A stretch of DNA of 64,000 nucleotides, taken from contig CP070234.1 in assembly GCA_017355425.1 (NCBI GenBank), positions 1 to 64,000 of the forward strand. The letters are read 5' to 3'. Each line of letters begins with the position of its first letter. The stretch's first letter is position 1. The notes below the pieces were generated by a model. It worked only from the letters and a program-made list of their open reading frames with translations, did no database searches and was not told where the DNA came from. Position numbers and translations under genes: made by a program. Positions 1 through 64,000 of this stretch are shown here, piece by piece. Origin of the DNA: Dolichospermum sp. DET69. Lineage in GTDB: Bacteria; Cyanobacteriota; Cyanobacteriia; Cyanobacteriales; Nostocaceae.

Positions 1-1149
1 ATGTCAAACCTGATTGTTAGTTTTGACCCTGGTGCTTCCTTGACCAAGATTGTTTATGAACTAGCAACTGAAGGCAAACCATGTTTAATGACAATGGAAC
101 CAGAAATGCTGAAGTTGCCCCAAAGTTCAATTGACGCTTATATGTCGAGTCGCAAGGGTCTTGAATCTTCTAAACCAGTAGATGAAGCTTGGGTGTCTTG
201 TGCGGTAGATGGTGATACACAATGTACAGTAGTTGGATTCCTGGCACGTCAGTTTTCAGCATCCGCCAGATTAGATAAACTCAAGTACGAAACTTCAATT
301 GACAAAGCTCTAGCAGTAATTGGTGCGATCGCTCAACACAATAAATTGCCCAACAGGTTCTCGTTATCCCTTACTTCACTATTACCCTATGGAGAATATC
401 AAAATCGTCAAGCCTTTGAAGAACAGTTGCGAGTGGCACTCAAAGATTTTAAATTTCGGGGTCAAAGGTTGCGGGTAAAACTGGAACGATTCGAGTGTCT
501 GCCTGAAGGTGCGGGATTAGCGATGATTCGTCAACGCCAGAACGGGAAAGAATGGTTTAACGCCCAAACCATTGCCGTGCTGATGTTTGGGCATCGCAAT
601 ACCAGTCTACTCTTATTTGAACGAGGCAAGATGACAGCGGGTTATACCAATGGGCTGGGTTTCCACCAAATGGTAAAGCGGGTAATTGAACGCACCTCTG
701 GACAGGATGCCACTACTTTGACTGCTGCTATCTATGCAGCCGGTTCAGATATTACAGCAGATAATCAAGCAATTCGTGCTTTGGTTAAAAGTAGAGACGC
801 AAAAAACATTGATTATGAGTTGCAGATGATTGTTAATGCTATTGCGACTGCTAAATCTGAGTATTGGTCTAGGCTTTACGATTGGCTGGAATCCACTTTA
901 CCTGCTGTCAACGAAGTGATTTTGAGTGGTGGTGCAGCTTTGTACTTAGAGCAAGAGTTACAGGATTGTTTTGAAGAAATTACCACTTATTGGGGTAATG
1001 ATTTACAGCAACAGGTACAAGCAGCATTGAAAAATGCAAAAAATGATGATCACCATACATTTCGAGAGCAGGAAACTTTGTCATTTAGGTTAATTGATGC
1101 TTTTGGTTTATTTATGCGATTTAGAGGGCAAAAGGAGAAAGTAGCATGA
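1..1149 (+). CDS. ParM-like actin-family ATPase (plasmid segregation)
   Basis: The 382-residue protein has the order of motifs expected of bacterial actins: a phosphate-1 loop near residues 6-12 (SFDPGAS followed by TK), a phosphate-2-like segment near 192-202 (LMFGHRNTS) and an adenosine motif near 305-315 (LSGGAALYL). Such proteins polymerise with ATP and push sister plasmids apart together with a DNA-binding adaptor and a centromere. The next gene overlaps it by 4 bases (ATGA), as parM-parR pairs do. The window begins exactly at the ATG, so a longer N-terminus cannot be excluded, although the first motif sits where it should in a complete protein. A chaperone-like (Hsp70/MreB) role is less likely. 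The family call is from motif reading only. Confidence 0.72.
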   Translation: MSNLIVSFDPGASLTKIVYELATEGKPCLMTMEPEMLKLPQSSIDAYMSSRKGLESSKPVDEAWVSCAVDGDTQCTVVGFLARQFSASARLDKLKYETSIDKALAVIGAIAQHNKLPNRFSLSLTSLLPYGEYQNRQAFEEQLRVALKDFKFRGQRLRVKLERFECLPEGAGLAMIRQRQNGKEWFNAQTIAVLMFGHRNTSLLLFERGKMTAGYTNGLGFHQMVKRVIERTSGQDATTLTAAIYAAGSDITADNQAIRALVKSRDAKNIDYELQMIVNAIATAKSEYWSRLYDWLESTLPAVNEVILSGGAALYLEQELQDCFEEITTYWGNDLQQQVQAALKNAKNDDHHTFREQETLSFRLIDAFGLFMRFRGQKEKVA

Positions 1150-1736
1150 CTAATAAGAAACAGCCTCAAAATAATGACAATAATAAACAGCCCAATAGTA
1201 ATGGTAGTGGGAAATTGCCTGAAGCAAATGATACTGACAAACAATATAAAAATTTGAGTTTTCGGCTTCGTGCTTACTCAGATACTGCTGATGGAAAGTT
1301 AATTACATACTTGCAAAAAGGTAATGGACTTAGTACCAGCAAAGAAATGCTATTGCAGGCATTAAGAATGTGCTGGTTACCGTTAGCATACAAAGTACAA
1401 GCAGATGCAGGTGTTAGTGAACAAGAACTGCGTCAAATAGGGTTGACTTGTTGTCATTCTCTGGAGCAACATTTAACTTATTTACGAATCGAATTAGGAT
1501 TACCACTCAAATCAAGTGATGCTTTGCCTATACCTCTAAGTACGATGACTAATCCTCAAACCTTGGCTGCTATGTTTGGTTTAGATGCTAGTAATTTCAC
1601 TAGTAATGATGATAGTAGTAGTAGCGAAGACGAAGGTAATAGTGATCAGGCAAATAATCAAATTGATTCTGACTCTTTCATTCCCGGTAAAGGCTCTTTT
1701 CATGATGACGATGACGATATGTTCGCAGATATTTAA
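1146..1736 (+). CDS. Probable ParR-like partner of the actin gene, acidic C-terminus
   Basis: The protein has 196 residues. The first 30 are Asn/Gln/Lys-rich and low complexity, the middle (about 35-130) looks helical and folded, and the tail (about 150-196) is Asp/Ser-rich and ends in a run of Asp. The start overlaps the stop of the actin gene by 4 bases, so the two are translationally coupled. Position and size suggest the DNA-binding adaptor that links the filament to a centromere, but I recognise no ribbon-helix-helix signature, so the role is inferred from context. The downstream non-coding block with inverted repeats is the natural candidate for its binding site. Confidence 0.55.
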   Translation: MTNKKQPQNNDNNKQPNSNGSGKLPEANDTDKQYKNLSFRLRAYSDTADGKLITYLQKGNGLSTSKEMLLQALRMCWLPLAYKVQADAGVSEQELRQIGLTCCHSLEQHLTYLRIELGLPLKSSDALPIPLSTMTNPQTLAAMFGLDASNFTSNDDSSSSEDEGNSDQANNQIDSDSFIPGKGSFHDDDDDMFADI

Positions 1737-1750
1737 TTATCCATTAGACA

Positions 1751-1809
1751 TCTCCGAAAAAGAATCTGAAACCTTTAACCTGTCTAGCTGAAAACCTAAT
1801 TTTCGGAGA
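1751..1809. repeat. 10-bp inverted repeat downstream of the partition operon
   Basis: Arms tctccgaaaa (1751-1760) and ttttcggaga (1800-1809) are perfect reverse complements separated by 39 bases. The long loop argues against a simple terminator; it may be a protein-binding dyad near the partition genes. Confidence 0.5.
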
Positions 1810-1839
1810 GTTCTATTAATGCAAGATTAATCCTTTTCT

Positions 1840-1862
1840 AAGAAACAGAAATGTTTCTTTAC
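1840..1862 (+). terminator. Probable terminator after the partition operon
   Basis: A 7-bp stem (aagaaac 1840-1846, gtttctt 1853-1859) with a 6-base loop is followed directly by T. It is weak in GC but well placed, about 100 bases after the stop of the second gene. Confidence 0.45.
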
Positions 1863-1900
1863 ATCCATTAGGAGGGATCACTCGTAAACAGCTTCTGTCA

Positions 1901-2087
1901 AACTAGCCCTGTTCTGTCACTCTCTGAAAACAATAATCGAATCCATCTTTTGTAACTCTTATTTCATCAAGGTTTGACGCTTTTTTATGTATTAAAAAAT
2001 CAAATTATTGCATAAAATGTCAAAACCAAACCCTCACAGACCTTTCAAATATTGCATTTTCCCTACTCTGACAGAACAGGGTTAGTT
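1901..2087. repeat. Nested inverted repeats in a 385-bp non-coding block; candidate centromere or operator
   Basis: A 19-bp arm at 1901-1919 and its reverse complement at 2069-2087 match at 18 of 19 positions (core ccctgttctgtca / tgacagaacaggg). Inside them lies a second imperfect dyad (about 1971-1989 with ggtttgac, and 2011-2027 with gtcaaaacc). The block 1737-2121 has no credible gene and lies between the actin operon and the ParA-like gene. That is where a partition centromere, replication iterons or an autoregulatory operator would be expected; the function is inferred. Confidence 0.55.
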
Positions 2088-2121
2088 AATAACATAGTTA
2101 AATCACAAAGGAGTAAATAAC

Positions 2122-2907
2122 ATGGCTGCAATTCACTTCATTGATGGTGAAAAAGGTGGTGTTGGCAAGTCTTTGTTTGCCAGAGTTATGGTGCAATATT
2201 GCATTGACAATAAATTAGTTTATGAATTGGTGGAAGCAGACCAAAGTAATCCAGATGTAGGTGCATTTTACCCAGACAATCATAAAACAGCCATTTTTAG
2301 TGAATCAGAGCGCAAAGCTTATGAAGCTGATGAAATCTTTAATTTGGCACTTGAAACTGCTGTGATTGTCAACTTACCTGCTCAAGTCTATCCAGCAGTA
2401 ACCGATTGGATTGAGCGTAATCAAATTTTAGAAATTAGTGGTAAAAACAAGGTCAAGATACATAAATGGTTTGTTTGTAGTGGAGGATATGATAGTGTGC
2501 AGTTATTTATGCAATCTATCGAACGGTTTGAAAAGAGGGTCAAACATATATTTATCCGTAACTTTGGTTTATGTGATGATTGGAAACACATAGACGAAAA
2601 TCAGGAGTTAAACGATTTAATCAAGACTTACAAAGTCCCAGTAATTGATTTTCCCAAGTTTAGTTACCGAGAACGGAATATCCTTGATGCGAAACGAATA
2701 AACTTTTCTGAAGCTAAAGATTATAAAGATTTAGGAATATTAGGTAAACAGAGATTACATAGTTTTCTCAAACAAGCTTTTGAGGAAATTGAAAAAGCTA
2801 AAATTTGGAACCCACCAGTAGCTTCAATTACTCCCCCATTAGAAAAAGTTGATAGTGCTAATACTGATAGTGCTAATACTAATCGGAGAATTGCTCCCAA
2901 AAAATAA
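2122..2907 (+). CDS. ParA/MinD-type P-loop ATPase (MobD-like plasmid protein)
   Basis: The 261-residue protein opens with a deviant Walker A of the ParA/MinD class (GEKGGVGKS, residues 9-17), followed by an acidic strand ending in EADQSNPDVG (about 38-48), which resembles the nucleotide-binding aspartate of this family. A strong ribosome site (aaggag) lies 8 bases before the ATG. Compared with canonical ParA the C-terminal half is divergent, and the end carries a short repeat of Asp-Ser-Ala-Asn-Thr encoded by a perfect 15-bp direct repeat near 2850-2880. Plasmid partition or positioning of the conjugation machinery (as proposed for MobD proteins) fits. No parB-like gene follows; the next gene encodes a membrane protein. 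Confidence 0.7.
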   Translation: MAAIHFIDGEKGGVGKSLFARVMVQYCIDNKLVYELVEADQSNPDVGAFYPDNHKTAIFSESERKAYEADEIFNLALETAVIVNLPAQVYPAVTDWIERNQILEISGKNKVKIHKWFVCSGGYDSVQLFMQSIERFEKRVKHIFIRNFGLCDDWKHIDENQELNDLIKTYKVPVIDFPKFSYRERNILDAKRINFSEAKDYKDLGILGKQRLHSFLKQAFEEIEKAKIWNPPVASITPPLEKVDSANTDSANTNRRIAPKK

Positions 2908-3100
2908 CCTATTTGACACTCTTCAATCTAATAGCGGAGTCTGGCTTTAAGTAGGTTAACCGAAAAATTTAAAGGTATGTGAAGAGAAGTAAAGAAAGCT
3001 CAAACTCTTTCTCCCTGCACCCTGCCTTGCCCCAACGACTATTTTTAACGTTAACCTCCTTAGTCATAGACTCGCTCGTTTCCTAATTACTCGTTATCCT

Positions 3101-3883
3101 ATGAAGAATTATCACCCTGAAGAACTCGATTTAGATGATGATTTTTTGGATTCAGTCGCTGCTAGAGGTAGAGGTTTAAGTCGGATTCCTTACCCTACTT
3201 TACTAGATTTAGCTATTCGTGGTAAGGATGATGCTTTTAAAGCAAGGGTTTGGGAAATAGTTGTTCAAACCGGACTTGACCCTGATGATCCAGCATTTCT
3301 AATGATGATTGCGACTGGCAGACTACAAGTGTTGTTAGAAGACAGTCCTCAAGAAATGGAGACAATGTTTGACCAGTGGCAAACCCAACTTTATGAGCAT
3401 CTGCAAAGCTATGAAAAAGCAGCAGTCAAAGGACAGCAGAAAGCGATCGCTCACGCAGTCACGACATTAATTAAGCATACAGAATTTGAGCGTGCCGTTC
3501 ATTCAGTTCCATCATTAATTGTTGCTGGAATACTCTTATTGATTACCGCAACAGTGGGTGGAATTCTGGGTATAGGGGCAATGCTTTGGTATCAATCTAG
3601 CAATTTAGACCCAACTGGTTCACGCCAATTGACTCAACAAGAAGCTAATGCTTTGGCATGGACAACCACTAATGAAGGTAAGTTTGCTCGTAATTTCATG
3701 GAATGGAATCGAGATTTATTGAGTCGAGATAGTGCCGGTCAATTAACTTGTACGAAGGAAGTAAAACGCTTAGGGGTAACTCTAGAAATGGGAGCAAGCA
3801 GCAAAAAAGCCGTATCAGGTTTTTGTACTCTTTGGGTGCAACCTCTTAATCAACGTAAGTTTGTTTCTCAATCAAAAAATTAG
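3101..3883 (+). CDS. Single-span membrane protein of cyanobacterial plasmids, function unknown
   Basis: The protein has 260 residues. The N-terminal part is acidic and soluble, with a helical stretch at about 80-140. One strong membrane segment follows at about 141-168 (Ile/Leu/Gly-rich, ending MLWY), then a roughly 90-residue C-terminal domain with two Cys (CTKE, FCTLW) that could form a disulfide outside the cytoplasm. It resembles a family I associate with cyanobacterial plasmids (perhaps DUF6753), but I cannot confirm that. It sits 37 bases upstream of a lipoprotein gene, so the two probably form one unit. No good Shine-Dalgarno is visible before the ATG. A conjugation or envelope role is inferred only from the neighbours. 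Confidence 0.6.
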   Translation: MKNYHPEELDLDDDFLDSVAARGRGLSRIPYPTLLDLAIRGKDDAFKARVWEIVVQTGLDPDDPAFLMMIATGRLQVLLEDSPQEMETMFDQWQTQLYEHLQSYEKAAVKGQQKAIAHAVTTLIKHTEFERAVHSVPSLIVAGILLLITATVGGILGIGAMLWYQSSNLDPTGSRQLTQQEANALAWTTTNEGKFARNFMEWNRDLLSRDSAGQLTCTKEVKRLGVTLEMGASSKKAVSGFCTLWVQPLNQRKFVSQSKN

Positions 3884-3920
3884 TTGTTAGTTGTTTAATT
3901 GTGAAATAGGAGTGAAATAA

Positions 3921-4475
3921 ATGATGATCCGCAAACTTCGCTTAACTTGGTTATTAGTAATAGGAGGAATTTTAGTAGCTTGCACTAATGCAAGCGCTGA
4001 TTTAAACACTAATCAACAAAACAATATCACCAAAGCTCAGACTTCATCTATACCTAATTACCCACCAATGTATGATGTTGAAGTAAAGATTTGTGATAAT
4101 ATTATTGCTCCAGTTAAAGACGGTAAACGCTGTATCAAGCACAAATTACGTTTGTGGGGTCTAGTAGAAGAAGCAAAATTGGTTCGCACAGGTATTCCTC
4201 TACCATCAATGTCTGCTGTAGCTCATAAATTAGCAATTAGTTCTAAAGGCTGTTATCCTGAATACTCTCAACCTTCTCAACCCCAGTTTTATTGGGCGGA
4301 TCTCCTTATTTATGTAAATAAAAGAGGAGCGAAACCAACAATTGAAGTTAACAAAATTCAACTGTCCAATCAGCAAATTTACGAGTTAATGACCAGTCAA
4401 TTTTCTACTCCGAGAATTGCCACATTTGGTGGTGTTGGTTGTAAACCTCTACCTGTACCTGTGAAAAAAAAGTGA
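3921..4475 (+). CDS. Predicted lipoprotein, plasmid-associated
   Basis: The 184-residue protein starts with a lipoprotein signal: basic MMIRKLRLTW, a hydrophobic core, and a lipobox LVAC with the acylated Cys near residue 21. The mature part has five further Cys (CDN, RCIKHK, GCYPEY, GCKP), enough for disulfides in the periplasm. A ribosome site (aggag) lies 8 bases upstream. Spacing suggests co-transcription with the preceding membrane protein, and the pair may belong to the conjugation envelope apparatus encoded elsewhere in the window (VirB7-like lipoproteins are common there). I do not recognise a specific family. Confidence 0.65.
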   Translation: MMIRKLRLTWLLVIGGILVACTNASADLNTNQQNNITKAQTSSIPNYPPMYDVEVKICDNIIAPVKDGKRCIKHKLRLWGLVEEAKLVRTGIPLPSMSAVAHKLAISSKGCYPEYSQPSQPQFYWADLLIYVNKRGAKPTIEVNKIQLSNQQIYELMTSQFSTPRIATFGGVGCKPLPVPVKKK

Positions 4476-4750
4476 TTTTTCAGCCTAAATTTATGTCTGG
4501 GTCTATAACGTAAATTAACCAGCCATTTAAATCTATGGTTTCTCCCGATGTGTCTGGTTTTGGATAAGTTTTTTAGACCGGATATATAGCTGTTTTCTTG
4601 ATTCCATAATTACAGCCTTGTAGGAGCATATTTTTTGAATAAGCTAATCAGCATTTAACTTAAATAAAACTGGGCTGAAAACCCATACTAATAGAGAATT
4701 GGTTGGAAAACATAGATAACGATTAGCTTACTTATCTATATACAAACATC

Positions 4751-4794
4751 AAAAACTCAAAACTGCTTTCTTTTCAAGGCAATTTTGAGTTTTT
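4751..4794. terminator. Strong bidirectional terminator in the 4476-4813 gap
   Basis: Arms of 12 bp (aaaaactcaaaa and ttttgagttttt) close a hairpin rich in A/T on both flanks, so it would work in both directions. It lies 20 bases beyond the stop of the minus-strand protease and also ends the plus-strand lipoprotein unit. The rest of 4476-4750 shows no gene. Confidence 0.75.
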
Positions 4795-4813
4795 ATTTGG
4801 AGAATTGAAGAGA

Positions 4814-5938
4814 TTATGCAAATTTTGTTTGTACTTTGTTCTGAAGTAAGTTGATAATTGCAGCTTTTTCTAAAATACCAACCAGAAAACCATTATCACG
4901 GATTACAGTCAGTGCTGATAACTTTTGTGTTTCGAGTAACTGTACTACTTCTAGCAACGGTTGATCCGATTGTACGGTGCTAGACTGCTCAATTGGTTTC
5001 ATGACTTTGAGAACTTGAGTTTCTGCCCACAATGTATTGGGAATAGTTCGCAAGTCATCAACTGATATCGCTCCTAACAATTGTCCTTGCTCATCTGTCA
5101 CCAAAAACCGGCGGTATTCCTGAGCATTTAAGAGCCGTTGATCAGCAAACTCTCTTAAACTCAAATTCGCTTTGACAATCGGGCTATCGTTAGTTACAGC
5201 ATCCGCTGCTGTTAAACCTGTGAGTTTTTCTTGCACTCTAGCAAATTGGGCAGCATTACCAGCATTTTGTAGCAAAAAGAAGCCAATTAACAAGTTCCAG
5301 AAGTTAGCAAAGCTACCCAAAAATAGTAGAGGAATTAAACCAGAAGCGATCGCTAACCAACCAAAGATTTGTCCAATTCGGCTGGCAACAACCACTCCTT
5401 TATAGGATTTACCAGTAATTTTCCAAACTATTGCTTTAAGTATATTTCCTCCATCCAAAGGCAAGCCAGGAATGAGGTTAAATAGAGCTAATGTCAAATT
5501 AACAGAAGCTAGTAGACCAAGGATAGCAGCTAACGGTCCAGATGCAGCAGTCGCAAAACCAACTGTTGTCGCTGTAGCAAATAGCATCAAACTAACTATT
5601 GGTCCGGCAATAGCTACCCAAAAAGCTGCTCCTGGAGTTGACGATTCTTTTTCTAAGCTTGCCAGTCCACCAAATATAAACAGTGTAATTGATTTAACAT
5701 CAATTCCTTGGCGAATAGCGACAAAGCTGTGTCCTAATTCATGGGCGACAACTGAGCTAAATAACAACAGTGCCGTCATTAATCCTAGTACCAAAGGCAA
5801 TCCTCCACCTAATTGGGGAAATTGTGCCGCTAGTCCGCTGCTGTAGCTCCAAGTTACCAAACCTAGAACTAAAAACCAGGAAGGATGTATATAGAAAGGT
5901 ATTCCAAAGAGGTTGCCAACCCGAATTGTGCTATTCAT
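4814..5938 (-). CDS. Site-2 protease family (M50) membrane metalloprotease with CBS pair
   Basis: The 374-residue protein has the zinc site HELGH at 66-70 inside the second hydrophobic region and the second M50 motif NLIPGLPLDGGN near 154-165, the residues that bind catalytic zinc. Four to six membrane spans fill residues 15-220. The C-terminal 120 residues form two CBS-like repeats that end with FLVGILEKAAIINLL. This order (M50 then CBS) matches the Rip3/SpoIVFB-like subgroup that cleaves membrane-anchored regulators; the CBS pair probably senses a nucleotide. It stands alone on the minus strand, ending at the terminator at 4751. A 6-bp stem at 5964-5985 lies 26 bases upstream of the start. 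The substrate cannot be told from sequence. Confidence 0.85.
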   Translation of the reverse strand: MNSTIRVGNLFGIPFYIHPSWFLVLGLVTWSYSSGLAAQFPQLGGGLPLVLGLMTALLLFSSVVAHELGHSFVAIRQGIDVKSITLFIFGGLASLEKESSTPGAAFWVAIAGPIVSLMLFATATTVGFATAASGPLAAILGLLASVNLTLALFNLIPGLPLDGGNILKAIVWKITGKSYKGVVVASRIGQIFGWLAIASGLIPLLFLGSFANFWNLLIGFFLLQNAGNAAQFARVQEKLTGLTAADAVTNDSPIVKANLSLREFADQRLLNAQEYRRFLVTDEQGQLLGAISVDDLRTIPNTLWAETQVLKVMKPIEQSSTVQSDQPLLEVVQLLETQKLSALTVIRDNGFLVGILEKAAIINLLQNKVQTKFA

Positions 5939-6125
5939 GGCGTTTACCTGTTATGTGAGCATTGAGAAGTTTGTTTTTGCTTCTCTTACATGACCTTATT
6001 GTAAAGGAATATTAAGTAAACTTAATTTTTGTAACGGTAGTGGTGTCCGTCCGTTAAGGTGTGGTTATGCGAATTTAGCCTCAAAAATACAGTTTTTATG
6101 GGTAAGGGTGGGTGGGCAAAAAAGT

Positions 6126-6147
6126 AACCCCACTTAAACGTGGGGTT
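6126..6147 (-). terminator. Terminator after the 6169-6558 gene
   Basis: Perfect 8-bp stem (aaccccac / gtggggtt) with a 6-base loop; read on the minus strand it is followed within a few bases by a T6 run. It lies 22 bases past the stop codon. Confidence 0.85.
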
Positions 6148-6168
6148 GCTGTTTTCAGCAGTAGATAC

Positions 6169-6558
6169 TTAAGATGCTTCAGCAAATCTAGCTGCACGTT
6201 GTTGTTTGTGAGCCTTGCGTCGCTCGCGCACTGCATCCAAATCCTTTAATCCATAGAAACGTTTAGCGTAAGCTAACAGTTCATTGATGGGAGTATCAGC
6301 ATAGTCCAGACGAAACTCTGTGTTGTGTTCGTTCCAATCAAATTCTTCTTCATTAAACCGGGCTTTAGCAGCGAGTTCTCGTCCAGTCTCCTCTCGTAAA
6401 ACTTCGAGTACCATTAATCGTACTTTATCTTGATATCCCATAACTTTTTCCAAAGCTTTGGTTTCTTGCTGATTACGTTTCCGTTTGATTGGATTTTCCG
6501 TACCTTGATATTCCATCGCTTTTTCTAAAACTTTAGTTTGTTGCTGATTACGTTTCAT
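6169..6558 (-). CDS. Small plasmid protein, paralogue of the next gene upstream
   Basis: The 129-residue charged protein shares most of its length with the 6755-7180 product: both contain KVxLMVxEVLREExGRELAAxARFNEx, then FDWxxHN and TPxxEL. The N-terminus contains a tandem duplication of about 17 residues (KRNQQQTKVLEKAMEYQ and KRNQQETKALEKVMGYQ), visible as repeated DNA near 6455-6555. A ribosome site (aaagga) precedes the ATG. The function is unknown; a basic helical protein like this could bind nucleic acid or be a partner in a plasmid maintenance complex, but nothing in the sequence proves it. It is flanked by its own leader hairpin and terminator, so it is probably a single-gene unit. 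Confidence 0.65.
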   Translation of the reverse strand: MKRNQQQTKVLEKAMEYQGTENPIKRKRNQQETKALEKVMGYQDKVRLMVLEVLREETGRELAAKARFNEEEFDWNEHNTEFRLDYADTPINELLAYAKRFYGLKDLDAVRERRKAHKQQRAARFAEAS

Positions 6559-6607
6559 AGCATTGTCCTTTGATTAACGAATTACTTACTTGGATCTCGC
6601 ATAGATA

Positions 6608-6621
6608 GCATCGACAGATGC
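6608..6621 (-). promoter_or_regulatory. 5'-leader hairpin (5-bp stem, 4-nt loop), copy 1
   Basis: gcatc-gaca-gatgc, 49 bases upstream of the minus-strand start at 6558. The same stem sequence occurs before the paralogue at 7180, preceded in both by cataga. It belongs to a recurring set described in the findings. Confidence 0.55.
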
Positions 6622-6721
6622 CTTCTGAATTAAAATTCAATTTTTGATTGCTAAAGCTAAAATTCAGTTGCAATTATTGTCTTCAATTCTGTTGATTGTA
6701 TTAGCTACGCTCTCCAATGAA

Positions 6722-6749
6722 ATGCCCCGAATTATTGGAATCGGGGCAT
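6722..6749 (-). terminator. Terminator after the 6755-7180 gene
   Basis: Perfect 9-bp stem (atgccccga / tcggggcat) with a 10-base loop starting 5 bases past the stop codon; on the minus strand it is followed by a moderately T-rich stretch. Confidence 0.8.
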
Positions 6750-6754
6750 AATAA

Positions 6755-7180
6755 TTAATCTTCAACTTCTAAATCTTCGTCATCTTCATCCTGTTCAAAA
6801 TCCTCATCTATCCAGTCATCTGAGTTATTACTTAAACCATTAAGTCCCTCCATGCGTTTAGAGCGAGCAGCTTTATGAGCAGCACGTCTATCTCGAATTT
6901 CATCCAGATTATTCAAGCCGTAAAGTTTGCGGGCATAATTCACCAATTCTTTCAATGGTGTGTTCAGGTAATCGTTACGAAACTGTGTGTTATGTTTTTC
7001 CCAATCAAACTCTTGTTCATTAAATCGGGCGGTAGCTGCTAATTCTCTCCCCGATTCTTCCCGTAATACCTCAATTACCATCAAGTGGACTTTTTCCTGA
7101 TAAGTAATTACTCGCTCTAAAGCTGGAATGTGTTTTTTAGTTTTAGAGGCTGTTTTAGTGGCTTTGCGAGTCTTCAGCAT
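6755..7180 (-). CDS. Small plasmid protein with acidic tail, paralogue of 6169-6558
   Basis: The 141-residue protein has a Lys/Thr-rich start, a central domain nearly identical in pattern to the neighbouring paralogue (KVHLMVIEVLREESGRELAA, FDWEKHNTQF, KELVNYARKLYGL) and a C-terminal run of Asp/Glu of about 20 residues that the paralogue lacks. The ribosome site (aaggag) is strong. The pair arose by tandem duplication that included the leader hairpin. An IS66-family element has inserted 78 bases upstream of the start, just beyond the hairpin, and has probably replaced or cut off the original promoter. Function unknown. Confidence 0.65.
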   Translation of the reverse strand: MLKTRKATKTASKTKKHIPALERVITYQEKVHLMVIEVLREESGRELAATARFNEQEFDWEKHNTQFRNDYLNTPLKELVNYARKLYGLNNLDEIRDRRAAHKAARSKRMEGLNGLSNNSDDWIDEDFEQDEDDEDLEVED

Positions 7181-7222
7181 GAGAATTACTCCTTGATATT
7201 TTCTGTTTTTCTCATAGAAACC

Positions 7223-7236
7223 GCATCGAAAGATGC
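7223..7236 (-). promoter_or_regulatory. 5'-leader hairpin (5-bp stem, 4-nt loop), copy 2
   Basis: gcatc-gaaa-gatgc, 42 bases upstream of the start at 7180, with the same stem as copy 1. The IS insertion point at 7258 lies 21 bases beyond it. Confidence 0.55.
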
Positions 7237-7265
7237 AATTCGCTGAAATTTACATTCGTTGATTC

Positions 7266-9071
7266 GTATCGGCTCAATAAATAGGGGTAACAGAGGAAAA
7301 TAAGTGCAACGAGGTACACACAGTGTCATAGAATAGAAGACATGACGCAAAAAATTATTGAGAGTGACAAATCAATATCAGATTTACTGCAAACCATCGA
7401 GCCAAAAGGGATTGCAGACGAATCAATGCGTCATACAGTAGAGATATTACTGAATCTAATAGAGCAATTAGAATTAAAAGTCAAAGGCTTAGAGTCAGAA
7501 AATCAACGGTTAAAAGATGAAAACAACCGCTTGAAGGGAGAACAAGGTCAACCAGACATAAAAGCCAAGAACAAGAAAGGGTTTGAAAACAAACACTCAT
7601 CAGAGAAAGAAAGGAAAACGCCAAAACAGCACTCCAAGGGCAGTAAAAATCAAGCCATTAAAATAAACCGAAAACAAATATTAGAATACCCCCAAGACAA
7701 ACTACCAGCAGACGCACAGTTTAAAGGGTATGAAGAAGTAATCATCCAAGACATCATCCTGACAACCGATAACGTACTATTCCGGAAAGAGAAATACTAC
7801 TCACCCTTAGAAAAGAAAACCTATTTGGCAGAACTGCCAAGCGGTTACGAAGGAGAATTCGGTCCAGGAATCAAAACCTTAGTTATCAGCTTGTACTACG
7901 GGGGCAACATGACCCAAGGCAAGTTGTTAGAATTCTTAGAGGATATAGGAATTTCCATGTCAGCGGGGTATTTATCTAATCTACTGATTAAAAACCATGC
8001 TGATTTTGAAACAGAAAAAACAGAAGTATATTCAGCAGGACTAGAGAGCAGTCCTTGGCAACACTTCGACCAAACTGCTGCCCGTGTTGGTGGGGTCAAC
8101 CATACTACCAATGTCATCTGTAACCCTTTATATACAGTCTACTTGACAACTCCCAAGAAAGACCGATTGACCGTACTCAAAGGTTTGCAGAATACCAAAG
8201 AACTGGAGTTTATTCTCAATCAATTTACTTATGAGTTACTGATAAATTTCCCACTACCGAATAAATATAAAGACGCTCTCCAACTATTACCGCAAGAAAC
8301 TGTGTTGAACTCCGAACAGTTTCATGCCCTACTGGATACCTATCTACCCAAACTTGGTTCCCAACAACGAACTCGAATCATGGAAGCAGCGGCTATTGCT
8401 TTCTATCATCAACAAACTGATTGGCCAGTGGTGCAAACTCTGGTGTGTGATGATGCTCCCCAATTTAAGTTACTGACTGATAATATTGCTTTGTGTTGGG
8501 TGCATGAGGGACGACATTATAAAAAGTTAAGTCCGTTTATTGCTTGTCACCAAACGATTTTAAAAGATTTTCTGGATAAGTTTTGGAAATATTACCGGAA
8601 ATTATTAGCTTATCGAGATTCTCCTTGTCAGGAGCAAGCTGACGAACTTAGGTCGGAATTTTGGACGCTTTTTTCTACAGAAAGTGGTTATCAACAGTTG
8701 GATGAGCGAAAACGATTAACGCTGCTGAAAATTTCCGAGTTGCTTTTAGTATTAGAGCATCCTGAATTGCCTTTGCATAATAATCCGGCGGAGTTAGCTG
8801 CTAGGACGATGGTGCAGCACGTACCGTGAACGTAATATTAGTTATGCCACTCAAACTGTTGAGGGTACTCAGGCTTGGGATACTTTTATGTCTCTTGTTG
8901 CTACTACTCGTCAGTTGGGTATCAGCTTTTTTGAATATATCCGCGACCGGATTTCTCAGCTTGGAAATATTCCATCTTTGGCAACTATTATTCGGGAAAA
9001 ATCTGTTCTCAATTCCTTTGGTTTGTCATGGGTGCTTGAATAACTCTTTCCCCGATATATTGAGGGGATAC
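7266..9071 (+). mobile_element. IS66-family insertion sequence, 1806 bp, with 8-bp target duplication
   Basis: The ends are imperfect inverted repeats starting GTATC (7266-7287, and 9050-9071 in reverse), matching at about 18 of 22 positions. The 8-bp sequence gttgattc is repeated directly outside both ends (7258-7265 and 9072-9079), the target-site length typical of IS66 elements. A single transposase gene fills the element, without tnpA/tnpB accessory genes. The intact duplication indicates a single, undisturbed insertion. Confidence 0.88.
7342..9043 (+). pseudogene. IS66-family transposase (TnpC type), frameshifted near the C-terminus
   Basis: The reading frame runs 495 codons from the ATG at 7342 to a TGA at 8827. 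It shows the family order: a coiled coil at about 30-65 (leucine/glutamate heptads), a Lys-rich linker, the DDE core (HFDQTAARVGG, LVCDDAPQFK, CWVHEGRHYKKL) and the final glutamate region (LHNNPAELAARTMV). The family C-terminus continues in another frame from 8825 (RERNISYATQTVEG, AWDTFMSLVATTR, ISFFEYIRDR) to a stop at 9041-9043, so one base has been gained or two lost near 8820-8825. All catalytic acidic residues lie before the shift. The protein is probably defective; programmed frameshifting is possible, but no slippery run is visible there. Confidence 0.85.
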
Positions 9072-9079
9072 GTTGATTC

Positions 9080-9243
9080 TTTCCAAACTTTGTTTTACTA
9101 AATTTAGTTTTTATAGGCATTGCTGTTAGCATAATTTGGCGGATGATTCCTACTTCGTCATATAAGCTATGGCTCATGGGATAAAATTTTATACTTTTAA
9201 TTACATGAAATTCAATGTTTTCAGTTTCTAATTTATTCCGCAT
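9080..9243 (-). other. Region between the IS and the next terminator; possible small ORF cut by the IS
   Basis: From an ATG at 9243 a minus-strand frame (MRNKLETENIEFHVIKS...) runs into the IS right end. If the IS is removed at its target duplication, the frame closes two codons past the junction (ending NQRM), giving about 59 residues. There is no ribosome site and no recognised similarity, so a real gene is doubtful. The rest of 9244-9343 is A/T-rich and empty. Confidence 0.25.
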
Positions 9244-9343
9244 TTAGACAATGACAATTTATAACTTTAAAACTTTGTTTGAAATATTACAAGAAGTAAT
9301 AACTCTGATTTTTCTGCATTATTTTGTTCAAAGTCAATAAAAA

Positions 9344-9380
9344 AATAACCTGTATTGTTAGTAGCAATACATGGTTATTT
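9344..9380 (-). terminator. Terminator after the 9414-10046 gene
   Basis: Two 7-bp stem blocks (aataacc/ggttatt and tgtattg/caataca) separated by one bulged base and closed by a short loop; on the minus strand the hairpin runs straight into T6. Confidence 0.85.
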
Positions 9381-9413
9381 ATAGTTATAATTCTGTCACT
9401 TATTGAGAATCAA

Positions 9414-10046
9414 TTACTCGTCATCGTCCTCATCATCTTCATCTAAATCGTCATCTTCATCCAAGTCCTCATCGAGTTCATCGTCATCATCCTCATCTTC
9501 GTCCAAGTCCTCGTCAAGTTCGTTATCTAAATCATCCAGTTCTTCCACTTCTTGTTCTTGGAATGAGTTGCGACGTTCTAGTGATGCCCGGTTGAATTCG
9601 ACTAAATCAGCTATTGCTTGCTCCGGGTCTTTGCTGATTGTGTCGTACAGCATACTCATGAAAATAGCAACTACTTCTGGTGCATATTTGAGGGCATCTG
9701 GTTGTCCAAACAATTTAGGAAATAATTTGCTGTTCCATTTCTGCCAATCGAACTTTTTATTACCACCTTTCTTTTTGACTTGAGCAGCAATATCAAGTCC
9801 GAGTTTTTCACGGGCTGCATGACCGATTTTGGTAGAAATTCTGGAGTCTCGTAACTGTAATTTAATCCCGTACTCTTTGAAGATTAAATTTCGCAATTCC
9901 TTCAATAAGGCTAATGCTTCCTGTTGTGGTGAAGCCTTTACTGCCTTAGATTTAGTTGCGGTAGCTGTGTTATTTGTTTTTGCTGATACTTTACCATTAG
10001 CTGTATGGCGAGTATTGCCGTTAGTACGAGTTTTGGCGATTGCCAT
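9414..10046 (-). CDS. Plasmid protein with Asp/Glu-rich C-terminal tail
   Basis: The 210-residue protein has a Thr/Lys/Asn-rich N-terminus (1-40), a folded middle (about 42-155, with FDWQKWNSKLFPKLF and helical segments) and about 45 residues that are almost pure Asp, Glu and Leu at the end. The FDW motif and acidic tail recall the 6755-7180 protein, though overall similarity is slight. A ribosome site (aaaggag) precedes the ATG, and a stable hairpin lies 40 bases upstream. Acidic tails of this kind occur in DNA mimics, single-strand DNA binding proteins and histone chaperones; which applies here is unknown. The Ser-rich reading on the opposite strand is an artefact of this tail. Confidence 0.65.
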   Translation of the reverse strand: MAIAKTRTNGNTRHTANGKVSAKTNNTATATKSKAVKASPQQEALALLKELRNLIFKEYGIKLQLRDSRISTKIGHAAREKLGLDIAAQVKKKGGNKKFDWQKWNSKLFPKLFGQPDALKYAPEVVAIFMSMLYDTISKDPEQAIADLVEFNRASLERRNSFQEQEVEELDDLDNELDEDLDEDEDDDDELDEDLDEDDDLDEDDEDDDE

Positions 10047-10086
10047 TTAACAAACTCCTTTAAGAAAGTGAAATTTTCACCTCCTT

Positions 10087-10100
10087 GCCGCAATCGCGGC
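10087..10100 (-). promoter_or_regulatory. 5'-leader hairpin (5-bp stem, 4-nt loop), copy 3
   Basis: gccgc-aatc-gcggc, all G/C stem, 40 bases upstream of the start at 10046. Confidence 0.55.
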
Positions 10101-10564
10101 TTTCATCTCCATTTATTTCCAATTTCATGATTAAGATTCTAAATCTATCTTTGCTGTGACAACTATTTACACTTGTAAATATCCAAATAAACAAGTGGAT
10201 TATTCTGGTGATATAGCAATCAGATTTGAGTTATTATAGCTGGCGAGGCGTAGCCATATTGAATGATAAAACAGGCAACAAAAGGCATTCACATTTTATT
10301 TAGAATTACTATAGCAATTCCCATTTAAGTGACGTATGAGCAAAAAGAATTAACCGCAGATGGAAAAGGATGAGCGCAGATAAACACAGATAAATTTGTA
10401 CCCCGTTAGACTAGGAAATGCTATATATGCTTATTCATACTCAATAAAGCAGTAAAAAAGTACAAAGTTAAACAGGAGCAACAAGAGCGAATACTGACGA
10501 ATATATTTGCGTAATCTCCTCTTTGCTTCACTATAAAATCGAGCATTTAGAGGAAAATTGTAAG
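10101..10564. other. Non-coding region with a dispersed cgcagat-type repeat
   Basis: No gene is supported. Around 10360-10395 there is a degenerate run of cgcagat/cacagat units of the kind scattered through cyanobacterial genomes; a related acgcagag/gcaaagg run occurs at about 50125-50195. The remainder is A/T-rich with no clear promoter. Confidence 0.4.
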
Positions 10565-11935
10565 ATGAGTGCCATGCTAACCGAATTTACCCTCGCCAAC
10601 TTTAAAAGTTACAGTACAAGCGGAACTTTGAACAGTTCGGCAGTCCCACTGTCCCACCTGTCGAAGAGCCGATTGCCTCTAGGATCTTTGACTGTCCTCA
10701 TAGGAGCTAATGCCGCAGGTAAAAGTAACGCCCTGGAAGGTTTGCGCTTTCTGTCATGGCTGGCACAAGGGCAAAAACTCTCCAGCATTCAATATGCGGT
10801 GAATAGTGCAGAACGTGTTGTACGTGGTCGAGTCAATGATTTATGCCATCGAGGAGAATCAAATTTTACCATCGGTTGCCGTTTAGACTCAACAGAATGG
10901 AACGAACTCAATATAACCCTGAATGTCCGTGATGGAGAACTGCACATCAGTAATGAGCGAATTGCTGACTTAACAAATTCAGTCCCACTATATGAGTTAA
11001 ATCAGCCTTCAGAAGGGATAAATACTGATGTTAGTGTGGCATATAACAACTTTACAAGAGGGCAGAACAAGCCACGAATAACGTGCAGTGATCAAATGGC
11101 TATCTTTGTGCAATTAGACAGCCCTGCCCGTTTTGATGCCAAATATGAAAATTCCCAAAAGATAATTCCTGAAACAGTCCGCGAATATCAACGAGTCTTA
11201 CAGAATATCCTGTTTCTAGATCCCGTTCCCGCCAAAATGCGCGAGTACAGCTTCAAATCTGATAAGCGATTACAAGAAGATGGTACTAATCTGTCCAGCG
11301 TTCTCTATCGCTTGTGGGAGAACCAACCCGAAAATCAACAGGCAATTCTCAACTTTATCCAGAGTTTACCAGAACAGGCTATAGAAGGGCTAGATTTCCT
11401 TGTTGGTCCACGAGATGAAGTCATGGTGCGATTAGCCGAAACTTTTGGTAATACCCGTCGCTATTGTGAAGCCGCATTATTATCAGATGGCACATTGCGG
11501 GTGTTAGCGATCGCAGCAGCTATGCTATCGGCAACTGAAGGAAGTTTGGTAGTTATCGAAGAAATTGACAACGGTGTTCATCCCAACCGTGCCAAGCATC
11601 TACTAACCAGCATCCGAGATATTGCCGAGCGGCGTAAATTACGAGTGCTGCTTTCCACACACAACCCAGCCCTAATGGATGCTTTACCCGATGCTGCCCT
11701 GGGTGATGTAGTCTTTTGTTTCCGAGATCCAGAGGAAGGGAATCAAGGAAATAGTCGCCTGATCAGGCTTGGGGATATGTATGATTTCCCCAGTCTCATA
11801 TCGCAAGGACCATTAGGACAACTGGTAACTGCTGGAGTAGTGGATAGGTTCGTTAAGTCACCGCACACACCTGAAGACAGAAAACAGCAAGCTCTGGCAT
11901 GGCTGTCTCGTTTGCAGGAGTACAGTAATGAGTAG
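10565..11935 (+). CDS. AAA-family (RecF/OLD-like) ATPase, first gene of a two-gene unit
   Basis: I start it at the ATG at 10565, which has an aggaa site 9 bases upstream; the longer frame needs a TTG. The product (456 residues) begins with the classic LTEFTLANFKSY strand of SMC/RecF-like ATPases, then Walker A GANAAGKS near 47, a Walker B with VVIEEIDNG near 330 and the H-loop STHNP near 365. Between them lies a roughly 250-residue insertion and no zinc hook. Such stand-alone ATPases often form antiphage or toxin pairs with a small effector. The gene overlaps the PIN-like gene by 8 bases, which supports a coupled pair. Target unknown. Confidence 0.8.
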   Translation: MSAMLTEFTLANFKSYSTSGTLNSSAVPLSHLSKSRLPLGSLTVLIGANAAGKSNALEGLRFLSWLAQGQKLSSIQYAVNSAERVVRGRVNDLCHRGESNFTIGCRLDSTEWNELNITLNVRDGELHISNERIADLTNSVPLYELNQPSEGINTDVSVAYNNFTRGQNKPRITCSDQMAIFVQLDSPARFDAKYENSQKIIPETVREYQRVLQNILFLDPVPAKMREYSFKSDKRLQEDGTNLSSVLYRLWENQPENQQAILNFIQSLPEQAIEGLDFLVGPRDEVMVRLAETFGNTRRYCEAALLSDGTLRVLAIAAAMLSATEGSLVVIEEIDNGVHPNRAKHLLTSIRDIAERRKLRVLLSTHNPALMDALPDAALGDVVFCFRDPEEGNQGNSRLIRLGDMYDFPSLISQGPLGQLVTAGVVDRFVKSPHTPEDRKQQALAWLSRLQEYSNE

Positions 11936-12410
11936 TATTTGTCTGATTGATACCAGCATATTCTTGGAAATACTTAACGTTCCCAACTATAATCAACATA
12001 GAGCATCAGTTCTCGAAGATTTTCAGACCTATGCTCAATCTGGCTGTACTTTTTTGTTGCCTATGGCGACCATTCTCGAAACAGGCAACCATATTGCCCA
12101 AAACGGCGACGGCACAATGCGAAGGAAAACAGCCTTACGTTTTGTTAAAGCAGTTAAAGAAGCATTCACAGGTGAAGCTCCCTGGCGAACTACTACATTC
12201 CCAAACACAACAGAGATAATGTTATGGATTGACCAGTTCCCGGAGTTGGCTGGTAAAAACAAAGCTCCCGATAAACAAGAAGGAACAAGCTTCGGGGATC
12301 TCAGCATCATTAAAGAATTTAATAAATCGTGTAAACGTTTCCCCATGAGTGAAGTATTTATCTGGTCACTAGACAGAGATTTACAGAGCTATCATCAAAC
12401 GCCAACATGA
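11928..12410 (+). CDS. PIN-like putative nuclease, partner of the AAA ATPase
   Basis: The 160-residue protein has the spacing of PIN-domain acidic residues: CLIDTSIFLEI (Asp8) at the first strand, ATILETGNH in the middle helix, FGDLSIIKEF and then WSLDRDL near the end. PIN domains are Mg-dependent RNases. The start codon lies inside the end of the ATPase gene, so the two are made together. Pairs of an SMC-like ATPase with a nuclease effector are typical of abortive-infection modules, in which the ATPase holds the nuclease in check. I do not recognise this exact pair as a named system. The PIN call rests on motif spacing and is moderate. Confidence 0.62.
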   Translation: MSSICLIDTSIFLEILNVPNYNQHRASVLEDFQTYAQSGCTFLLPMATILETGNHIAQNGDGTMRRKTALRFVKAVKEAFTGEAPWRTTTFPNTTEIMLWIDQFPELAGKNKAPDKQEGTSFGDLSIIKEFNKSCKRFPMSEVFIWSLDRDLQSYHQTPT

Positions 12411-12445
12411 GTCAGTAGTAGATTAGCACTAGTAAAGGAGGCAGT

Positions 12446-12658
12446 ATGACAAAAATTACTATTCGCAATATATCTGATGAGTTGCTTGAGCGCATTAAAC
12501 GCTTGGCGGCACAAAAGGGGATTTCGATGGAGCAAGAAGTCCGTGATTTGTTGCAAAAACGTTATGGGCAACGGGATGAAGTGCTTGCTCGTATTCGTCA
12601 ACGGGCGGAGGTATTACCGATGGAAGCAGAAAGTCGGGTGCAGTCTTGGAAGGGATGA
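12446..12658 (+). CDS. FitA/VapB-like ribbon-helix-helix antitoxin, no toxin adjacent
   Basis: The 70-residue protein starts with a strand MTKITIRNISDELLERIKRL and follows with KGISMEQEVRDLL, the ribbon-helix-helix pattern of FitA/VapB antitoxins that bind their own promoter as dimers. A very strong ribosome site (aaaggagg) precedes the ATG. The expected PIN toxin (usually starting within a few bases, with a MxxLDTNVxSE motif) is absent: the following DNA encodes a nucleotidyltransferase-like fragment. It could be an orphan antitoxin, or it may cross-act with the PIN protein upstream. Confidence 0.75.
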   Translation: MTKITIRNISDELLERIKRLAAQKGISMEQEVRDLLQKRYGQRDEVLARIRQRAEVLPMEAESRVQSWKG

Positions 12659-12708
12659 AAAAATTGCAAGCAAGGCGGAAATAATTGTGTTTGTTAAGAT
12701 TAAATTAA

Positions 12709-13002
12709 CTGTGGCTGACGATAAAATATGATAAAAAGTATTCACTACAAAAGCAATCTCTCTGTGAAATTTATCAAATTACAGAAATTTGGATCTTTGG
12801 TTCTTATGCTAGGGGAGAGGAGACGGAAGCAAGTGATATAGATATTTTGGTTGATTATAAAACAGCGCCTACTTTTATTATGTTGGTGGAACTTAGGGAT
12901 TATTTAAGTCAGTTGTTTGGCTTGAAGGTGGATGTTGTTACTAAGAATGGGCTTAAACCCCGGATTCGTGAGCGTGTTTTAGCCGAGGCAATTTATATAT
13001 AA
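12709..13002 (+). pseudogene. MntA-like minimal nucleotidyltransferase, start lost or frameshifted
   Basis: A frame open from about 12709 to the TAA at 13000-13002 encodes ITEIWIFGSYARGE, then SDIDILVDY and LKVDVVTKNGLK: the GSxxRG and DxD motifs of MNT-domain antitoxins (MntA), which AMPylate HEPN toxins. There is no ATG, GTG or TTG at a suitable place in this frame; the nearby ATG at 12729 is in another frame. That suggests a frameshift in the N-terminal 20 residues or use of a rare start such as CTG. No HEPN toxin gene follows. Catalytic residues are intact in what remains. Confidence 0.7.
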
Positions 13003-13028
13003 TTTATATTACCGAAGAGCCAAAAATT

Positions 13029-13367
13029 ATGCAAATTACTTTAGACATACCTGATGAAATGGCGCGAAATTTAGAATCTCGCAAGGAAGATTTACCCCAA
13101 ATTTTGGCTTTAGGATTGCGAGAAATTAGTGCTAATCCGGCGACAGGTTTTTCTGGACTAACTGAAGTTTTAGAGTTTTTGGCAAAGTTACCGTCTCCTC
13201 AAGAAATTTTAACTCTCCGTCTTTCTCCTATGGTTCAGGCTGAAATTGAATCTCTCTTAGACAAAAATCGCAGTCAAGGTTTAGATGAAAGCAATCGCTG
13301 TCTTTGGCAACATTATGAGTTTATCGAAAATTTAGTGCGTCTTGCTCAAGCTCTGCTTAGGTTATAA
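13029..13367 (+). CDS. Small cyanobacterial protein, antitoxin-like N-terminus
   Basis: The 112-residue protein starts MQITLDIPDEMARNLE, a strand-helix opening like those of UPF0175 or ribbon-helix-helix antitoxins. It continues with FLAKLPSPQEILTLRLSP and a helical C-terminus (ESNRCLWQHYEFIENLVRLAQALL). I recall this layout as a widespread cyanobacterial family of unknown function often seen beside PIN or nuclease toxins; no toxin follows here. It lies 26 bases after the nucleotidyltransferase remnant, in what looks like a decayed toxin-antitoxin patch. Confidence 0.65.
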   Translation: MQITLDIPDEMARNLESRKEDLPQILALGLREISANPATGFSGLTEVLEFLAKLPSPQEILTLRLSPMVQAEIESLLDKNRSQGLDESNRCLWQHYEFIENLVRLAQALLRL

Positions 13368-13462
13368 CAAAGCCGATTGGTTAGCAATAATTATCCATAA
13401 GGCTAAGGCATTAGTAATCAATTTGCTCTATAAGAGGTAAGTAAGTCATTCACATCAAATTC

Positions 13463-15049
13463 ATGAAATTGACAGACTGGCCTGCCCTAGCTAACCAAAA
13501 TACGGCAATTGTGGCTGTGGAATATCATACGCCTGACAGAATGCAGATTTTAGAGCAGTTTTATTATTGGGGTGAGGAGCAATCTTTGTCAGTCTTTCTC
13601 TGGAATCCCGGTTACTGTGAACTACAACAATTAATTCAGCATCAAGGTCAGTACATCTTACAGTCAAGTGATAGGGGTAAAAACCAGAATATTATTCAGT
13701 ATCTTTTGTCAGACTATCAACCAGGTATTTATTTGTTAGAGGGAGTGTTACAGGAAAATAATGGTAGCCAAATTAGTCAAAAACTTAGCTATCAATTACT
13801 GAATGCTTATCATCAAGGTTTGTGGAGTCAGCAAGATAATTATTGGGTATTACTAGAAACTTACGTTCAACTACCTCTAGAATTACAGCCTTTTATTCCT
13901 GTACTGTCTAATCCATTGCCAAACCAACAGCAGGTAGAACTGATTGTACAGCAGTTTTTTGATTGTTGTTCGCACTCGACTTTAGGCAATGGCTATCCTT
14001 ACTCAAAAACAAATTCAACAAACCAAGCATTGCAATTGCTAATTCGTGCCTGTCAAGGTTTACCCAGAGGCGAGATAAATTTGCTACTGAAACAATGTTT
14101 AGGTTTTGCAGATAAACTTGAGGATATCGCCCAATTAGTTCTTGATCATAAAGTTAACAAATTAAAGGGACGGGGTTTAGAGTACATTGCCCAACCGGAT
14201 ATCCCTTCATCTGCGGGGTTAGATTTATTGGCAACAAGGTTAGAAACTATTACCTGTTTGTTGCAACCAGAAGCACAAACATATAATTTGAAGTTTCCCA
14301 CAGGAATGTTGTTATGGGGACCACCAGGAACAGGTAAAAGTTTATCTGCCAAGTTAGCCGCTAAGAAAATGGGCTTGCCACTGTTAGCCGCTAATTGGGG
14401 TGTACTATTGGGTAGTCCTCATCCTGACCGAGCTTTAAAGGAATTTATTGCTTTGGTAACATCCCTTGCTCCCTGCGTTCTCTACTGGGATGATTTTGAT
14501 AAAGGTTTTGCCGGTTGGGACTCGAATGCAGACGGAGGTGTAGCCCGGCGGTTGTCTGCGGGTTTGTTAACGTGGATGCAGGAACACCAAGAGCCTGTTT
14601 ATACGATTGCCACTATCAACCGTCTAGAAATGCTACCTGCGGAATTAGTGCGTCGTTTTGATGATATCTTTTTTGTGGATTTACCCCATGAGGGGGCAAG
14701 ATACGAAGTTTTCAATTTGCATTTAGCTAAGTATTTTTCAGCTTTTTCAGGCAATGATTCACCTTGGAGTGATGAGCAGTGGCGGAGGCTGTTAGCTGAG
14801 TATAGAATTTGTACTCCAGCCGAAATTGGTAATGCTGTGCGTCGTTGTGCTGAGAATGCTTTTGCTCAAGGTAGAGCAGGACAAATTGAGTTTGAGGATT
14901 TGTTGAGACAGCGATCGCAATTTACCCCAGCAATGGAACGAGAATCAGAACAAATGCAAGCTATTCGCAATCAGGCTATTTATGCTCAACCTGTATCGAG
15001 TCAGGATGTTTCACCGTTTGCTTATCAACATCGGGAGTTATTTGGATAA
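13463..15049 (+). CDS. Ycf46-like AAA+ ATPase
   Basis: The 528-residue protein has an N-terminal domain of about 250 residues typical of Ycf46 proteins and a C-terminal AAA+ module: Walker A LLWGPPGTGKS near 280, Walker B VLYWDDFDKGFAG near 338, sensor-1 IATINRLEMLP and an arginine finger region ELVRRFDDIFFVDLP. Walker B has Asp-Asp where most relatives have Asp-Glu, so hydrolysis may be altered. Ycf46 is found in cyanobacteria and some plastids and has been linked to the response to inorganic carbon; a plasmid copy may be a specialised paralogue. It stands alone with no clear promoter signature. Confidence 0.8.
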   Translation: MKLTDWPALANQNTAIVAVEYHTPDRMQILEQFYYWGEEQSLSVFLWNPGYCELQQLIQHQGQYILQSSDRGKNQNIIQYLLSDYQPGIYLLEGVLQENNGSQISQKLSYQLLNAYHQGLWSQQDNYWVLLETYVQLPLELQPFIPVLSNPLPNQQQVELIVQQFFDCCSHSTLGNGYPYSKTNSTNQALQLLIRACQGLPRGEINLLLKQCLGFADKLEDIAQLVLDHKVNKLKGRGLEYIAQPDIPSSAGLDLLATRLETITCLLQPEAQTYNLKFPTGMLLWGPPGTGKSLSAKLAAKKMGLPLLAANWGVLLGSPHPDRALKEFIALVTSLAPCVLYWDDFDKGFAGWDSNADGGVARRLSAGLLTWMQEHQEPVYTIATINRLEMLPAELVRRFDDIFFVDLPHEGARYEVFNLHLAKYFSAFSGNDSPWSDEQWRRLLAEYRICTPAEIGNAVRRCAENAFAQGRAGQIEFEDLLRQRSQFTPAMERESEQMQAIRNQAIYAQPVSSQDVSPFAYQHRELFG

Positions 15050-15221
15050 GCTGGTTTTATCCTCAACAATTTAGCTAATATAGAACTGGTATTTGAGTTG
15101 TGAAATTATCTGTGTAGATAGTGAACAAGTAAAGTGTATGGAGGTTTTCAAGAATTAAATATGATTCCTATATATGATTTTAAATTTTCATCAAATATGG
15201 CAGTAATGCAACCAATAATCA

Positions 15222-16073
15222 ATGATTGAAACAATTATTGTCTTTGTCATTATTGGGCTAATTATCATTGGGATTTTAGCCAATCCCTTCCTCATTAAAA
15301 GAAGAAGAAACCGTCTTAAACGTCGCCCTTTTCCTCCCCTTTGGAATGCCGTTATTGAGAATAATCTTCCTATATATCTCTATCTGTCATCAGATGAAAG
15401 AAGGCGACTTCAAGGACATATTCAAGTGTTTTTAACCGAAAAGCAATTTATTGGCTGTAGAGGATTACAGGTAACAGAAGAAATGAAACTGATTATTGCG
15501 ACTGTTGCCTGTTTACTTCTACTTAATGAACGAGGAGAATACTTCCCAAAATTGCGTTCAATTTTGGTTTATCCCAGTGCCTATATTGTTAAAGAAACGG
15601 CTGCTATTAGCAATTATGTTGTTGAAGAAAGGCGTGTCGCTAGACTAGGGGAATCATGGACAAAAGACCAGTTAATATTGTCTTGGGAACAGGTAAAACA
15701 GGATACTTTTAATTGGCAAGATGGACATAATGTTGTCCTGCATGAATTTGCCCATCAGTTAGATCAAGAGGATGGTCAAGCTGAAGGTGTGCCGATTTTA
15801 CAACGCAATTCTGACTATTCAATTTGGGCTAAAGTGATGAGTGAAGCATATCAACAACTTTGTCATGATGTTCTCGAAGGTAGAAATAATGTCATGGATA
15901 GTTATGGTGCAACGAATCCCGCAGAATTTTTTGCTGTAGCGACTGAAACTTTCTTTGAAAAACCACACAAATTGTTATTTCATCATCCGGCAGTTTATCA
16001 GCAACTAAAATGTTACTATGATTTAGATCCGGTGCAGTGGAATTATCATTCTTCTGTCAATTTTGGCAAATAA
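15222..16073 (+). CDS. MtfA-like zinc peptidase (M90 family)
   Basis: The 283-residue protein starts with one membrane segment (about 1-24) and basic RRRNRLKRR. It contains the zinc-binding HEFAHQLDQEDG near 174-186 and the downstream NPAEFFAVATETFFE, where the third ligand lies in this family. MtfA in E. coli binds the repressor Mlc and is an aminopeptidase; cyanobacterial homologues are annotated only by family. The N-terminal anchor is common in the group. The gene has no ribosome site and no partner gene. The zinc dependence fits the zinc theme of the window only loosely. Confidence 0.82.
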   Translation: MIETIIVFVIIGLIIIGILANPFLIKRRRNRLKRRPFPPLWNAVIENNLPIYLYLSSDERRRLQGHIQVFLTEKQFIGCRGLQVTEEMKLIIATVACLLLLNERGEYFPKLRSILVYPSAYIVKETAAISNYVVEERRVARLGESWTKDQLILSWEQVKQDTFNWQDGHNVVLHEFAHQLDQEDGQAEGVPILQRNSDYSIWAKVMSEAYQQLCHDVLEGRNNVMDSYGATNPAEFFAVATETFFEKPHKLLFHHPAVYQQLKCYYDLDPVQWNYHSSVNFGK

Positions 16074-16087
16074 GAAAGCGATATAGT

Positions 16088-16876
16088 TTACGCACAGTTG
16101 TCTGTTTCAATTAAGGATAAAAATGATAGGGGTTGGCTCATATTAGCAGCAAAGCCGAGAATTCCTGGATCTCGATGTTCGTAAAGTAACTGACCTTTGC
16201 TATCAAACAAAAAAGTGCCACCACGCTGAGTTAAGTAGGCAGAATTCGGTACATAAGTCTGCCAATTTCTGAGGACTTCCACCATATTCCGTAGCCGCAG
16301 AGTAGCTAACTCAAAGGGGCGTTGAAAGCCACTGCCGCCGGCTAATTGGAAAAATGAGCCTTGGAAGGCAGGTAGAGGAGTACCTTGAATGATTTCATTA
16401 TCCCCAATCAGTTGAGGGGCTTTGCGGTCGCCCTTGTATCCCCGAAAAACTTCCGCCAACGTTCCCGGACTACCAATCCCTGCACACATCAAAATTAGAT
16501 TTAGCCAAGCTTTCTGGGACTCAGCAAACCCAGGGAGAGAAAGATTCAGACCAGAATAGAGATTGAGTTGGTGATGTAGTTCTCCATCAGGTTCAACAAA
16601 TAAATTTTCCGGCGGAAATCCTGTATATTCACAGAATTTTGTGCCAGAAGCGAGATTACCAATTCCCACCGCACGAATAGCGAGTTTTTTATCTGTCAAG
16701 TTTTTAGCTTCACGCTGCAACCACCACGCATATTCAAGACTATCAAAATCTCCAAGTTGTGGCCAAACTAAAATAAGGATATGTGAGGCAGTCTCGCAAT
16801 TTTCTAGCAAGGGTCGGCTCATGCCATCACTAACACGTTGATATTTGTTCTGATTAAGGATAGCGTAGGGGTTCAT
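16088..16876 (-). CDS. Peroxiredoxin-like (AhpC/TSA superfamily) protein
   Basis: The 262-residue protein resembles a cyanobacterial group annotated as peroxiredoxin-like: thioredoxin-type strands (HILILVWPQLGDFDS, LAIRAVGIGNLASG), a FCEYTGFPPENLFVEPDG segment and a late GGTFLFDSKGQLLYEHRDPG. The usual CxxC or peroxidatic TxxC of active enzymes is not seen where expected; Cys occurs in ENCETAS, KFCEYTG and LMCAGIG. Its redox activity is therefore uncertain. It converges with the MtfA-like gene, 14 bases apart, and has no leader hairpin of the type seen on neighbouring minus-strand genes. Confidence 0.7.
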   Translation of the reverse strand: MNPYAILNQNKYQRVSDGMSRPLLENCETASHILILVWPQLGDFDSLEYAWWLQREAKNLTDKKLAIRAVGIGNLASGTKFCEYTGFPPENLFVEPDGELHHQLNLYSGLNLSLPGFAESQKAWLNLILMCAGIGSPGTLAEVFRGYKGDRKAPQLIGDNEIIQGTPLPAFQGSFFQLAGGSGFQRPFELATLRLRNMVEVLRNWQTYVPNSAYLTQRGGTFLFDSKGQLLYEHRDPGILGFAANMSQPLSFLSLIETDNCA

Positions 16877-17013
16877 TGCAAGATTAACTGCTATTTAGCT
16901 ATTAAATTTTAGCCCAATTTAACAGAATTTACATTGATTGTATCAAATTGCCGTAATATCCCGTCCCTTTATAGAGCGGGAGCATCAAGACAATTCTTGT
17001 CTAAGTCCCGTAG

Positions 17014-18828
17014 TTACCAGCTATCACCTACCGTAATATCTACTACCACAGGCACAGGGTTGAGAAACTTAAGAGCCGCAGCAACCATACATCTGTGTAA
17101 CATCCGGCTCACTCGCTCAACCTCATTCTCTGGACATTCCAGGACAATTTCATCATGGACAACGCAGATCAACTTTGCATGAGTCCTAGTTAACGGCTTA
17201 ATCAGCTTCACCATCGCCAACTTATTAATATCTGCATTTAACCCCTGCACAGGATGATTGAGCATTTCTGCTAATCTGGGTTTATCTGCCCATCTCCGTC
17301 TTCTCCCTGCTAAAGTCCGACTTTCTTTAACACCCCGCAAATATGCCTGCTTAATCGTTTCGTGCCACTTAGTGACACCAGAATAAGCATCAAAAAACCT
17401 GGTTCTAAAAGCCTTTGCCTGATCCAGTGTCATTGTCACACCATACTTAGTTTCAGCATAAATGCGAAGTTTAGCAGCCCCCATACCGTAAATCAGTCCA
17501 AAATTAATCGCTTTAGCCAGTCTGCGGTCTTCTTCACTAACCTCCGTGATCCGCTTACCAGTTACCAAAGCTGCCGTGAGTTTGTGCAAATCAGCACCTT
17601 GACGGTAGGCTTGGCGCATCTTAGCATCACCACTCAGACGCGCGACAATTCTTAACTCGATTTGCGAATAATCTGCTGCTAAAATTTGGTAGCCAGGTGC
17701 AGCAATAAAGCAATTTCTAGCTGCCGCATGACGGGGAATGGTTTGTAATGGTGGGTGACGACAGGAAAATCTTCCAGACCTTGCGCCTAGTTGATAGTAA
17801 TTGGGGTGAATTCTCCCAGTTTTGGGGTGAATGTGTTTAGGTAAACTATCAGTAAAAGTAGCAGTAATTTTGGCAAGGTGGCGATAGTCTAAAAGAGCCT
17901 TAATAATAGGATATTGATTAACCAAAGGCACTAAATCTTTTTGGTTAGTTGATTGTATGGCAATACCCAGAGCCTGGAGAGCAGCTAATACTTGTGGGGG
18001 TGAATTAGGATTAACAGTATCCGTTAATTCTGGTAACAGTGATAGTTGAGATTTACCAGCAAGACGCAGTTGTTTTAACTGTTGAAGTGCAGTTATTTTA
18101 TCAGCTTCTAACTTTGCACCCAGCGTTTGCCATTTGGACAAGTCAAATAACATTCCATTGAGTTCCATTTGGGCGACAACAGGTAGACAATGAAATTCCA
18201 GTTGGGCAATTTTTAGCAATTTCGCCTGTGTTAATTTCTTGACTAAAATCGGGTAAAGGTCAAGTAAAATAGCAGCATCTGTAGCAGCATATTGCAATTG
18301 TTCTGGAGTTAGTTGTTGATGCCAATTGCTAGTTTGTAAGCTTTTATCTAGTTGTATACGCAACAGTTTACGAGCTACATTTTCTAAAGATGCACTGGTT
18401 TTAATTCCCGCATTCACAACTTGGTAAGCAAGTTGAGTATCGAAGAAATATCCAGAAGGTTGAAGTCCAGCTTGGGTGAGAAATTGCCATTCAAATTTGG
18501 CATTATGAGCGATTTTCACAGCAGAATTGCAGAAGAGTTTTTTGAGTAGTAAACGATAAATTCCAGTGCGAGTGCTTCTGGTGCAGTGTAGCCGATTATT
18601 TTCGGTATTGTGTTCTGCGCTATCGCGCACAGATATAGCTGGTAAATCAATTAGTACAACTGGGTAATTGGGTGCAGCTATTTGAATTAATCTAATTGTG
18701 TCAGTTAAAGGGTCGAGTCCTGTTGTTTCACAATCTAAGGCTAAAATTTCTGCATGAAACAAAGGTTTGATAATGCTTTTAAGAGTGGGAGTATCTTTGA
18801 CTAAAATGTATTCTGGGGAGTAATTCAT
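17014..18828 (-). CDS. Family A DNA polymerase with 3'-5' exonuclease domain, no 5' nuclease
   Basis: The 604-residue protein carries exonuclease motifs DCETTGLDP (32-40), HNAKFEWQF (108-116) and YAATDAAILLDLY (180-192), and all polymerase motifs: A ADYSQIEL (385-392), B RRLAKAINFGLIYGM (435-449) and C VVHDEIVLE (556-564). It is shorter than chromosomal PolA (about 900-1000 residues) because the N-terminal 5' nuclease is missing, a form common on phages and plasmids. It probably helps plasmid replication or lagging-strand repair during conjugation. No Shine-Dalgarno is visible; a 5-bp hairpin lies 13 bases before the start. Confidence 0.9.
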   Translation of the reverse strand: MNYSPEYILVKDTPTLKSIIKPLFHAEILALDCETTGLDPLTDTIRLIQIAAPNYPVVLIDLPAISVRDSAEHNTENNRLHCTRSTRTGIYRLLLKKLFCNSAVKIAHNAKFEWQFLTQAGLQPSGYFFDTQLAYQVVNAGIKTSASLENVARKLLRIQLDKSLQTSNWHQQLTPEQLQYAATDAAILLDLYPILVKKLTQAKLLKIAQLEFHCLPVVAQMELNGMLFDLSKWQTLGAKLEADKITALQQLKQLRLAGKSQLSLLPELTDTVNPNSPPQVLAALQALGIAIQSTNQKDLVPLVNQYPIIKALLDYRHLAKITATFTDSLPKHIHPKTGRIHPNYYQLGARSGRFSCRHPPLQTIPRHAAARNCFIAAPGYQILAADYSQIELRIVARLSGDAKMRQAYRQGADLHKLTAALVTGKRITEVSEEDRRLAKAINFGLIYGMGAAKLRIYAETKYGVTMTLDQAKAFRTRFFDAYSGVTKWHETIKQAYLRGVKESRTLAGRRRRWADKPRLAEMLNHPVQGLNADINKLAMVKLIKPLTRTHAKLICVVHDEIVLECPENEVERVSRMLHRCMVAAALKFLNPVPVVVDITVGDSW

Positions 18829-18841
18829 AGTGATGATAATT

Positions 18842-18855
18842 TGGCTTTTTAGCCA
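18842..18855 (-). promoter_or_regulatory. 5'-leader hairpin (5-bp stem, 4-nt loop), copy 4
   Basis: tggct-tttt-agcca, only 13 bases upstream of the polymerase start at 18828 and closest to the start among the set, so it could cover the ribosome binding region. Confidence 0.5.
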
Positions 18856-19034
18856 TAAGTATTAGTCGGTATTGTTTGATAAGAATAATTAAATTAATGC
18901 GTAATTAAGTTTTGCAATGGGGATTTAGAACACGATACAAAACTTGTTGCCTTTAGAAGCAGGGGAATTCAACCTCCAAACTTTGTTAAAGAGAGGTTTA
19001 TATGTAATATCCCTCTCCTTATAACTTGATTCAA

Positions 19035-19724
19035 TTAACTAATTTGACGCTGACGTTTACTTGTTTGGACAACCTGATGATGCTGGATATGGTGTTGAGA
19101 ATTATTAATGGCAATAGCAGCTAATTCTTGAATAATTGGTTTGACAATTTCTGGGGCAATTTCTAAGCGATTTTTAATCTGTGCTTGTAACCAAGCTAAA
19201 GGAACGCTTTTACCATTGACTGTTTGTTTGATAATTAAGTCAGACTTGGGTTTTGAAACTTTTTTAATGGCACTGGCAATTTTTCTAGCTGTGCGTAAAT
19301 CAATTTTGTCTATGTTAATAGTAACTGAATTATTAAGTTCAAGTTCTGGTTGTAATGAAGTGCTATCATTTGATTGATTACCATTGTCATTTTCAACATT
19401 GAGAGAACTATTTGAAGCATGATAATAGATAGCTGATTTATTGTCATTTTCAGAATTGGGATAACTATTAACAACAGAATTATAGTTAGCAGATGGATGA
19501 CAATTTTCTTGTTCAACATTAAGATTGCTATTTGTGGTATCAATAGGTTCAATATTTGATTGTTCAGATGTTTTGTGAGTGATACAATATTCGACGTTAA
19601 GAGCGACTTGATGCCATAAATGCACTAATCCCACTATGAAATCAACAAGCATGACAATGGTAGAGAATGCTGTAATTACCAGGATGAGATAATTTAAACT
19701 TTCTTGAACTGATTGAATATTCAT
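19035..19724 (-). CDS. Membrane-anchored plasmid protein with Asn-rich linker
   Basis: The 229-residue protein has one N-terminal membrane segment (about 11-38), a low-complexity Asn/Ser linker (about 60-135) in which the motif LNVE recurs, and a helical, basic C-terminal domain (about 140-229: DLRTARKIASAIKKVSKPKSDLI, then AWLQAQIKNRLE). The C-terminal part looks like a small DNA-interacting fold, but I cannot name it. The layout, a membrane anchor joined to a possible DNA-binding domain, would suit a conjugation accessory or a plasmid tether. A leader hairpin precedes it. Confidence 0.6.
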   Translation of the reverse strand: MNIQSVQESLNYLILVITAFSTIVMLVDFIVGLVHLWHQVALNVEYCITHKTSEQSNIEPIDTTNSNLNVEQENCHPSANYNSVVNSYPNSENDNKSAIYYHASNSSLNVENDNGNQSNDSTSLQPELELNNSVTINIDKIDLRTARKIASAIKKVSKPKSDLIIKQTVNGKSVPLAWLQAQIKNRLEIAPEIVKPIIQELAAIAINNSQHHIQHHQVVQTSKRQRQIS

Positions 19725-19759
19725 GGTAACTAAATTGAGATTTGATTATCAAAAACAAC

Positions 19760-19773
19760 GAAGCAATAGCTTC
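19760..19773 (-). promoter_or_regulatory. 5'-leader hairpin (5-bp stem, 4-nt loop), copy 5
   Basis: gaagc-aata-gcttc, 35 bases upstream of the start at 19724. Confidence 0.55.
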
Positions 19774-19849
19774 CATTTCACTTGCTTTCAATCATTCAAT
19801 CAACACGATTCAATGAAACTTAGAACATAACAATGGTTAGAGTAAATGT

Positions 19850-19891
19850 ATCCTCAGTCTTGAACTTCTAGTTTAAAACTGAGGATTTTTG
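19850..19891. terminator. Terminator after the 19898-20593 gene
   Basis: A 9-bp stem (atcctcagt 19850-19858, actgaggat 19878-19886) lies within 12 bases of the stop codon. The T5 run is on the plus-strand side, so minus-strand activity is less certain. Confidence 0.5.
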
Positions 19892-19897
19892 GTAACT

Positions 19898-20593
19898 TTA
19901 AAACAAGTCCATTTGTACAGATGAATTGGAGGAAGATTCAGGAGGAGGAGTATTTTCAATTGAGTCTATCTTAGACTTGTCATTAACACGACGTTTCCCC
20001 CATCCTTCTTGTGCTGCGTGTTTAACTATGCTGCGGCGAATTGACTGACTAATATCGTGAAAATCATTCTTTACCTGCTGAAAATGAATGATGGATTTAT
20101 TGCTAGTATCGTTCGTATTACCATCAATAAATTCATAAAAACTCTGGCAATCTTTTGGTAATTTATTGTATTTAGTTAAAACTTCATTGCCTACCCAAAG
20201 ATAAAGGTCAGCGTAATCTCGATGCAAAGGTGCTTCGTAACTTGCAGGCATCATGTAAGTGAGAACTTCTGTAGCTGTGGCATATTCACCAACTTGATTT
20301 TGTTCATACTCATTGCAAATTAGTTCTAACCTGTCTTGAATACAAGCAAACTTCAGCCATTGAGGAATTGTATCACCCCAAGAATTGCCGTAAATCACTA
20401 ATGGACCTGCTAGATAGCGAATATGGTGTACAGAAAATTCGGCTATTTCTAATAAAGTTGCTAACAATTCTTTAGGGGTATTTAAACTAGCGAGAATTTG
20501 CAGCATTTTCAATGTGTTGTCTGACAGTTTAGCATTTTTACGATTATTGATTTCTGCTATGACTTCGGGTGGAATCAAGTTGATTTGTGCCAT
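19898..20593 (-). CDS. Plasmid protein of unknown function
   Basis: I place the start at the ATG at 20593 (MAQINLIPPEVIAE), which has a gagaag site 4 bases upstream; a longer frame exists but needs a TTG inside the leader hairpin. The 231-residue product is mostly helical (NTLKMLQILASLNTPKELLATLLEIAEFSV), has an aromatic acidic middle and a basic segment SIRRSIVKHAAQEGWGKRR near 185-205, then a disordered Pro/Ser tail ending MDLF. No family recognised. It lies head to head with the 20722 gene, so the 130-base gap holds both leaders. Confidence 0.6.
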   Translation of the reverse strand: MAQINLIPPEVIAEINNRKNAKLSDNTLKMLQILASLNTPKELLATLLEIAEFSVHHIRYLAGPLVIYGNSWGDTIPQWLKFACIQDRLELICNEYEQNQVGEYATATEVLTYMMPASYEAPLHRDYADLYLWVGNEVLTKYNKLPKDCQSFYEFIDGNTNDTSNKSIIHFQQVKNDFHDISQSIRRSIVKHAAQEGWGKRRVNDKSKIDSIENTPPPESSSNSSVQMDLF

Positions 20594-20625
20594 TTGTCTT
20601 CTCGATATGAGCGCATCACCCAAAA

Positions 20626-20639
20626 TAGCCAATAGGCTA
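20626..20639 (-). promoter_or_regulatory. 5'-leader hairpin (5-bp stem, 4-nt loop), copy 6
   Basis: tagcc-aata-ggcta, 32 bases upstream of the preferred start at 20593. A second, imperfect ttagcc-aatc-ggttag follows at about 20648-20663. Confidence 0.5.
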
Positions 20640-20694
20640 ATACATAATTAGCCAATCGGTTAGTGCCGTTAATCAATCAATTTTTTATGCTGGT

Positions 20695-20723
20695 ATTGGT
20701 ATTGTTTTTCAGGTCATACCAAT
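20695..20723 (+). promoter_or_regulatory. Hairpin reaching into the start codon of the 20722 gene
   Basis: Perfect 8-bp arms attggtat (20695-20702) and ataccaat (20716-20723) with a 13-base loop; the right arm includes the first two bases of the ATG at 20722. No Shine-Dalgarno is present, so the fold would directly hide the start. Confidence 0.5.
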
Positions 20724-21087
20724 GAATCAAGAACCCGCATTAAATCAAAATGCTGAGGATGAAAATAATCGTCAGGTTAAATCTGCCAAGGGTTATCAGT
20801 CGCATGGTTATAGTCTTGAGGAATCAAATTTTGATGATGATAATAATCGTCAGGTTAAGTCTGCCAACGGTTATCAATCGCCGGGTGATGAGGATAATAT
20901 TAATCCTTGGGAAACAGACAGATTTGAAGATGGTTATCAAGAAAATGTTTTTGAAATTAACTTGGGTGATACACCCTATACCGAATCAGCAGCTAATCCC
21001 AATCCAAAATTACCAGGATATGGCTCTGGTTTAGGTTACAAGTCTAAGAAAAGTCAACAGTCAACATCCCCAGAATTAGAGTTGTAA
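20722..21087 (+). CDS. Small disordered plasmid protein with internal repeat
   Basis: The 121-residue, Asn/Asp/Ser-rich protein contains a near-exact duplication (NNRQVKSAKGYQS and NNRQVKSANGYQS, about 34 codons apart) visible as repeated DNA near 20765-20800 and 20843-20880. It has no hydrophobic core and is probably intrinsically disordered. It opens the plus-strand run of conjugation-type genes, and its start codon sits in a hairpin. I recognise no family. Confidence 0.5.
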   Translation: MNQEPALNQNAEDENNRQVKSAKGYQSHGYSLEESNFDDDNNRQVKSANGYQSPGDEDNINPWETDRFEDGYQENVFEINLGDTPYTESAANPNPKLPGYGSGLGYKSKKSQQSTSPELEL

Positions 21088-21242
21088 ATCGTCAGGATTC
21101 AGGAATGCGATTTATAAATCATATTTTCTCTAATACGTACACCCAAAAGTCAAACAAATCCAGTCTTGATTTAAGAAAATACTTGATTGATTGGGGTGTA
21201 GTTATCGTGTTGCCGTGGTGGTTACCATCCTCACAGGAAAAC

Positions 21243-21262
21243 TTGAATTATGAACAATTCAA
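21243..21262 (+). promoter_or_regulatory. Hairpin whose loop begins with the start codon of the 21250 gene
   Basis: Perfect 7-bp arms ttgaatt (21243-21249) and aattcaa (21256-21262) enclose the 6-base loop ATGAAC, the first two codons. An aggaaa ribosome site lies just upstream at 21235-21240, outside the stem. Confidence 0.5.
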
Positions 21263-23181
21263 AAAGATGGATATTTGTGCTAATTGTCATCAGTTTTATT
21301 ATCTACAGTGTCACTGTTCAGGCTGCAAACAGCATATTTAATAATGGCAATCTGCCTACTCGAATTGTAGAAGTTACTAATGCTCAATCTCGATTACCTG
21401 CAACTAAACTTTTGTTGCCAGACTGGAAGCAAATTTCTCTGAGTCAACTACCAGGTATCAGTCAATCTGGGGCAATTGATGGCAGTCTCTATAGCCAAAC
21501 ATTAGGTTATGATTTGAGTCGGACTTGGACTGTGGGCATGACTCCTGATGTATATTTGAAGTTAGGAGATATCAGTGAGGCATTGCAAGCAGAAAAGTTT
21601 GCTTTGCAAGCTATTAGAGAGATAACATCTACTGATTTAAACAATATTGCATTAAGTGAATTTTCTTTGATTAAAGAACAAACATTGAGTCATTTAGCTA
21701 AAGTTGTTCCTCAATTAGCTCAAACAGCAGTCAAAGATATTCAATCTATTGCTGCTTTACTGAAAACTAAAGGAATTCAACCAGCAAATTTAACTTTATC
21801 TCAGGTATTGACACAATACGAAGTTGGGAACATCAAGCTGGGAGAAATTGATTTGTCCAAGTTTTCGCTGACTTCAATTCCTAATTTAGAAGCAGTACCA
21901 ATTCAAGATTTGACAAATTGGATGAATAGTTTTGTCAAAAATATTCCAGGACTGGGACAAGTACCTTTAGGATTAATGCCTAATCCTATCAGTGAAATTG
22001 GTAGTTTAGTCATGCGAATTGATGCGGTTTATGGAATAGCAGAAAATCGCCGTAACAATCCAATTTCTGGCTCAGATGTGCAAGGCTTTTCTGTACCCTG
22101 TACTCAAAAAGATTGTGCTTATTTAGAACTAGATAATTTGGAAAATGTAGGTGCAAGCGATCGCAGTTCACTTGAAGGTAAGCAATGGATTTCCGGTAAA
22201 TACCAGGAGGTTGAGGGAGGTTCGGGGATACTCAAAGCGGTTAACAATGGACGAGAACCAACAGGACGTTTACCCTTTGGTAAAGCTTTTAAAGTTGTGG
22301 TCATGGAAACAGATGAAACCACTGATACAGTAGATACGGCTTTATACTTTCGTTTCTGCGCTTGGAAGATGGGTTGTACACCTTATTTTATCGGTCCAAT
22401 TCCTTTTTTCAGCTATCAGGTGAATGCTTTGATGTTTGTAGGCAATGTGGACGGTGGAAATGAGCAAAGTGTTAATACCACTTCTACACCTACGGGTGCA
22501 AATAAAGAGGTGAGAAGTAATCTCAATCAAAATAGCACAACAAGTCAAATTAATCCTTGCAGATTTACCAGTAGTAATCGTTCAATTATCAGTCAATCTT
22601 TTTACGGTGTTAATTTGCCATTACTAGGAAACGCCATTGCCGAAATTGAAAGTGCTGGTAGTGGAGATTATCAAGCTGTTGGTGTGCATACCTGCGCTGA
22701 TGGGGGTTTAAATTGTGGTCGAGGACTGGGAAGGTATCAATTCATGAGTTACAATCCCTATGCAGTGCGGTTAATTGCTGCCAAGTCTGGAGGAGAAGAG
22801 TTTCTTGAGCGAGTTAAACAAGGTTATCAACCTACTGAAGCTGAATTATTTGAGTTTTTTCCTCTTGCGGATCAGGATAGGGCATTTATGGCTGATATTG
22901 CCAATAAAATTCAAGTAACTCAAACGGAAATAGACCCAATTACAGGACAATTATTCACTGGTGAACGGCTGATTGAACGAGTAGCTCAAAAGCATTTTGG
23001 TGGTGATAATAGCAAAGTTGATGCTAGTAGTTCTGATGTTTTTGGTCGTCTCAGTCTGAAAGATTATGGACAAACTGCTTTAGCTTTTTATGGCAATAAT
23101 AACAGCGATAACGGAACTTTGACCTGCACTTCTAATTTCACTTCTAGATATATTAGTAATGCTCAAAATACTGCTAATTAG
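21250..23181 (+). CDS. Exported conjugation protein with lysozyme-like (VirB1-type) domain
   Basis: The 643-residue protein starts with a signal peptide (about 1-25, hydrophobic, ending VQAA). Residues 40-300 form a helical region; the C-terminal third contains LLGNAIAEIESAGSGDYQAVG near 460-480 and GRGLGRYQFMSYNP near 500, the Glu-x-Ser and GRYQ pattern of lytic transglycosylase/lysozyme-like domains. These cut peptidoglycan locally so that a secretion channel can be built. Several Cys pairs (VPCTQKDCAY, ADGGLNCGRG) suggest periplasmic disulfides. It is followed by a lipoprotein-like gene and, further on, by a VirD4/TraG-like ATPase, consistent with a type IV secretion region. Confidence 0.72.
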   Translation: MNNSKRWIFVLIVISFIIYSVTVQAANSIFNNGNLPTRIVEVTNAQSRLPATKLLLPDWKQISLSQLPGISQSGAIDGSLYSQTLGYDLSRTWTVGMTPDVYLKLGDISEALQAEKFALQAIREITSTDLNNIALSEFSLIKEQTLSHLAKVVPQLAQTAVKDIQSIAALLKTKGIQPANLTLSQVLTQYEVGNIKLGEIDLSKFSLTSIPNLEAVPIQDLTNWMNSFVKNIPGLGQVPLGLMPNPISEIGSLVMRIDAVYGIAENRRNNPISGSDVQGFSVPCTQKDCAYLELDNLENVGASDRSSLEGKQWISGKYQEVEGGSGILKAVNNGREPTGRLPFGKAFKVVVMETDETTDTVDTALYFRFCAWKMGCTPYFIGPIPFFSYQVNALMFVGNVDGGNEQSVNTTSTPTGANKEVRSNLNQNSTTSQINPCRFTSSNRSIISQSFYGVNLPLLGNAIAEIESAGSGDYQAVGVHTCADGGLNCGRGLGRYQFMSYNPYAVRLIAAKSGGEEFLERVKQGYQPTEAELFEFFPLADQDRAFMADIANKIQVTQTEIDPITGQLFTGERLIERVAQKHFGGDNSKVDASSSDVFGRLSLKDYGQTALAFYGNNNSDNGTLTCTSNFTSRYISNAQNTAN

Positions 23182-23352
23182 AGGTAGTAAATATCGGTTA
23201 GTATATCGCATTTAATTGAAAGTGAATAGGGAACGATTAACAAATAAATGTCCTAGCTATTGTAGCTATTTTTACAACAAATCAATCTACTATATTCGTC
23301 TTTTTTCACGCTTTTAAAAGTTGCAAGTTCTACATTTACAACCGTGGTTTTT

Positions 23353-24081
23353 ATGACTAATTTATCTACAACCTCTATATCTTATGAGCCAGAAACAAAG
23401 GAAACACTTGATATTGATTTGCATTCAAAAATACAATTTGAGCAAGCAGCAGTAGGAGCGGGAGTTTCTTCTTTATCAGCCTCTCTTACTCAATCTCACT
23501 CACTAGAAACAACAGCATATCAATTACCAGAACCTTCTATGAGAATACGTTATGGAGTGTATTGGTTTCGTGTTGGCTTGAGTATCTTTGTGCTACTTTC
23601 TATGCTTTTCAGTTTAGGAGGATGTAGTTTAAATGCTACAACTGTGAATTGGAATAAAGCTGTTGATGTTGTTTCTACTCCTGTTTTAGAACAAGTGATT
23701 AGAGACAATACAAATTTGAATCCTAAAGCATCTGCTGAAAATATACTGATTTGGAATGTGTCAGAAAAAGATGGTAAGCTGACACTTTTCAACTTTAATA
23801 CTCCAGATGTTTGTGGTGCTTTAGGTTGTTTATATGCTGGTTATTGGCTCAGAAATGACAAACCAATTACTCAGGTATTCTTGAGTTATTTAAATCCCAC
23901 ATTACCACCAGGAAAGCAATTATTCGTAGTAGGAGAAAACCGCAATCAGTCTTTACCTTGTATTAAAGTATTGCAAACTGAAAAACAGCAATTACGGCAA
24001 TTGAATTTCTGTTTTAATGGTAATCGTTATCAAGTTGCAGATAGTCAACTTTTGGCTACTATCAATAAATCAGTTAAGTAA
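23353..24081 (+). CDS. Membrane protein or lipoprotein, conjugation region
   Basis: I choose the ATG at 23353 rather than a GTG three codons earlier. The 242-residue product has about 70 soluble N-terminal residues, a membrane segment near 74-94 that ends in a lipobox-like FSLGGCS, and a C-terminal domain of about 145 residues with Cys pairs (DVCGALGCLYAGYW, SLPCIKVL, LNFCFNG). An internal lipobox after such a long leader would be unusual, so it may simply be a type II membrane protein. It follows the transglycosylase-like gene and is closed by a terminator; conjugation-pilus or channel support is an inference. Confidence 0.6.
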   Translation: MTNLSTTSISYEPETKETLDIDLHSKIQFEQAAVGAGVSSLSASLTQSHSLETTAYQLPEPSMRIRYGVYWFRVGLSIFVLLSMLFSLGGCSLNATTVNWNKAVDVVSTPVLEQVIRDNTNLNPKASAENILIWNVSEKDGKLTLFNFNTPDVCGALGCLYAGYWLRNDKPITQVFLSYLNPTLPPGKQLFVVGENRNQSLPCIKVLQTEKQQLRQLNFCFNGNRYQVADSQLLATINKSVK

Positions 24082-24141
24082 CAGTTCTTGTTATTCAATA
24101 ACCGTAAAGAAAAATAATGTCTAGCTTTTTCAGTGAGAAAC

Positions 24142-24172
24142 CTGCCATAGTTTTTGACTACGGCAGATTTTA
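24142..24172 (+). terminator. Terminator between convergent genes
   Basis: Stem ctgccatag / ctacggcag (8 of 9 pairs) with a 7-base loop followed by attttat; it ends the plus-strand unit and lies about 30 bases past the stop of the minus-strand gene at 24204. Confidence 0.7.
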
Positions 24173-24203
24173 TGTTCAACCCAGGTAATTTAATAGCACT
24201 CAA

Positions 24204-25301
24204 CTATTCGTCATCATCTTGTTCATCATCATCTTCAAATTCAAAATCATCATCGTCTAAATCAGGGTCTAAATCGTCATTTTCATCATCGTCATCTTCA
24301 ATTACTTGAATTTTCCGAGGTGGTTTAGTTGTTGGTTTGGATTTACGGACAGCTTGAGTTTTACTCTTGTTCTTATTTTTGTTTGGTGGTAAAACTTCCA
24401 CCTCTACAGATACCGATTCTCCTGGTAAAGCAGGTAGAGATTGTGGTTCATTGAAACCAGCGATAGCATCATGTTGTTGCCAAATTAAAGCTTTAGCTGC
24501 GGGTTTACCTAAATACAGTTGGGGAAAGTTTTCAACTGTGGGTTTAGTATAGGCTACAGTTTTGCAACAGTTGTGTTTATTCTTACCTTCACCTTCTTTA
24601 ATTGCTCTAAACTCAACTTCCAGCACCCCTAAACTTCGCCATTTATCACTTTTACCACTAAATGGTACTTGGAAATAATCAGCAAAGGTTTTCTCTAATG
24701 AACGGTAAAACTCTTCACGGACTGATTTAAAACTCCAGAGAGCTACATTCTTGAATCGGACAACAACAGGAGTAGTATGTAATGCTTGATTCTTGTCATC
24801 CAGAAACATAATTGCGTGTTCAGAACAGACATCCATTGTTCTTTTATCAAGACTTTGTTTATAATCATCATAAAGTCCAAATAACGAACCACCGACATCT
24901 TCAACATCTGATTTATAGCGGATATATTCTGGTGCAAAACCTAAAACCAGTAACCGACCTTCAGTAATTAATAGTCCGGTAACATCTTCAGTTAAAGTGA
25001 CAGTAGTTAAATCGTCTTCTTCAGGCATTTCCAGCCAACCAGCTTTTTCTAACTGGTCTTCTGGAATTAATAGTCCAGCAGGTTTATCATTAACGACGAT
25101 ACCATAGGGAAGAAGCGGTTTACGGACTTGGTTATAGTTATCATTCAAGAGTTCTGGGTCTATTTCAAATTCTTCTCCTTCAAAGTCATCATCATCAATT
25201 TCAGTTGCTCTGGCTTTGGTAGTTTTAGGTTTAGTAGCAGCAGTTTTGGGAGGAGATTGATGGGGGTGTTTAGAGTTGTTTGTAACTTTTGATTTAACCA
25301 T
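24204..25301 (-). CDS. Plasmid protein with central folded domain and Asp/Glu tail
   Basis: The 365-residue protein has a Lys/Pro/Thr-rich N-terminus (1-35), an acidic patch, a folded domain at about 55-270 (VNDKPAGLLIPEDQLEKAGW, then VVVRFKNVALWSFKSVREEFYRSLEK) and a basic linker. It ends in a run of roughly 40 Asp/Glu, much like the 9414-10046 protein. The middle resembles cyanobacterial plasmid proteins annotated only as hypothetical. A folded core with an acidic tail recalls single-strand DNA binding proteins, whose tails recruit partners, but no OB-fold motif is evident. It has its own leader hairpin. Confidence 0.6.
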   Translation of the reverse strand: MVKSKVTNNSKHPHQSPPKTAATKPKTTKARATEIDDDDFEGEEFEIDPELLNDNYNQVRKPLLPYGIVVNDKPAGLLIPEDQLEKAGWLEMPEEDDLTTVTLTEDVTGLLITEGRLLVLGFAPEYIRYKSDVEDVGGSLFGLYDDYKQSLDKRTMDVCSEHAIMFLDDKNQALHTTPVVVRFKNVALWSFKSVREEFYRSLEKTFADYFQVPFSGKSDKWRSLGVLEVEFRAIKEGEGKNKHNCCKTVAYTKPTVENFPQLYLGKPAAKALIWQQHDAIAGFNEPQSLPALPGESVSVEVEVLPPNKNKNKSKTQAVRKSKPTTKPPRKIQVIEDDDDENDDLDPDLDDDDFEFEDDDEQDDDE

Positions 25302-25332
25302 TGGACTGCATAAATATGATTGTCCAAAGTCT

Positions 25333-25346
25333 GAGGCGTTAGCCTC
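25333..25346 (-). promoter_or_regulatory. 5'-leader hairpin (5-bp stem, 4-nt loop), copy 7
   Basis: gaggc-gtta-gcctc, 31 bases upstream of the start at 25301. A further stem ttgcc-gcaac-ggcaa lies at 25401-25415. Confidence 0.55.
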
Positions 25347-25684
25347 TAAATTTAGTTAGTAACTTTGCTTGAATGTAGTGTTGTGATTTCAAGTTTGAGA
25401 TTGCCGCAACGGCAAGGTGACGGTTGAAAAGGTGGCAATGTTATGGTTGAAATCATAATATTTTAAAAATTGGAAAAGGTATAATTGTCATTTTGTATCC
25501 TTTACGGGAGTATTAGCCATGTGGAGCAAAGTGGAACACTACGCTGTGCTACTCTAAGCAAGCTACAGCATGACTTTTCAAATACCCTTTTAGAATTGCG
25601 TTCTCAGCCAGCGGCTACAAAAGGAGATTATTAAACCAGATTGCTATATAATATTTATAGTGAGTAGGACGGACAGAAATAACA
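25347..25684. other. Non-coding region with possible decayed transposon-end repeats
   Basis: No gene seen. At about 25437-25470 the sequence ggcaatgttatggttg and a nearby cataatatt resemble, in reverse orientation, the repeat inside the mini-transposon at 55621-56042 (14 of 16 bases for the first). A weak -10-like tataat at 25643-25650 and agtgag lie before the antitoxin gene. Confidence 0.35.
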
Positions 25685-25993
25685 ATGTCAGAAAAAACTT
25701 TCGATATTGCTTACTTATCAGATAATTTACTTGATTTATTATCAGATATCCAAAATCATGTGGAAATTACGCTAACTCGTCAGGGAGTTCCTTGGGCAAA
25801 AGTTTTGCCTCTATCTCAAGCAGAACCTACAGTTGAAAAAGCAGGTTTAAATCATAGTTCCATAGTGATGAGTAATGAAGGTACTTTAGAACCAAGGGTT
25901 GCAGGTTTTTGGCAAGGACAGGTTAAGATTTCTGATGATTTTGATGACACTTCAGAAGAAGTGATTGCTGCTTTTTATGGAGAAGAACAATGA
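25685..25993 (+). CDS. Phd/VapB-type antitoxin
   Basis: The 102-residue protein has the Phd/YefM-like start (strand-helix with LSDNLLDLLSDIQNHVEITLTRQGVPWAKVLPL), in which a ribbon binds operator DNA, and a toxin-binding tail (GFWQGQVKISDDFDDTSEEVIAAFYGEEQ) typical of cyanobacterial partners of PIN toxins. It overlaps the toxin gene by 4 bases (ATGA), which keeps antitoxin synthesis ahead of toxin. Together they probably form a plasmid stability module. Confidence 0.88.
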   Translation: MSEKTFDIAYLSDNLLDLLSDIQNHVEITLTRQGVPWAKVLPLSQAEPTVEKAGLNHSSIVMSNEGTLEPRVAGFWQGQVKISDDFDDTSEEVIAAFYGEEQ

Positions 25994-26373
25994 GTTTTCT
26001 GCTAGATACTCATATCCTGTTATGGTTTTTAGAAAATGATTCTAAGCTGTCAAATCAGGTACGAGAAGTAATTACTAATCGTGAGAATTTAATTTTTGTT
26101 AGTGCTATTAGTGCTTGGGAAATTTCTATTAAACAGTCTTTAGGAAAGTTAATAGCTCCTAGTAATTTAGAGGAAGCTTTACGCTTTAGTAATTTAGAGA
26201 TTTTAGGGATGACGTTGGCACATGGAATAAAGGTTGCTGACTTACCAATGTATCATAAAGATCCTTTTGATAGAATGTTAATTGCTCAGGCTTTGGTAGA
26301 AGGGCTAACTATAATTACGGTAGATCAAAAGTTTAAATTTTATGATGTCCCGTTGTTAATAACTGAATCATAA
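25990..26373 (+). CDS. PIN-domain toxin (VapC-like, Sll0205 group)
   Basis: The 127-residue protein has all PIN acidic residues: LLDTHILLWFLE (Asp6), SAISAWEISIK (Glu), DPFDRMLIAQAL (Asp) and ITVDQKF (Asp). This subgroup, common in cyanobacteria, cleaves RNA when not bound by its antitoxin. It directly follows and overlaps its antitoxin gene. It appears intact and of full family length (about 125-130). Confidence 0.92.
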   Translation: MSFLLDTHILLWFLENDSKLSNQVREVITNRENLIFVSAISAWEISIKQSLGKLIAPSNLEEALRFSNLEILGMTLAHGIKVADLPMYHKDPFDRMLIAQALVEGLTIITVDQKFKFYDVPLLITES

Positions 26374-26656
26374 ATTAGTTGTGCAAAATAGATTATCTAT
26401 ATTCAACCTCTCCCATAATTGTTTCTGTGGTATGGTAGGCGGTTTTGGTTTTTATGTATTTTTGTTGTTCTTTGCGATAGCTACTCTCTCTTGTTTACGT
26501 TCTTTACGGGATGCGGAGCGTGTTGTAGATATCCATCTTGTAAAGTATAAATATCTGTTTATCGTGCAGAAAATTAGGTGAGATGTGGAGCTTTTATTGG
26601 AGTTAGTAAAAAATATCCAAAAGGTCAATTCCCTAACTTTACCTTGATCACTAAAA
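26374..26656. other. Gap before the coupling-protein gene, no gene seen
   Basis: Short frames here have no family resemblance or ribosome sites. The leader of the next gene starts within this region; no strong promoter match. Confidence 0.35.
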
Positions 26657-26701
26657 TTGCTGGTAAACCCATATACAACTGCCATGAACCTTTACCAGCA
26701 A
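26657..26701 (+). promoter_or_regulatory. 11-bp hairpin enclosing the start codon of the coupling-protein gene
   Basis: Perfect arms ttgctggtaaa (26657-26667) and tttaccagcaa (26691-26701) enclose a 23-base loop that holds the ATG at 26684. No Shine-Dalgarno is present. It is the strongest of three start-codon hairpins in this region. Confidence 0.6.
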
Positions 26702-28564
26702 AACTTACCAAACCACCATTTCACTACTCAAACAGCACTAATTAGCTTACCAACTTACCAACCAACACTAGCCAATATTGACTTCGGTAAATTCTTTCAA
26801 CAGTACAACAACCCCCAAGGTTGGACAATGATGGCTGGACTGTTGGTAGTTTTAATACTACTGCAAATCAGTGGTACGGGTAAAGGCAAAATCACCACTG
26901 GTAAAGTCTGCGGTGTCAGCGAAAAACTAGCAGCCACTAACCTGGCATTTAAGCAAATCAAAGAACACAAACACAATAAAGTTACCCTCTGGTCTGGTAC
27001 ACCCCGTTACTGGACAAAAGGGAAGTGGCGGGGGTTAATGGCTAACCTGCAAACCATGCTAGGTGCAGCACCTACAGTTTGGTTTCCTCATGCCGAACGG
27101 GGAACACTGGTAATAGGTGCGCCGGGTTCTGGGAAAACTTACTCAACCATTGACCGGATGCTAGAAAGTGCCATGCAGCAAGGGTTTCCAATTTTACTCT
27201 ACGACAAAAAAGGCGACCAAATGCGACTGCACGCCCCTCTAGCAGCACGTTATGGCTATAAAGTGCGAGTATTTGCCCCTGGTGAAGCTTTTAGTGGTGT
27301 CATCAATCCCTTGGATTTTATGCGGGATGCACGGGATGGGGTAATGGCTGGGGAAATTGGTCAAGTCATTAACCGCAATGCTGCTAGTGGGGGTAAGAGT
27401 GACGAGTTCTTTGCTAAAGCTGGGGATTTGTTAGCAAAAGCATTATTACAGTTAGTCAAGGGTTCACCCTACCCAGATATGGCCATGCTGTATGCGGTGT
27501 TGCGGTTGCCAAAATTGGTACAACGTCTTGATCATGCGGTCCAGTCCAAACGGTTGGATGAATGGGTAGCCACCTCGTTTATCCAATTTTTGAGTGCTAA
27601 GGACGCAGAAAAGACTATTTCCGGGATTTTGACGACAGCGGCAGGGACTTTCTCATCTTTTATTCAAGCTGATTTGTTACGGGCCTTCATCGGTCAATCG
27701 GATATTCCCACTCAGCTATCAGGTAGAGAAATGGTGGTGTTCAAGCTAGATGATGAACGTCGTAGTGTGGTTGGTCCTTTACTAGCAGCAGCAATGCACT
27801 TAATGATTGTCGGTAATTTGAGCCGTCCCCGTAAAGACCCGTTGATTATTTCTTTGGATGAATTACCATCAATTAAGTTAGACCGACTGCCTCAGTGGAT
27901 TAATGAATATCGTTCTAATGGTGCTTGTTTTATTTTAGGTATCCAAAGTTTAGAGCAGCTTTACGATATTTATGGCGATAAAATGGGAAGTGCCATTGCT
28001 TCGGCTTGCAGTACCCATGTTTTATTTAATCCTGGTAACTATAAAACGGCGGAAGATTACTCAAAACGTTACGGTGAGAAGGAAGTGCTGATTAAAAATC
28101 GGACCACTGGGCGAACTCTTGGTGGACAAATGAGCCGTTCAATTAGCTGGAGTGAGAATTTACAAAAGATGCCTGTTATCAGTGCCGATGAAATTCTCAA
28201 GTTTCCCCAAGGTAAATGTGTAATTACCAGTCCTGGTTACAGTTCCGGGGGACAAGCTTCTATTCCCTATCCTTTAATTATTCCTGTGTCGAAAACAGAT
28301 GAAAAACGAGCTAAGGAAAGTGAGGGTCTGTGGGACACACAAGTTAGACTGGCTTTAGAAAGTCAGGTGACAATTCCTGATATTAAAATGCTCACACAGG
28401 CATTGTATGACCGCATTGAGGAAGCAGGACGGATGTTGCCATTACCAGAGGAAGATGTGGCCACAGTCCAGGAACAAGAGGAACAGGGGTCTGGTAATCA
28501 TCAAGAACCTGATGTTTTGGAGAATTTTCCAGCACGAGTTTATCAAACTCCAGGATTGCAATGA
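26684..28564 (+). CDS. VirD4/TraG-like type IV coupling ATPase
   Basis: I start it at the ATG at 26684 (MNLYQQNLPNHHF); a longer version needs a TTG in the stem. The 626-residue product has one N-terminal membrane segment (about 55-72), Walker A GAPGSGKT near 145, the TraG/VirD4 segment LLYDKKGDQMRLHAPLA, a Walker B LIISLDELPSIKLDRLP near 387 and FILGIQSLEQLYD as in TraD/TraG motor domains. Such hexameric ATPases hand relaxed plasmid DNA to the type IV secretion channel. It marks the replicon as conjugative or mobilisable; the relaxase is not in this window. Confidence 0.88.
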   Translation: MNLYQQNLPNHHFTTQTALISLPTYQPTLANIDFGKFFQQYNNPQGWTMMAGLLVVLILLQISGTGKGKITTGKVCGVSEKLAATNLAFKQIKEHKHNKVTLWSGTPRYWTKGKWRGLMANLQTMLGAAPTVWFPHAERGTLVIGAPGSGKTYSTIDRMLESAMQQGFPILLYDKKGDQMRLHAPLAARYGYKVRVFAPGEAFSGVINPLDFMRDARDGVMAGEIGQVINRNAASGGKSDEFFAKAGDLLAKALLQLVKGSPYPDMAMLYAVLRLPKLVQRLDHAVQSKRLDEWVATSFIQFLSAKDAEKTISGILTTAAGTFSSFIQADLLRAFIGQSDIPTQLSGREMVVFKLDDERRSVVGPLLAAAMHLMIVGNLSRPRKDPLIISLDELPSIKLDRLPQWINEYRSNGACFILGIQSLEQLYDIYGDKMGSAIASACSTHVLFNPGNYKTAEDYSKRYGEKEVLIKNRTTGRTLGGQMSRSISWSENLQKMPVISADEILKFPQGKCVITSPGYSSGGQASIPYPLIIPVSKTDEKRAKESEGLWDTQVRLALESQVTIPDIKMLTQALYDRIEEAGRMLPLPEEDVATVQEQEEQGSGNHQEPDVLENFPARVYQTPGLQ

Positions 28565-28737
28565 TAAGAATTTGGCAACTTTTAAAGGGCTAAAATATAG
28601 GCTAGAATGTTATTTCTATAATCCTCTATTTAGGCAAAACCACAAATCCTGTTACTGGAGGTAATATCTACGCATGATTCATACTTAAATTTAGCAACAA
28701 CCATAATTTTAGATTAGCAGTTTACAAAAGAAGAATT

Positions 28738-30459
28738 ATGCAAATTCATATTTATGCACAGCAAGGAAACATTGCGGGAGTCGGATATGAAATAGCCAAG
28801 GGTGTGGATATTGACTGTATAGACGAAAACGAATACTCCCAGCAAACACCATTAATGTATGCAGTTAGTAGCACCAATGCAGGTATTGATATGATTCATT
28901 TCCTCTTGGAACATGGTGCAAATGTGAATGCTATTGCAGAACAATCTGACTATACTGTACTTGGGTTGGTTGTACAATCGGGTAATTTAGAAAAAATCCA
29001 ATTAATTTTAGATGCTGGCGCGAATATTCACTATCAAACACCTCAAGAATATGATGTTTTAATTGATGCTATGCACGGTCGAGATATTTTGCTAGACCAA
29101 AACTTGCTCTCTATTTTAGATTTACTAATTTCTAAAGGTGCTGCTGTCAATGGCATGAGTAGCTATGGTGAAACGGCAATTAAAGTAGCTGCTCGTATTG
29201 GTAGATTTGATGCTGTTCAATTACTATTAAATGCAGGTGCTAATTCAGACCAATTGCAATGGACAGAATTAATGCAAGCTGTTGTTTTTGGTAGATTAGA
29301 AGAAGTAAAATTATTACTGGAACAAGGAGCAGATCAAGATGTGTATGATTGTTGGTATAGAACTCCTTGGTTGTTGAGTATTCAAGCAGGTGAACTAGCC
29401 AAAGCCAAATTACTTCTAGCTACGGGAGCAAATTCCAGCTATGAGGGAAACTGTGGTAAAACGCCGTTGATGTATGCTATAGAAAACAATCAGCCGGAAA
29501 TATTACAGTGGTTAATTGCAGAGGGATTTGATATTGAAGCCACTGATGATTTTAGTAATACTGCTTTATTAATTGCAGCCGAGTGTGGTGCAACCGATTG
29601 TGTAAAAATTCTCTTGGAAGCTGGCGTAAACCCTAGCAGAATTAATGATTGCAATGATAACGCTATTAAGATAGCTAATAATCTGGAAATTGTCAAAATG
29701 TTGGTTGCGGCTAGTGAAGATTTGAACGATATTAACGATGATATGCGGCGTGTTTTCACTGGCATTACCAACAGCAAATTTTCGCTATCCCAATTATCGA
29801 CACAACAATATTTTGCTGGTAAACATTCACGTTTTGGTACAGCTAATCCAGAATTAATGGATATTTCTTTTTGGCAAGCTATGATTTGTGAAGGTTGTGC
29901 TGCTTATACAGCAAAAAATATTTTTAATGATACAGAAAATTGGCAAGATCCAGCATGGTGTTATCAGCGATTTGGCAGAACTATTACACAATTACCAGAT
30001 GGCAGAATTGTAGAAATAGCTGGTGAACATGAAGATTACTATGACCCTGATTTTTGTATATATAATGATGTTGTAGTTTATCAAGGTGATGGTAATTTTC
30101 ATATTTTTGGTTATCCCCAAGATGTATTTCCGCCAACTGATTTTCATTCTGCTACATTAGTGGGAGAATATATATATATCATTGGTAATTTAGGATATCT
30201 TGGTACAAGAATCTATAATGAAACTCCAGTTTATAGATTACATATCCACACATTTGCCATAGAAAAAGTAGAAACAACTGGGGATAAACCAGGATGGATA
30301 AGTCGTCACAAAGCTTACTACCAAGAACCAGATAAAATTTATATTACTGGCGGTAAATTGTATGTAATTGGTAATGATAAATCAGAAGATTATATAGATA
30401 ACTCCGTTGATTACATCTTAGATTTAATTAGCTTAAATTGGAGTCGTGCTATTGTGTAA
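28738..30459 (+). CDS. Ankyrin-repeat protein with kelch-like C-terminus
   Basis: The 573-residue protein has about nine ankyrin repeats over residues 1-330 (recurrent TPLMYAV, LLLEQGAD, IQLILDAGANI). Its C-terminal half has beta-rich repeats with ITQLPDGRIVEIAGEHEDYYDP and YIIGNLGYLG, like kelch blades. Ankyrin repeats bind proteins; the kelch-like part may be a second interaction or enzymatic propeller. There is no signal peptide. It stands alone between the coupling ATPase and the zinc/lanthipeptide island. Partner unknown. Confidence 0.8.
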   Translation: MQIHIYAQQGNIAGVGYEIAKGVDIDCIDENEYSQQTPLMYAVSSTNAGIDMIHFLLEHGANVNAIAEQSDYTVLGLVVQSGNLEKIQLILDAGANIHYQTPQEYDVLIDAMHGRDILLDQNLLSILDLLISKGAAVNGMSSYGETAIKVAARIGRFDAVQLLLNAGANSDQLQWTELMQAVVFGRLEEVKLLLEQGADQDVYDCWYRTPWLLSIQAGELAKAKLLLATGANSSYEGNCGKTPLMYAIENNQPEILQWLIAEGFDIEATDDFSNTALLIAAECGATDCVKILLEAGVNPSRINDCNDNAIKIANNLEIVKMLVAASEDLNDINDDMRRVFTGITNSKFSLSQLSTQQYFAGKHSRFGTANPELMDISFWQAMICEGCAAYTAKNIFNDTENWQDPAWCYQRFGRTITQLPDGRIVEIAGEHEDYYDPDFCIYNDVVVYQGDGNFHIFGYPQDVFPPTDFHSATLVGEYIYIIGNLGYLGTRIYNETPVYRLHIHTFAIEKVETTGDKPGWISRHKAYYQEPDKIYITGGKLYVIGNDKSEDYIDNSVDYILDLISLNWSRAIV

Positions 30460-30560
30460 ATATACAACAAAAACCAGAAAAATAATAACGTAATTTCTGG
30501 ACATTGCTTGGCAGCCATTAGAACAGCAAAAATGGCTGAATGCTTATTGACAGGTTAATT

Positions 30561-30711
30561 TTAAGCAACACCATATTTGGTATAAGGACGTTTATACGGG
30601 GGATGCAGCCCTAAAACAATATCTGAAGCTGGAACTCCTCTTTCCACTAACTTTGCTAACAGTGCATACTCTGCTATTCTGTAATAGTAATAATCATTCT
30701 CATATTTTAAG
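30561..30711 (-). pseudogene. XisI-like remnant (C-terminal part)
   Basis: A minus-strand frame without a start codon encodes LLAKLVERGVPASDIVLG followed by LHPPYKRPYTKYGVA and a stop. This is the C-terminal signature of XisI-like proteins (GVPKxDIVLGFHPPYKRxYTGFA), associated with excision of the fdxN element in heterocysts. Only about 45 codons remain. The Zur-box-like site of the next operon lies within its upstream end. Confidence 0.55.
30688..30702 (+). promoter_or_regulatory. Zur-box-like site before the barrel-lanM-lanT operon
   Basis: taataatcattctca matches the cyanobacterial Zur pattern TGAnAATnATTnTCA except at the second and third bases of the left end. It lies 12 bases before the GTG start, so a bound repressor would cover the transcription start. 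Confidence 0.65.
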
Positions 30712-30714
30712 ATT

Positions 30715-32877
30715 GTGAAAAAGAGGCTGAAAATCTGTGTTTACAGCACTTTGCTACTATTTGGGGGGTTACTAAAACCAGCAGTAGCCAATGACACTGC
30801 AACAATAAGTCCTCGGTTCGGGGTAAGTTACACTACGGAAGGTGCGGGTTATAATTCCTTTGGTAGCTTTGAGGGCTTTGTTCCGTTATTCCAGACTTCA
30901 GGTAGTAATCTGACTTTTCTCGAAGGAAAGTTGCTTTGGGATACGGAATCTACCTTGGGTGGTAATGTGGTGTTGGGATATCGCACTTATAACCGTCAAA
31001 GTAAGAGAGTATTAGGCGGTTATGTTTCCTATGATATCCGCGATACTGGTAAGAGTTCTTTTAATCAGTTGGGAACAGGGTTAGAAAGTCTCGGTAAAAT
31101 TTGGGATTTTCGCGCTAACGCTTATGTTCCCATTGGTGATACCCAGAATCAAGTTAGTAGCAATTTCCTTGGTACAAGCCAATTTGGGCAAAACTCACTG
31201 TTACTGGATAGGGTGCGTCTGTTTGAGTCGGCTATGACTGGGTTTGATATGGAAGCTGGTGGTAAATTAGTAGCATTAGGTAGCGGTGACTTACGTGGTT
31301 ATGGGGGATTGTACTACTATGCTGGTGAAGGTAGCGATGGTGTTATCGGTATTAAAGGCAGGTTAGTGGCGCGACCAAGTGATAATTTTGGCTTGAGTTT
31401 ATCAGTACAAAATGATAGTTTATTTGATACTAGAGTCGTTTTATCGGTAGCGGCTAATTTTCCCGCCAGTCGTCCCCGTAATGTGAACAGCAACGATAGT
31501 TTGGCACGTATTGGTGAATCAGTTGAGCGTCAAGCAGCTATTACTGTAAATCAGCGTCAGCAAATTGATACAGTCGCTGCTATTAACCCCGATACTAGTA
31601 ATCCCTATCGTTTTTTGCAGGTGAATTTAGGTGAAGGAACGGGGAACGGAACAGTTGAAAGTCCTTTTGGTACAGTTGCAAATGCGTTAGCTGTGGCTCA
31701 AACCAATGATATTATTTATGTGCAATCTGGGAAAAATCCCGGAATTCCTGGGTTTACAATTCCTAACGGTGTATCAGTCTTATCAAATAGCCCAGTACAA
31801 ATATTGAATACTGCACAGGTATCAGCAGTACAGTTACCGTTATCTGGAACTGGGATTTTACCGCAGGTGACAGAAACTATTACTTTAGGAAATAATAATA
31901 CTATATCTGGTTTTGCGATCGCTCTCAATAACGCTACCAGTAATTCTGCCATCACGGGAACAAACATTTCTAACCCTACGATTAGAGATAATACAATTAC
32001 CAGCTTGGGTGGTTCGGGTATTCAGCTAAATAATGTGAGTGGAAAAGCGATTATTGCCAACAACAACTTAATCAATTCTTTGAATAGTGGTCTGACTATT
32101 GATAATCGGACAGGTTTAGTTGAACTGCTAATTAACAATAACCAAATTAGCAATAATTCACGTTTTGGTATTAATATTGGTTTGACGGGTGATACAGTAA
32201 TTTCTACTGCTAATATAACCAATAACGTCATTGAAAATAATGGTAGTCAAGGTCTTCGTATTGCTACTGCATTAACAGCAACAACTCCAATACAATTCAT
32301 TCCTCATACTGGCAAAATTCAACAACTAAATATTTCTGGAAATACTGTTAATAGTAATAATAGAGATGGTATAGCTATTGTTGGAAATAGTGATATTGAT
32401 AATCTGACTATTGCCAATAATAAAATTACCAATAATGCCAGGAGAGGATTGACTATTCCCACCGGTGAAAATGCCAAAATCAATATTTTCATGGAAGGGA
32501 ATACATTGACTGGTAATGCTATTGATGGAATCGCCTTTCTTCCCGGAATTAATTCTCAAGTATTTGTTAATGCTAAGTTCAATACAATAACTGGCAATAT
32601 TGAGACCGATTTTAATGCCGAAGTAGAAGGAAATGCTAACCTAATTCTACAACTTAGCGATAATAAAATTGGCATCTTTAATACAGCAATAGATGAAGAA
32701 GGAAAAGCTTGTTTAAGGTTAAATAATAATCAGATTGAAGCCTTAAATTTGAGTAACGATAATGCACCGGATTCCACACTACAAGTTGAAAATACATTAC
32801 CGGGAAATAATACTATTGGGACGATTTCTCAAAATAATATCACTACCGTATCTTCTGGGGCTTGCAGCTTACCATAA
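30715..32877 (+). CDS. Outer-membrane barrel (inverse-autotransporter-like) with beta-helix passenger
   Basis: It starts with GTG. The 720-residue protein has a signal peptide (about 1-25, ending PAVA), then a domain of about 230 residues rich in alternating strands (SPRFGVSYTTEGAGY, VLGYRTYNRQSKRVLGGYVSYD) like the intimin/invasin-type barrel. From about 300 on there are many short Asn/Ile/Gly-rich rungs (NNQISNNSRFGINIG, NVIENNGSQGL) typical of a right-handed parallel beta-helix. It would sit in the outer membrane with the helix exposed outside. It is 4 bases upstream of lanM, under a Zur-box-like site, suggesting a surface role in zinc scarcity: docking or uptake of the peptide, or adhesion. 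Confidence 0.75.
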   Translation: MKKRLKICVYSTLLLFGGLLKPAVANDTATISPRFGVSYTTEGAGYNSFGSFEGFVPLFQTSGSNLTFLEGKLLWDTESTLGGNVVLGYRTYNRQSKRVLGGYVSYDIRDTGKSSFNQLGTGLESLGKIWDFRANAYVPIGDTQNQVSSNFLGTSQFGQNSLLLDRVRLFESAMTGFDMEAGGKLVALGSGDLRGYGGLYYYAGEGSDGVIGIKGRLVARPSDNFGLSLSVQNDSLFDTRVVLSVAANFPASRPRNVNSNDSLARIGESVERQAAITVNQRQQIDTVAAINPDTSNPYRFLQVNLGEGTGNGTVESPFGTVANALAVAQTNDIIYVQSGKNPGIPGFTIPNGVSVLSNSPVQILNTAQVSAVQLPLSGTGILPQVTETITLGNNNTISGFAIALNNATSNSAITGTNISNPTIRDNTITSLGGSGIQLNNVSGKAIIANNNLINSLNSGLTIDNRTGLVELLINNNQISNNSRFGINIGLTGDTVISTANITNNVIENNGSQGLRIATALTATTPIQFIPHTGKIQQLNISGNTVNSNNRDGIAIVGNSDIDNLTIANNKITNNARRGLTIPTGENAKINIFMEGNTLTGNAIDGIAFLPGINSQVFVNAKFNTITGNIETDFNAEVEGNANLILQLSDNKIGIFNTAIDEEGKACLRLNNNQIEALNLSNDNAPDSTLQVENTLPGNNTIGTISQNNITTVSSGACSLP

Positions 32878-32881
32878 AGTC

Positions 32882-35800
32882 ATGAATCAACAAAACATAG
32901 CCTGGTATCAAGCCCTAAGATTGACAGAAAGAATTACATCTATAGATGATTCAAAACCACTTAATCCAGCTTTAGCTGAACGAAAATTAAAACTTTGGAA
33001 ATCACAAACTCCCTTTAACGACGAATTATCCTTTCAGCAACGTTTAGAAATTGATGGTATCACAGAAGAAGAATTTAGCTACCTCTTGGGTGAAAGCGTG
33101 GAAAATATTGCTAAACGCATTCCCGTTCCTCCGAATTGGTTAATAGAAATTGAAGCAGCTTTTTCTCGTTCTAATCCACCAGAAATTAAAATAACTCCAC
33201 CAGCAGAATTACACAAAGATGAAAAATCTGGAGCTTTTTTGTATGGGATAGAACCAATAATTAGCGAAGGTGTCGAACGTCTAAGTCAGGGAATCAAAAA
33301 AATTGCCAATACCCAATCTAATTTACTTTTTGATATCTCCACAATTGAAACCATATTTTTGGTTAATTTGCCTAGTAATTTATTAGTAATGTTAACTCGA
33401 ACAATGGTGCTGGAGTTTAATATTGCCTGTTTACAAAATCGGGTATCAGGAAATAATACTGAAGAAAAGTTTATCAGTTTTCTAGAAAGTCTCCAAACTA
33501 GAGATATTCAACTTAATTTATTGCAAGAATACCCAGTCTTAGCTAGGCAATTAGTAATATATATTCAGCAATGGGTAGAAGTTAGTTTAGAGTTTATCCA
33601 GCGACTCTGTGCTGATTGGCAAGAAATTTGTTCAACATTTAGCCCAGGAAAAGAACCCGGTGCATTAGTAGAAATAAATAGCAATGCAGGTGATTCTCAT
33701 CGTGGTGGACGTTCTGTCATAATTGCTAAATTTAGTTCTGGTTTGCAAATAGTTTATAAACCCAGATCCTTAGCGATAGATAAACATTTTCAACAGCTAC
33801 TAACATGGATTAATCAACGAGGAAAACTCCCAGAATTTCAGACGCTACAAGTTATCGAACGTGGTAGTTATGGTTGGATAGAATTTGTGCAGGTTCAAAG
33901 TTGCCATTCAGTGGTAGAAGTTGAGCATTTTTATCAACGGTTGGGAGGATATTTAGCCCTACTTTATACCCTAGACGCGACAGATTTTCATCATGAAAAT
34001 TTGATTGCTACTGGTGAACAACCAATTTTGATTGATCTTGAATCACTTTTTCATCCACGCATTATCAGTGATTTCCAAGCATCCCTGCTGACAGAAATGA
34101 TGATGAGTGAATCAGTTCTTAGGGTAGGATTATTACCTAGAAAAATATGGGCAAATAGTAAATCTAGAGGAGTAGATTTAAGTGGTATTGGTGGCGCGAA
34201 AGGGCAAATTATGCCTCATTATATTCCTCAGCTACAGGGAGTAGGCTCAGATAAAGTGCAAATTATTCGTAAACAAATAGAGTCACAAGAAACTCAAAAT
34301 CGTCCACAGCTAAATCAAGCTGAAGTGAATGTTTTAGAATATCAAGATGCAATTATTCAGGGTTTTACTAATGTCTATGAATTACTCTTGAACTCTAGAG
34401 AAGAGTTGTTAGCGAAATCAGGAATTCTGACCTGTTTTGAATCTGATGAAATTCGGGTTATTTTACGTCCGACTCAGACTTATTCATTGTTGCTACAAGA
34501 GAGTTTTCATCCTCATGTTTTAGGTAATGCTTTAGAACGCGATCGCTTATTTGATAAACTTTGGATAGATGTGCAAAATCGCCCTTTTTTAGTGAAAGTC
34601 ATTACTTCTGAACAGGGTGATTTGTGGCAAGGAGATATCCCTATATTCACCACCTATCCTAATTCTTGTGATGTTTGGAATAGTCAGAATCAAAGATTGA
34701 GAAATTTTCTGCCTGAACCAAGTATTTCTCAAGTTCGGCGGCGATTTCAGCAGTTAAACTCAGAGGATTTAAAACGGCAAATCTGGTTTATCCGCGCTTC
34801 CTTGGGTGCATTAGCGGTAGACGCTGGAGGAGAAGGATGGGTAAGCTACCGTTTATCAACATCCTCAATCTTTCCCTCTTCCGAAGAATTACTTAAATTT
34901 GCTTGTGCTGTCGGCGATCAATTGGAATTACTAGCATTACATCACAATGAAGCAGCGAGTTGGATTGGTTTATCATTTGTTGATGGAACTCACTGGGCTA
35001 TTACTCCTTTAGGTTTGGATCTCTATGATGGAGTTTCGGGAATTGCCCTATTTCTCGCTTATTTGGGAGAAATTAGCCAAGAAAACCGCTATACAGTATT
35101 AGCTGAAGCGGCACTAACAACGATGATCACACAAATTCAAACTAGCAAATTATCTACTTCTTGTATTGGTGGTTTTACTGGGTGGGGTGGAGTTATTTAT
35201 ACTCTCACTCATTTGGGCGTTTTATGGCAAAAGCCAGAATTGTTAAATATGGCTGGGACATTAGTAGAAAAGTTACCAGCACTGATTTGCCAAGATCAAA
35301 ATTTTGACATCATCGCAGGTGCGGCAGGTTGTATTGCGAGTCTGCTAAATTTGTATAAATATTTGCCTAATGAGGAAATTCTGAAGGTAGCAATTAAATG
35401 TGGCGATCGCTTAATAGAAACAGCAGAACCTCAAGAGAAAGGCATTCGTTGGATTTCCCCCTTCGCAGGAACAAAACCTCTGACAGGATTTGCTCATGGG
35501 GCTGCGGGCATAGCCTGGGCTTTATTGGAATTAGCCGCCGTTTCTGAAATGGAGCGCTTTCACGAAATAGCCATCGCTGCTATTACTTACGAACAACACG
35601 CAAATAATGTACTTCTGAACACAAATAATTATCTCTGCACATGGTGTCAAAGCACACCAGGAATTGGGTTGGCACGGTTAGATTCCTTAACAAAGGGTAG
35701 ACTTATCCACATCAATCAAGCAGAAATACTGACTGAAATTCATACTGCACTAAAGACCACCCTCACGGAAGGATTTGGACTCAACCACAGTATATGTCAT

Positions 35801-36058
35801 GGCGACTTAGGTAATATAGAATTATTGCTACAAGCCAGTCAAACCATAGCCCCTGAATACGCCTCTGAGGTAAAACATCTAACAGCCAGCATTCTCCACA
35901 GTATCACTCAACATGGTTGGCTTTGTGGAACACCACTAGGCGTAGAAACTCCTAGTTTAATGACAGGTATTGCAGGCATTGGCTATGGCTTACTGCGACT
36001 AGCTGCACCTGAACGCGTACCTTCAGTATTATTACTTGCACCTCCTATAAAATCATGA
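32882..36058 (+). CDS. lanM: Class II lanthipeptide synthetase LanM
   Basis: The start is the ATG 4 bases after the barrel gene's stop (32882), giving 1058 residues. The N-terminal two thirds is the dehydratase (kinase-like: IYKPRSLAIDKHF, LDATDFHHENLIATG, PILIDLESLFHPR), which phosphorylates Ser/Thr and eliminates phosphate. The C-terminal cyclase has the LanC motifs GFAHGAAGIAWAL, CTWCQSTPGIGLARL near 918 and ICHGDLGNIELLL near 972; Cys and Cys-His there bind the catalytic zinc that activates substrate cysteines. It overlaps lanT by 4 bases. A zinc enzyme induced when zinc is scarce is notable. Confidence 0.95.
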   Translation: MNQQNIAWYQALRLTERITSIDDSKPLNPALAERKLKLWKSQTPFNDELSFQQRLEIDGITEEEFSYLLGESVENIAKRIPVPPNWLIEIEAAFSRSNPPEIKITPPAELHKDEKSGAFLYGIEPIISEGVERLSQGIKKIANTQSNLLFDISTIETIFLVNLPSNLLVMLTRTMVLEFNIACLQNRVSGNNTEEKFISFLESLQTRDIQLNLLQEYPVLARQLVIYIQQWVEVSLEFIQRLCADWQEICSTFSPGKEPGALVEINSNAGDSHRGGRSVIIAKFSSGLQIVYKPRSLAIDKHFQQLLTWINQRGKLPEFQTLQVIERGSYGWIEFVQVQSCHSVVEVEHFYQRLGGYLALLYTLDATDFHHENLIATGEQPILIDLESLFHPRIISDFQASLLTEMMMSESVLRVGLLPRKIWANSKSRGVDLSGIGGAKGQIMPHYIPQLQGVGSDKVQIIRKQIESQETQNRPQLNQAEVNVLEYQDAIIQGFTNVYELLLNSREELLAKSGILTCFESDEIRVILRPTQTYSLLLQESFHPHVLGNALERDRLFDKLWIDVQNRPFLVKVITSEQGDLWQGDIPIFTTYPNSCDVWNSQNQRLRNFLPEPSISQVRRRFQQLNSEDLKRQIWFIRASLGALAVDAGGEGWVSYRLSTSSIFPSSEELLKFACAVGDQLELLALHHNEAASWIGLSFVDGTHWAITPLGLDLYDGVSGIALFLAYLGEISQENRYTVLAEAALTTMITQIQTSKLSTSCIGGFTGWGGVIYTLTHLGVLWQKPELLNMAGTLVEKLPALICQDQNFDIIAGAAGCIASLLNLYKYLPNEEILKVAIKCGDRLIETAEPQEKGIRWISPFAGTKPLTGFAHGAAGIAWALLELAAVSEMERFHEIAIAAITYEQHANNVLLNTNNYLCTWCQSTPGIGLARLDSLTKGRLIHINQAEILTEIHTALKTTLTEGFGLNHSICHGDLGNIELLLQASQTIAPEYASEVKHLTASILHSITQHGWLCGTPLGVETPSLMTGIAGIGYGLLRLAAPERVPSVLLLAPPIKS

Positions 36059-38199
36059 AATACCAAGTTGTTTTGCAACATAATCAAGAAGATTGTGGTT
36101 CAGCTTGTTTAGCTTCTATTGCCAAATATTACGGGCGGATTTTTTCCCTAAATCGCACCCGCGAAGCCACCGGAAACGGACAACTAGGAACTACATTACT
36201 CAATCTTAAACAAGGATCTCAACAATTAGGCTTCAATGCGCGGGGAGTCAAAGTTTCAATTGAATTAGTTGATCAGAAAATCATCCCCTTACCAGGAATA
36301 ATTCATTGGTTGGGTAATCATTGGGTTGTTCTTTACGGAAAAAAAGGTTCTAAATATGTAATTGCTGATCCTGCTTCAGGTATTCGTTACTTATCAAAAG
36401 TAGAACTACTTGCCAGTTGGACAAATGGCGGAATGTTGTTATTAGAACCACGTCCTAATTTTCATTTGACACCTGATGATCGAAATAAAATTGGTGGACT
36501 TTGGAAATTTTTTGGCCGATTTTGGAATTACCGGAATATTCTTTTAGAAGCATTATTACTAAATTTTGCAGTTGCTGTACTTTCTTTGAGTGCGCCATTT
36601 TTAATTCAAATTCTCACTGATGATGTGTTAGTAAGAAATGATCGACAACTTCTTTCAAGTGTAGCAATTGCTATTTTGTTAATGAACCTAATTAGTAGTA
36701 GTCTTAAATTTGTGCAGTCGAACTTAATCGCCCATTTTGCTCAACGGCTAGAATTAGACTTAACCTTAGAATTTGGAAGACAGATTTTAAATTTACCTCT
36801 CGCGTACTATGAAGTTCACCGCAGTGGTGAAATTACCAGCCGGTTACGAGATATTCAAGAAATTAATCGCTTAATTTATATTATTGGTTTTAGTCTTCCT
36901 GGACAAATATTTATCGGAGCAGTTTCTTTATTATTTATATTTATATACAGTCCAAATATATTGATAATTCCCATAATTATAGCTCTGATTATGAGCTTAT
37001 CAACATTTATTTTTCAGCCTCAAATTCAACAAAGTATCCGCAATTTATTAGCATTAAGTAGCGAAAATCAAGGTTTACTCATAGAAAGTTTTAAAGGAGC
37101 GCTAATCATGAAAAGCATGAATGCAGTTCCTCACTTTTGGGAAGAATTTCAAAGCCAATTTGGACGAATAGCTAACCTCAGCTTTCGGACTACTCAAATT
37201 GCAATTATTAATAACACTTTTTCTGGATTAGCTTTTAATGCTGGTGGAATTATAATTTTATGGTTTGGTAGTACATTAGTGATGGATAAAGCATTAAGTA
37301 TTGGACAATTGTTAGCAATAAATAGCCTTAGTGCTAATTTTCTTGATTTAATCAATACCATACTGAATTTTGTTCCCCAAATTACTCGGACTCAAGCTGC
37401 TACTGAGCGATTAATGGAAGTTATTGAATCTACTCCCGAAACTTCAGTCGAAAGCCGCCTAGAAACTGTTACAATTTCCGCGAATGCTGATATTATTTTT
37501 AGTAATTTAAACTTTCATCATCCTGGTAGAATTGAATTACTCAAAGATATTAATTTGATCATTCCTGGTGGTAAAATTATTGCCATAATTGGGAAGTCAG
37601 GCTGTGGTAAAAGTACATTAGCTAAACTAATTGCCAGTTTATATCAGCCGAAATCAGGTAATATTCGGATTGGTCAATATAATCTACAAGACATTTCTCT
37701 GAATTGCCTAAGAGAACAAGTAATATTAGTTCCCCAAGATGCTCATTTTTGGAGTCGCTCAATTATTGAAAATCTGCGTTTAGGTTATTCTCAAACTACA
37801 TTTGAGCAGGTTATCACAGCTTGTCAGATAGCTAATGCTGATGAATTTATAAGTAAATTACCAAATAAATATCAAACTATTATTGGCGAATTTGGTGCAA
37901 ATCTTTCGGGAGGACAAAGACAAAGATTAGGAATTGCTAGAGGCATAATTACAGATCCACCTATTCTGATTTTAGATGAATCTACAGCCGGACTAGATCC
38001 ACTTAGTGAGGTGCAAGTGCTTAATCAATTATTATCTCACCGTCAAGGAAAAACCACTATTCTCATCAGTCACCGTCCTCAAGTAATTAAACACGCTGAT
38101 TGGATTATCTCACTTGAGGAGGGACGGGTAAAACTTCAAGGAACACCAAAAGATTTACTTTCTCAATCTGGAGAACATCTCAATTTTTTAGTTTTTTAA
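36055..38199 (+). CDS. lanT: LanT-type ABC exporter with N-terminal C39 peptidase
   Basis: The 714-residue protein has a C39 peptidase domain at the N-terminus with QEDCGSACLASIAKYYG (catalytic Cys14), a His in GNHWVVLYG near 90 and Asp in IADPASG. Five to six membrane spans follow, then an ABC ATPase (Walker A IGKSGCGKST near 512, signature LSGGQRQRLGIARG, Walker B ILILDESTAGLDP). Such transporters cut the leader after a double Gly and export the mature peptide. The precursor at 38512 carries that Gly-Gly. The gene is coupled to lanM and is followed by a hairpin-rich repeat. Confidence 0.95.
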   Translation: MKYQVVLQHNQEDCGSACLASIAKYYGRIFSLNRTREATGNGQLGTTLLNLKQGSQQLGFNARGVKVSIELVDQKIIPLPGIIHWLGNHWVVLYGKKGSKYVIADPASGIRYLSKVELLASWTNGGMLLLEPRPNFHLTPDDRNKIGGLWKFFGRFWNYRNILLEALLLNFAVAVLSLSAPFLIQILTDDVLVRNDRQLLSSVAIAILLMNLISSSLKFVQSNLIAHFAQRLELDLTLEFGRQILNLPLAYYEVHRSGEITSRLRDIQEINRLIYIIGFSLPGQIFIGAVSLLFIFIYSPNILIIPIIIALIMSLSTFIFQPQIQQSIRNLLALSSENQGLLIESFKGALIMKSMNAVPHFWEEFQSQFGRIANLSFRTTQIAIINNTFSGLAFNAGGIIILWFGSTLVMDKALSIGQLLAINSLSANFLDLINTILNFVPQITRTQAATERLMEVIESTPETSVESRLETVTISANADIIFSNLNFHHPGRIELLKDINLIIPGGKIIAIIGKSGCGKSTLAKLIASLYQPKSGNIRIGQYNLQDISLNCLREQVILVPQDAHFWSRSIIENLRLGYSQTTFEQVITACQIANADEFISKLPNKYQTIIGEFGANLSGGQRQRLGIARGIITDPPILILDESTAGLDPLSEVQVLNQLLSHRQGKTTILISHRPQVIKHADWIISLEEGRVKLQGTPKDLLSQSGEHLNFLVF

Positions 38200-38210
38200 A
38201 AAGATGTTTT

Positions 38211-38346
38211 CTCGTTCCCATACAGAGTATTTCTCATTTCTCATTCCCATACTCTGTATGGGAATGAATTATAAAAGGCTCTGCCTTCAATAATAGTAGA
38301 GGCAGAGCTTCTGTAATAGCATTCCCAGCCAGAGACTGGGAACGAG
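38211..38346. repeat. Hairpin-rich MITE-like interspersed repeat, 136 bp
   Basis: Ends ctcgttccca (38211-38220) and tgggaacgag (38337-38346) are inverted repeats. Inside are two more stems: cattcccatac with gtatgggaatg near 38243-38268, and aaggctctgcc with a matching ggcagagctt near 38276-38310. I recall similar sequences dispersed in Nostoc-type genomes. It lies between lanT and the precursor gene and fills half of the 38200-38511 gap. Confidence 0.7.
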
Positions 38347-38439
38347 GTATGGTAAAAGTTTAAGCTGAATTTGACACCAATGGTTTTTTGCTTTACCACT
38401 ACATATTTCTCAAAAATTATCTAAATTTTTTATAAAGAA

Positions 38440-38454
38440 TAAGAATCATTCTCA
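38440..38454 (+). promoter_or_regulatory. Zur-box-like site before the lanthipeptide precursor
   Basis: taagaatcattctca has a perfect agaat-c-attct core and differs from TGAGAATCATTCTCA at one base. A -10-like tatagt follows at 38463-38468, so binding would block RNA polymerase. It gives the precursor its own promoter. Confidence 0.72.
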
Positions 38455-38472
38455 AAATAATGTATAGTAAAA

Positions 38473-38494
38473 AAGAACACAAATTCGTGTTCTT
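38473..38494 (+). promoter_or_regulatory. Leader hairpin of the precursor gene
   Basis: Perfect 8-bp stem aagaacac / gtgttctt with a 6-base loop, 17 bases before the ATG and just before the gagg ribosome site. Read on the other strand it is followed by T7, so it could also stop minus-strand transcription. Confidence 0.55.
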
Positions 38495-38511
38495 AGTAAA
38501 TCGAGGTGTAT

Positions 38512-38736
38512 ATGTCTACCAATGATATCATTCGCGCTTGGAAAGATGAAGACTACCGTGCTAGTTTGACCGAAGAACAACGGTTACAACTGCCAGAAAA
38601 TCCTGCTGGGTTGATTGAACTAACTGATGATGATATGTCGTCTATGGTTGGTGGTTTGTTAGCAGGTGAAGTACATACCAAAACTTGCAACCATTGCTGT
38701 GGTTCTGCTAGTGCTGCGACAATTTCACTGGCATAA
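38512..38736 (+). CDS. lanA: Class II lanthipeptide precursor with Cys/His-rich core
   Basis: The ATG at 38512 has gagg 5 bases upstream. The 74-residue peptide has a leader of the mersacidin/lichenicidin type (NDIIRAWKDEDYR, LPENPAGLIEL, then acidic DDDM) ending in a double Gly at 47-48. The predicted core is 26 residues with Cys at 59, 62 and 63, His at 55 and 61, and Ser/Thr at 56, 58, 65, 67, 70 and 72, enough for up to three thioether rings. The segment HTKTCNHCC is unusually dense in metal ligands. It is made under its own Zur-box-like promoter, next to its modifying and export genes. Zinc binding is a hypothesis. Confidence 0.92.
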   Translation: MSTNDIIRAWKDEDYRASLTEEQRLQLPENPAGLIELTDDDMSSMVGGLLAGEVHTKTCNHCCGSASAATISLA

Positions 38737-38772
38737 TTATTAGCTAATTGTGCAGAAATGAAACATAAATAT

Positions 38773-38801
38773 CATCAGAGTAATATTCTCTGATGTAATT
38801 T
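38773..38801 (+). terminator. Terminator or attenuator after the precursor
   Basis: Perfect 8-bp stem catcagag / ctctgatg with a 7-base loop, followed by a T-rich stretch (taatttgtatttt). It would let the precursor message exceed that of the downstream secretion gene. Confidence 0.65.
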
Positions 38802-38842
38802 GTATTTTCGGTGCATTTTGGATAGCTAAATGTCAAATTTGC

Positions 38843-40429
38843 ATGAGAAGAGGAAATATAAAACTTCTTCTCGTGCAAATTTTCATGTTCATTAAATTTA
38901 TTTTTTTATTTAATAATTGGAGAAAAATTTTGCATAATTTTCAGCCTCTTATTCTACCTCCAATCAAAAGTGATGAATTTTTACCACCTATTAATAATTG
39001 GGTAAGAATAGGTGGATTATTACTTTTTTTCCTAGTTTTTATATCCTTTTTTATAGCGGCAATTACTAAATATAAAGTCACCGTAAAAACTCCAGGGATT
39101 GTCCGTCCTACTGGAGAATTACGCATTATTCAACCTGCGATTGAAGGCACTGTGGCAAAAATTTTAGTTCAAGAAAATCAAGCAGTAAACCGAGGAGATA
39201 AAATCGCTACTATTGATGATCAAGAATTGCAAAATCAAAAAAGTAAAATTCTAGTAACTAGCCAACAAAATCAATTACAACTTGTACAAATAGATGGACA
39301 AATTCAAGCTTTAGAAAGACAAATTGCTGAAGAAACTATTCGCATTCGTGGTTCTATTGCCTCTGCTAAAGCCGATATGAAACTTACAGTTCGTAACTAT
39401 CGAGATAGAACAGTTACGGCTAATAGCGAAGTAGAAGAAGCTGAATCAAACCTGAAAATTGCCCAAAATGATTTGCAAAAGGCTCAATCTGAATTACAGT
39501 CAGTCCAAGCCAATTTCAAAGCCAATCAAGCGGCATTTCAAGCAGCTATTCTCAAGCGCGATCGCTATCAATCCATAGCTCAATCTGGCTCAATTTCCCA
39601 AAATCAACTAGAAGAAGCACAATTAATTGTTGATCAACAGGAACAAATTCTTAAATCTCAATCAGCAAATGTGGATATTCAAAAACAAGTTATTGAGCAG
39701 AAACAGCAAGCTTTACAGACAGCAATTGCTAAACGGAAAAAGGCATTGGCAATATTGAATCCTAGCAATGCAGTCCTCACAATAGCAACAGAAAAAATTA
39801 CCCAAGAACGGGCTGCTGGTGAAGTTAGTTTAGCTAAATTAAAGCAAGAACAAAAAAGCTTAATTCAGAATCAAGTTGCACTTAAAAACCAAATTAGTAA
39901 TACAGAAAAAGAACTTAAAGATATAGAAAATCAACTGCAAAAAACAGTAATTACTAGCCCAGCAGCAGGGACTATTTTGAAGTTAGAACTGCGAAATTCT
40001 GGACAAGTAGTCAGTGCTGGACAAGCTATAGCTTATATTTCTCCTAGTACAGCACCTTTAGTAATTAAATCCCGTATTAATGCTGCTGATATTAGTAAAG
40101 TGAAAGTTTGTCAAGCCAAAAAAGTTGCAGAATGTGAAATAGGAAAGGTGAAAATGCGGGTTTCTACTTATCCTTACCCTGATTATGGTACATTATCTGG
40201 GGCTGTAAGAGCGATATCTACTGATTCAACAGCATCACAAAATCATGGAAATACTACAACAACAGCATATTACGAAATTACTATTGAACCAGAAAAACTT
40301 TATTTAGAAAGAGGAAAAAAACAATATCCTATCCAATCCGGTATGGAAGTAACAGCAGATATTATTGCTGAAGAAGAGACTGTATTAATATTTATGCTTA
40401 GAAAAGCGAGATTGTTAACAGATTTATAA
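38843..40429 (+). CDS. HlyD-family membrane fusion protein for peptide export
   Basis: The 528-residue protein has one membrane span (about 51-76), then a first biotinyl/lipoyl-like half (PGIVRPTGELRIIQPAIEGTVAKILV) and a long coiled coil (about 130-370). The second half follows (VITSPAAGTILKLELRNSGQVVSAGQAIAYISP), with a C-terminal beta domain ending GMEVTADIIAEEETVLIFML. This is the order of HlyD/LcnD adaptors, which link an ABC exporter to the outer membrane. It lies 106 bases after the precursor and most likely serves LanT. The exact start is uncertain (the ATG at 38885 is an alternative); neither has a good ribosome site. No TolC-like gene is in the window. Confidence 0.87.
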   Translation: MRRGNIKLLLVQIFMFIKFIFLFNNWRKILHNFQPLILPPIKSDEFLPPINNWVRIGGLLLFFLVFISFFIAAITKYKVTVKTPGIVRPTGELRIIQPAIEGTVAKILVQENQAVNRGDKIATIDDQELQNQKSKILVTSQQNQLQLVQIDGQIQALERQIAEETIRIRGSIASAKADMKLTVRNYRDRTVTANSEVEEAESNLKIAQNDLQKAQSELQSVQANFKANQAAFQAAILKRDRYQSIAQSGSISQNQLEEAQLIVDQQEQILKSQSANVDIQKQVIEQKQQALQTAIAKRKKALAILNPSNAVLTIATEKITQERAAGEVSLAKLKQEQKSLIQNQVALKNQISNTEKELKDIENQLQKTVITSPAAGTILKLELRNSGQVVSAGQAIAYISPSTAPLVIKSRINAADISKVKVCQAKKVAECEIGKVKMRVSTYPYPDYGTLSGAVRAISTDSTASQNHGNTTTTAYYEITIEPEKLYLERGKKQYPIQSGMEVTADIIAEEETVLIFMLRKARLLTDL

Positions 40430-40500
40430 ATGGTGTATCAAGAAATAATTTAAATGGCTATCAATCGTAGGTATTTAAATATATAAATGCTATTAATTGA

Positions 40501-40562
40501 AGGGTACGTCAGACTGGCTAAATCTTGCAAATAAACAAATTCTTGACATCTGATGCACCCTA
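40501..40562. repeat. Small dispersed palindromic repeat
   Basis: agggtacgtcag (about 40501-40512) and ctgatgcaccct pair at 10 of 12 positions around an A/T-rich middle. Repeats with gggtgcgtcag arms are common in Nostoc-type genomes. The surrounding 40430-40701 shows no gene. Confidence 0.45.
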
Positions 40563-40701
40563 CTAATGTGCCAGTTGCGTAAGTCTTGATTCTGTAAATC
40601 CTGAGAAGGCTATACCACCCTATCAGACAATAGTGCATTTTAAATTCACCCTAATACTTATAAAGATAACATCCTTATTTCCATACAGCACTTCCCGCTT
40701 T

Positions 40702-40866
40702 ATGGTCGGTCGATTTTTCGTAAGTTTGTTGATAGTTTTTTATATCGGCTTTGGTAGTAATCTAATTAATCAAGAGCCAACTTTTGGACAGTCTTCAGCG
40801 AATAAAAATATCATTGTGGCGATGACAACCAGCATTGAGGATAGTGGGCTCCTAGATGATTTATAG
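40702..40866 (+). pseudogene. Truncated tungstate/molybdate-type binding protein (TupA-like)
   Basis: A 54-codon frame begins with a signal peptide (FFVSLLIVFYIGFGS) and reaches NKNIIVAMTTSIEDSGLLDDL before a stop. TupA-like proteins begin their mature part with NxxIxLATTTSTxDSGLLDxLxP, so this is the first 20 or so residues of the mature protein and nothing more. The rest of the gene is gone; znuA begins its 3' end 8 bases later on the other strand. Confidence 0.65.
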
Positions 40867-40873
40867 GTTCCGA

Positions 40874-41890
40874 TCATTTAGGACCAAACGCTGTATACTT
40901 ACCTCCTAAACCTTCCACAATTGTGCGTGTATTAGCAATCAACATTCCTTGGTAAGTCTCACCCTCTGTCCCCTTTTCGCCCAAACCATCAGCAAACAAT
41001 TCTCTGTCTGAAACCTTAACTTTTGCCTCTTTTGCTACCGCCTGTATGAGTTTCGGGTTAATCGTTGTCTCTGCAAAAATTGTTAGTACACCCTGTTTTT
41101 TAATATCCTTTGATAATGCACCTACCCGCGCAGGTGTCGGCGCTTCTTCTGTGCTAATACCTCCTAGCGCCCCTTCAATGGGAATTCCATAAGCTTTGGA
41201 ATAGTAACCGAAAGCATCATGGGTGGTAACTAATTTGCGTTGCTTGGGTGGAATTGTGGCTATTTCTGATTTAATCCAGGTATCTATCTGACTAATTTGA
41301 TTTGTGAGTTTTTGCGTGTTGCTAGTATAAGTTGCAGCATTATTTGGGGCTATTTTCCCTAACTCTTGAGAAATCGTCTGGGCGATCGCTATGCCATTCT
41401 GGGCATTTTGCCATACATGAGGGTCGGTAACAGTTTTACCATCCTCGTTAAACTGCTGAGGTTGGGGGACTGCAACTTCATTTACAGCCACCTTGGGAGC
41501 GGAATTTGAAGTAGCTTTAATTAACTTGATTAAACCTGGTTCAAAATCGTAGCCACCGTAGAGGATTAACTTTGCTTGCTCAATTGCTTTGCTATCATCA
41601 GGCTTAGGTTGATATACATGGGGATCTGAGCCTGGATCGATTAAACACTTGAGGTCAATAGTATCACCTGCGATTTCTTTAGTTAAGCCACAAGCAATGG
41701 TATTGGTAGCGACCACTAACGGTTTACTACTGGCTTCTGGCGCTGGTGAAGTCCCCGTTTGAATAGCAGACGCATTATCACCGGGCGTGGGAGTCGATTG
41801 ACTGGTTTGGGATGTTGGACTACATCCAAGTACTCCACAGGTTAAGGCAAGAGCCGCTAAGGATTTCAATTGCAGTTTGTAAGATATCAT
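40874..41890 (-). CDS. znuA: Zinc ABC transporter substrate-binding lipoprotein ZnuA
   Basis: The 338-residue protein has a lipobox LGC with Cys23 and a Thr/Ser-rich linker. The metal ligands of the family follow: DPHVYQPKPDD, DPHVWQN, a late THDAFGYYSKAYG and an acidic residue in FAETTINPK. It lacks the long His-rich loop of many ZnuA, so manganese is conceivable from structure alone. The Zur-box-like site and the divergent znuC-znuB operon make zinc the better call. It captures zinc in the periplasm and delivers it to ZnuB. The C-terminus TIVEGLGGKYTAFGPK is matched by a decayed copy at 43690. Confidence 0.9.
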   Translation of the reverse strand: MISYKLQLKSLAALALTCGVLGCSPTSQTSQSTPTPGDNASAIQTGTSPAPEASSKPLVVATNTIACGLTKEIAGDTIDLKCLIDPGSDPHVYQPKPDDSKAIEQAKLILYGGYDFEPGLIKLIKATSNSAPKVAVNEVAVPQPQQFNEDGKTVTDPHVWQNAQNGIAIAQTISQELGKIAPNNAATYTSNTQKLTNQISQIDTWIKSEIATIPPKQRKLVTTHDAFGYYSKAYGIPIEGALGGISTEEAPTPARVGALSKDIKKQGVLTIFAETTINPKLIQAVAKEAKVKVSDRELFADGLGEKGTEGETYQGMLIANTRTIVEGLGGKYTAFGPK

Positions 41891-41913
41891 AAATCTGATG
41901 ACTTAAATTATAT

Positions 41914-41928
41914 TGATTATCATTATCA
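41914..41928. promoter_or_regulatory. Zur-box-like site between znuA and znuCB
   Basis: tgattatcattatca fits TGAnnATnATTnTCA and lies in the 54-base gap between divergent starts (23 bases from znuA, 16 from znuC), so one site can control both directions. Confidence 0.75.
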
Positions 41929-41944
41929 TATAAATGGTAGATTT

Positions 41945-42673
41945 ATGTTAGAAGTTAAAAATTTAGCTGTAAATTACCGGGGAGTCACGGCGGTTGAGGA
42001 TGTGAGTTTCCGTTCCTTACCGGGACAAATTGTGGGTGTGATTGGCCCCAATGGTGCTGGTAAAAGCACGATGGTGAAGGCGATTTTGGGCTTAGTACCA
42101 ACCACGAGTGGAGTTGTAAAATTTCGCGATCGCGCTTTGAAACAGCAATTAAATTCTGTTGCGTATGTACCACAGCGATCGCAAATTGACTGGGATTATC
42201 CCATAACAGTCTGGAATGTAGTGCTGATGGCGCGGACTGTTCATACAGGCTGGTTTCGCGCACCTTCACGATCATCTCAAGAAATAGTCAAAGATGCTTT
42301 GGTGAGAGTGGGGATATTAGAGTTGCGATCGCGTCAAATTGGAGAGTTATCAGGCGGACAGCAACAGCGAGTATTTTTAGCAAGAGCTTTAGCACAACAA
42401 GCCGAATTATTATTCTTTGATGAGCCGTTTGTTGGAGTTGATAAAAAGACAGAAGCCATAATATTTGAGGTATTTGAAGAACTAAAATCTCAAGGCAAGA
42501 TTTTGCTGGTAGTTACTCATGATTTAGGCACTACTTTGACCAAATGTGACCAGTTATTATTGTTGAATAAACAAATGATTGCTAATGGTTCCATGAAAGA
42601 AGTAATGACAGCAGATAATATCCAACGTGCTTATGGAGATAGTATATTTATATTTAATAGGGAAGTAGTTTAA
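41945..42673 (+). CDS. znuC: Zinc ABC transporter ATPase ZnuC
   Basis: I use the ATG at 41945 (MLEVKNLAVNYRG); upstream codons in frame would lie over the promoter. The 242-residue ATPase has Walker A GPNGAGKST near 35, Q-loop PQRSQIDWDYP, signature LSGGQQQRVFLARAL and Walker B LLFFDEPFVGVD, then the H-loop TH near 197. It energises zinc import through ZnuB. Its stop overlaps the znuB start by one base. Confidence 0.93.
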   Translation: MLEVKNLAVNYRGVTAVEDVSFRSLPGQIVGVIGPNGAGKSTMVKAILGLVPTTSGVVKFRDRALKQQLNSVAYVPQRSQIDWDYPITVWNVVLMARTVHTGWFRAPSRSSQEIVKDALVRVGILELRSRQIGELSGGQQQRVFLARALAQQAELLFFDEPFVGVDKKTEAIIFEVFEELKSQGKILLVVTHDLGTTLTKCDQLLLLNKQMIANGSMKEVMTADNIQRAYGDSIFIFNREVV

Positions 42674-43557
42674 TGTTGAATTGGCTAATTGAACCCTTAA
42701 GTTTTGAGTTCATGCGGGGAGCTATTACCACAGCAATTCTGTTGGGTATTCTTTGCGCTGTTGTCGGTACTTATCTCATAGTTCAACGCATGGGATTACT
42801 AGGAGATGTCATTGCTCATGCAGTTTTACCAGGACTAGCTATAGCCTTTTTCTTAGGGATTGATATCTTCTTAGGTGCATTTATATCTGGGACTCTCAGC
42901 ACTTTTGTCATTACTTGGATTCAATCTCAATCCCGTATCAAAGTTGATGCAGCGATGGCGTTAGTTTTTTCGGGTTTTTTAGCATTGGGTATCATGTTAA
43001 TTACCCTATTAAAAAGTAAATTAGACCTGCATCAGTTTTTATTTGGTGACATCTTAGGTGTAACTACAGATGATGTGAAACGGACTGTAATTATCACAGT
43101 TATTGTCTTGATTTTAGTTAAGCTATTTTACAAAGAATTGCTATTTTATACTTTTGACCCACTTGGTGCTCAAGCAAGCGGTTTACCAATTAATTTAATT
43201 CACTTTGGTTTAACTGGCGCTATTACCTTGACGATTATTGCTAGTCTGCAAACAGTGGGTGTTGTTTTAGTTATTTCATTGCTAATTGGCCCAGGAATTA
43301 CAGCTTATTTATTAGTCAAAGAGTTACACCAAATGATGCAATTAGGTGCAGTTATTGGTGTGATTAGCAGTGTAACTGGAATGTATATAAGCTATTATTT
43401 AAATGTGCCATCAGGTGCGGCTATAGTGTTAGTTGTTTCCCTACTATTTTTATTAGCATTATTTTTTAGCCCTACTCAAGGAATTTTGACCAGACCAGAA
43501 ATGGCTCATCAAAGAGCTAGGCTTTTTAGCCAGTTCAAATCTCAAAAGACAAAATGA
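42673..43557 (+). CDS. znuB: Zinc ABC transporter permease ZnuB
   Basis: The 294-residue protein has eight or so membrane spans and the ABC-3 family features GLLGDVIAHAVLPGLA and FDPLGAQASGLP, with QTVGVVLVISLLIGPGITAYLL in the second half. It forms the inner-membrane channel for zinc. It is fused in an operon with znuC (one-base overlap). The stop lies inside the left arm of a small inverted-repeat element, so the 3' end may have been altered by that insertion. Confidence 0.93.
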   Translation: MLNWLIEPLSFEFMRGAITTAILLGILCAVVGTYLIVQRMGLLGDVIAHAVLPGLAIAFFLGIDIFLGAFISGTLSTFVITWIQSQSRIKVDAAMALVFSGFLALGIMLITLLKSKLDLHQFLFGDILGVTTDDVKRTVIITVIVLILVKLFYKELLFYTFDPLGAQASGLPINLIHFGLTGAITLTIIASLQTVGVVLVISLLIGPGITAYLLVKELHQMMQLGAVIGVISSVTGMYISYYLNVPSGAAIVLVVSLLFLLALFFSPTQGILTRPEMAHQRARLFSQFKSQKTK

Positions 43558-43672
43558 GCCAGTGCGTTCCTGAGCCATCCTTTTGCGGGGGTTTCCCCCG
43601 TTGAGGGGGCGAAGGTGTCGCCTTGCGTCGGAATGTTCTAGCAAATCCAGAGGATGATATGAACTGGCTCAT
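43554..43672. repeat. Small element with 10-bp terminal inverted repeats
   Basis: atgagccagt (43554-43563) and actggctcat (43663-43672) are perfect inverted repeats around a G/C-rich middle containing a ggggg-ttt-ccccc hairpin near 43589-43601. It is probably a miniature mobile element or dispersed repeat, sitting on the znuB stop codon. Confidence 0.5.
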
Positions 43673-43689
43673 CCAATCTCAATTACTGT

Positions 43690-43752
43690 GGTGTGGGCAG
43701 GGCGATCGTTGAAGGGTTAGGCGGTGATTATACCGCATTTCAGCCGAAGTAG
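43690..43752 (+). pseudogene. C-terminal remnant of a second znuA
   Basis: The frame reads GRAIVEGLGGDYTAFQPK then stop, matching the end of the intact ZnuA (TRTIVEGLGGKYTAFGPK) at most positions. Nothing upstream continues the gene. The stop is one base from the 3' end of coaR on the other strand. Confidence 0.82.
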
Positions 43753-43753
43753 G

Positions 43754-44857
43754 TCACTTACCCAGATAACAGTGGCAATCTGGCTTCTCAATTAATGATT
43801 CCACCAGCGCATTCAGAGCGGTAGCGGCGAGTAACCCACCCCCTAACGTTCCTTCAACGGTGATAAAGGGAATGCCAGACTGCATTAGTTTACGCTTCGC
43901 CGCTGGGGCGTGACTGAAGCCAATCGGCATTCCAATCACTAGCGCAGGCTGAACGAGACCCTGGTGAATTGCCTCACAGACTGCCAGTAGTACTGACGGG
44001 GCATAGCCAATGGCGATCACACATCCGGTTGGAAGTTGCTGCAAGTGATCTTTCCAGTCAGGACTTTGCCAGAATGCAAGTTCTGCTTCGGCAGCACTGG
44101 TGATATGAGGATTGTCAATCAAAGTTTGCACCTGACAACCCAGGTGAGCCAGTCGGGTTTGGTCGATTGCTGCACTCACCGTAGGCACATCCACCACCAC
44201 ATGACACCCTGATTTGAAAGCAGTGCGGCTAGAAGCGAGAGCTTGGTTTCCCAATCGCACAAATGGAACTAAACTGACATCGCCACTCGCCAGCACCAGC
44301 TTGGAGAGCAAATCTACCTCAATCTCCGATCTGTCTGACAGGTCAGGCAGTAACCGCTGAAGCGATTCCTGAAAGGCTTCCGGATGGGCATGAACTTGAG
44401 CATCCAACCCACACCAAAGTTTTTCCAAGCCGCCCAATCGTGTCTGCGTTTCCACGTCCAGCAGCTTGAGTTGGGCAAGAACTTCGGCTTGGGTCGTTTG
44501 GCAGTGGCGATCACGCCCCAATAGTTCTTCTAGTGCCGCTGCCGTCTGCCGCAATTGACTAATTTGCTGAATGATGGTTCTGTACTGCTGCTGAAGTTGC
44601 GCCATCAACGTTGCTTGTTCCGCTTCCGGTTCTGCTGCCAACAGTTTGTGAATATGAGAAAGCTGAAAGCCTTGCTGTTTCAGTGCCACAATGCGTTGCA
44701 GCCGTTGCACATCCTGATCAGTATAGAGGCGATAGTTTCCGGGCGATCGCACAGGCTGAGGCATTAATCCCAACTGGTGATAGTGCCGCACCATGCGGGG
44801 AGTAATATCACTGCCAACTGAATCGGTCAGTTCTTTGATGGTGAAACCTTCAATCAT
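43754..44857 (-). CDS. coaR: Cobalt-responsive MerR-type regulator CoaR
   Basis: The ATG at 44857 (MIEGFTIKELTD) is preferred; earlier codons would overlap the operator. The 367-residue protein has a MerR DNA-binding domain (1-70: TPRMVRHYHQLGLMPQP, GNYRLYTDQDVQRL), a helical linker, and a C-terminal precorrin isomerase-like domain (about 165-355: PHITSAAEAELAF, GYAPSVLLAVCEAI, GMPIGFSHAPAAK). It ends with CHCYLGK, the Cys-His-Cys known in Synechocystis CoaR to be needed for cobalt sensing. It should activate the divergent coaT when cobalt is in excess. Length matches the family. Confidence 0.93.
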   Translation of the reverse strand: MIEGFTIKELTDSVGSDITPRMVRHYHQLGLMPQPVRSPGNYRLYTDQDVQRLQRIVALKQQGFQLSHIHKLLAAEPEAEQATLMAQLQQQYRTIIQQISQLRQTAAALEELLGRDRHCQTTQAEVLAQLKLLDVETQTRLGGLEKLWCGLDAQVHAHPEAFQESLQRLLPDLSDRSEIEVDLLSKLVLASGDVSLVPFVRLGNQALASSRTAFKSGCHVVVDVPTVSAAIDQTRLAHLGCQVQTLIDNPHITSAAEAELAFWQSPDWKDHLQQLPTGCVIAIGYAPSVLLAVCEAIHQGLVQPALVIGMPIGFSHAPAAKRKLMQSGIPFITVEGTLGGGLLAATALNALVESLIEKPDCHCYLGK

Positions 44858-44878
44858 CCTACAAGCTAGAAGCCAACA

Positions 44879-44904
44879 CCTTGACATTAACACCAATGTC
44901 AAGG
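44879..44904 (+). promoter_or_regulatory. CoaR operator and coaT promoter
   Basis: Perfect 10-bp arms ccttgacatt (44879-44888) and aatgtcaagg (44895-44904) are separated by 6 bases. The left arm contains a -35 (ttgaca, 44881-44886), and a weak -10 (near 44907) lies about 20 bases later: the over-long spacer that MerR proteins correct by twisting DNA. Confidence 0.82.
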
Positions 44905-44937
44905 TTTAGCGTAGGAGAGTTCCTTCACTCACAGTTT

Positions 44938-46848
44938 ATGCTTTACTCATTGCGGCTGCCCCTACTGGCAAAAATACACTCAAAAGCTTTTGTGGCTCTT
45001 CTCTGTGGCTGCTTGCTCCTACTCGGATGGATAGCACTACAGTTTGGATGGACTGGACTGGCATTGCTGATTCTGCCTGCTGCTTACGTCATTGGAGGGT
45101 ATGAGAGTGCCCGTGAAGGGTTAACCACGCTCGTCAAAGAAAAAGAACTTGATGTAGATATCCTGATGATTGTGGCAGCTCTGGGAGCCGCAGGACTGGG
45201 TTTGTGGCAACAGGAATACTACCTGATTGTTGATGGCGCAGCGTTAATTTTGATCTTTGCGATCAGTGGCGCATTGGAAGATTACGCGATGCAACGTACC
45301 GAGCGCAGCATTCGGAGCTTGATGAGCCTGACTTCTGATACGGCACAAGTGTTGCGATCGGGCACAGAAGTGTCAGTTCCGATTGACCAATTAGAATTAG
45401 GCGATCAAATTGTGGTCAAGCCAGGAGAACTCATTCCCACAGATGGACTAATTCTGGAGGGATTTAGTACGTTGAATCAAGCAGCGATTACAGGAGAATC
45501 GATTCCGGTTGAAAAGACGATTGGGGATGAAGTATTCGCCGGAACGCTCAATGGCAATGGAGCCTTAAAACTCAAAATTCATCAACCGCCAGAGAGTAGC
45601 CTGCTACGGCGCGTGATTCGATTGGTGGAGCAGGCACAAACGCAGACACCACCTTCCCAGCAATTCATTGAACGATTTGAACATGGGTATGCTCGCGTCA
45701 TCGTGGTAGTTGGAATATTGCTGGCAGTGCTGCCGCCATTCCTGCTGCACTGGAGTTGGGAAACGACGATTTATCGGGCATTGATTTTTCTAGTCGTCGC
45801 GTCGCCTTGTGCATTAATGGCAGCAATTATGCCAACCTTGCTATCTGGTATTGCCAATGGAGCGAGGCAGGGAATCTTGTTCAAGAACGGTGCCCAGTTA
45901 GAGATAATCGGCAAAGTGCGGGCGATCGCCTTTGATAAAACGGGTACGCTCACCACCGGACAGCTACAAGTTTGCCAGGTGATTCCGGCAGTGGGAATTT
46001 CCTCTTCAGAAGTCTTGCAAGTTGCTGCTGCCCTGGAATCCGGCTCAGAGCATCCAATTGGGGCAGCAATTGTTCAAGCCGCACAAGCCTTAGATTGGTC
46101 ACGGGCGACCGATGTGCAGGCATACCCTGGTCAAGGCATTGCAGGCAGTTGGCGCAAGCAATCGGTGTTTGTTGGCACTGCTGCTTTTGTGAATCAGTCC
46201 ATCGCTGATTTACCCGTTGAACTGGTGCAGTTTGCGGATTCGCTAGAGCAAGATAGAAAAACGGTTGTTTGGGTGGCTCAAGCTCAACAGGTTATAGGCA
46301 TAATTGCGATCGCTGATCAAGTACGACCCGAAGCAGCACGAGCGATCGCTCAACTTAAAAAGCTGGGTATCGAGCAAATCATCATGCTGACTGGCGACAA
46401 CCAACGCACGGCTCACAGCATTGCTCAAGCGATCGGAGTTGATCAGGTTTATGCCGAACTGTTGCCAGAAGATAAGTTGCACATCATTCGTCAACTGCAA
46501 ACCCAATACAAGACGGTGGCAATGGTCGGGGATGGCATTAATGATGCGCCTGCGCTCGCGCAAGCCTCGGTTGGCATTGCGATGGGCGTTGCCGGCAGCG
46601 ATGTGGCTCTAGAAACCGCTGACATCGTGTTGGTGGCAGATCGATTAGAGAAAATTGCAGTAGCCGTGAAATTAGGACGGCGATCGCACCGAGTTGTCAA
46701 ACAAAATATCGTGTTTGCGCTCGGCTTTATTGTGCTGCTAATTGCGGTCAATTTTGCAGGCAATATCACTCTACCCCTTGGTGTTGTTGGGCATGAAGGA
46801 TCGACAGTACTGGTAATTTTGAGTGGGTTACGACTGCTCAGAAATTAG
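44938..46848 (+). CDS. coaT: Cobalt-exporting P1B-type ATPase CoaT
   Basis: I start it at the ATG at 44938 because the in-frame TTG at 44881 and ATG at 44896 fall inside the operator. The 636-residue protein has no N-terminal metal-binding domain, TGES near 190, the transmembrane SPC motif (SPCALMAA near 289), the phosphorylated Asp in DKTGTLTTG near 331, MVGDGINDAPALAQA, and HEGST in the last span. SPC plus HEGST is the P1B-4 signature of cobalt/zinc exporters. Divergent from coaR, with higher G/C than the flanking genes, which suggests it arrived with coaR as a cassette. Confidence 0.92.
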   Translation: MLYSLRLPLLAKIHSKAFVALLCGCLLLLGWIALQFGWTGLALLILPAAYVIGGYESAREGLTTLVKEKELDVDILMIVAALGAAGLGLWQQEYYLIVDGAALILIFAISGALEDYAMQRTERSIRSLMSLTSDTAQVLRSGTEVSVPIDQLELGDQIVVKPGELIPTDGLILEGFSTLNQAAITGESIPVEKTIGDEVFAGTLNGNGALKLKIHQPPESSLLRRVIRLVEQAQTQTPPSQQFIERFEHGYARVIVVVGILLAVLPPFLLHWSWETTIYRALIFLVVASPCALMAAIMPTLLSGIANGARQGILFKNGAQLEIIGKVRAIAFDKTGTLTTGQLQVCQVIPAVGISSSEVLQVAAALESGSEHPIGAAIVQAAQALDWSRATDVQAYPGQGIAGSWRKQSVFVGTAAFVNQSIADLPVELVQFADSLEQDRKTVVWVAQAQQVIGIIAIADQVRPEAARAIAQLKKLGIEQIIMLTGDNQRTAHSIAQAIGVDQVYAELLPEDKLHIIRQLQTQYKTVAMVGDGINDAPALAQASVGIAMGVAGSDVALETADIVLVADRLEKIAVAVKLGRRSHRVVKQNIVFALGFIVLLIAVNFAGNITLPLGVVGHEGSTVLVILSGLRLLRN

Positions 46849-46860
46849 CACAACCAATGA

Positions 46861-47065
46861 GTGAAATTCATGTTCTGCTTAAACAAGAGAAAATCATAAT
46901 GGCAGTTGGCACAGTTTTGGGTGTACTTGGCAGTGTCAGCGGACTGTATATCAGCTATTATTGGACATTTCTTCGGGAGTGGCGATTGTATTAGTCGTCT
47001 CGGGTTTGTTTATGTTGGCATTGCTGTTCATTCCCTCACAGGACATCTGTGAGAGAATAGACTAA
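46861..47065 (+). pseudogene. C-terminal remnant of a second znuB, frameshifted
   Basis: One frame reads LLKQEKIIMAVGTVLGVL and GSVSGLYISYYW. Near 46965 the reading must shift, then SSGVAIVLVVSGLFMLALLF and IPSQDICERID follow to a stop. This matches the end of the intact ZnuB (GAVIGVISSVTGMYISYYL, SGAAIVLVVSLLFLLALFF). Together with the znuA remnant it brackets coaR-coaT. Confidence 0.82.
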
Positions 47066-47117
47066 AGTGCCTTTTGTCAATCAGTTAAAATACCCAAAAT
47101 AGTCTCTGCATTTAATG

Positions 47118-48194
47118 TTAACGGCGACCAAATCCTTGCCCCCGTGTACCCTTTGACCAGATAATTAATTCGCCGTTCTTTCCCCCAGCAGCCAGTTGCA
47201 ATTCTTCAGGATGCCAAGATAGGCAAGAAAATCCACCATTGGCACCATCAAGAATTTGAGTCAGTCGCTTACCTTGATTCCACAAGCAAACTAAGCCATC
47301 AACTCCCGCTGAAGCTAGTAGATGAGATTTCGGTTGAAATTGAATTGATTCTACAACGTCTTCATGCCTTGCTAGAACTCTACCATCCCATTCCAAGTCC
47401 TTTTTTTCCCACACAACTATACCTTCAACACTAGATGCTGCTAACAAAGGAGCGCCTGATTTTGTGGGTGTATCTGACCATGCTAAGTGACGAATTTTGC
47501 CAGGGAAGCCTCGTATCACCCAAGGGTCGGGGTTATTCCACTCCAAAAGCATAACTGTGCGATCCATGTTACCAGAGGCGATATATTTGCCATCGGGTGA
47601 CCAAGATACTACCAAACTTGTTGATTCAACTGGTAATAAACAGGGGTCATCGTCCCAATTCTCCACCATCCAAATCTTTACTTCTTGATAACCCGCAACC
47701 GCTAAACTTTCGCCATTGGGATGCCAGCTAATGTCTTGCACGGAGGAAGTATCAAAATTGAGGGTAGTTTCTATCTCGCCTGTATCTGCATTCCATACCT
47801 GCACATGGCGACCACTACTGAAAGCTAGTTGGTTTTTAGTGGGACTCCACGCCATCCGGTCTATCCAGGTGCGGTTATTTCCTAAAGTACTGACAAGTTC
47901 TGGCTCCTCTGACTGTAAACGCCAAATTTTGACCTGACCGTTTTGCCCACTTGCGGCTAGAAATTGTCCGTCTCTAGAAAATACTAAGCAGTCTACAGAT
48001 TGTCCGTCATCAGGTTGTAGTAATTTGACTATTTGTTTCTCTAGACTAGAATACAAAGCCACCTCTCCGGCAGCAGAACTGGCTGCAAAAATTTTACCTT
48101 GCGGTGACCAAGCGATCGCAGTTACATAATCACAAAGAGTACCACGCCAGTACAGGTCGAATTGAACTTTACTACTGATGTTTAAACTAGACAC
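47118..48194 (-). CDS. WD40-repeat protein in a zinc operon
   Basis: The 358-residue protein is a run of six or seven WD40 repeats (AIAWSPQGKIFAASSAAGEV, CLVFSRDGQFLAASGQNGQVKIW, SIQFQPKSHLLASAGVDGLVCLW, CLSWHPEELQLAAGGKNGELIIW), enough for a full propeller. It overlaps the upstream COG0523 GTPase gene by 13 bases, so both are made together under the Zur-box-like site at 49178. A propeller could serve as a docking platform for the GTPase or its zinc client. I recall the same neighbour pairing in other cyanobacteria. No enzyme motif is present. Confidence 0.85.
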   Translation of the reverse strand: MSSLNISSKVQFDLYWRGTLCDYVTAIAWSPQGKIFAASSAAGEVALYSSLEKQIVKLLQPDDGQSVDCLVFSRDGQFLAASGQNGQVKIWRLQSEEPELVSTLGNNRTWIDRMAWSPTKNQLAFSSGRHVQVWNADTGEIETTLNFDTSSVQDISWHPNGESLAVAGYQEVKIWMVENWDDDPCLLPVESTSLVVSWSPDGKYIASGNMDRTVMLLEWNNPDPWVIRGFPGKIRHLAWSDTPTKSGAPLLAASSVEGIVVWEKKDLEWDGRVLARHEDVVESIQFQPKSHLLASAGVDGLVCLWNQGKRLTQILDGANGGFSCLSWHPEELQLAAGGKNGELIIWSKGTRGQGFGRR

Positions 48195-49153
48195 GCTAAA
48201 AAATCCCTCCGTAGCTCGTTAGCATTAAGATTGCGACCAATGAACACCAGTTCATTCTTACGCTGCTCGTTGGGTTTCCAGGGACGGTCTGCTGTTCCAG
48301 TTAACAGCATATGCACACCTTGGAACACAAAGCGGCTATTTTCCCCAGCAATGTTGAGAATGCCTTTCATGCGGAAGATATCTACTCCTTGGGTTCGCAA
48401 TAAAAATCCCAGCCACTCGTTCAACTGTTGCATATCCAATGCGCCTTCTGTTACCAAAGCGACAGAAGACACGGTTTCATCATGTTCGTGTGCTTCTTCA
48501 CTCAAGAAATTGGGATCAATCTCCAATGCGCGGTTGAGGTCAAATGCTTTCACATCTAATAGTGCATCCATTTCTAATTCTGTGTTGTGGGTACGGTAGA
48601 TTTTTCCCATCGCATTCATTAAGCGAATCCGCCTTTCCAACTCTTCTAGTTGTTCTGATGTCACCAAGTCAGTTTTATTCAGCAAAATGACATCGGCGAA
48701 GGCAATTTGCTCTTGTGCTTCGCTTGCATCCCAGTGCTGCCAGATGTGCTTGGCATCTACCACCGTCACTACTGCATCTAAAGACAGATGGCTTTTCATA
48801 TCTTCATCAACGAAAAATGTCTGAATAACTGGTGCGGGATCAGCTAATCCAGTGGTTTCAATTACTAGATGGTCAAACTTATCCCGTCGCCGCATTAAGT
48901 TGCCGATGACACGAATCAAGTCGCCGCGCACCGTGCAGCAGATGCAACCGTTATTCATCTCAAAAATCTCTTCATCTGCATCGATAACTAGTTGGTTATC
49001 GATACCCACTTCTCCAAATTCATTGACGATTACAGCAACTTTCTTGCCGTGTTCGTGTGTGAGGATGCGATTGAGGAGTGTGGTTTTACCTGCTCCCAGA
49101 TAGCCAGTCAAAACAGTTACGGGGACTGTGTTCAATGTTTTAGGATTTATCAT
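48182..49153 (-). CDS. COG0523 GTPase, putative zinc metallochaperone
   Basis: The 323-residue protein has the G3E GTPase motifs: Walker A GYLGAGKT (17-24), the metal site GCICC (Cys70, 72, 73), ETTGLADP, NKTD near 163 and a C-terminal CobW domain (FRMKGILNIAGE, WKPNEQRKNELVFIG). COG0523 proteins under zinc control deliver zinc to client enzymes when it is scarce (the ZigA/ZNG1 idea). It has its own Zur-box-like site 25 bases upstream. A His-rich loop, present in the second copy at 52541, is lacking here (only HEHDE). Confidence 0.92.
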   Translation of the reverse strand: MINPKTLNTVPVTVLTGYLGAGKTTLLNRILTHEHGKKVAVIVNEFGEVGIDNQLVIDADEEIFEMNNGCICCTVRGDLIRVIGNLMRRRDKFDHLVIETTGLADPAPVIQTFFVDEDMKSHLSLDAVVTVVDAKHIWQHWDASEAQEQIAFADVILLNKTDLVTSEQLEELERRIRLMNAMGKIYRTHNTELEMDALLDVKAFDLNRALEIDPNFLSEEAHEHDETVSSVALVTEGALDMQQLNEWLGFLLRTQGVDIFRMKGILNIAGENSRFVFQGVHMLLTGTADRPWKPNEQRKNELVFIGRNLNANELRRDFLACLV

Positions 49154-49177
49154 CAGAAGGGAACTACTCTGTTAAAA

Positions 49178-49192
49178 TGAGAATCATTATCT
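49178..49192 (-). promoter_or_regulatory. Zur-box-like site before the COG0523-WD40 operon
   Basis: tgagaatcattatct on the plus strand; matches TGAnAATnATTnTCA at all but the last base. It lies 25 bases upstream of the minus-strand start at 49153. Confidence 0.75.
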
Positions 49193-49356
49193 AAATATCA
49201 TATCGTCTTTTACGGGTACTTCCTTCTGCCCATTAGATGGATGTTAAATTTTTTAATTTGTCACCAACGAGCGATCGCTTATCCTTTGAAAATGGTTGCA
49301 TTGTGCCAATATCTGGCAAGCCTTGACAACATATGCACCATCGCCTTCTCAATTGA

Positions 49357-50118
49357 TTAGACGCGAAATTTTGATTTTGTACTCTTGTGCTGGCTTTGAA
49401 ATCCCTTACTATTCCCGTAATAAACAGTCTTGAATTCCACCTGATTCGTTCCGGGGTTATACAAAGTATAGGTAGCTTGATTTAGTGTCCGTCCCACATT
49501 CCCCACCCCAATTACTTGACGCGGGCTAACGGTGACAGTTTGAGGGGGCGCTTGCTTATCAAGAGTGGTGAGTCCACTAGTGATAGAACCAGTTTGTAGT
49601 TGATACTGAAAAGTTAAACCAGAACGACCGCAGAATAAGTTATTTGCTTGCATCCTTGAGAGTCTATCAAGCATTTGAATTGGGGGAGTTTCTGGAGTCA
49701 GTTCGTCATCCACACTTACCGTTGAGCCGTGGATTAATAAACAATCTAATTCAAAAAAACCAAAGTCGAGGTTTCTCAACCATTGTACAGTTTTACGTGA
49801 TACGCTATCCCACAGTAGTTTTACTGTATCACTACCATATTTTGCCATCAGTTCAGGAGCATCCCCAGTCGTTCCCAGACCATGCAGAATAAAACACTGT
49901 TCTTCCCACCATCCCTTACAAATCAGGGGTTCTAATTCTCCCTGGCGTGGGTTAAGCACTCGTTCTACCAACTTTTCTGCTTCTGGTCTTGGACCTACTA
50001 AATCGCCTAAAATATACAAAGCTTTTACACTATCACCCTGTCGCTTAATATCTGCTATTACGGCTTCATAAGCTGCTAAGTTAGCTTCAATTCCACTTAA
50101 AATCGCCCATGTATTCAT
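49357..50118 (-). CDS. Degenerate metallophosphoesterase-like protein
   Basis: The 253-residue protein aligns in order with the active paralogue just upstream, but several metal ligands are changed: SGIEAN replaces SCIHGN, GDLVGPRP is kept, and CGRSGLTF replaces CGHTHVPY. The remaining LIHGST keeps one His. It has probably lost two-metal catalysis and may work as a partner or regulator of the active enzyme. It is the last gene of the Zur-linked operon, 90 bases after its paralogue, with an acgcagag/gcaaagg-type dispersed repeat in the gap. Confidence 0.75.
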   Translation of the reverse strand: MNTWAILSGIEANLAAYEAVIADIKRQGDSVKALYILGDLVGPRPEAEKLVERVLNPRQGELEPLICKGWWEEQCFILHGLGTTGDAPELMAKYGSDTVKLLWDSVSRKTVQWLRNLDFGFFELDCLLIHGSTVSVDDELTPETPPIQMLDRLSRMQANNLFCGRSGLTFQYQLQTGSITSGLTTLDKQAPPQTVTVSPRQVIGVGNVGRTLNQATYTLYNPGTNQVEFKTVYYGNSKGFQSQHKSTKSKFRV

Positions 50119-50208
50119 ATTTTTTTAAACGCAGAGGAACGGGTTCGCGAAACGTCTCGAAGAGAAGGAAAGCGCAAAGGTACGCAAAGGAAGAGGAGGA
50201 GAGAGAGA

Positions 50209-51018
50209 TTACCTTGTGCAAACATGAGTCGGGTCATCTGCTCGTTCTGCATACTCCAACCCATGCGCTAAACGCCAAGCAAAAATTGGAGGTAAACCTT
50301 TTTCAATAATCGCCGTACAGGTTTTCTGGTAGTCGTAAGCCACTTCCCGTAGTTTGACTTCTTGAGTGTCTGTGTCGTAAATTACATAAGTAGCATTCGG
50401 TCGTCCATGTCGGGGTTCTCCCACTGAACCTACATTCACAATCCGTTTGAGAGGAGATGTAAAGCTGATTTCTTGTGCTTTTTCTCCTCTGCCAACACTA
50501 ACTTGTAACTGACCAGCATCCAGAGTCCGGGCGTAAGGCACATGAGTGTGTCCACAAAATAGTACATCTGAATCTGTAGAAATTACTCGCTCTAGTGCCA
50601 CAAAAGCGTCGAGTTGAGGTAGTAAATATTCATGGTTGCTATGAGGACTACCGTGAACAAAAGCTAAATTTCCTTCTTTGAGACTGTAGGGTAACTTGGT
50701 TAAGAATTCACGGTTTTCTGAGCTAATTTCCTTATTAGTCCACTCGTGAGCTTGTATTCCTCTTTTTTCTGCCAATAATGAGGGATAACTGCAATCGCAA
50801 GCGTTCAAACCTTCTACAATATCTTCATCCCAACAGCCAACGCAGGTAGGAATATCTAAAGAACGAATTTGAGCAACAACTGCATTGGGATGCGGCCCAT
50901 ATCCTACCAAATCGCCAACACAAAAGATTTTTTCAGCTTTTTGTTGGTCAATATCTAGTAATACAGCATCCAAGGCTTCGTAATTACCATGAATACATGA
51001 AATAACGGCTATCTTCAT
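50209..51018 (-). CDS. Metallophosphoesterase (YfcE/MJ0936-like)
   Basis: The 269-residue protein has the calcineurin-like motif series: ISCIHGNYEAL (5-16), GDLVGYGPHP near 37, VGCWDED in place of GNHE, FVHGSPHS near 120 and FCGHTHVPYAR near 159. The first Asp of the common DxH is Ser-Cys here, as in some family members, and the GNHE motif is altered, so the metal site may be unusual. Its substrate is unknown. It overlaps the upstream P-loop gene by 4 bases and belongs to the operon controlled from 55478. A phosphoesterase in a zinc-sparing operon could be a client of the COG0523 chaperones. Confidence 0.82.
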   Translation of the reverse strand: MKIAVISCIHGNYEALDAVLLDIDQQKAEKIFCVGDLVGYGPHPNAVVAQIRSLDIPTCVGCWDEDIVEGLNACDCSYPSLLAEKRGIQAHEWTNKEISSENREFLTKLPYSLKEGNLAFVHGSPHSNHEYLLPQLDAFVALERVISTDSDVLFCGHTHVPYARTLDAGQLQVSVGRGEKAQEISFTSPLKRIVNVGSVGEPRHGRPNATYVIYDTDTQEVKLREVAYDYQKTCTAIIEKGLPPIFAWRLAHGLEYAERADDPTHVCTR

Positions 51019-51788
51019 ACTGGTTCTCCCTGTAATAAAATCTCTTTTACTTGTTGTTGGTATTGCAAAATCGCCGCGTCAGATAAACAGCAATCTGATA
51101 AGGTTTGCCTTAAAGTTGCTTCATCCAAGTTTTGTCCCACCACTTCTAGTCCACTGAAACGCTGGGGTCTACCTTCCAAGTAGCGTGGTAAGTCTAATTC
51201 CAGAAAATCCGTTTGGGGAACGCCAGCGACAAAATCACAGTAAAGTGACCTACCATCGTTCACGTCAAAAATGCCTTTGGCGCGAGTGACAATACCGTAA
51301 GCACCGTGGGTGATTTCGTACCAAAATTCTTCTAAACTGTTTTCGTCAATGACTTGACCATTGCTTGCCGTCCGCCATAAAGTTTCAGCATTACTGGCTT
51401 GGGTTGGTGCGCCGCGTACAATCTCCTTTGCCCAAGCATGGTATTCAGAGTCTTTGAGGTCAGGTGGTAGGACTGCAATGGTACGGTAAGTTAGATTATC
51501 TAATAATTGTGCTACAGATCCCAACTCCAGATAAAATCCCCACTCAATGTAAACCGCATCTGCTTTGGGTATTTGGTTGAGAAATTCGACTTGTTGAGCA
51601 TCGCTAAACACCTGTAAATCAGGAAATTCAGAAGCTATGCGGGTTTGGTCAACGGGGACAGTCCCAGTACCAGGGCTGTAATAAATTATTTTGTCAACAT
51701 CGGCGATATCTCGCATTTGTTGACAAACCCAGGTAGTTTTTCCAGCCCCAGATGAACCAGCAACGACAACAATATTTGGTATAGACAT
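51015..51788 (-). CDS. Divergent COG0523-like P-loop GTPase without CxCC
   Basis: The 257-residue protein starts VVVAGSSGAGKTTWV (Walker A near 11-18), has an aspartate-containing strand ADAVYIEWGFYLELG in place of the ETTG region, and a CobW-like C-terminal part (GIVTRAKGIFDVNDGRSLYCDFVAG, RPQRFSGLEVVGQNLDE). The metal-binding CxCC of the other two copies in this window is missing; a DCC pair near the C-terminus is the only Cys cluster. It is shorter than typical (about 320). It may be a subfunctionalised partner of the two true COG0523 proteins. It is coupled to the phosphoesterase gene by a 4-base overlap. Confidence 0.78.
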   Translation of the reverse strand: MSIPNIVVVAGSSGAGKTTWVCQQMRDIADVDKIIYYSPGTGTVPVDQTRIASEFPDLQVFSDAQQVEFLNQIPKADAVYIEWGFYLELGSVAQLLDNLTYRTIAVLPPDLKDSEYHAWAKEIVRGAPTQASNAETLWRTASNGQVIDENSLEEFWYEITHGAYGIVTRAKGIFDVNDGRSLYCDFVAGVPQTDFLELDLPRYLEGRPQRFSGLEVVGQNLDEATLRQTLSDCCLSDAAILQYQQQVKEILLQGEPV

Positions 51789-51805
51789 AAAGGTTTGTTA
51801 GGTGA

Positions 51806-52453
51806 CTAAAACTTAGTATTATGGCGCACTAAATTCATAAACTCCTCACGAGTCCGCGCATCTTCTGAAAACACACCGCGCATTGCACTAGTTACAGTCC
51901 AAGAACCTGGTTTTTGCACTCCTCTCATGACCATACACATATGAGTTGCTTCAATTACCACTGCAACCCCTTGAGGTTTAAGTAAACCTTGCAGTGCGTC
52001 AGCAATTTGTAAAGTTAGCCGTTCTTGTACTTGTAAACGTCGGGCATACATTTCACAAATACGGGCAATTTTAGATAATCCTATCACCTTGCCATTAGGA
52101 ATGTAAGCAACATGAGCGCGGCCAATGATTGGTAATATGTGGTGTTCACAGGAACTGAAAAGATCAATATCCCTGACTAACACCATTTCATTTGCATCTT
52201 CTGTAAATACTGCTCCATTTAGCAGTTCATCTATAGATTGATCATATCCACTTGTAAGAAATTTTAACGCTTTAACAACTCTTTTCGGAGTATCTTTTAG
52301 TCCCTCACGGTCTGGATTTTCTCCTAATCCAATTAGCAAAGTCCGTACAGCTTGCATCATTTCTGCTTCTGTTACAGTTTGCTGTTGCTGATTAGATAAA
52401 GATGAAATTATATCAGCAGCAGAAGTTAGTTCTGGACGAATAGATAGAGTCAT
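51806..52453 (-). CDS. folE: GTP cyclohydrolase I (type IA)
   Basis: The 215-residue protein has the complete family core: [29 protein letters not shown] (Cys102 and His105), [24 protein letters not shown] and [11 protein letters not shown] (Cys173). These are the zinc ligands of type IA enzymes, so this copy still needs zinc, unlike the zinc-independent FolE2 often induced by Zur. It makes dihydroneopterin triphosphate for folate, biopterin and queuosine. Its place between two COG0523 genes suggests these load zinc into it. Duplicates of zinc enzymes beside COG0523 genes are a known theme. Confidence 0.95.
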
Positions 52454-52540
52454 TTTCTAAGTTTAATGGGATGAGTTATGGTGGAAGTTAATAGTCGAAT
52501 ATCTATTAACTAAATTTGCTCATTAGTTACTACTATTAAA

Positions 52541-53563
52541 CTATAACAAACATTTGTTAAGTTTTGTGTAAATCTCATTAGTATCCAGTTTTCTGCCAAC
52601 AAAAACGACCTGATTTTTCGGTGCAGCACACCATTCGTCAGCGTTTAATGTGTAACGATGTCCACTCAGTTGAAAGATATGACGTAAATCACTATCACTA
52701 AACCATAAAATACCCTTAGCTCGAAATACATTGTCTGGCAGTTCTTCGGTTAAGAAATTCTCAAACTTATGCACATCGAATGGTTTATCACTTTGGAAAG
52801 AAATGGAAACAAACCCATCATTTTCTAAATGTTCAGAGTGATGATGATGATGCTCATGTCCATGATAATGTTCATGTTTATGCTGATCTTCATCATCAAT
52901 GGCAATATACTTATCTTTTTGTGTTAAACCTACATCTAAAATTAGAGGTAAAGCAACTTTACCATATTGAGTATGTAAAATTTTCGCTCCATCTTTCACA
53001 TCATGGATGCAATTTTCTACTTCTTGTAGTTTTTCTGGGGTAACAAGGTCTGTTTTATTGAGGAGAATAATATCCCCATAAGTAATCTGTTTTAAAGCTG
53101 CTTCACTCTGGAAGTGTTCTTCGTCAAATGCTTCAGCATCTACAACTGTGAGAATCGAATCTATGTTAGTTAAATCTCTTAATTCTGGGGCAAAAAAAGT
53201 TAAGATAATTGGCAAAGGATCAGCAACACCAGTAGTTTCAATTACTAGATAATCAATGCGTTCTTCTCGTTCTAAAACTCGATAAACAGCATCCACTAAA
53301 CCATCATTAATTGTACAACATATACAGCCATTACTAAGTTCTACCATATCTTGGTCTACAGAAATTAGTAATTGACTATCAATGTTGATATCACCAAACT
53401 CATTGACGAGAACAGCGACTTTTAAATCTTGTTTATTTTGCAGGATTTGATTTAAAAGCGTAGTTTTACCACTTCCTAAAAATCCCGTAATAATAGTAAT
53501 TGGCATTCCTTGTTTGGGAATTTCAGGAATTGTGTTGGTTGTTTTTAAGGTGATGGTATTCAT
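52541..53563 (-). CDS. COG0523 GTPase with His-rich loop
   Basis: The 340-residue protein has Walker A GFLGSGKT (27-34), GCICC (Cys80, 82, 83), ETTGVADP near 109, LLNKTDLV near 167 and a CobW C-terminal domain (FRAKGILWFSDSD, KNQVVFVGRKLD). Between the domains, residues 228-245 are mostly His (HKHEHYHGHEH, then HHHH and SEH), a metal-storage or metal-transfer loop. The gene is second in the operon, 72 bases after thrS2. It probably hands zinc to ThrRS or FolE beside it. No separate Zur box is visible. Confidence 0.93.
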   Translation of the reverse strand: MNTITLKTTNTIPEIPKQGMPITIITGFLGSGKTTLLNQILQNKQDLKVAVLVNEFGDINIDSQLLISVDQDMVELSNGCICCTINDGLVDAVYRVLEREERIDYLVIETTGVADPLPIILTFFAPELRDLTNIDSILTVVDAEAFDEEHFQSEAALKQITYGDIILLNKTDLVTPEKLQEVENCIHDVKDGAKILHTQYGKVALPLILDVGLTQKDKYIAIDDEDQHKHEHYHGHEHHHHHSEHLENDGFVSISFQSDKPFDVHKFENFLTEELPDNVFRAKGILWFSDSDLRHIFQLSGHRYTLNADEWCAAPKNQVVFVGRKLDTNEIYTKLNKCLL

Positions 53564-53635
53564 ATCGAAATCTAATGGTTTTATTGGTTGAATGTTTAAA
53601 TCAGTGTTATTAAAAGATTACTGACTTCTTTGATC

Positions 53636-55465
53636 CTAATCTTTTGCTGTTTGTAAGTGATCTACAAGTTCAGTTAAAGTCAGAATTCCTAAATCTCCAG
53701 CTTGTCTACTTCTAATACTCAAAGTTTTGCTTTCTACTTCTTTCTTACCAACAACAGCAACAACGGGAATTTTTTCCAATTGTGCTATCCGAATTTGTTT
53801 GCCTAAACGTTCACCACTGCTATCTACTTCTACCCTAAATCCGGTTTTTTTCAAGTCTGTTGCTACTGATTTTGCATATTCTCGAAAGTCATCACTTACA
53901 GGTAAAAACCGCAATTGTACAGGTGCTAACCACAAGGGAAAATCCCCTGCATAGTTCTCAATTAAAATCCCAAAAAAGCGTTCCAAAGAACCAAAAATAG
54001 CCCGATGAATCATAATTGGTCTTTGCCGACTACCATCAGCAGCAATATATTCCATATCAAACCTTTCTGGCAAATTAAAATCTACCTGAATAGTTGAACA
54101 TTGCCACAAACGACCAATAGCATCTTTTATTTTAATGTCTATCTTTGGTCCATAGAAAGCCCCACCACCTGCATCAACAACATAATTCCAGCCTTTAGTA
54201 TTTAAAGCTTGTTCTAGTGCTGTTGTGGCTAATTCCCAAACATCATCAGTTCCAACTGATTTATCAGGACGGGTAGAAAGATTGACCTCATATTCTTTAA
54301 AGCCGAAATCTGATAAAATCTGCTCAGTGAGATTTAAAACTCCTAATATCTCATCAGCAATTTGGTCAGGTAAACAGAAGATATGAGCATCATCTTGAGT
54401 AAATCCTCTGACTCGCATTAAACCATGTAATGCTCCAGATCGTTCATAACGATAAACAGTTCCTAATTCTGCCCATCTTAATGGTAATTCTCGATAAGAA
54501 TGAAGTTGATGTTTATAAGTTAGAACATGAAAAGGGCAATTCATGGGCTTAATTTGATAAGCCTGATTTTCCACATCCATCGAATCAAACATACTCTCTT
54601 TATAGAAGTCAAAATGACCCGATGTTTTCCATAAATCGAGGTTTGCTATGTGTGGTGTATAGAGTAATTGATAACCAGATTCTATATGAGCTTTGCGCCA
54701 ATAATCTTCAATAATGTAGCGAATAATCGCGCCTTTAGGATGCCAAAATACTAAACCACCACCAGCATCTTCTTGAATACTGAACAAGTTGAGTTCTTGA
54801 CCTAACTTTCTATGGTCGCGGCGTAGGGCTTCTTCTCTTTGTTTAAGGTAAGCTTGTAGTTGTTCTTTTGTTTCCCATGCTGTACCGTAAATTCGTTGCA
54901 GTTGAGCTTTGGTTTCATCTCCTTGCCAATAAGCACCAGCAATATTTAACAATTGGAAGGCATCAGGATGGATTTCACCAGTAAAGTTAATGTGTGGCCC
55001 TGCACATAAGTCCCACCAATAGTTATTTGCTGGTTGAATGTCTGTGATGAACAATGAAGATTCTGGTTTACCAGTATCGGGACTACCAATAAAGTAGCGG
55101 GTGATTGTCTTCCCTGTGGGAATGCGTTCTAATATTTCTAACTTGTAAGATTCGTTTAATTGGGCAATTTCAGTGCGAATTTCTTCTCTTTGCACCTCTT
55201 CGCGGATGATAGGTAAATTCGCTTTGATTATTCGCCGCATCTGTTGCTCAATTTTGTCCAAATCATCGGGAGTGATGCTGACTGGACAATCGAAGTCGTA
55301 GTAAAAACCGTTTTCGGTGACTGGGCCAGTTGCTACTTTAGTCCCTGGAAATAGCTCCTGCACTGCCATTGCCATTATATGGGCGCAGGTATGACGAATC
55401 CGCACCAGTTTTTCACTGTCGTGCTGGCTTAAGTTTTCCTGAGACTGGGTTAGGGAACTGACCAT
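53636..55465 (-). CDS. thrS: Second threonyl-tRNA synthetase (ThrRS), zinc-linked paralogue
   Basis: The 609-residue protein lacks an N-terminal TGS domain and starts at the editing-like domain ([12 protein letters not shown] near 25, THxxAH-like). The class II catalytic core follows: motif 2 region [23 protein letters not shown], zinc Cys in [12 protein letters not shown], motif 3 [18 protein letters not shown], then the anticodon-binding domain. In Anabaena a second ThrRS is known to be induced by zinc shortage; this gene has the same setting. It leads a six-gene operon under the Zur-box-like site. Zinc ligands are kept, so it is a replacement with higher affinity or COG0523 support rather than a zinc-free form. 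Confidence 0.94.
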
Positions 55466-55477
55466 ATTTAAAAAGAA

Positions 55478-55492
55478 TGAGAATCGTTATCA
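55478..55492 (-). promoter_or_regulatory. Zur-box-like site before the thrS operon
   Basis: tgagaatcgttatca matches TGAnAATnnTTnTCA at both outer triplets; it lies 13 bases upstream of the minus-strand start at 55465. Confidence 0.78.
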
Positions 55493-55620
55493 TAGTAGCG
55501 CAAAAAAAGTTTGATGGTGCAACCTGGATGAAGAAAAGATAGAAGTGTTTAACTTTGGGTCCGTTATTGGATGGTTGCAATGGAAAATAGTTGGGCGATG
55601 GAATTCACACCGACACTAAT

Positions 55621-56042
55621 TGTCGGTGGAAGGAAAAGATTGCCGCAACTGGAACCATAATATTGCCGGAAATGAGGCTGTAACACTCATTATTTCGTGA
55701 AGCGATTGCGCGGAGCGCAGTGCCGAAGGCAATCGCATCCTTTTTTGATGCATTGGAACCATAATATTGCCGGAAACCCAAAATGGAATTATAAGCTTGC
55801 CAAAAACAGGTAATCTTACGATTTGATTTTTTGGTTAGTGTATGATTGCCAAATGCTTATGCCAAAAGAGCTTCCGGTTTTTAGTGGATTTCTATCCGAC
55901 ATTTTTAGTCCAAGTTCGTTATCAACCATTTTATTGCCAAATGTATAGTCTGTAAGAATTAGAGACACTGGAAGGATAATATTGCCAATTTGAATTAGAA
56001 GCATAAGCACGTAAAAACGGCAATATTATGGTTCCACCGACA
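55621..56042. mobile_element. Mini-transposon with TGT/ACA ends, 5-bp target duplication and internal repeats
   Basis: The ends are tgtcggtggaa (55621-55631) and its reverse complement (56032-56042). The 5-bp ctaat flanks both sides (55616-55620 and 56043-56047). A 20-bp unit ggaaccataatattgccgga occurs at 55651 and 55755, diverged at 55627 and 55970, and inverted at the right end (56018-56035). TGT/ACA ends, 5-bp duplication and repeated terminal sites are features of Tn7/Tn402/Mu-type elements. No transposase is inside, so it is non-autonomous. The 55466-56042 gap holds no gene. Confidence 0.7.
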
Positions 56043-56360
56043 CTAATACAACTTTCACGTCGCACGCCCCTGGTGACAGCTTCGCTATATCTACGCCAAA
56101 TAGCACAGGATAATCTCCCGCAATCGGCACAAAATCTCTATGGTCAGTCCATGAATATTGTCCGTAAGAAAATGCAGATTCTCGCATCTGGGGGAATTTC
56201 TGCGGATATTGTCGCTCAGGCTGTTGTCCATGCGCTGACTGCAAAGCAGCCAAAGACACGCTATCTCGTTGGCAAAGATGCCAAAATCGGAGCGATACTG
56301 AAGCATATTTTGCCGGATCATCTGCATGATCGGTTAATTTTATATTCAATGGGTTTGTAG
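56043..56360 (+). pseudogene. C-terminal remnant of a short-chain dehydrogenase
   Basis: After the transposon the frame encodes YGQSMNIVRKKMQILASGG, then ISADIVAQAVVHALTAKQPKTR and YLVGKDAKIGAILKHILPDHLHD to a stop, typical of the last 80 residues of SDR oxidoreductases. The catalytic YxxxK and cofactor motifs are absent; the upstream part is lost or out of frame near 56060-56110. Confidence 0.6.
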
Positions 56361-56475
56361 ATTACTTGGGACAGAATGGCATGACCATGTTCAGGTCGCA
56401 GGTTTATATTGCTACCAAACTACGGTGATGCCCTAATTATCATCAGTTTTAGCCAATGACAGAGGTATTAGCCTT

Positions 56476-57135
56476 TTAAATACTGACTTCAGAAATATCA
56501 GCTAAATTTATAATTGATGATGTTATTTCCTGATTAATTTGATTTGATTGGGCATCATTCTCTTGAGGTTGATTCAGGAGTTTAATTAACCATCTTTCAG
56601 TCTGCCGATGATACTTCTTGTGCCAACGGATATTTAATCTTTGGGGTGGTTTCACAGGGTCTAATGCTAAAATTACAAGCTGCATTTGGTTAGGAATAAC
56701 TGAATATTGAATAGTCGTAGTCCACAACTTTACTCGGTCTTGCCAGCTTAACTGAGGATGACGCACAGCCCATTCATAAAGTCTGGGAATACCTTGTTTA
56801 AATGCTATATTTGTGGTGACTTGAATAAAGTAATTATCGTTATTTACTGTCAAAGGTGCAATGACTGGGTTATCAACTAATAATTTCTTGCGAGATTGAA
56901 AGATTTCTGGTGCAAGTTCCTGTACTTGAGCAACCCATTGAGCAATTTGAGGATGGGCATTTAATAAAGGTTCTACAGGTAGTTGTAAAAATAATTGTTT
57001 CATCAGCAAATGGAAGTTATCTGCAATAATAGAATCAACAGCAGAGTGATTTGGATAATGTTTTTGTTGGGGAAATAAAAGTTGTTGCTGAGTTTTATTA
57101 ATTTGTTGAATGTCAGCCAGATTAATTATTGGCAT
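56476..57135 (-). CDS. Plasmid protein of unknown function, helicase neighbour
   Basis: The 219-residue protein begins MPIINLADIQQINKTQQQLL and is rich in Gln, Trp and His. Residues 60-180 look like an alpha/beta fold (VNNDNYFIQVTTNIAF, MQLVILALDPVKPPQRLNIRW), followed by a basic stretch WHKKYHRQTERWLIKLL and a disordered tail that ends with INLADISEVSI, echoing the N-terminal INLADI. It may belong with the downstream 123-residue protein and the large helicase, all on the minus strand. No family recognised. Confidence 0.6.
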   Translation of the reverse strand: MPIINLADIQQINKTQQQLLFPQQKHYPNHSAVDSIIADNFHLLMKQLFLQLPVEPLLNAHPQIAQWVAQVQELAPEIFQSRKKLLVDNPVIAPLTVNNDNYFIQVTTNIAFKQGIPRLYEWAVRHPQLSWQDRVKLWTTTIQYSVIPNQMQLVILALDPVKPPQRLNIRWHKKYHRQTERWLIKLLNQPQENDAQSNQINQEITSSIINLADISEVSI

Positions 57136-57163
57136 AGTTGGGAGAAAATTGCATCTCTCCCAG

Positions 57164-57178
57164 GCAGCGGTTAGCTGC
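57164..57178 (-). promoter_or_regulatory. 5'-leader hairpin (5-bp stem, 5-nt loop), variant
   Basis: gcagc-ggtta-gctgc, 28 bases upstream of the start at 57135. A second stem gggaga / tctccc at about 57140-57161 lies next to it. Confidence 0.45.
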
Positions 57179-57294
57179 TACTGTCTTTTCTAGTATTTTT
57201 TGTAATTACATTATTTCACTTTTTAAGCAATTGTTTATTCATTATATATTCCACTTTCTAGTTTAGTATGATTGTTAGTTTCTTGAGTTAATTA

Positions 57295-57663
57295 CTATGC
57301 AATAGATTCAGATAGTAAGCCTGACATATCTAATAATCGCTCAGACCAAAGACCAGATTGTTCTGCAACTTCAGTTCGCAGTTTTTCATCTGCCCAAATA
57401 TCATTCCAAGTTAATTCCCACATCGCTAATTGAACTTGAATATTCACCAATTCCTCAGCTTGAACAGGTTCTATTTCTGCTGCTGTCCACTCAATAAACC
57501 ACTTGGTTTCTGAAATTACACTTTTCACCGCTTCTTTATAAGCAATCTGAGAAAATGACTTAATTCGTGCTAAATTAGCCGCTATATGTCCTAAGCGATT
57601 TGGTATATTGTTGATTTGAAAGCGGGTTTGTTTTTGATTTAAATTCTCGTTCATAAAAACCAT
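57295..57663 (-). CDS. Four-helix-like plasmid protein (23S-intervening or Avd-like fold possible)
   Basis: The start is likely the ATG at 57663 or 57654; neither has a good ribosome site. The roughly 122-residue protein is almost all helical: GHIAANLARIKSFSQIAYKEAVKSVISE, WFIEWTAAEIEPVQAEELVNIQVQLAMWELTW and a last helix. Such small helical bundles occur in the Avd/IVP group and in many small plasmid proteins. No retroelement is present, so an Avd role is not supported. It lies between the 219-residue protein and the helicase, in the same direction. Confidence 0.55.
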   Translation of the reverse strand: MVFMNENLNQKQTRFQINNIPNRLGHIAANLARIKSFSQIAYKEAVKSVISETKWFIEWTAAEIEPVQAEELVNIQVQLAMWELTWNDIWADEKLRTEVAEQSGLWSERLLDMSGLLSESIA

Positions 57664-57778
57664 CAAATAAAAGGATGATTGTTTTCACTTTACTATGATA
57701 ACTGATAACTTTTTTAATCCTACCCTATGAGTACGTTGTTAAGGGTAGGTATTTCCGCAAATTTACCAACTCAAAATG

Positions 57779-60514
57779 TTATGTTTCAGGTATAGCAACT
57801 GCATCCAACAACACCAACCCCATTTGCTTCAATAAAGCAGTATTCCCATCAGGACAACCATGTTGAATTAGGCACTTAGCACAACCAGTATGACAATTAC
57901 AATCTCGTGCGATCGCCCCCGCAACCTCCGCAAGTTTTGGCAGATGTTTAAACACAGCTTCAGCCGCACCATTGCCGCCGTCACTGGTATCATAGAAGTA
58001 ACCTGTGTAATTGTTATTTTCCTCTAACTCCTTCACCACAGTAAAATTCACCTGTTTGGGGTCAACTCTAGCTACAAGCTGTAATGCTCTCATAATTTGA
58101 TGTCCAAAGCTGTGGATAGCAATGAAGGGACTGGAATATTCCCACAACTGTTGATAACCAGAAGGTATCGGTTCTTTACTACGAGTTAAATTGGTTCTAG
58201 TTTCTTTAGCAAATTGCTGGATATATTCCCGCGCACTGGAGTTAATTGTTACTTTCACCATAGGGGCAGAAAACTGGGTGCGAAAAGGCTGCTCAAACTT
58301 GGCTTCTGATAGGGTTTTGACAATGACAGCTTTGCGGGTGAGTTTACGACACAGGGGACAACGCTGTTGTTGAGGTAAGGGTTCTTTATAGTTGAGACAG
58401 CGTTTATTCAAACAAGTCTGCTCGTAAATTTGCGTCATTAAACTGTAACCACTGGTAATGTGTTTAACTTCACCAAAACTCAATTCCAGCGTTAAATATT
58501 CCTGACAGTCTTCAACTTCAAGCAAAGTTGCAGGGTGCGAAATTTTCTCCTTTATTTTCTGTTCCTTTTCCTCCTTCACAGATTTTTCAATGACTACAAT
58601 GTCAGTTTTGTGGGAAACTTTCCCCTTTATTTTCTGTTCCTGTTCCTCCTGTTTCTTTTCTTCCATACCATCTGGAGAAAACAATAATGGTAAATTCACT
58701 GGGTCAGTCAGCACAGTTAAACTACTGGTTTGTGATACCGTAGTTGCAACTGTAAAAATTGCTTTATCTGTTATTTGTTTTAAAATTGCTCGTTTACTGT
58801 TAAGGTCGAGAGAAATACATTGATAAGTCAGCATTTGTCCCTTAGTATCTTGGCGTTTATAAATGGCTTGAGGATGCACTTCTCGATAAGCGATATCTTC
58901 AGATATTTCCTCTAATTCTTCCCCAGAAATTGCATCTACTAATTTGATAGTTGTTTGCGATAAACCACCCCGAAAATTCACATCTTTGTGGGGATAACCT
59001 TTAGCCCATAAGCCATTTTTACCTTTGTGTAAATGTCCTTGGGCTAATAACAGTTTGGCAACATCAAAAGCGGCTGCACCAAAATAGTGTTTAATTTTGT
59101 TAGTGGGAAAGCCTGTTTCTGCGGCTGCACACATCAAATGTTTGGCTGCAAAGATGGGATATTCATCATTAAAAAACACTTCTTCAGATTCTCCAGATAC
59201 CAGCATTTCTGGATGTTCTGCTACATAACAATCAATAGGGTTGAAAGCATTGGGAAGCAGCACTGTGAGTCCTGGTTGAGAACGTCCGGCTCGACCACTG
59301 CGTTGCTGATACGCCATTTTAGAACCAGGCCAGCCACGCAAAACACAACATTCTAATTCTGGTAAATCTATTCCTGCTTCTAAGGCTTCTGTGGCAATTA
59401 TCCACTTAATTATACCAGATTGAAGTTGATTAACTACTTCGGCTCGACGCTCGGCAGTAATGCCACTGTAAAACGCGGTGACTTGATTTGATTTTAACAG
59501 TTCTGTGACTTCTCGCACACTCCGCCGGGAGTTACAAAAGGCGATTCCTGATTTATTTTGATTGAGTAAAAATTGAATTATCCGGGCTGTGTCAGCAGTT
59601 AAATTATAACTTGGTTGGGTGACAATAATTTGTCTGGGTGGTGAAGCTGCGCCACTTTTGCGAATCCAAATTAAGGGTTTGGGGTTGAGTTTAGTGGGTT
59701 TTAAACCAGAGATTTTCAAAGCTAATTGTTTAGGATTTCCACAAGTAGCACTTAGGAAGATAAATTGCAGTTTTTGGGAGTCACCACCGTAATGATCTAC
59801 TGCTAGTTTAATACGGCGAATTAACCAAGCCATATTTGCGCCATAGCTACCGGAAAGGGTGTGTGCTTCATCAATTAAGATGTAGCGTAATCGTTGATAA
59901 AAGTTTGCCCAATTTGGTGATTTCCAAACTTGTTTGAGTTGGAAGTGAATTAATTCGGGAGTGACACCTAATATATGGGGTTCACTGGCAAGGATTTGTT
60001 CTCGTTCATCTGATTTAACATCTCCTGTGATCATTGCTAAGACTGGGCGATATTTGGGGGGGATGGTAGAAAGGAGTTGTGAGATTTTATGGAATTGGTC
60101 AAGTGCTAATGCTCTTAGTCCATAAAATGCTAAAGCTCGGTGTTCTTGAGTGATGCAACCTTCGATAATGCCGGGGTATGTGCTGAGGGTTTTACCACTG
60201 GCTGTAGGTGAGGTAAGGATGAAACTTTTACCTTTCCTAATTGCTTGTAAGGCTTTGATTTGATGGGAGTAAAGTTGGGTGATTCCTAATGATTGTAGGG
60301 CTTTAATTAATTGTTTTGGTAGGTCTTTGGGGATGGTTTTGAGGTTGGGTTCGGTGGCGGGAATTGTTTGTTGATAGAGTATTTCTTCTGCTAGAAATTC
60401 GGTGATTTCTGTTGGTTCTGGGGGATGGTGATTGGGGTGGGAATTTTCGGGAATGGGTGTGGTAGGTGGTGTCCACAGGCTTTGTAGTAATAGGCTGTAG
60501 TTGGGCGTGTTCAT
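57779..60514 (-). CDS. DEAD/DEAH-box helicase with DUF1998-type C-terminus (MrfA-like)
   Basis: The 911-residue protein has Walker A LTSPTASGKT near 100, DEAH in ILIDEAHTLSG near 213, SATCGNP, a helicase C-terminal half with GIAFCNSRRSVREV and IATEALEAGIDLPEL, then QQRSGRAGR. The last 150 residues form the DUF1998-like part with a four-Cys cluster (CNCHTGCAKCLIQHGCP), as in MrfA/Hrq1-type 3'-5' helicases that act in crosslink repair; an insertion of low-complexity Lys/Glu lies near 630-680. DrmB of DISARM shares DUF1998 but lacks this layout. No MrfB nuclease gene follows. Confidence 0.87.
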   Translation of the reverse strand: MNTPNYSLLLQSLWTPPTTPIPENSHPNHHPPEPTEITEFLAEEILYQQTIPATEPNLKTIPKDLPKQLIKALQSLGITQLYSHQIKALQAIRKGKSFILTSPTASGKTLSTYPGIIEGCITQEHRALAFYGLRALALDQFHKISQLLSTIPPKYRPVLAMITGDVKSDEREQILASEPHILGVTPELIHFQLKQVWKSPNWANFYQRLRYILIDEAHTLSGSYGANMAWLIRRIKLAVDHYGGDSQKLQFIFLSATCGNPKQLALKISGLKPTKLNPKPLIWIRKSGAASPPRQIIVTQPSYNLTADTARIIQFLLNQNKSGIAFCNSRRSVREVTELLKSNQVTAFYSGITAERRAEVVNQLQSGIIKWIIATEALEAGIDLPELECCVLRGWPGSKMAYQQRSGRAGRSQPGLTVLLPNAFNPIDCYVAEHPEMLVSGESEEVFFNDEYPIFAAKHLMCAAAETGFPTNKIKHYFGAAAFDVAKLLLAQGHLHKGKNGLWAKGYPHKDVNFRGGLSQTTIKLVDAISGEELEEISEDIAYREVHPQAIYKRQDTKGQMLTYQCISLDLNSKRAILKQITDKAIFTVATTVSQTSSLTVLTDPVNLPLLFSPDGMEEKKQEEQEQKIKGKVSHKTDIVVIEKSVKEEKEQKIKEKISHPATLLEVEDCQEYLTLELSFGEVKHITSGYSLMTQIYEQTCLNKRCLNYKEPLPQQQRCPLCRKLTRKAVIVKTLSEAKFEQPFRTQFSAPMVKVTINSSAREYIQQFAKETRTNLTRSKEPIPSGYQQLWEYSSPFIAIHSFGHQIMRALQLVARVDPKQVNFTVVKELEENNNYTGYFYDTSDGGNGAAEAVFKHLPKLAEVAGAIARDCNCHTGCAKCLIQHGCPDGNTALLKQMGLVLLDAVAIPET

Positions 60515-60545
60515 GGTGGTGTTTTTTGAACTTTGCCCTTATAAA

Positions 60546-60560
60546 TCCCCCATTGGGGGA
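60546..60560 (-). promoter_or_regulatory. 5'-leader hairpin (6-bp stem, 3-nt loop), variant
   Basis: tccccc-att-ggggga, 31 bases upstream of the helicase start at 60514. The duplicated leader at 61244 has instead ccctcac / gtgaggg (61266-61289), so a hairpin is kept with a changed sequence. Confidence 0.5.
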
Positions 60561-60741
60561 AGATGTTAAGTTGATAGAAGTAAACTCCGAATTTACAAAG
60601 TTATTTTTGATAAATGCCATAGTAATTTATTAGAAAATTATCATCTGGCAAAGATTTTACTCTCTGAAGGATGTTTGTAACGGGGGTGATTAATGGTTGA
60701 ATATAAATAGTTAAACTAATAGATTTATATTTCATTTGGTG

Positions 60742-61152
60742 TTATTCGTCATCTTTATCTAGATCCAGGCTTTCGTCAAGTTTGACTCCGAATGGTAGGG
60801 GATCAAAGCCTAAGTTTTCTAGAGTTAAAATTGCTGTTTCAATTGATAAGTTGTTGATTGTTTCTTGATTTACTAGGGATGTAAGTAATTCACAAACTCC
60901 CTGGTATTGACTGGCATTATAGTCAATCCAACGGTTAGAATATGCCAGTGCATCATGTAATGCCATTACCACTTCTGTATAGGGGTCAAAAGGTAATTTA
61001 TCACGCATATTTCGCATAGTCCGCAGTAGGTTATCTGCATAAATAGATGCTATTGGTTCTCCAGAGCAAGAGGAGAGTTTTTGGAAATCTATTAAGATAG
61101 ATTTGGTAATTTCTATTCCTGAAATTTCTAAGACAGTCTGCTCAATATTCAT
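60742..61152 (-). CDS. Small acidic-tailed protein between two copies of the helicase leader
   Basis: The 136-residue protein is helical (EQTVLEISGIEITKSILIDFQ, NLLRTMRNMRDKLPFDPYTEVVMALHDAL) and ends in Asp/Leu/Glu. No family recognised. It lies between the intact helicase 5' end (60494-60580) and a second, truncated copy of it (about 61199-61310), so it may have been inserted by recombination upstream of the helicase or may itself have carried the duplicate. It has no 5-bp leader hairpin. Confidence 0.55.
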   Translation of the reverse strand: MNIEQTVLEISGIEITKSILIDFQKLSSCSGEPIASIYADNLLRTMRNMRDKLPFDPYTEVVMALHDALAYSNRWIDYNASQYQGVCELLTSLVNQETINNLSIETAILTLENLGFDPLPFGVKLDESLDLDKDDE

Positions 61153-61198
61153 TATATTTCTGCAATAATTCTTGAGGGTTTAAGTTAGCTATTGCTTT

Positions 61199-61243
61199 CT
61201 ATTTTAATACATATTTATCTCTGCTGTAGTTGGGGGTATTCAT
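61199..61243 (-). pseudogene. Truncated duplicate of the helicase gene start
   Basis: The minus strand reads MNTPNYS, identical to the first seven residues of the helicase at 60514, then RDKYVLK and a stop: 14 codons. The homology goes on upstream through the leader (61244-61310 against 60515-60580, including aactttgccc and aaatccccca). Confidence 0.7.
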
Positions 61244-61468
61244 AGTGGTGTTTTTTTAAACTTTGCCCTCACAAATCCCCCAGTGAGGGAGTGTGATAAT
61301 AAGTTAGAATCGGTAAGTGATGCTCTGGTATCAAAAACAAGAATATGAATGTTACAGGACTTTACTATAAATTTCAATTGGTACTGATACTTTGTAGGAT
61401 AAAGCACTGTTTTACAAATTGATGTAAAATTAAATCTAGTGATGTTTAAAAATTAAATTATAGAAATA
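61244..61468. other. Duplicated leader and gap before the NACHT-like gene
   Basis: 61244-61310 repeats the helicase leader. From there to 61468 no gene is seen; a weak stem ttttac / gtaaaa (61410-61415, 61424-61429) lies about 40 bases before the next start. Together with 61153-61198 this fills the gap after the 136-residue protein. Confidence 0.45.
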
Positions 61469-64000
61469 ATGTATAATTGGAAACGCTTTTGGTGTATAAA
61501 TACGGAAAATATCAGGCTTCACTATGGTGGATTTTTAGAAGATTCAGAATCAGAATATGGTCATAATCCTGATGTTGTACCATTTAATTCTATATCCCAT
61601 ATTCCTTGTTTAGTATTATTGGGTGAGCCAGGTATTGGTAAAACAACAGCAATTAATCAAGCATTTAATGAACTAAACACAGAATTGGAAACATCTGAAG
61701 ATGATTGTTTATTTTTTAATCTAGGTGATTTTGACTCAAATCAAGATTTATTGAATGGAATATTTCAAAGCAATAAATTTATTAAATGGCTCAATGGAAG
61801 TTATAAGTTACATCTTTTTTTAGATAGTTTAGATGAAGGCTTATTATCTGTCAAAACGATTATTAGGTTTTTATGTAAGCATATAGATAATGTTCCTATT
61901 GAACGCCTTTATTTTCGGATAACTTGTAGAACTTCTGTATGGTTAGAAAGTATTTCCTTTGAACAAAAATTAAAAGAAAAATGGAAAGAAGATAATACAA
62001 AAATATATGAACTTGCTCCTTTGCGTAGAGTAGATGTTATTGAAGTAGCGAAGGCAAAAAGCATCAATCATGAATTATTTATACAAGAAATTTTAGATAA
62101 AGAAGTTACCCCACTCGCTATTAATCCAATCACATTAAAGTTTTTAACTGATACTTACCTAAAAAATGGAAACTTTCCTGATTCCAAAAAAGAATTATAC
62201 AAACAGGGTTTACTTCAATTATGTGTAGAGAACAATGAAGATCGTCAAGCAGCAAGGTATCGAGGTAGTTTAAGTTCTGATCAACGTTTGATTATAGCAG
62301 GTCGTATTGCAGCCATTTTACTTTTAGCTAGAAAAACTGCTATGTGGACAAGTAGAGAAATGGTAGAAATGCCTAACTCAGACATAGCTATTCCAGATTT
62401 ATGTGTAGGTAAAGAAATCATTAATCAGCAAGAATTTCCAGTTACAGAAAATGATATCAGAGATGAAGTTTTATCTATTACAGGATTATTTTCTTCTCGT
62501 GGTAGTAACAGAATGGGATTTGCTCATCAAACCTACGCTGAATTTTTGGCAGCATGGTATTTAAATAAGCGTAAGATACCTCTAGTTCAAGTAATGAGTT
62601 TAATTGTTTCTCAAGGAGATCCAGAATCTAAATTAATTCCTCAACTTCATGAAACTGCTGCTTGGTTAGCAAGTATGAGAACTGATTGTCTTGAAGAAAT
62701 TATCAAAACAGATCCAGATGTACTTTTAAGAAGTGACATTCCAACAAATGGAGAAATCAGAGAAAAAATAGTTGATAGTTTACTGAAAAATTACAATGAT
62801 GAAAAACTGTTACATCGAGATTTTAATAACTATTTTAATTATAAAAAACTTCAACATCCCAGATTACCTGAACAACTACGTCCGTATATTCAAGATTCTA
62901 GCAAGTCATTGGCAGCAAGATATGAAGCAATAGACATTGCTGAAATATGTGAATTAGATGAGCTTCAAGAAGATTTAGTAATTTTAGCATTGGACTCATC
63001 TCAATCTATATACTTAAGAGTTAATGCTGTAAACGCTCTTTGTTCAATTGGTAATTCAGAGACAAAATTAAAGTTAAAACCTTTAGCTCTTAGTAATCTT
63101 GAAGAAGATGAAAATGATGAAATTAAAGGATATAGTTTAGAAGCTATTTTTCCCGAACATTTAACGGCAGAAGAGTTATTTCATGCTATTACTCTACCTA
63201 AGAGAGTAAATTACTTTGGTGGTTATCAGAGTTTTCTTGATGATAAACTTACTTTAAAACTTCAACCTAATGATTTATTGATAGCTCTAAATTGGCTTGA
63301 GAATAAAGGGTTAAGATACTCTTTAGATTTAGATTTAGATTTAGATTCATTTGAAAGGCTTAGTAATAAAATTTTGTTAAAGGCATGGAAAAATTTTTCT
63401 ATTCCTGGAATTGCAAAGAGTTTTGCAAAAATAGCCTTAATAAAATGGAAAGTATACCAGAGATTAATAACTCAAAGTGAGTATAATTTTGAATTACAAC
63501 TTTCACAGGATAGTCAAAAAAGAAGAATATTGCTTGAAAATATAGTTTTAGTGATTTCTGATCACACAAAGAAGTCCAAATTATCCCAAGGCTATTTCCA
63601 AGAAAATATTCTCTTAAATCAAAATATATTTTGGATATTGGATAAACTGCAAAATACGAAATGTGAGGAAGTGCAAAGAAATTGGGTACAACTAATTGAA
63701 TGGATTTTTAACCGTCAAGATGCAAAACAAATAGATGCTATTTTAACAGCTACTCAAACTAATGAAATTCTACGCAATCATTTTATATCTTACTTTGAGC
63801 CTGTTGAGTTAAATTCAGATCAAGCTGATAAGACGAAAGCTAATAATAAAATGTTGGAAAATTGGAAAGAATACTGGAAAAATGAGCAAGAAGAACCTCC
63901 ACTACTAGAGCAACCACCAAAAGAGAGAGTTATTATATTTTTGGAGAGTTTAGAGTCTGGAAATTTATCGGCTTGGTCAGAAATAAATATGGAAATGAAT
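61469..64000 (+). CDS. NACHT-like STAND NTPase, cut by the window end
   Basis: From the ATG at 61469 the frame stays open to the last base, 844 codons, so the gene continues beyond the window. It has Walker A LVLLGEPGIGKTTAINQAF near 50, Walker B LHLFLDSLDEGLLS near 120, the NACHT winged-helix-like FAHQTYAEFLAAWYLNK near 352, and then helical repeats likely of HEAT type (DLVILALDSSQSIYLRVNAVNALCSIG). NACHT NTPases of this shape act in bacterial antiphage defence as oligomerising sensors with an effector; no effector domain is seen in the first 40 residues, so it may be C-terminal or in another gene. Around 63318 a TTAGAT repeat encodes LDLDLDLD. Confidence 0.82.
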   Translation, partial: MYNWKRFWCINTENIRLHYGGFLEDSESEYGHNPDVVPFNSISHIPCLVLLGEPGIGKTTAINQAFNELNTELETSEDDCLFFNLGDFDSNQDLLNGIFQSNKFIKWLNGSYKLHLFLDSLDEGLLSVKTIIRFLCKHIDNVPIERLYFRITCRTSVWLESISFEQKLKEKWKEDNTKIYELAPLRRVDVIEVAKAKSINHELFIQEILDKEVTPLAINPITLKFLTDTYLKNGNFPDSKKELYKQGLLQLCVENNEDRQAARYRGSLSSDQRLIIAGRIAAILLLARKTAMWTSREMVEMPNSDIAIPDLCVGKEIINQQEFPVTENDIRDEVLSITGLFSSRGSNRMGFAHQTYAEFLAAWYLNKRKIPLVQVMSLIVSQGDPESKLIPQLHETAAWLASMRTDCLEEIIKTDPDVLLRSDIPTNGEIREKIVDSLLKNYNDEKLLHRDFNNYFNYKKLQHPRLPEQLRPYIQDSSKSLAARYEAIDIAEICELDELQEDLVILALDSSQSIYLRVNAVNALCSIGNSETKLKLKPLALSNLEEDENDEIKGYSLEAIFPEHLTAEELFHAITLPKRVNYFGGYQSFLDDKLTLKLQPNDLLIALNWLENKGLRYSLDLDLDLDSFERLSNKILLKAWKNFSIPGIAKSFAKIALIKWKVYQRLITQSEYNFELQLSQDSQKRRILLENIVLVISDHTKKSKLSQGYFQENILLNQNIFWILDKLQNTKCEEVQRNWVQLIEWIFNRQDAKQIDAILTATQTNEILRNHFISYFEPVELNSDQADKTKANNKMLENWKEYWKNEQEEPPLLEQPPKERVIIFLESLESGNLSAWSEINMEMN

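Follow-up and report, generated by a model that had tools for sequence, protein, structure and literature searches.

A class II lanthipeptide system with Zur-type operator sites beside the zinc uptake genes of Dolichospermum sp. DET69

The Zur regulon of Anabaena sp. PCC 7120, as set out in the accessible portion of a review (PMC6103462), includes znuABC, TonB receptors, hemB2, thrS2 and folE2. In its znu-type sites and several of its neighbour genes it resembles the region described here (the window, i.e., the whole stretch of 64,000 nucleotides from positions 1 to 64,000 of contig CP070234.1 of Dolichospermum sp. DET69), but that portion of the review mentions no lanthipeptide. ZepA, a Zur-regulated secreted protein of zinc uptake according to the available excerpts of its description (PMC10957091), is like the predicted peptide of the window in being a secreted product of the zinc-starvation response, but it is a PEP-CTERM protein and not a lanthipeptide; the paper contains no word starting with lanthi- or lanti-, and its discussion, in the excerpts, leaves open how extracellular zinc is handed over across the outer membrane.

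Cyanobacterial class II lanthipeptides with a mersacidin/lichenicidin leader (TIGR03898) have in common with the window's system a LanM synthetase, a LanA precursor with a GG site, a C39-peptidase LanT and an HlyD; the subclass to which the window's precursor belongs, with DDMSS-type leaders, differs from other TIGR03898 systems in its zinc-type sites, its His-rich cores with CxC or CxxC, and the occurrence of some LanMs without zinc ligands. Methanobactin (copper) and Zur-controlled coelibactin are metallophores of the RiPP and NRPS kind, respectively. Both are secreted small metal ligands under metal control; the window likewise has export genes (lanT and hlyD) and sites that suggest metal control, but neither compound is a lanthipeptide, and metal binding by the window's peptide is a prediction. 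The nostolysamides of Nostoc punctiforme PCC 73102 are, from the part of the report available (PMC13060382), also cyanobacterial class II lanthipeptides with a C39 exporter, but differ in having a Nif11 leader, lysine acylation and antimicrobial activity; the word Zur is absent from that paper. Searches of open-access titles and abstract openings, among which subscription papers are mostly missing, returned no Zur-controlled lanthipeptide or ribosomal zincophore.

On balance, we interpret the locus as a class II lanthipeptide system within the Zur regulon, whose peptide is most likely an extracellular or periplasmic zinc ligand that aids the return of the metal. The relevant features of the window are:

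30688-30702, plus strand: operator-like site TAATAATCATTCTCA, of the 7-1-7 Zur/znu type, before the barrel/beta-helix-lanM-lanT operon, 16.3 bits, ending 12 bp upstream of the GTG start of the barrel/beta-helix gene
30715-32877, plus strand: barrel/beta-helix gene, 720 amino acids (Pfam IAT_beta, Beta_helix, DUF1565)
32882-36058, plus strand: lanM, class II lanthipeptide synthetase, with DUF4135 (PF13575) and LANC_like (PF05147)
36055-38199, plus strand: lanT, C39-peptidase ABC exporter (Pfam Peptidase_C39, ABC_membrane, ABC_tran)
38440-38454, plus strand: operator-like site TAAGAATCATTCTCA, of the 7-1-7 Zur/znu type, before lanA, 16.1 bits, its first base 72 bp upstream of the lanA ATG
38512-38736, plus strand: lanA precursor gene, 74 amino acids (TIGR03898, 72 bits, cut-off 23.5, E 2.5e-20)
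38843-40429, plus strand: hlyD, periplasmic adaptor for export (Pfam HlyD_3, Biotin_lipoyl_2)
40874-41890, minus strand: znuA, periplasmic zinc-binding protein (Pfam ZnuA, E 2.8e-79)
41914-41928, plus strand: znu site TGATTATCATTATCA between the divergent znuA and znuCB, 20.2 bits, part of the training set
41945-43557, plus strand: znuC-znuB, zinc importer (Pfam)
49178-49192, plus strand: site before the cobW operon (48182-49153, minus strand; cobW by Pfam), 16.8 bits
55478-55492, plus strand: site before the thrS-cobW2-folE operon (55465-51806, minus strand; thrS and folE named from their translations), 19.4 bits

This arrangement bears out the first-pass annotation, which had claimed a tight operon of the barrel/beta-helix gene, lanM and lanT (a 4-base gap at 32878-32881, with the lanM start at 32882, and a 4-base overlap at 36055-36058), a lanA gene with its own site at 38440 and an hlyD gene after it (lanA-hlyD, 38512-40429), and nearby znu genes (znuA, znuC and znuB, 40874-43557) with two further site-linked operons, of cobW (site 49178) and thrS (site 55478). 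The first gene of the operon encodes, according to Pfam, a secreted or outer-membrane protein composed of an inverse-autotransporter barrel and a right-handed beta-helix. LanM matches TIGR03897 with 979 bits (cut-off 304) as a bifunctional dehydratase and LanC-like cyclase, and the lanA product has a leader ending in DDDMSSMVGG, with the GG cleavage site, followed by the core LLAGEVHTKTCNHCCGSASAATISLA with three Cys. Relatives of znuB are present in 58 of 60 genomes. The genome's second LanM has no site, and no TIGR03898-type lanA was seen nearby.

A matrix built from znu sites in 19 genomes, the sites being selected because they fit the consensus frame, upholds the Zur-box-like sites proposed at 30688 and 38440. 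Its training set includes the znu site of the window but no lan site; of 30 znu loci, 5 lacked a readable znuC and were set aside, as were 6 of 25 upstream regions that fell below 10 of 12. Only five sites of the 64-kb window reach at least 16 bits, a cut-off chosen once the scores were known: the two lan sites and those of znu, cobW and thrS, all of them preceding zinc or lan units. Under a first-order Markov null, 64 kb would be expected to contain 0.10 such sites, and a 200-bp promoter about 3e-4. The lan sites have 2 and 3 mismatches to the palindromic consensus, as chance matches near AT-rich promoters might, but this null and the conservation among relatives leave such an origin a negligible probability. 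Scanning the complete genome with the bare consensus is uninformative as evidence, since with up to 2 mismatches it returns 173 matches against 213 for a reversed control pattern, and a simple sigma-70 scan of the gene strand found no promoter-like match in either lan upstream region. The case for the sites rests on the matrix, on their position and, above all, on their conservation.

The znu-trained matrix finds a site before all 36 distinct lanA genes of the DDMSS-type leader subclass, each with at least 11.1 bits (L082, with 2 bases upstream, was left out), versus none of 54 other TIGR03898 lanA genes at that score level (all at most 9.4 bits). Similarly, a site lies near 27 of 28 box-linked lanM genes (L088, a short region, was left out) but near none of 19 others. 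In the genomes examined, zinc-type sites are confined to this one lanA subclass. Boxes before homologous lan operons, on which the earlier proposal had been made to depend, are present accordingly, and genes of the same families outside the subclass are without them. The alignment for the order-wide search omitted L011, the weakest of nine relatives and already known to have no site before lanA (L003-L010 have one); the search nevertheless returned both boxed and unboxed kinds. In one listing of 59 matches, those scored are the ones retrieved as loci, the remainder having at most 99.5 bits. With the first, narrower motif and an 11-of-12 cut-off, a second sample gave a site in 3 of 5 members with the motif versus 4 of 16 without (p = 0.28); that motif missed leaders of the NDDMSS, EEDMSS and DDDMMS forms, and two of the sites had a score of 10. 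The leader pattern was widened once the data were known, and with this pattern and the znu matrix the same sample separates into 9 subclass members of at least 11.1 bits and 12 others of at most 6.3.

Because relatives in other cyanobacteria keep the same znu-type site, the peptide is probably made when zinc is short. Genes of zinc islands are next to lan in 13 of the 36 box-linked loci, the window included (boxed loci alone were counted); one of these lan loci is on a conjugative plasmid of Trichormus variabilis ATCC 29413, and a DNA-level search to collect plasmids gave short matches only. An hlyD-like gene or a piece of one is found in 35 of the 36 loci and is absent from L231.

It is very improbable, in our estimate, that another FUR-family protein (iron Fur or PerR) binds the sites and that the system answers iron or peroxide instead of zinc. 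The genome encodes four FUR-family proteins, any of which may be Zur, and Fur boxes of other bacteria resemble 7-1-7 boxes such as the lan sites. On the other hand, the matrix that finds the lan sites was trained on znu sites. Flavodoxin, which we take to be Fur-controlled, served as the iron control, and its upstream regions score like background, only 1 of 26 reaching the lowest subclass score (4 of 30 loci, without the motif, were left out). The own genome has 15 consensus matches with no more than 1 mismatch: 8 are inside reading frames, 1 is intergenic without a downstream gene, and 6 are upstream of genes. Of these 6, 3 are at zinc-type genes (hemB, a divergent znuA-like/porin pair and znu) and 3 precede genes with no recognised link to iron or zinc; that only 3 of the 15 are at zinc-type genes speaks against the Zur reading. 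The lan sites resemble znu sites, unlike the Anabaena FurA consensus AAATAAATTCTCAATAAAT given in the accessible part of its publication (PMC4005646). The flavodoxin control and the differing FurA consensus make iron Fur unlikely as the regulator, and the sequence comparisons argue strongly for repression of the lan genes by Zur.

By analogy with the protein families concerned, zinc-bound Zur on the sites at 30688 and 38440 would keep both transcription units off, and a fall in zinc would bring about synthesis of the outer-membrane or surface protein, LanM, LanT, the precursor and HlyD. LanM would then dehydrate Ser and Thr and close thioether rings in the Cys/His core, and LanT would cleave after the GG site and export the peptide with HlyD. 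The peptide may help to capture zinc, binding it extracellularly or in the periplasm and returning it via an outer-membrane partner. In the window this partner would be the barrel/beta-helix protein; in 20 of 36 loci it would be a porin-like protein, whose gene is divergently oriented to lanM, usually with the site between the two; and some Nostocaceae may instead use a TonB-dependent receptor together with an importer of FecCD type.

The beta-helix gene is not a lan-specific part, its family being widespread (matches in 41 of 243 genomes); among 27 other homologues with a scored upstream region (2 of 29, without a start, were left out), a site of at least 16 bits occurs upstream of one, L201 (extended as L231), which likewise lies ahead of lanM. 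Three Nostocaceae (L243, L244-L245 and L241/L248; Pfam was run on ten of the proteins and neighbours) have genes for a TonB-dependent receptor, a periplasmic protein and FecCD-type proteins next to lan or in its vicinity, and a copy on a lan plasmid of T. variabilis has a 16.5-bit site. A TonB receptor as the general importer is unsupported in the window's genome, which has no DUF7676 uptake operon and a single TonB receptor with no strong site within 14 kb (best 10.7). The DUF7676 operon occurs in 18 of 36 boxed versus 13 of 44 unboxed genomes (p = 0.07), and within Nostocaceae in 15 of 18 versus 11 of 35 (p = 0.0004), in both cases with author-chosen genomes and kinship uncorrected; it is also found in genomes without lan. 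In a scan of DUF7676 loci, 2 of 20 reach 15.2 bits and the rest at most 11.1; since the scan covered about 1.5 kb on each side, the receptor promoters are probably outside it.

The frequent pairing of lan with an outer-membrane or surface protein, be it barrel/beta-helix, porin-like or a HAF-repeat-like secreted protein, could also mean that the peptide acts on its producer when zinc is scarce, as a signal or as a surface or outer-membrane part working with the porin or beta-helix protein. We regard this as unlikely: reading the loci and their surroundings without profile searches revealed neither a receptor kinase nor a lan regulator, and the His/Cys pattern of the core suggests metal contact. 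His is present in 35 of 35 subclass cores (L066 left out) versus 18 of 50 other lanA cores (4 of 54 had no usable core), HT or HH in 33 of 35 versus 4 of 50, CxC or CxxC in 34 of 35 versus 12 of 50, and CX2CX4HX4-6C in 10 of 35 versus none of 50; apart from this pattern the subclass cores are highly variable. The His/Cys cores, together with the metallophore-type uptake genes beside some relatives, lend support to the extracellular zinc ligand.

A bacteriocin directed at competitors for zinc, with Zur only setting the timing, would fit the mersacidin/lichenicidin leader and a core that varies between lineages as in competition peptides, and antibacterial and antifungal activity is described for a Nostoc lanthipeptide with a different type of leader in the part of its report available (PMC13060382). 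We consider this possible but doubtful, because His and Cys patterns are kept across lineages, the porin-like gene is so often divergent from lanM, and no lantibiotic immunity genes (LanFEG/LanI) were recognised in the loci read, without immunity-gene profiles. Moreover, by comparison with lacticin 481 synthetase mutants (Paul 2007, excerpt), ring closure would be expected to be inefficient in LanMs that lack the zinc ligands.

In the window's LanM, the alignment shows the cyclase zinc ligands Cys, Cys and His intact (TWCQSTPG, ICHG), as in 12 other box-linked LanMs, but 16 of the 29 box-linked LanMs that could be read (the incomplete L231 and L070 were left out) have lost them, versus none of 18 others; the LanMs without ligands are paired with Cys-containing cores. 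The zinc requirement of most LanMs themselves, the weakness of thioether sulphur as a zinc ligand and the wide variation of the cores beyond the His/Cys pattern all tell against the zinc-ligand reading. Some box-linked LanMs are similar to a putative class II LanM of Pseudanabaena galeata CCNP1313 that is plasmid-borne and without the His/Cys/Cys ligands, but that system, in the available portion of its description (PMC11356792), has a Nif11 leader and a predicted core without Cys. They are also similar to the metal-independent cyclase of class III LanKC, whose cyclase domain has no zinc ligands, but LanKC is another synthetase class, and zinc control is not mentioned in the accessible text (PMC10604976).

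Tentatively, and with less confidence than in the reading of the locus itself, we suggest that cyanobacteria have a family of widespread ribosomal zincophores: Zur-repressed peptides of lanthipeptide type, with CCHC- or HxxxCxHCC-like cores, that would bind zinc extracellularly and be recovered via an outer-membrane partner. The synthetase of one large clade may have shed its catalytic zinc ligands, leading under zinc starvation to metal-free ring closure, or to dehydration only, with the Cys thiols left free as zinc ligands; the LanMs without zinc ligands are a natural test of the purpose of zinc in LanM. If the proposal is true, a group of cyanobacterial lanthipeptides would gain an inducing condition and a likely function, with Trichormus variabilis ATCC 29413 as a named laboratory host, and the peptide could supply a ligand for zinc uptake across the cyanobacterial outer membrane.

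The genome of Dolichospermum sp. DET69 comprises two contigs (6.04 Mb), the smaller of which (C2, 200,795 bases) is probably a plasmid, because it stands beside a 5.84-Mb contig (C1) and a type IV coupling-protein gene (26657-28564) lies within the window, which covers C2 positions 1-64000. Every lan and znu gene named in the first-pass annotation was found in its place.

Lan and znu genes of the window
30715-32877, barrel/beta-helix gene
32882-36058, lanM, lanthipeptide synthetase
36055-38199, lanT
38512-38736, lanA, lanthipeptide precursor
38843-40429, hlyD
after hlyD, znuA (minus strand), then znuC-znuB

The LanA leader is of the mersacidin/lichenicidin type (TIGR03898), and the core is LLAGEVHTKTCNHCCGSASAATISLA. 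Immediately upstream of the lan operon, an ankyrin-repeat protein of 573 amino acids is encoded (28738-30459), before which the matrix scan of the window found no site of at least 15.5 bits. Beside the zinc genes, a MerR-CbiC fusion regulator is divergent from a P-type ATPase (43754-46848), a pair resembling the CoaR-CoaT cobalt sensor and exporter. The same plasmid-like contig also carries large NRPS/PKS-like genes and an amidinotransferase-like gene, identified from translations (C2, 84001-104000; 2446-20000 of the comparison stretch L234).

Operator-like sites of the Zur/znu 7-1-7 type were scored with a 15-position matrix trained solely on sites upstream of znuC: 30 znu loci were fetched, 25 were readable, and 19, including that of the window itself, had at least 10 of the 12 fixed positions of the palindromic frame and were used for training. 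Exactly five sites in the 64-kb window reach 16 bits, a cut-off chosen once the scores were known, where a first-order Markov null predicts 0.10 per 64 kb (at most one in 200 runs).

Zinc-type sites of at least 16 bits in the window
41914, 20.2 bits, znu site
55478, 19.4 bits, thrS site
49178, 16.8 bits, cobW site
30688, 16.3 bits, lan operon site
38440, 16.1 bits, lanA site

When simple matches to the Anabaena Zur consensus (source, Napolitano 2012) were counted genome-wide, there was no excess (173 versus 213 for the reversed pattern), and the case is therefore not based on this count.

An alignment that combined the window's lanA with eight relatives identified by protein similarity served as the query against 388 genomes of the order, 42 of which gave a match. 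One more relative, L011, whose lanA lacks an upstream site, had been excluded from the alignment after the sites had been seen. In a first sample of 70 distinct LanA proteins from 59 partly overlapping stretches, a site scoring at least 11 on a 12-position consensus was present within 250 bp upstream of 27 lanA genes and absent from 43, and the leader end D[ED]D[ML]S[SA] occurred in all 27 of the former versus none of the latter. These 27 carry eight family labels (f1, f2, f5, f9, f15, f28, f29 and f30). The sequences are related, and the cases are therefore not independent events. A second sample of 21 further LanA proteins, mainly from the window's own family, performed poorly with the pre-set pattern and cut-off (site in 3/5 versus 4/16, p = 0.28), because two sites scored 10 and leader ends vary (NDDMSS, EEDMSS, DDDMMS). 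The leader pattern was broadened in response, and when the znu-trained matrix was applied to both samples pooled, all 36 lanA genes of the resulting DDMSS-type subclass had a site of at least 11.1 bits, starting at -71 to -183, whereas the 54 others do not exceed 9.4 bits; one of 26 flavodoxin upstream regions reached 11.1 bits.

A site of at least 14.3 bits lies near the start of lanM in 27 of the 28 box-linked loci scored (in one, L097, lanA precedes lanM and the site counted is that of lanA), versus a best score of 7.3 bits among 19 other lanM genes. The single exception, L231, has the gene order of the window: lanM (51% identical to that of the window) follows the closest relative of the window's barrel/beta-helix gene, which has a 17.1-bit site, and the adjoining cobW is 79% identical to the window's; lanA was not seen on that contig. 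On a quick LanM tree of 49 rows, for which the program gave long-branch warnings, presence of the box required 2 changes versus a shuffled mean of 15.3.

The neighbourhood was compared at 36 box-linked loci (26 of a first set, L230, L231, L238-L241, L244, L246, L247 and the window). Zinc-island genes lie within the fetched stretch at 13 of them, a count of box-linked loci only, with many stretches being short contigs: znu in the window, L003/L243, L097, L230 and L244, and cobW, folE, thrS or a metallophosphatase/GTPase set, as in the window's island, in L006, L007, L084, L093, L231, L239, L241/L248 and L246. A porin-like gene is divergent from lanM at 20 of the 36 (OprB and SLH domains by Pfam in 3/3 tested, nine aligned, the rest called from translations); the copy in Trichormus variabilis is annotated as an iron uptake porin. 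In the group with HTKTCxHCC cores (L003, L095, L239, L241, L246, L247), the partner resembles HAF-repeat secreted proteins; two were tested, and both matched DUF3466 at scores under the curated cut-off. Three family f1 genomes (Nostoc/Trichormus, "Nostocaceae" here; L243, L244-L245, L241/L248) carry, next to lan or in its vicinity, genes for a TonB-dependent receptor, a DUF7676 protein, a FecCD-type permease and a periplasmic binding protein, with Pfam assignments for ten proteins including neighbours.

In L093, a second porin-like protein (L093:16214-18121, minus strand), whose gene has a zinc-type site to itself, contains a histidine-rich loop, HGHGHGHGHG, which suggests a zinc-binding porin. 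An FAD/NAD(P)-binding protein (L006:8650-9879, L083:9609-10826, L084:9181-10398, L093:18266-19492, L244:8600-9838, L236:6698-7966) recurs in units that have a zinc-type site and adjoin lan, znu or hemB; both copies tested match the lysine/ornithine monooxygenase family. The protein may belong to the Zur regulon of cyanobacteria, as a member not yet described. Genes resembling metE (L245:2392-4731) and metH (L241:16973-19000), named from translations, lie within or adjoin zinc/lan islands, and two strong sites, of 19.0 and 17.6 bits, immediately precede the metH-like gene.

Plasmid A of the laboratory strain T. variabilis ATCC 29413 (NC_007410), typed as conjugative, carries in one stretch genes for a porin (AVA_RS27215), LanM (RS27210), LanT (RS27205), LanA (RS27200), HlyD (RS27195), metallophosphatase and GTP-binding proteins, thrS, hemB and znuA, with sites before lanM (17.3 bits) and lanA (16.5 bits) and others in the zinc stretch (13.5, 19.4 and 16.5 bits). 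In strain 0441, the corresponding plasmid (NZ_CP047243) additionally carries the receptor/importer operon, whose receptor gene is preceded by a site of 16.5 bits. In DET69, a second zinc island on the chromosome (C1, 1196000-1210000; stretch L236) has thrS, cobW2 and folE 91%, 97% and 95% identical to the window copies (48182-55465), and the plasmid-like contig therefore holds a near-duplicate joined by lan and znu. Elsewhere on C1, a porin-like gene is divergent from a znuABC-like operon (L237:3730-8337), and a site of 18.7 bits lies close to where the first gene starts; this is possibly a porin under zinc control away from lan.

The subclass core peptides contain histidine in 35/35 cases (18/50 other cores), HT or HH in 33/35 (4/50), CxC or CxxC in 34/35 (12/50) and CX2CX4HX4-6C, a spacing close to that of zinc knuckles, in 10/35 (0/50), with two to four cysteines each; such a sequence pattern does not prove that the peptides bind metal. 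The zinc ligands of the LanM cyclase are the cysteine of W-C and the cysteine and histidine of C-H-G (compare PMC10604976). Of the 29 box-linked LanMs that could be read, 16 have these ligands altered (WC to WS or WN; CHG to CNG, CSG, GNG or AQG); the 16, which include a Microcoleus or Spirulina type, form one 15-member clade plus L090 and retain GFxHGxxG and the dehydratase motifs compared. The ligands are intact in the other 13, including that of the window, and in 18/18 readable other LanMs, four with CCG being counted as intact. Ligand mutants of lacticin 481 synthetase are reported to keep dehydration but to cyclise poorly (Paul 2007), class III enzymes close rings without metal (PMC10604976), and Pseudanabaena galeata has a plasmid-borne LanM without ligands whose core, unlike those here, is cysteine-free (PMC11356792). 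Ligand-less LanMs with cysteine-bearing cores would therefore imply metal-free ring closure, as in class III, or retention of free thiols.

No lanthipeptide or lantibiotic tied to Zur, a zincophore or a metallophore appeared in open-access titles and abstract openings. In Anabaena, Zur represses ZepA, a secreted protein that acts in zinc uptake, and the same paper (PMC10957091) reports putative Zur sites that overlap promoters; the available parts of two works on cyanobacterial FUR proteins (PMC4628125, PMC12058595) give no site sequence. The DUF7676 importer occurs in 18/36 boxed versus 13/44 unboxed genomes (p = 0.07), and within family f1 in 15/18 versus 11/35 (p = 0.0004), for genomes chosen by the authors and with kinship ignored. 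Its occurrence without lan counts against a zinc-ligand role, as do two results from the window's genome, where the importer was not found and the single TonB receptor has no strong site nearby; the main rival is a bacteriocin whose production is timed by zinc. The lan units are very probably under Zur control, and the chances that the peptide serves as a zinc ligand are roughly even. Zur would repress both lan units while zinc is adequate, and zinc starvation would induce them; the peptide would then be modified, cleaved after GG and exported, and may act as an extracellular zinc ligand working with an outer-membrane partner.
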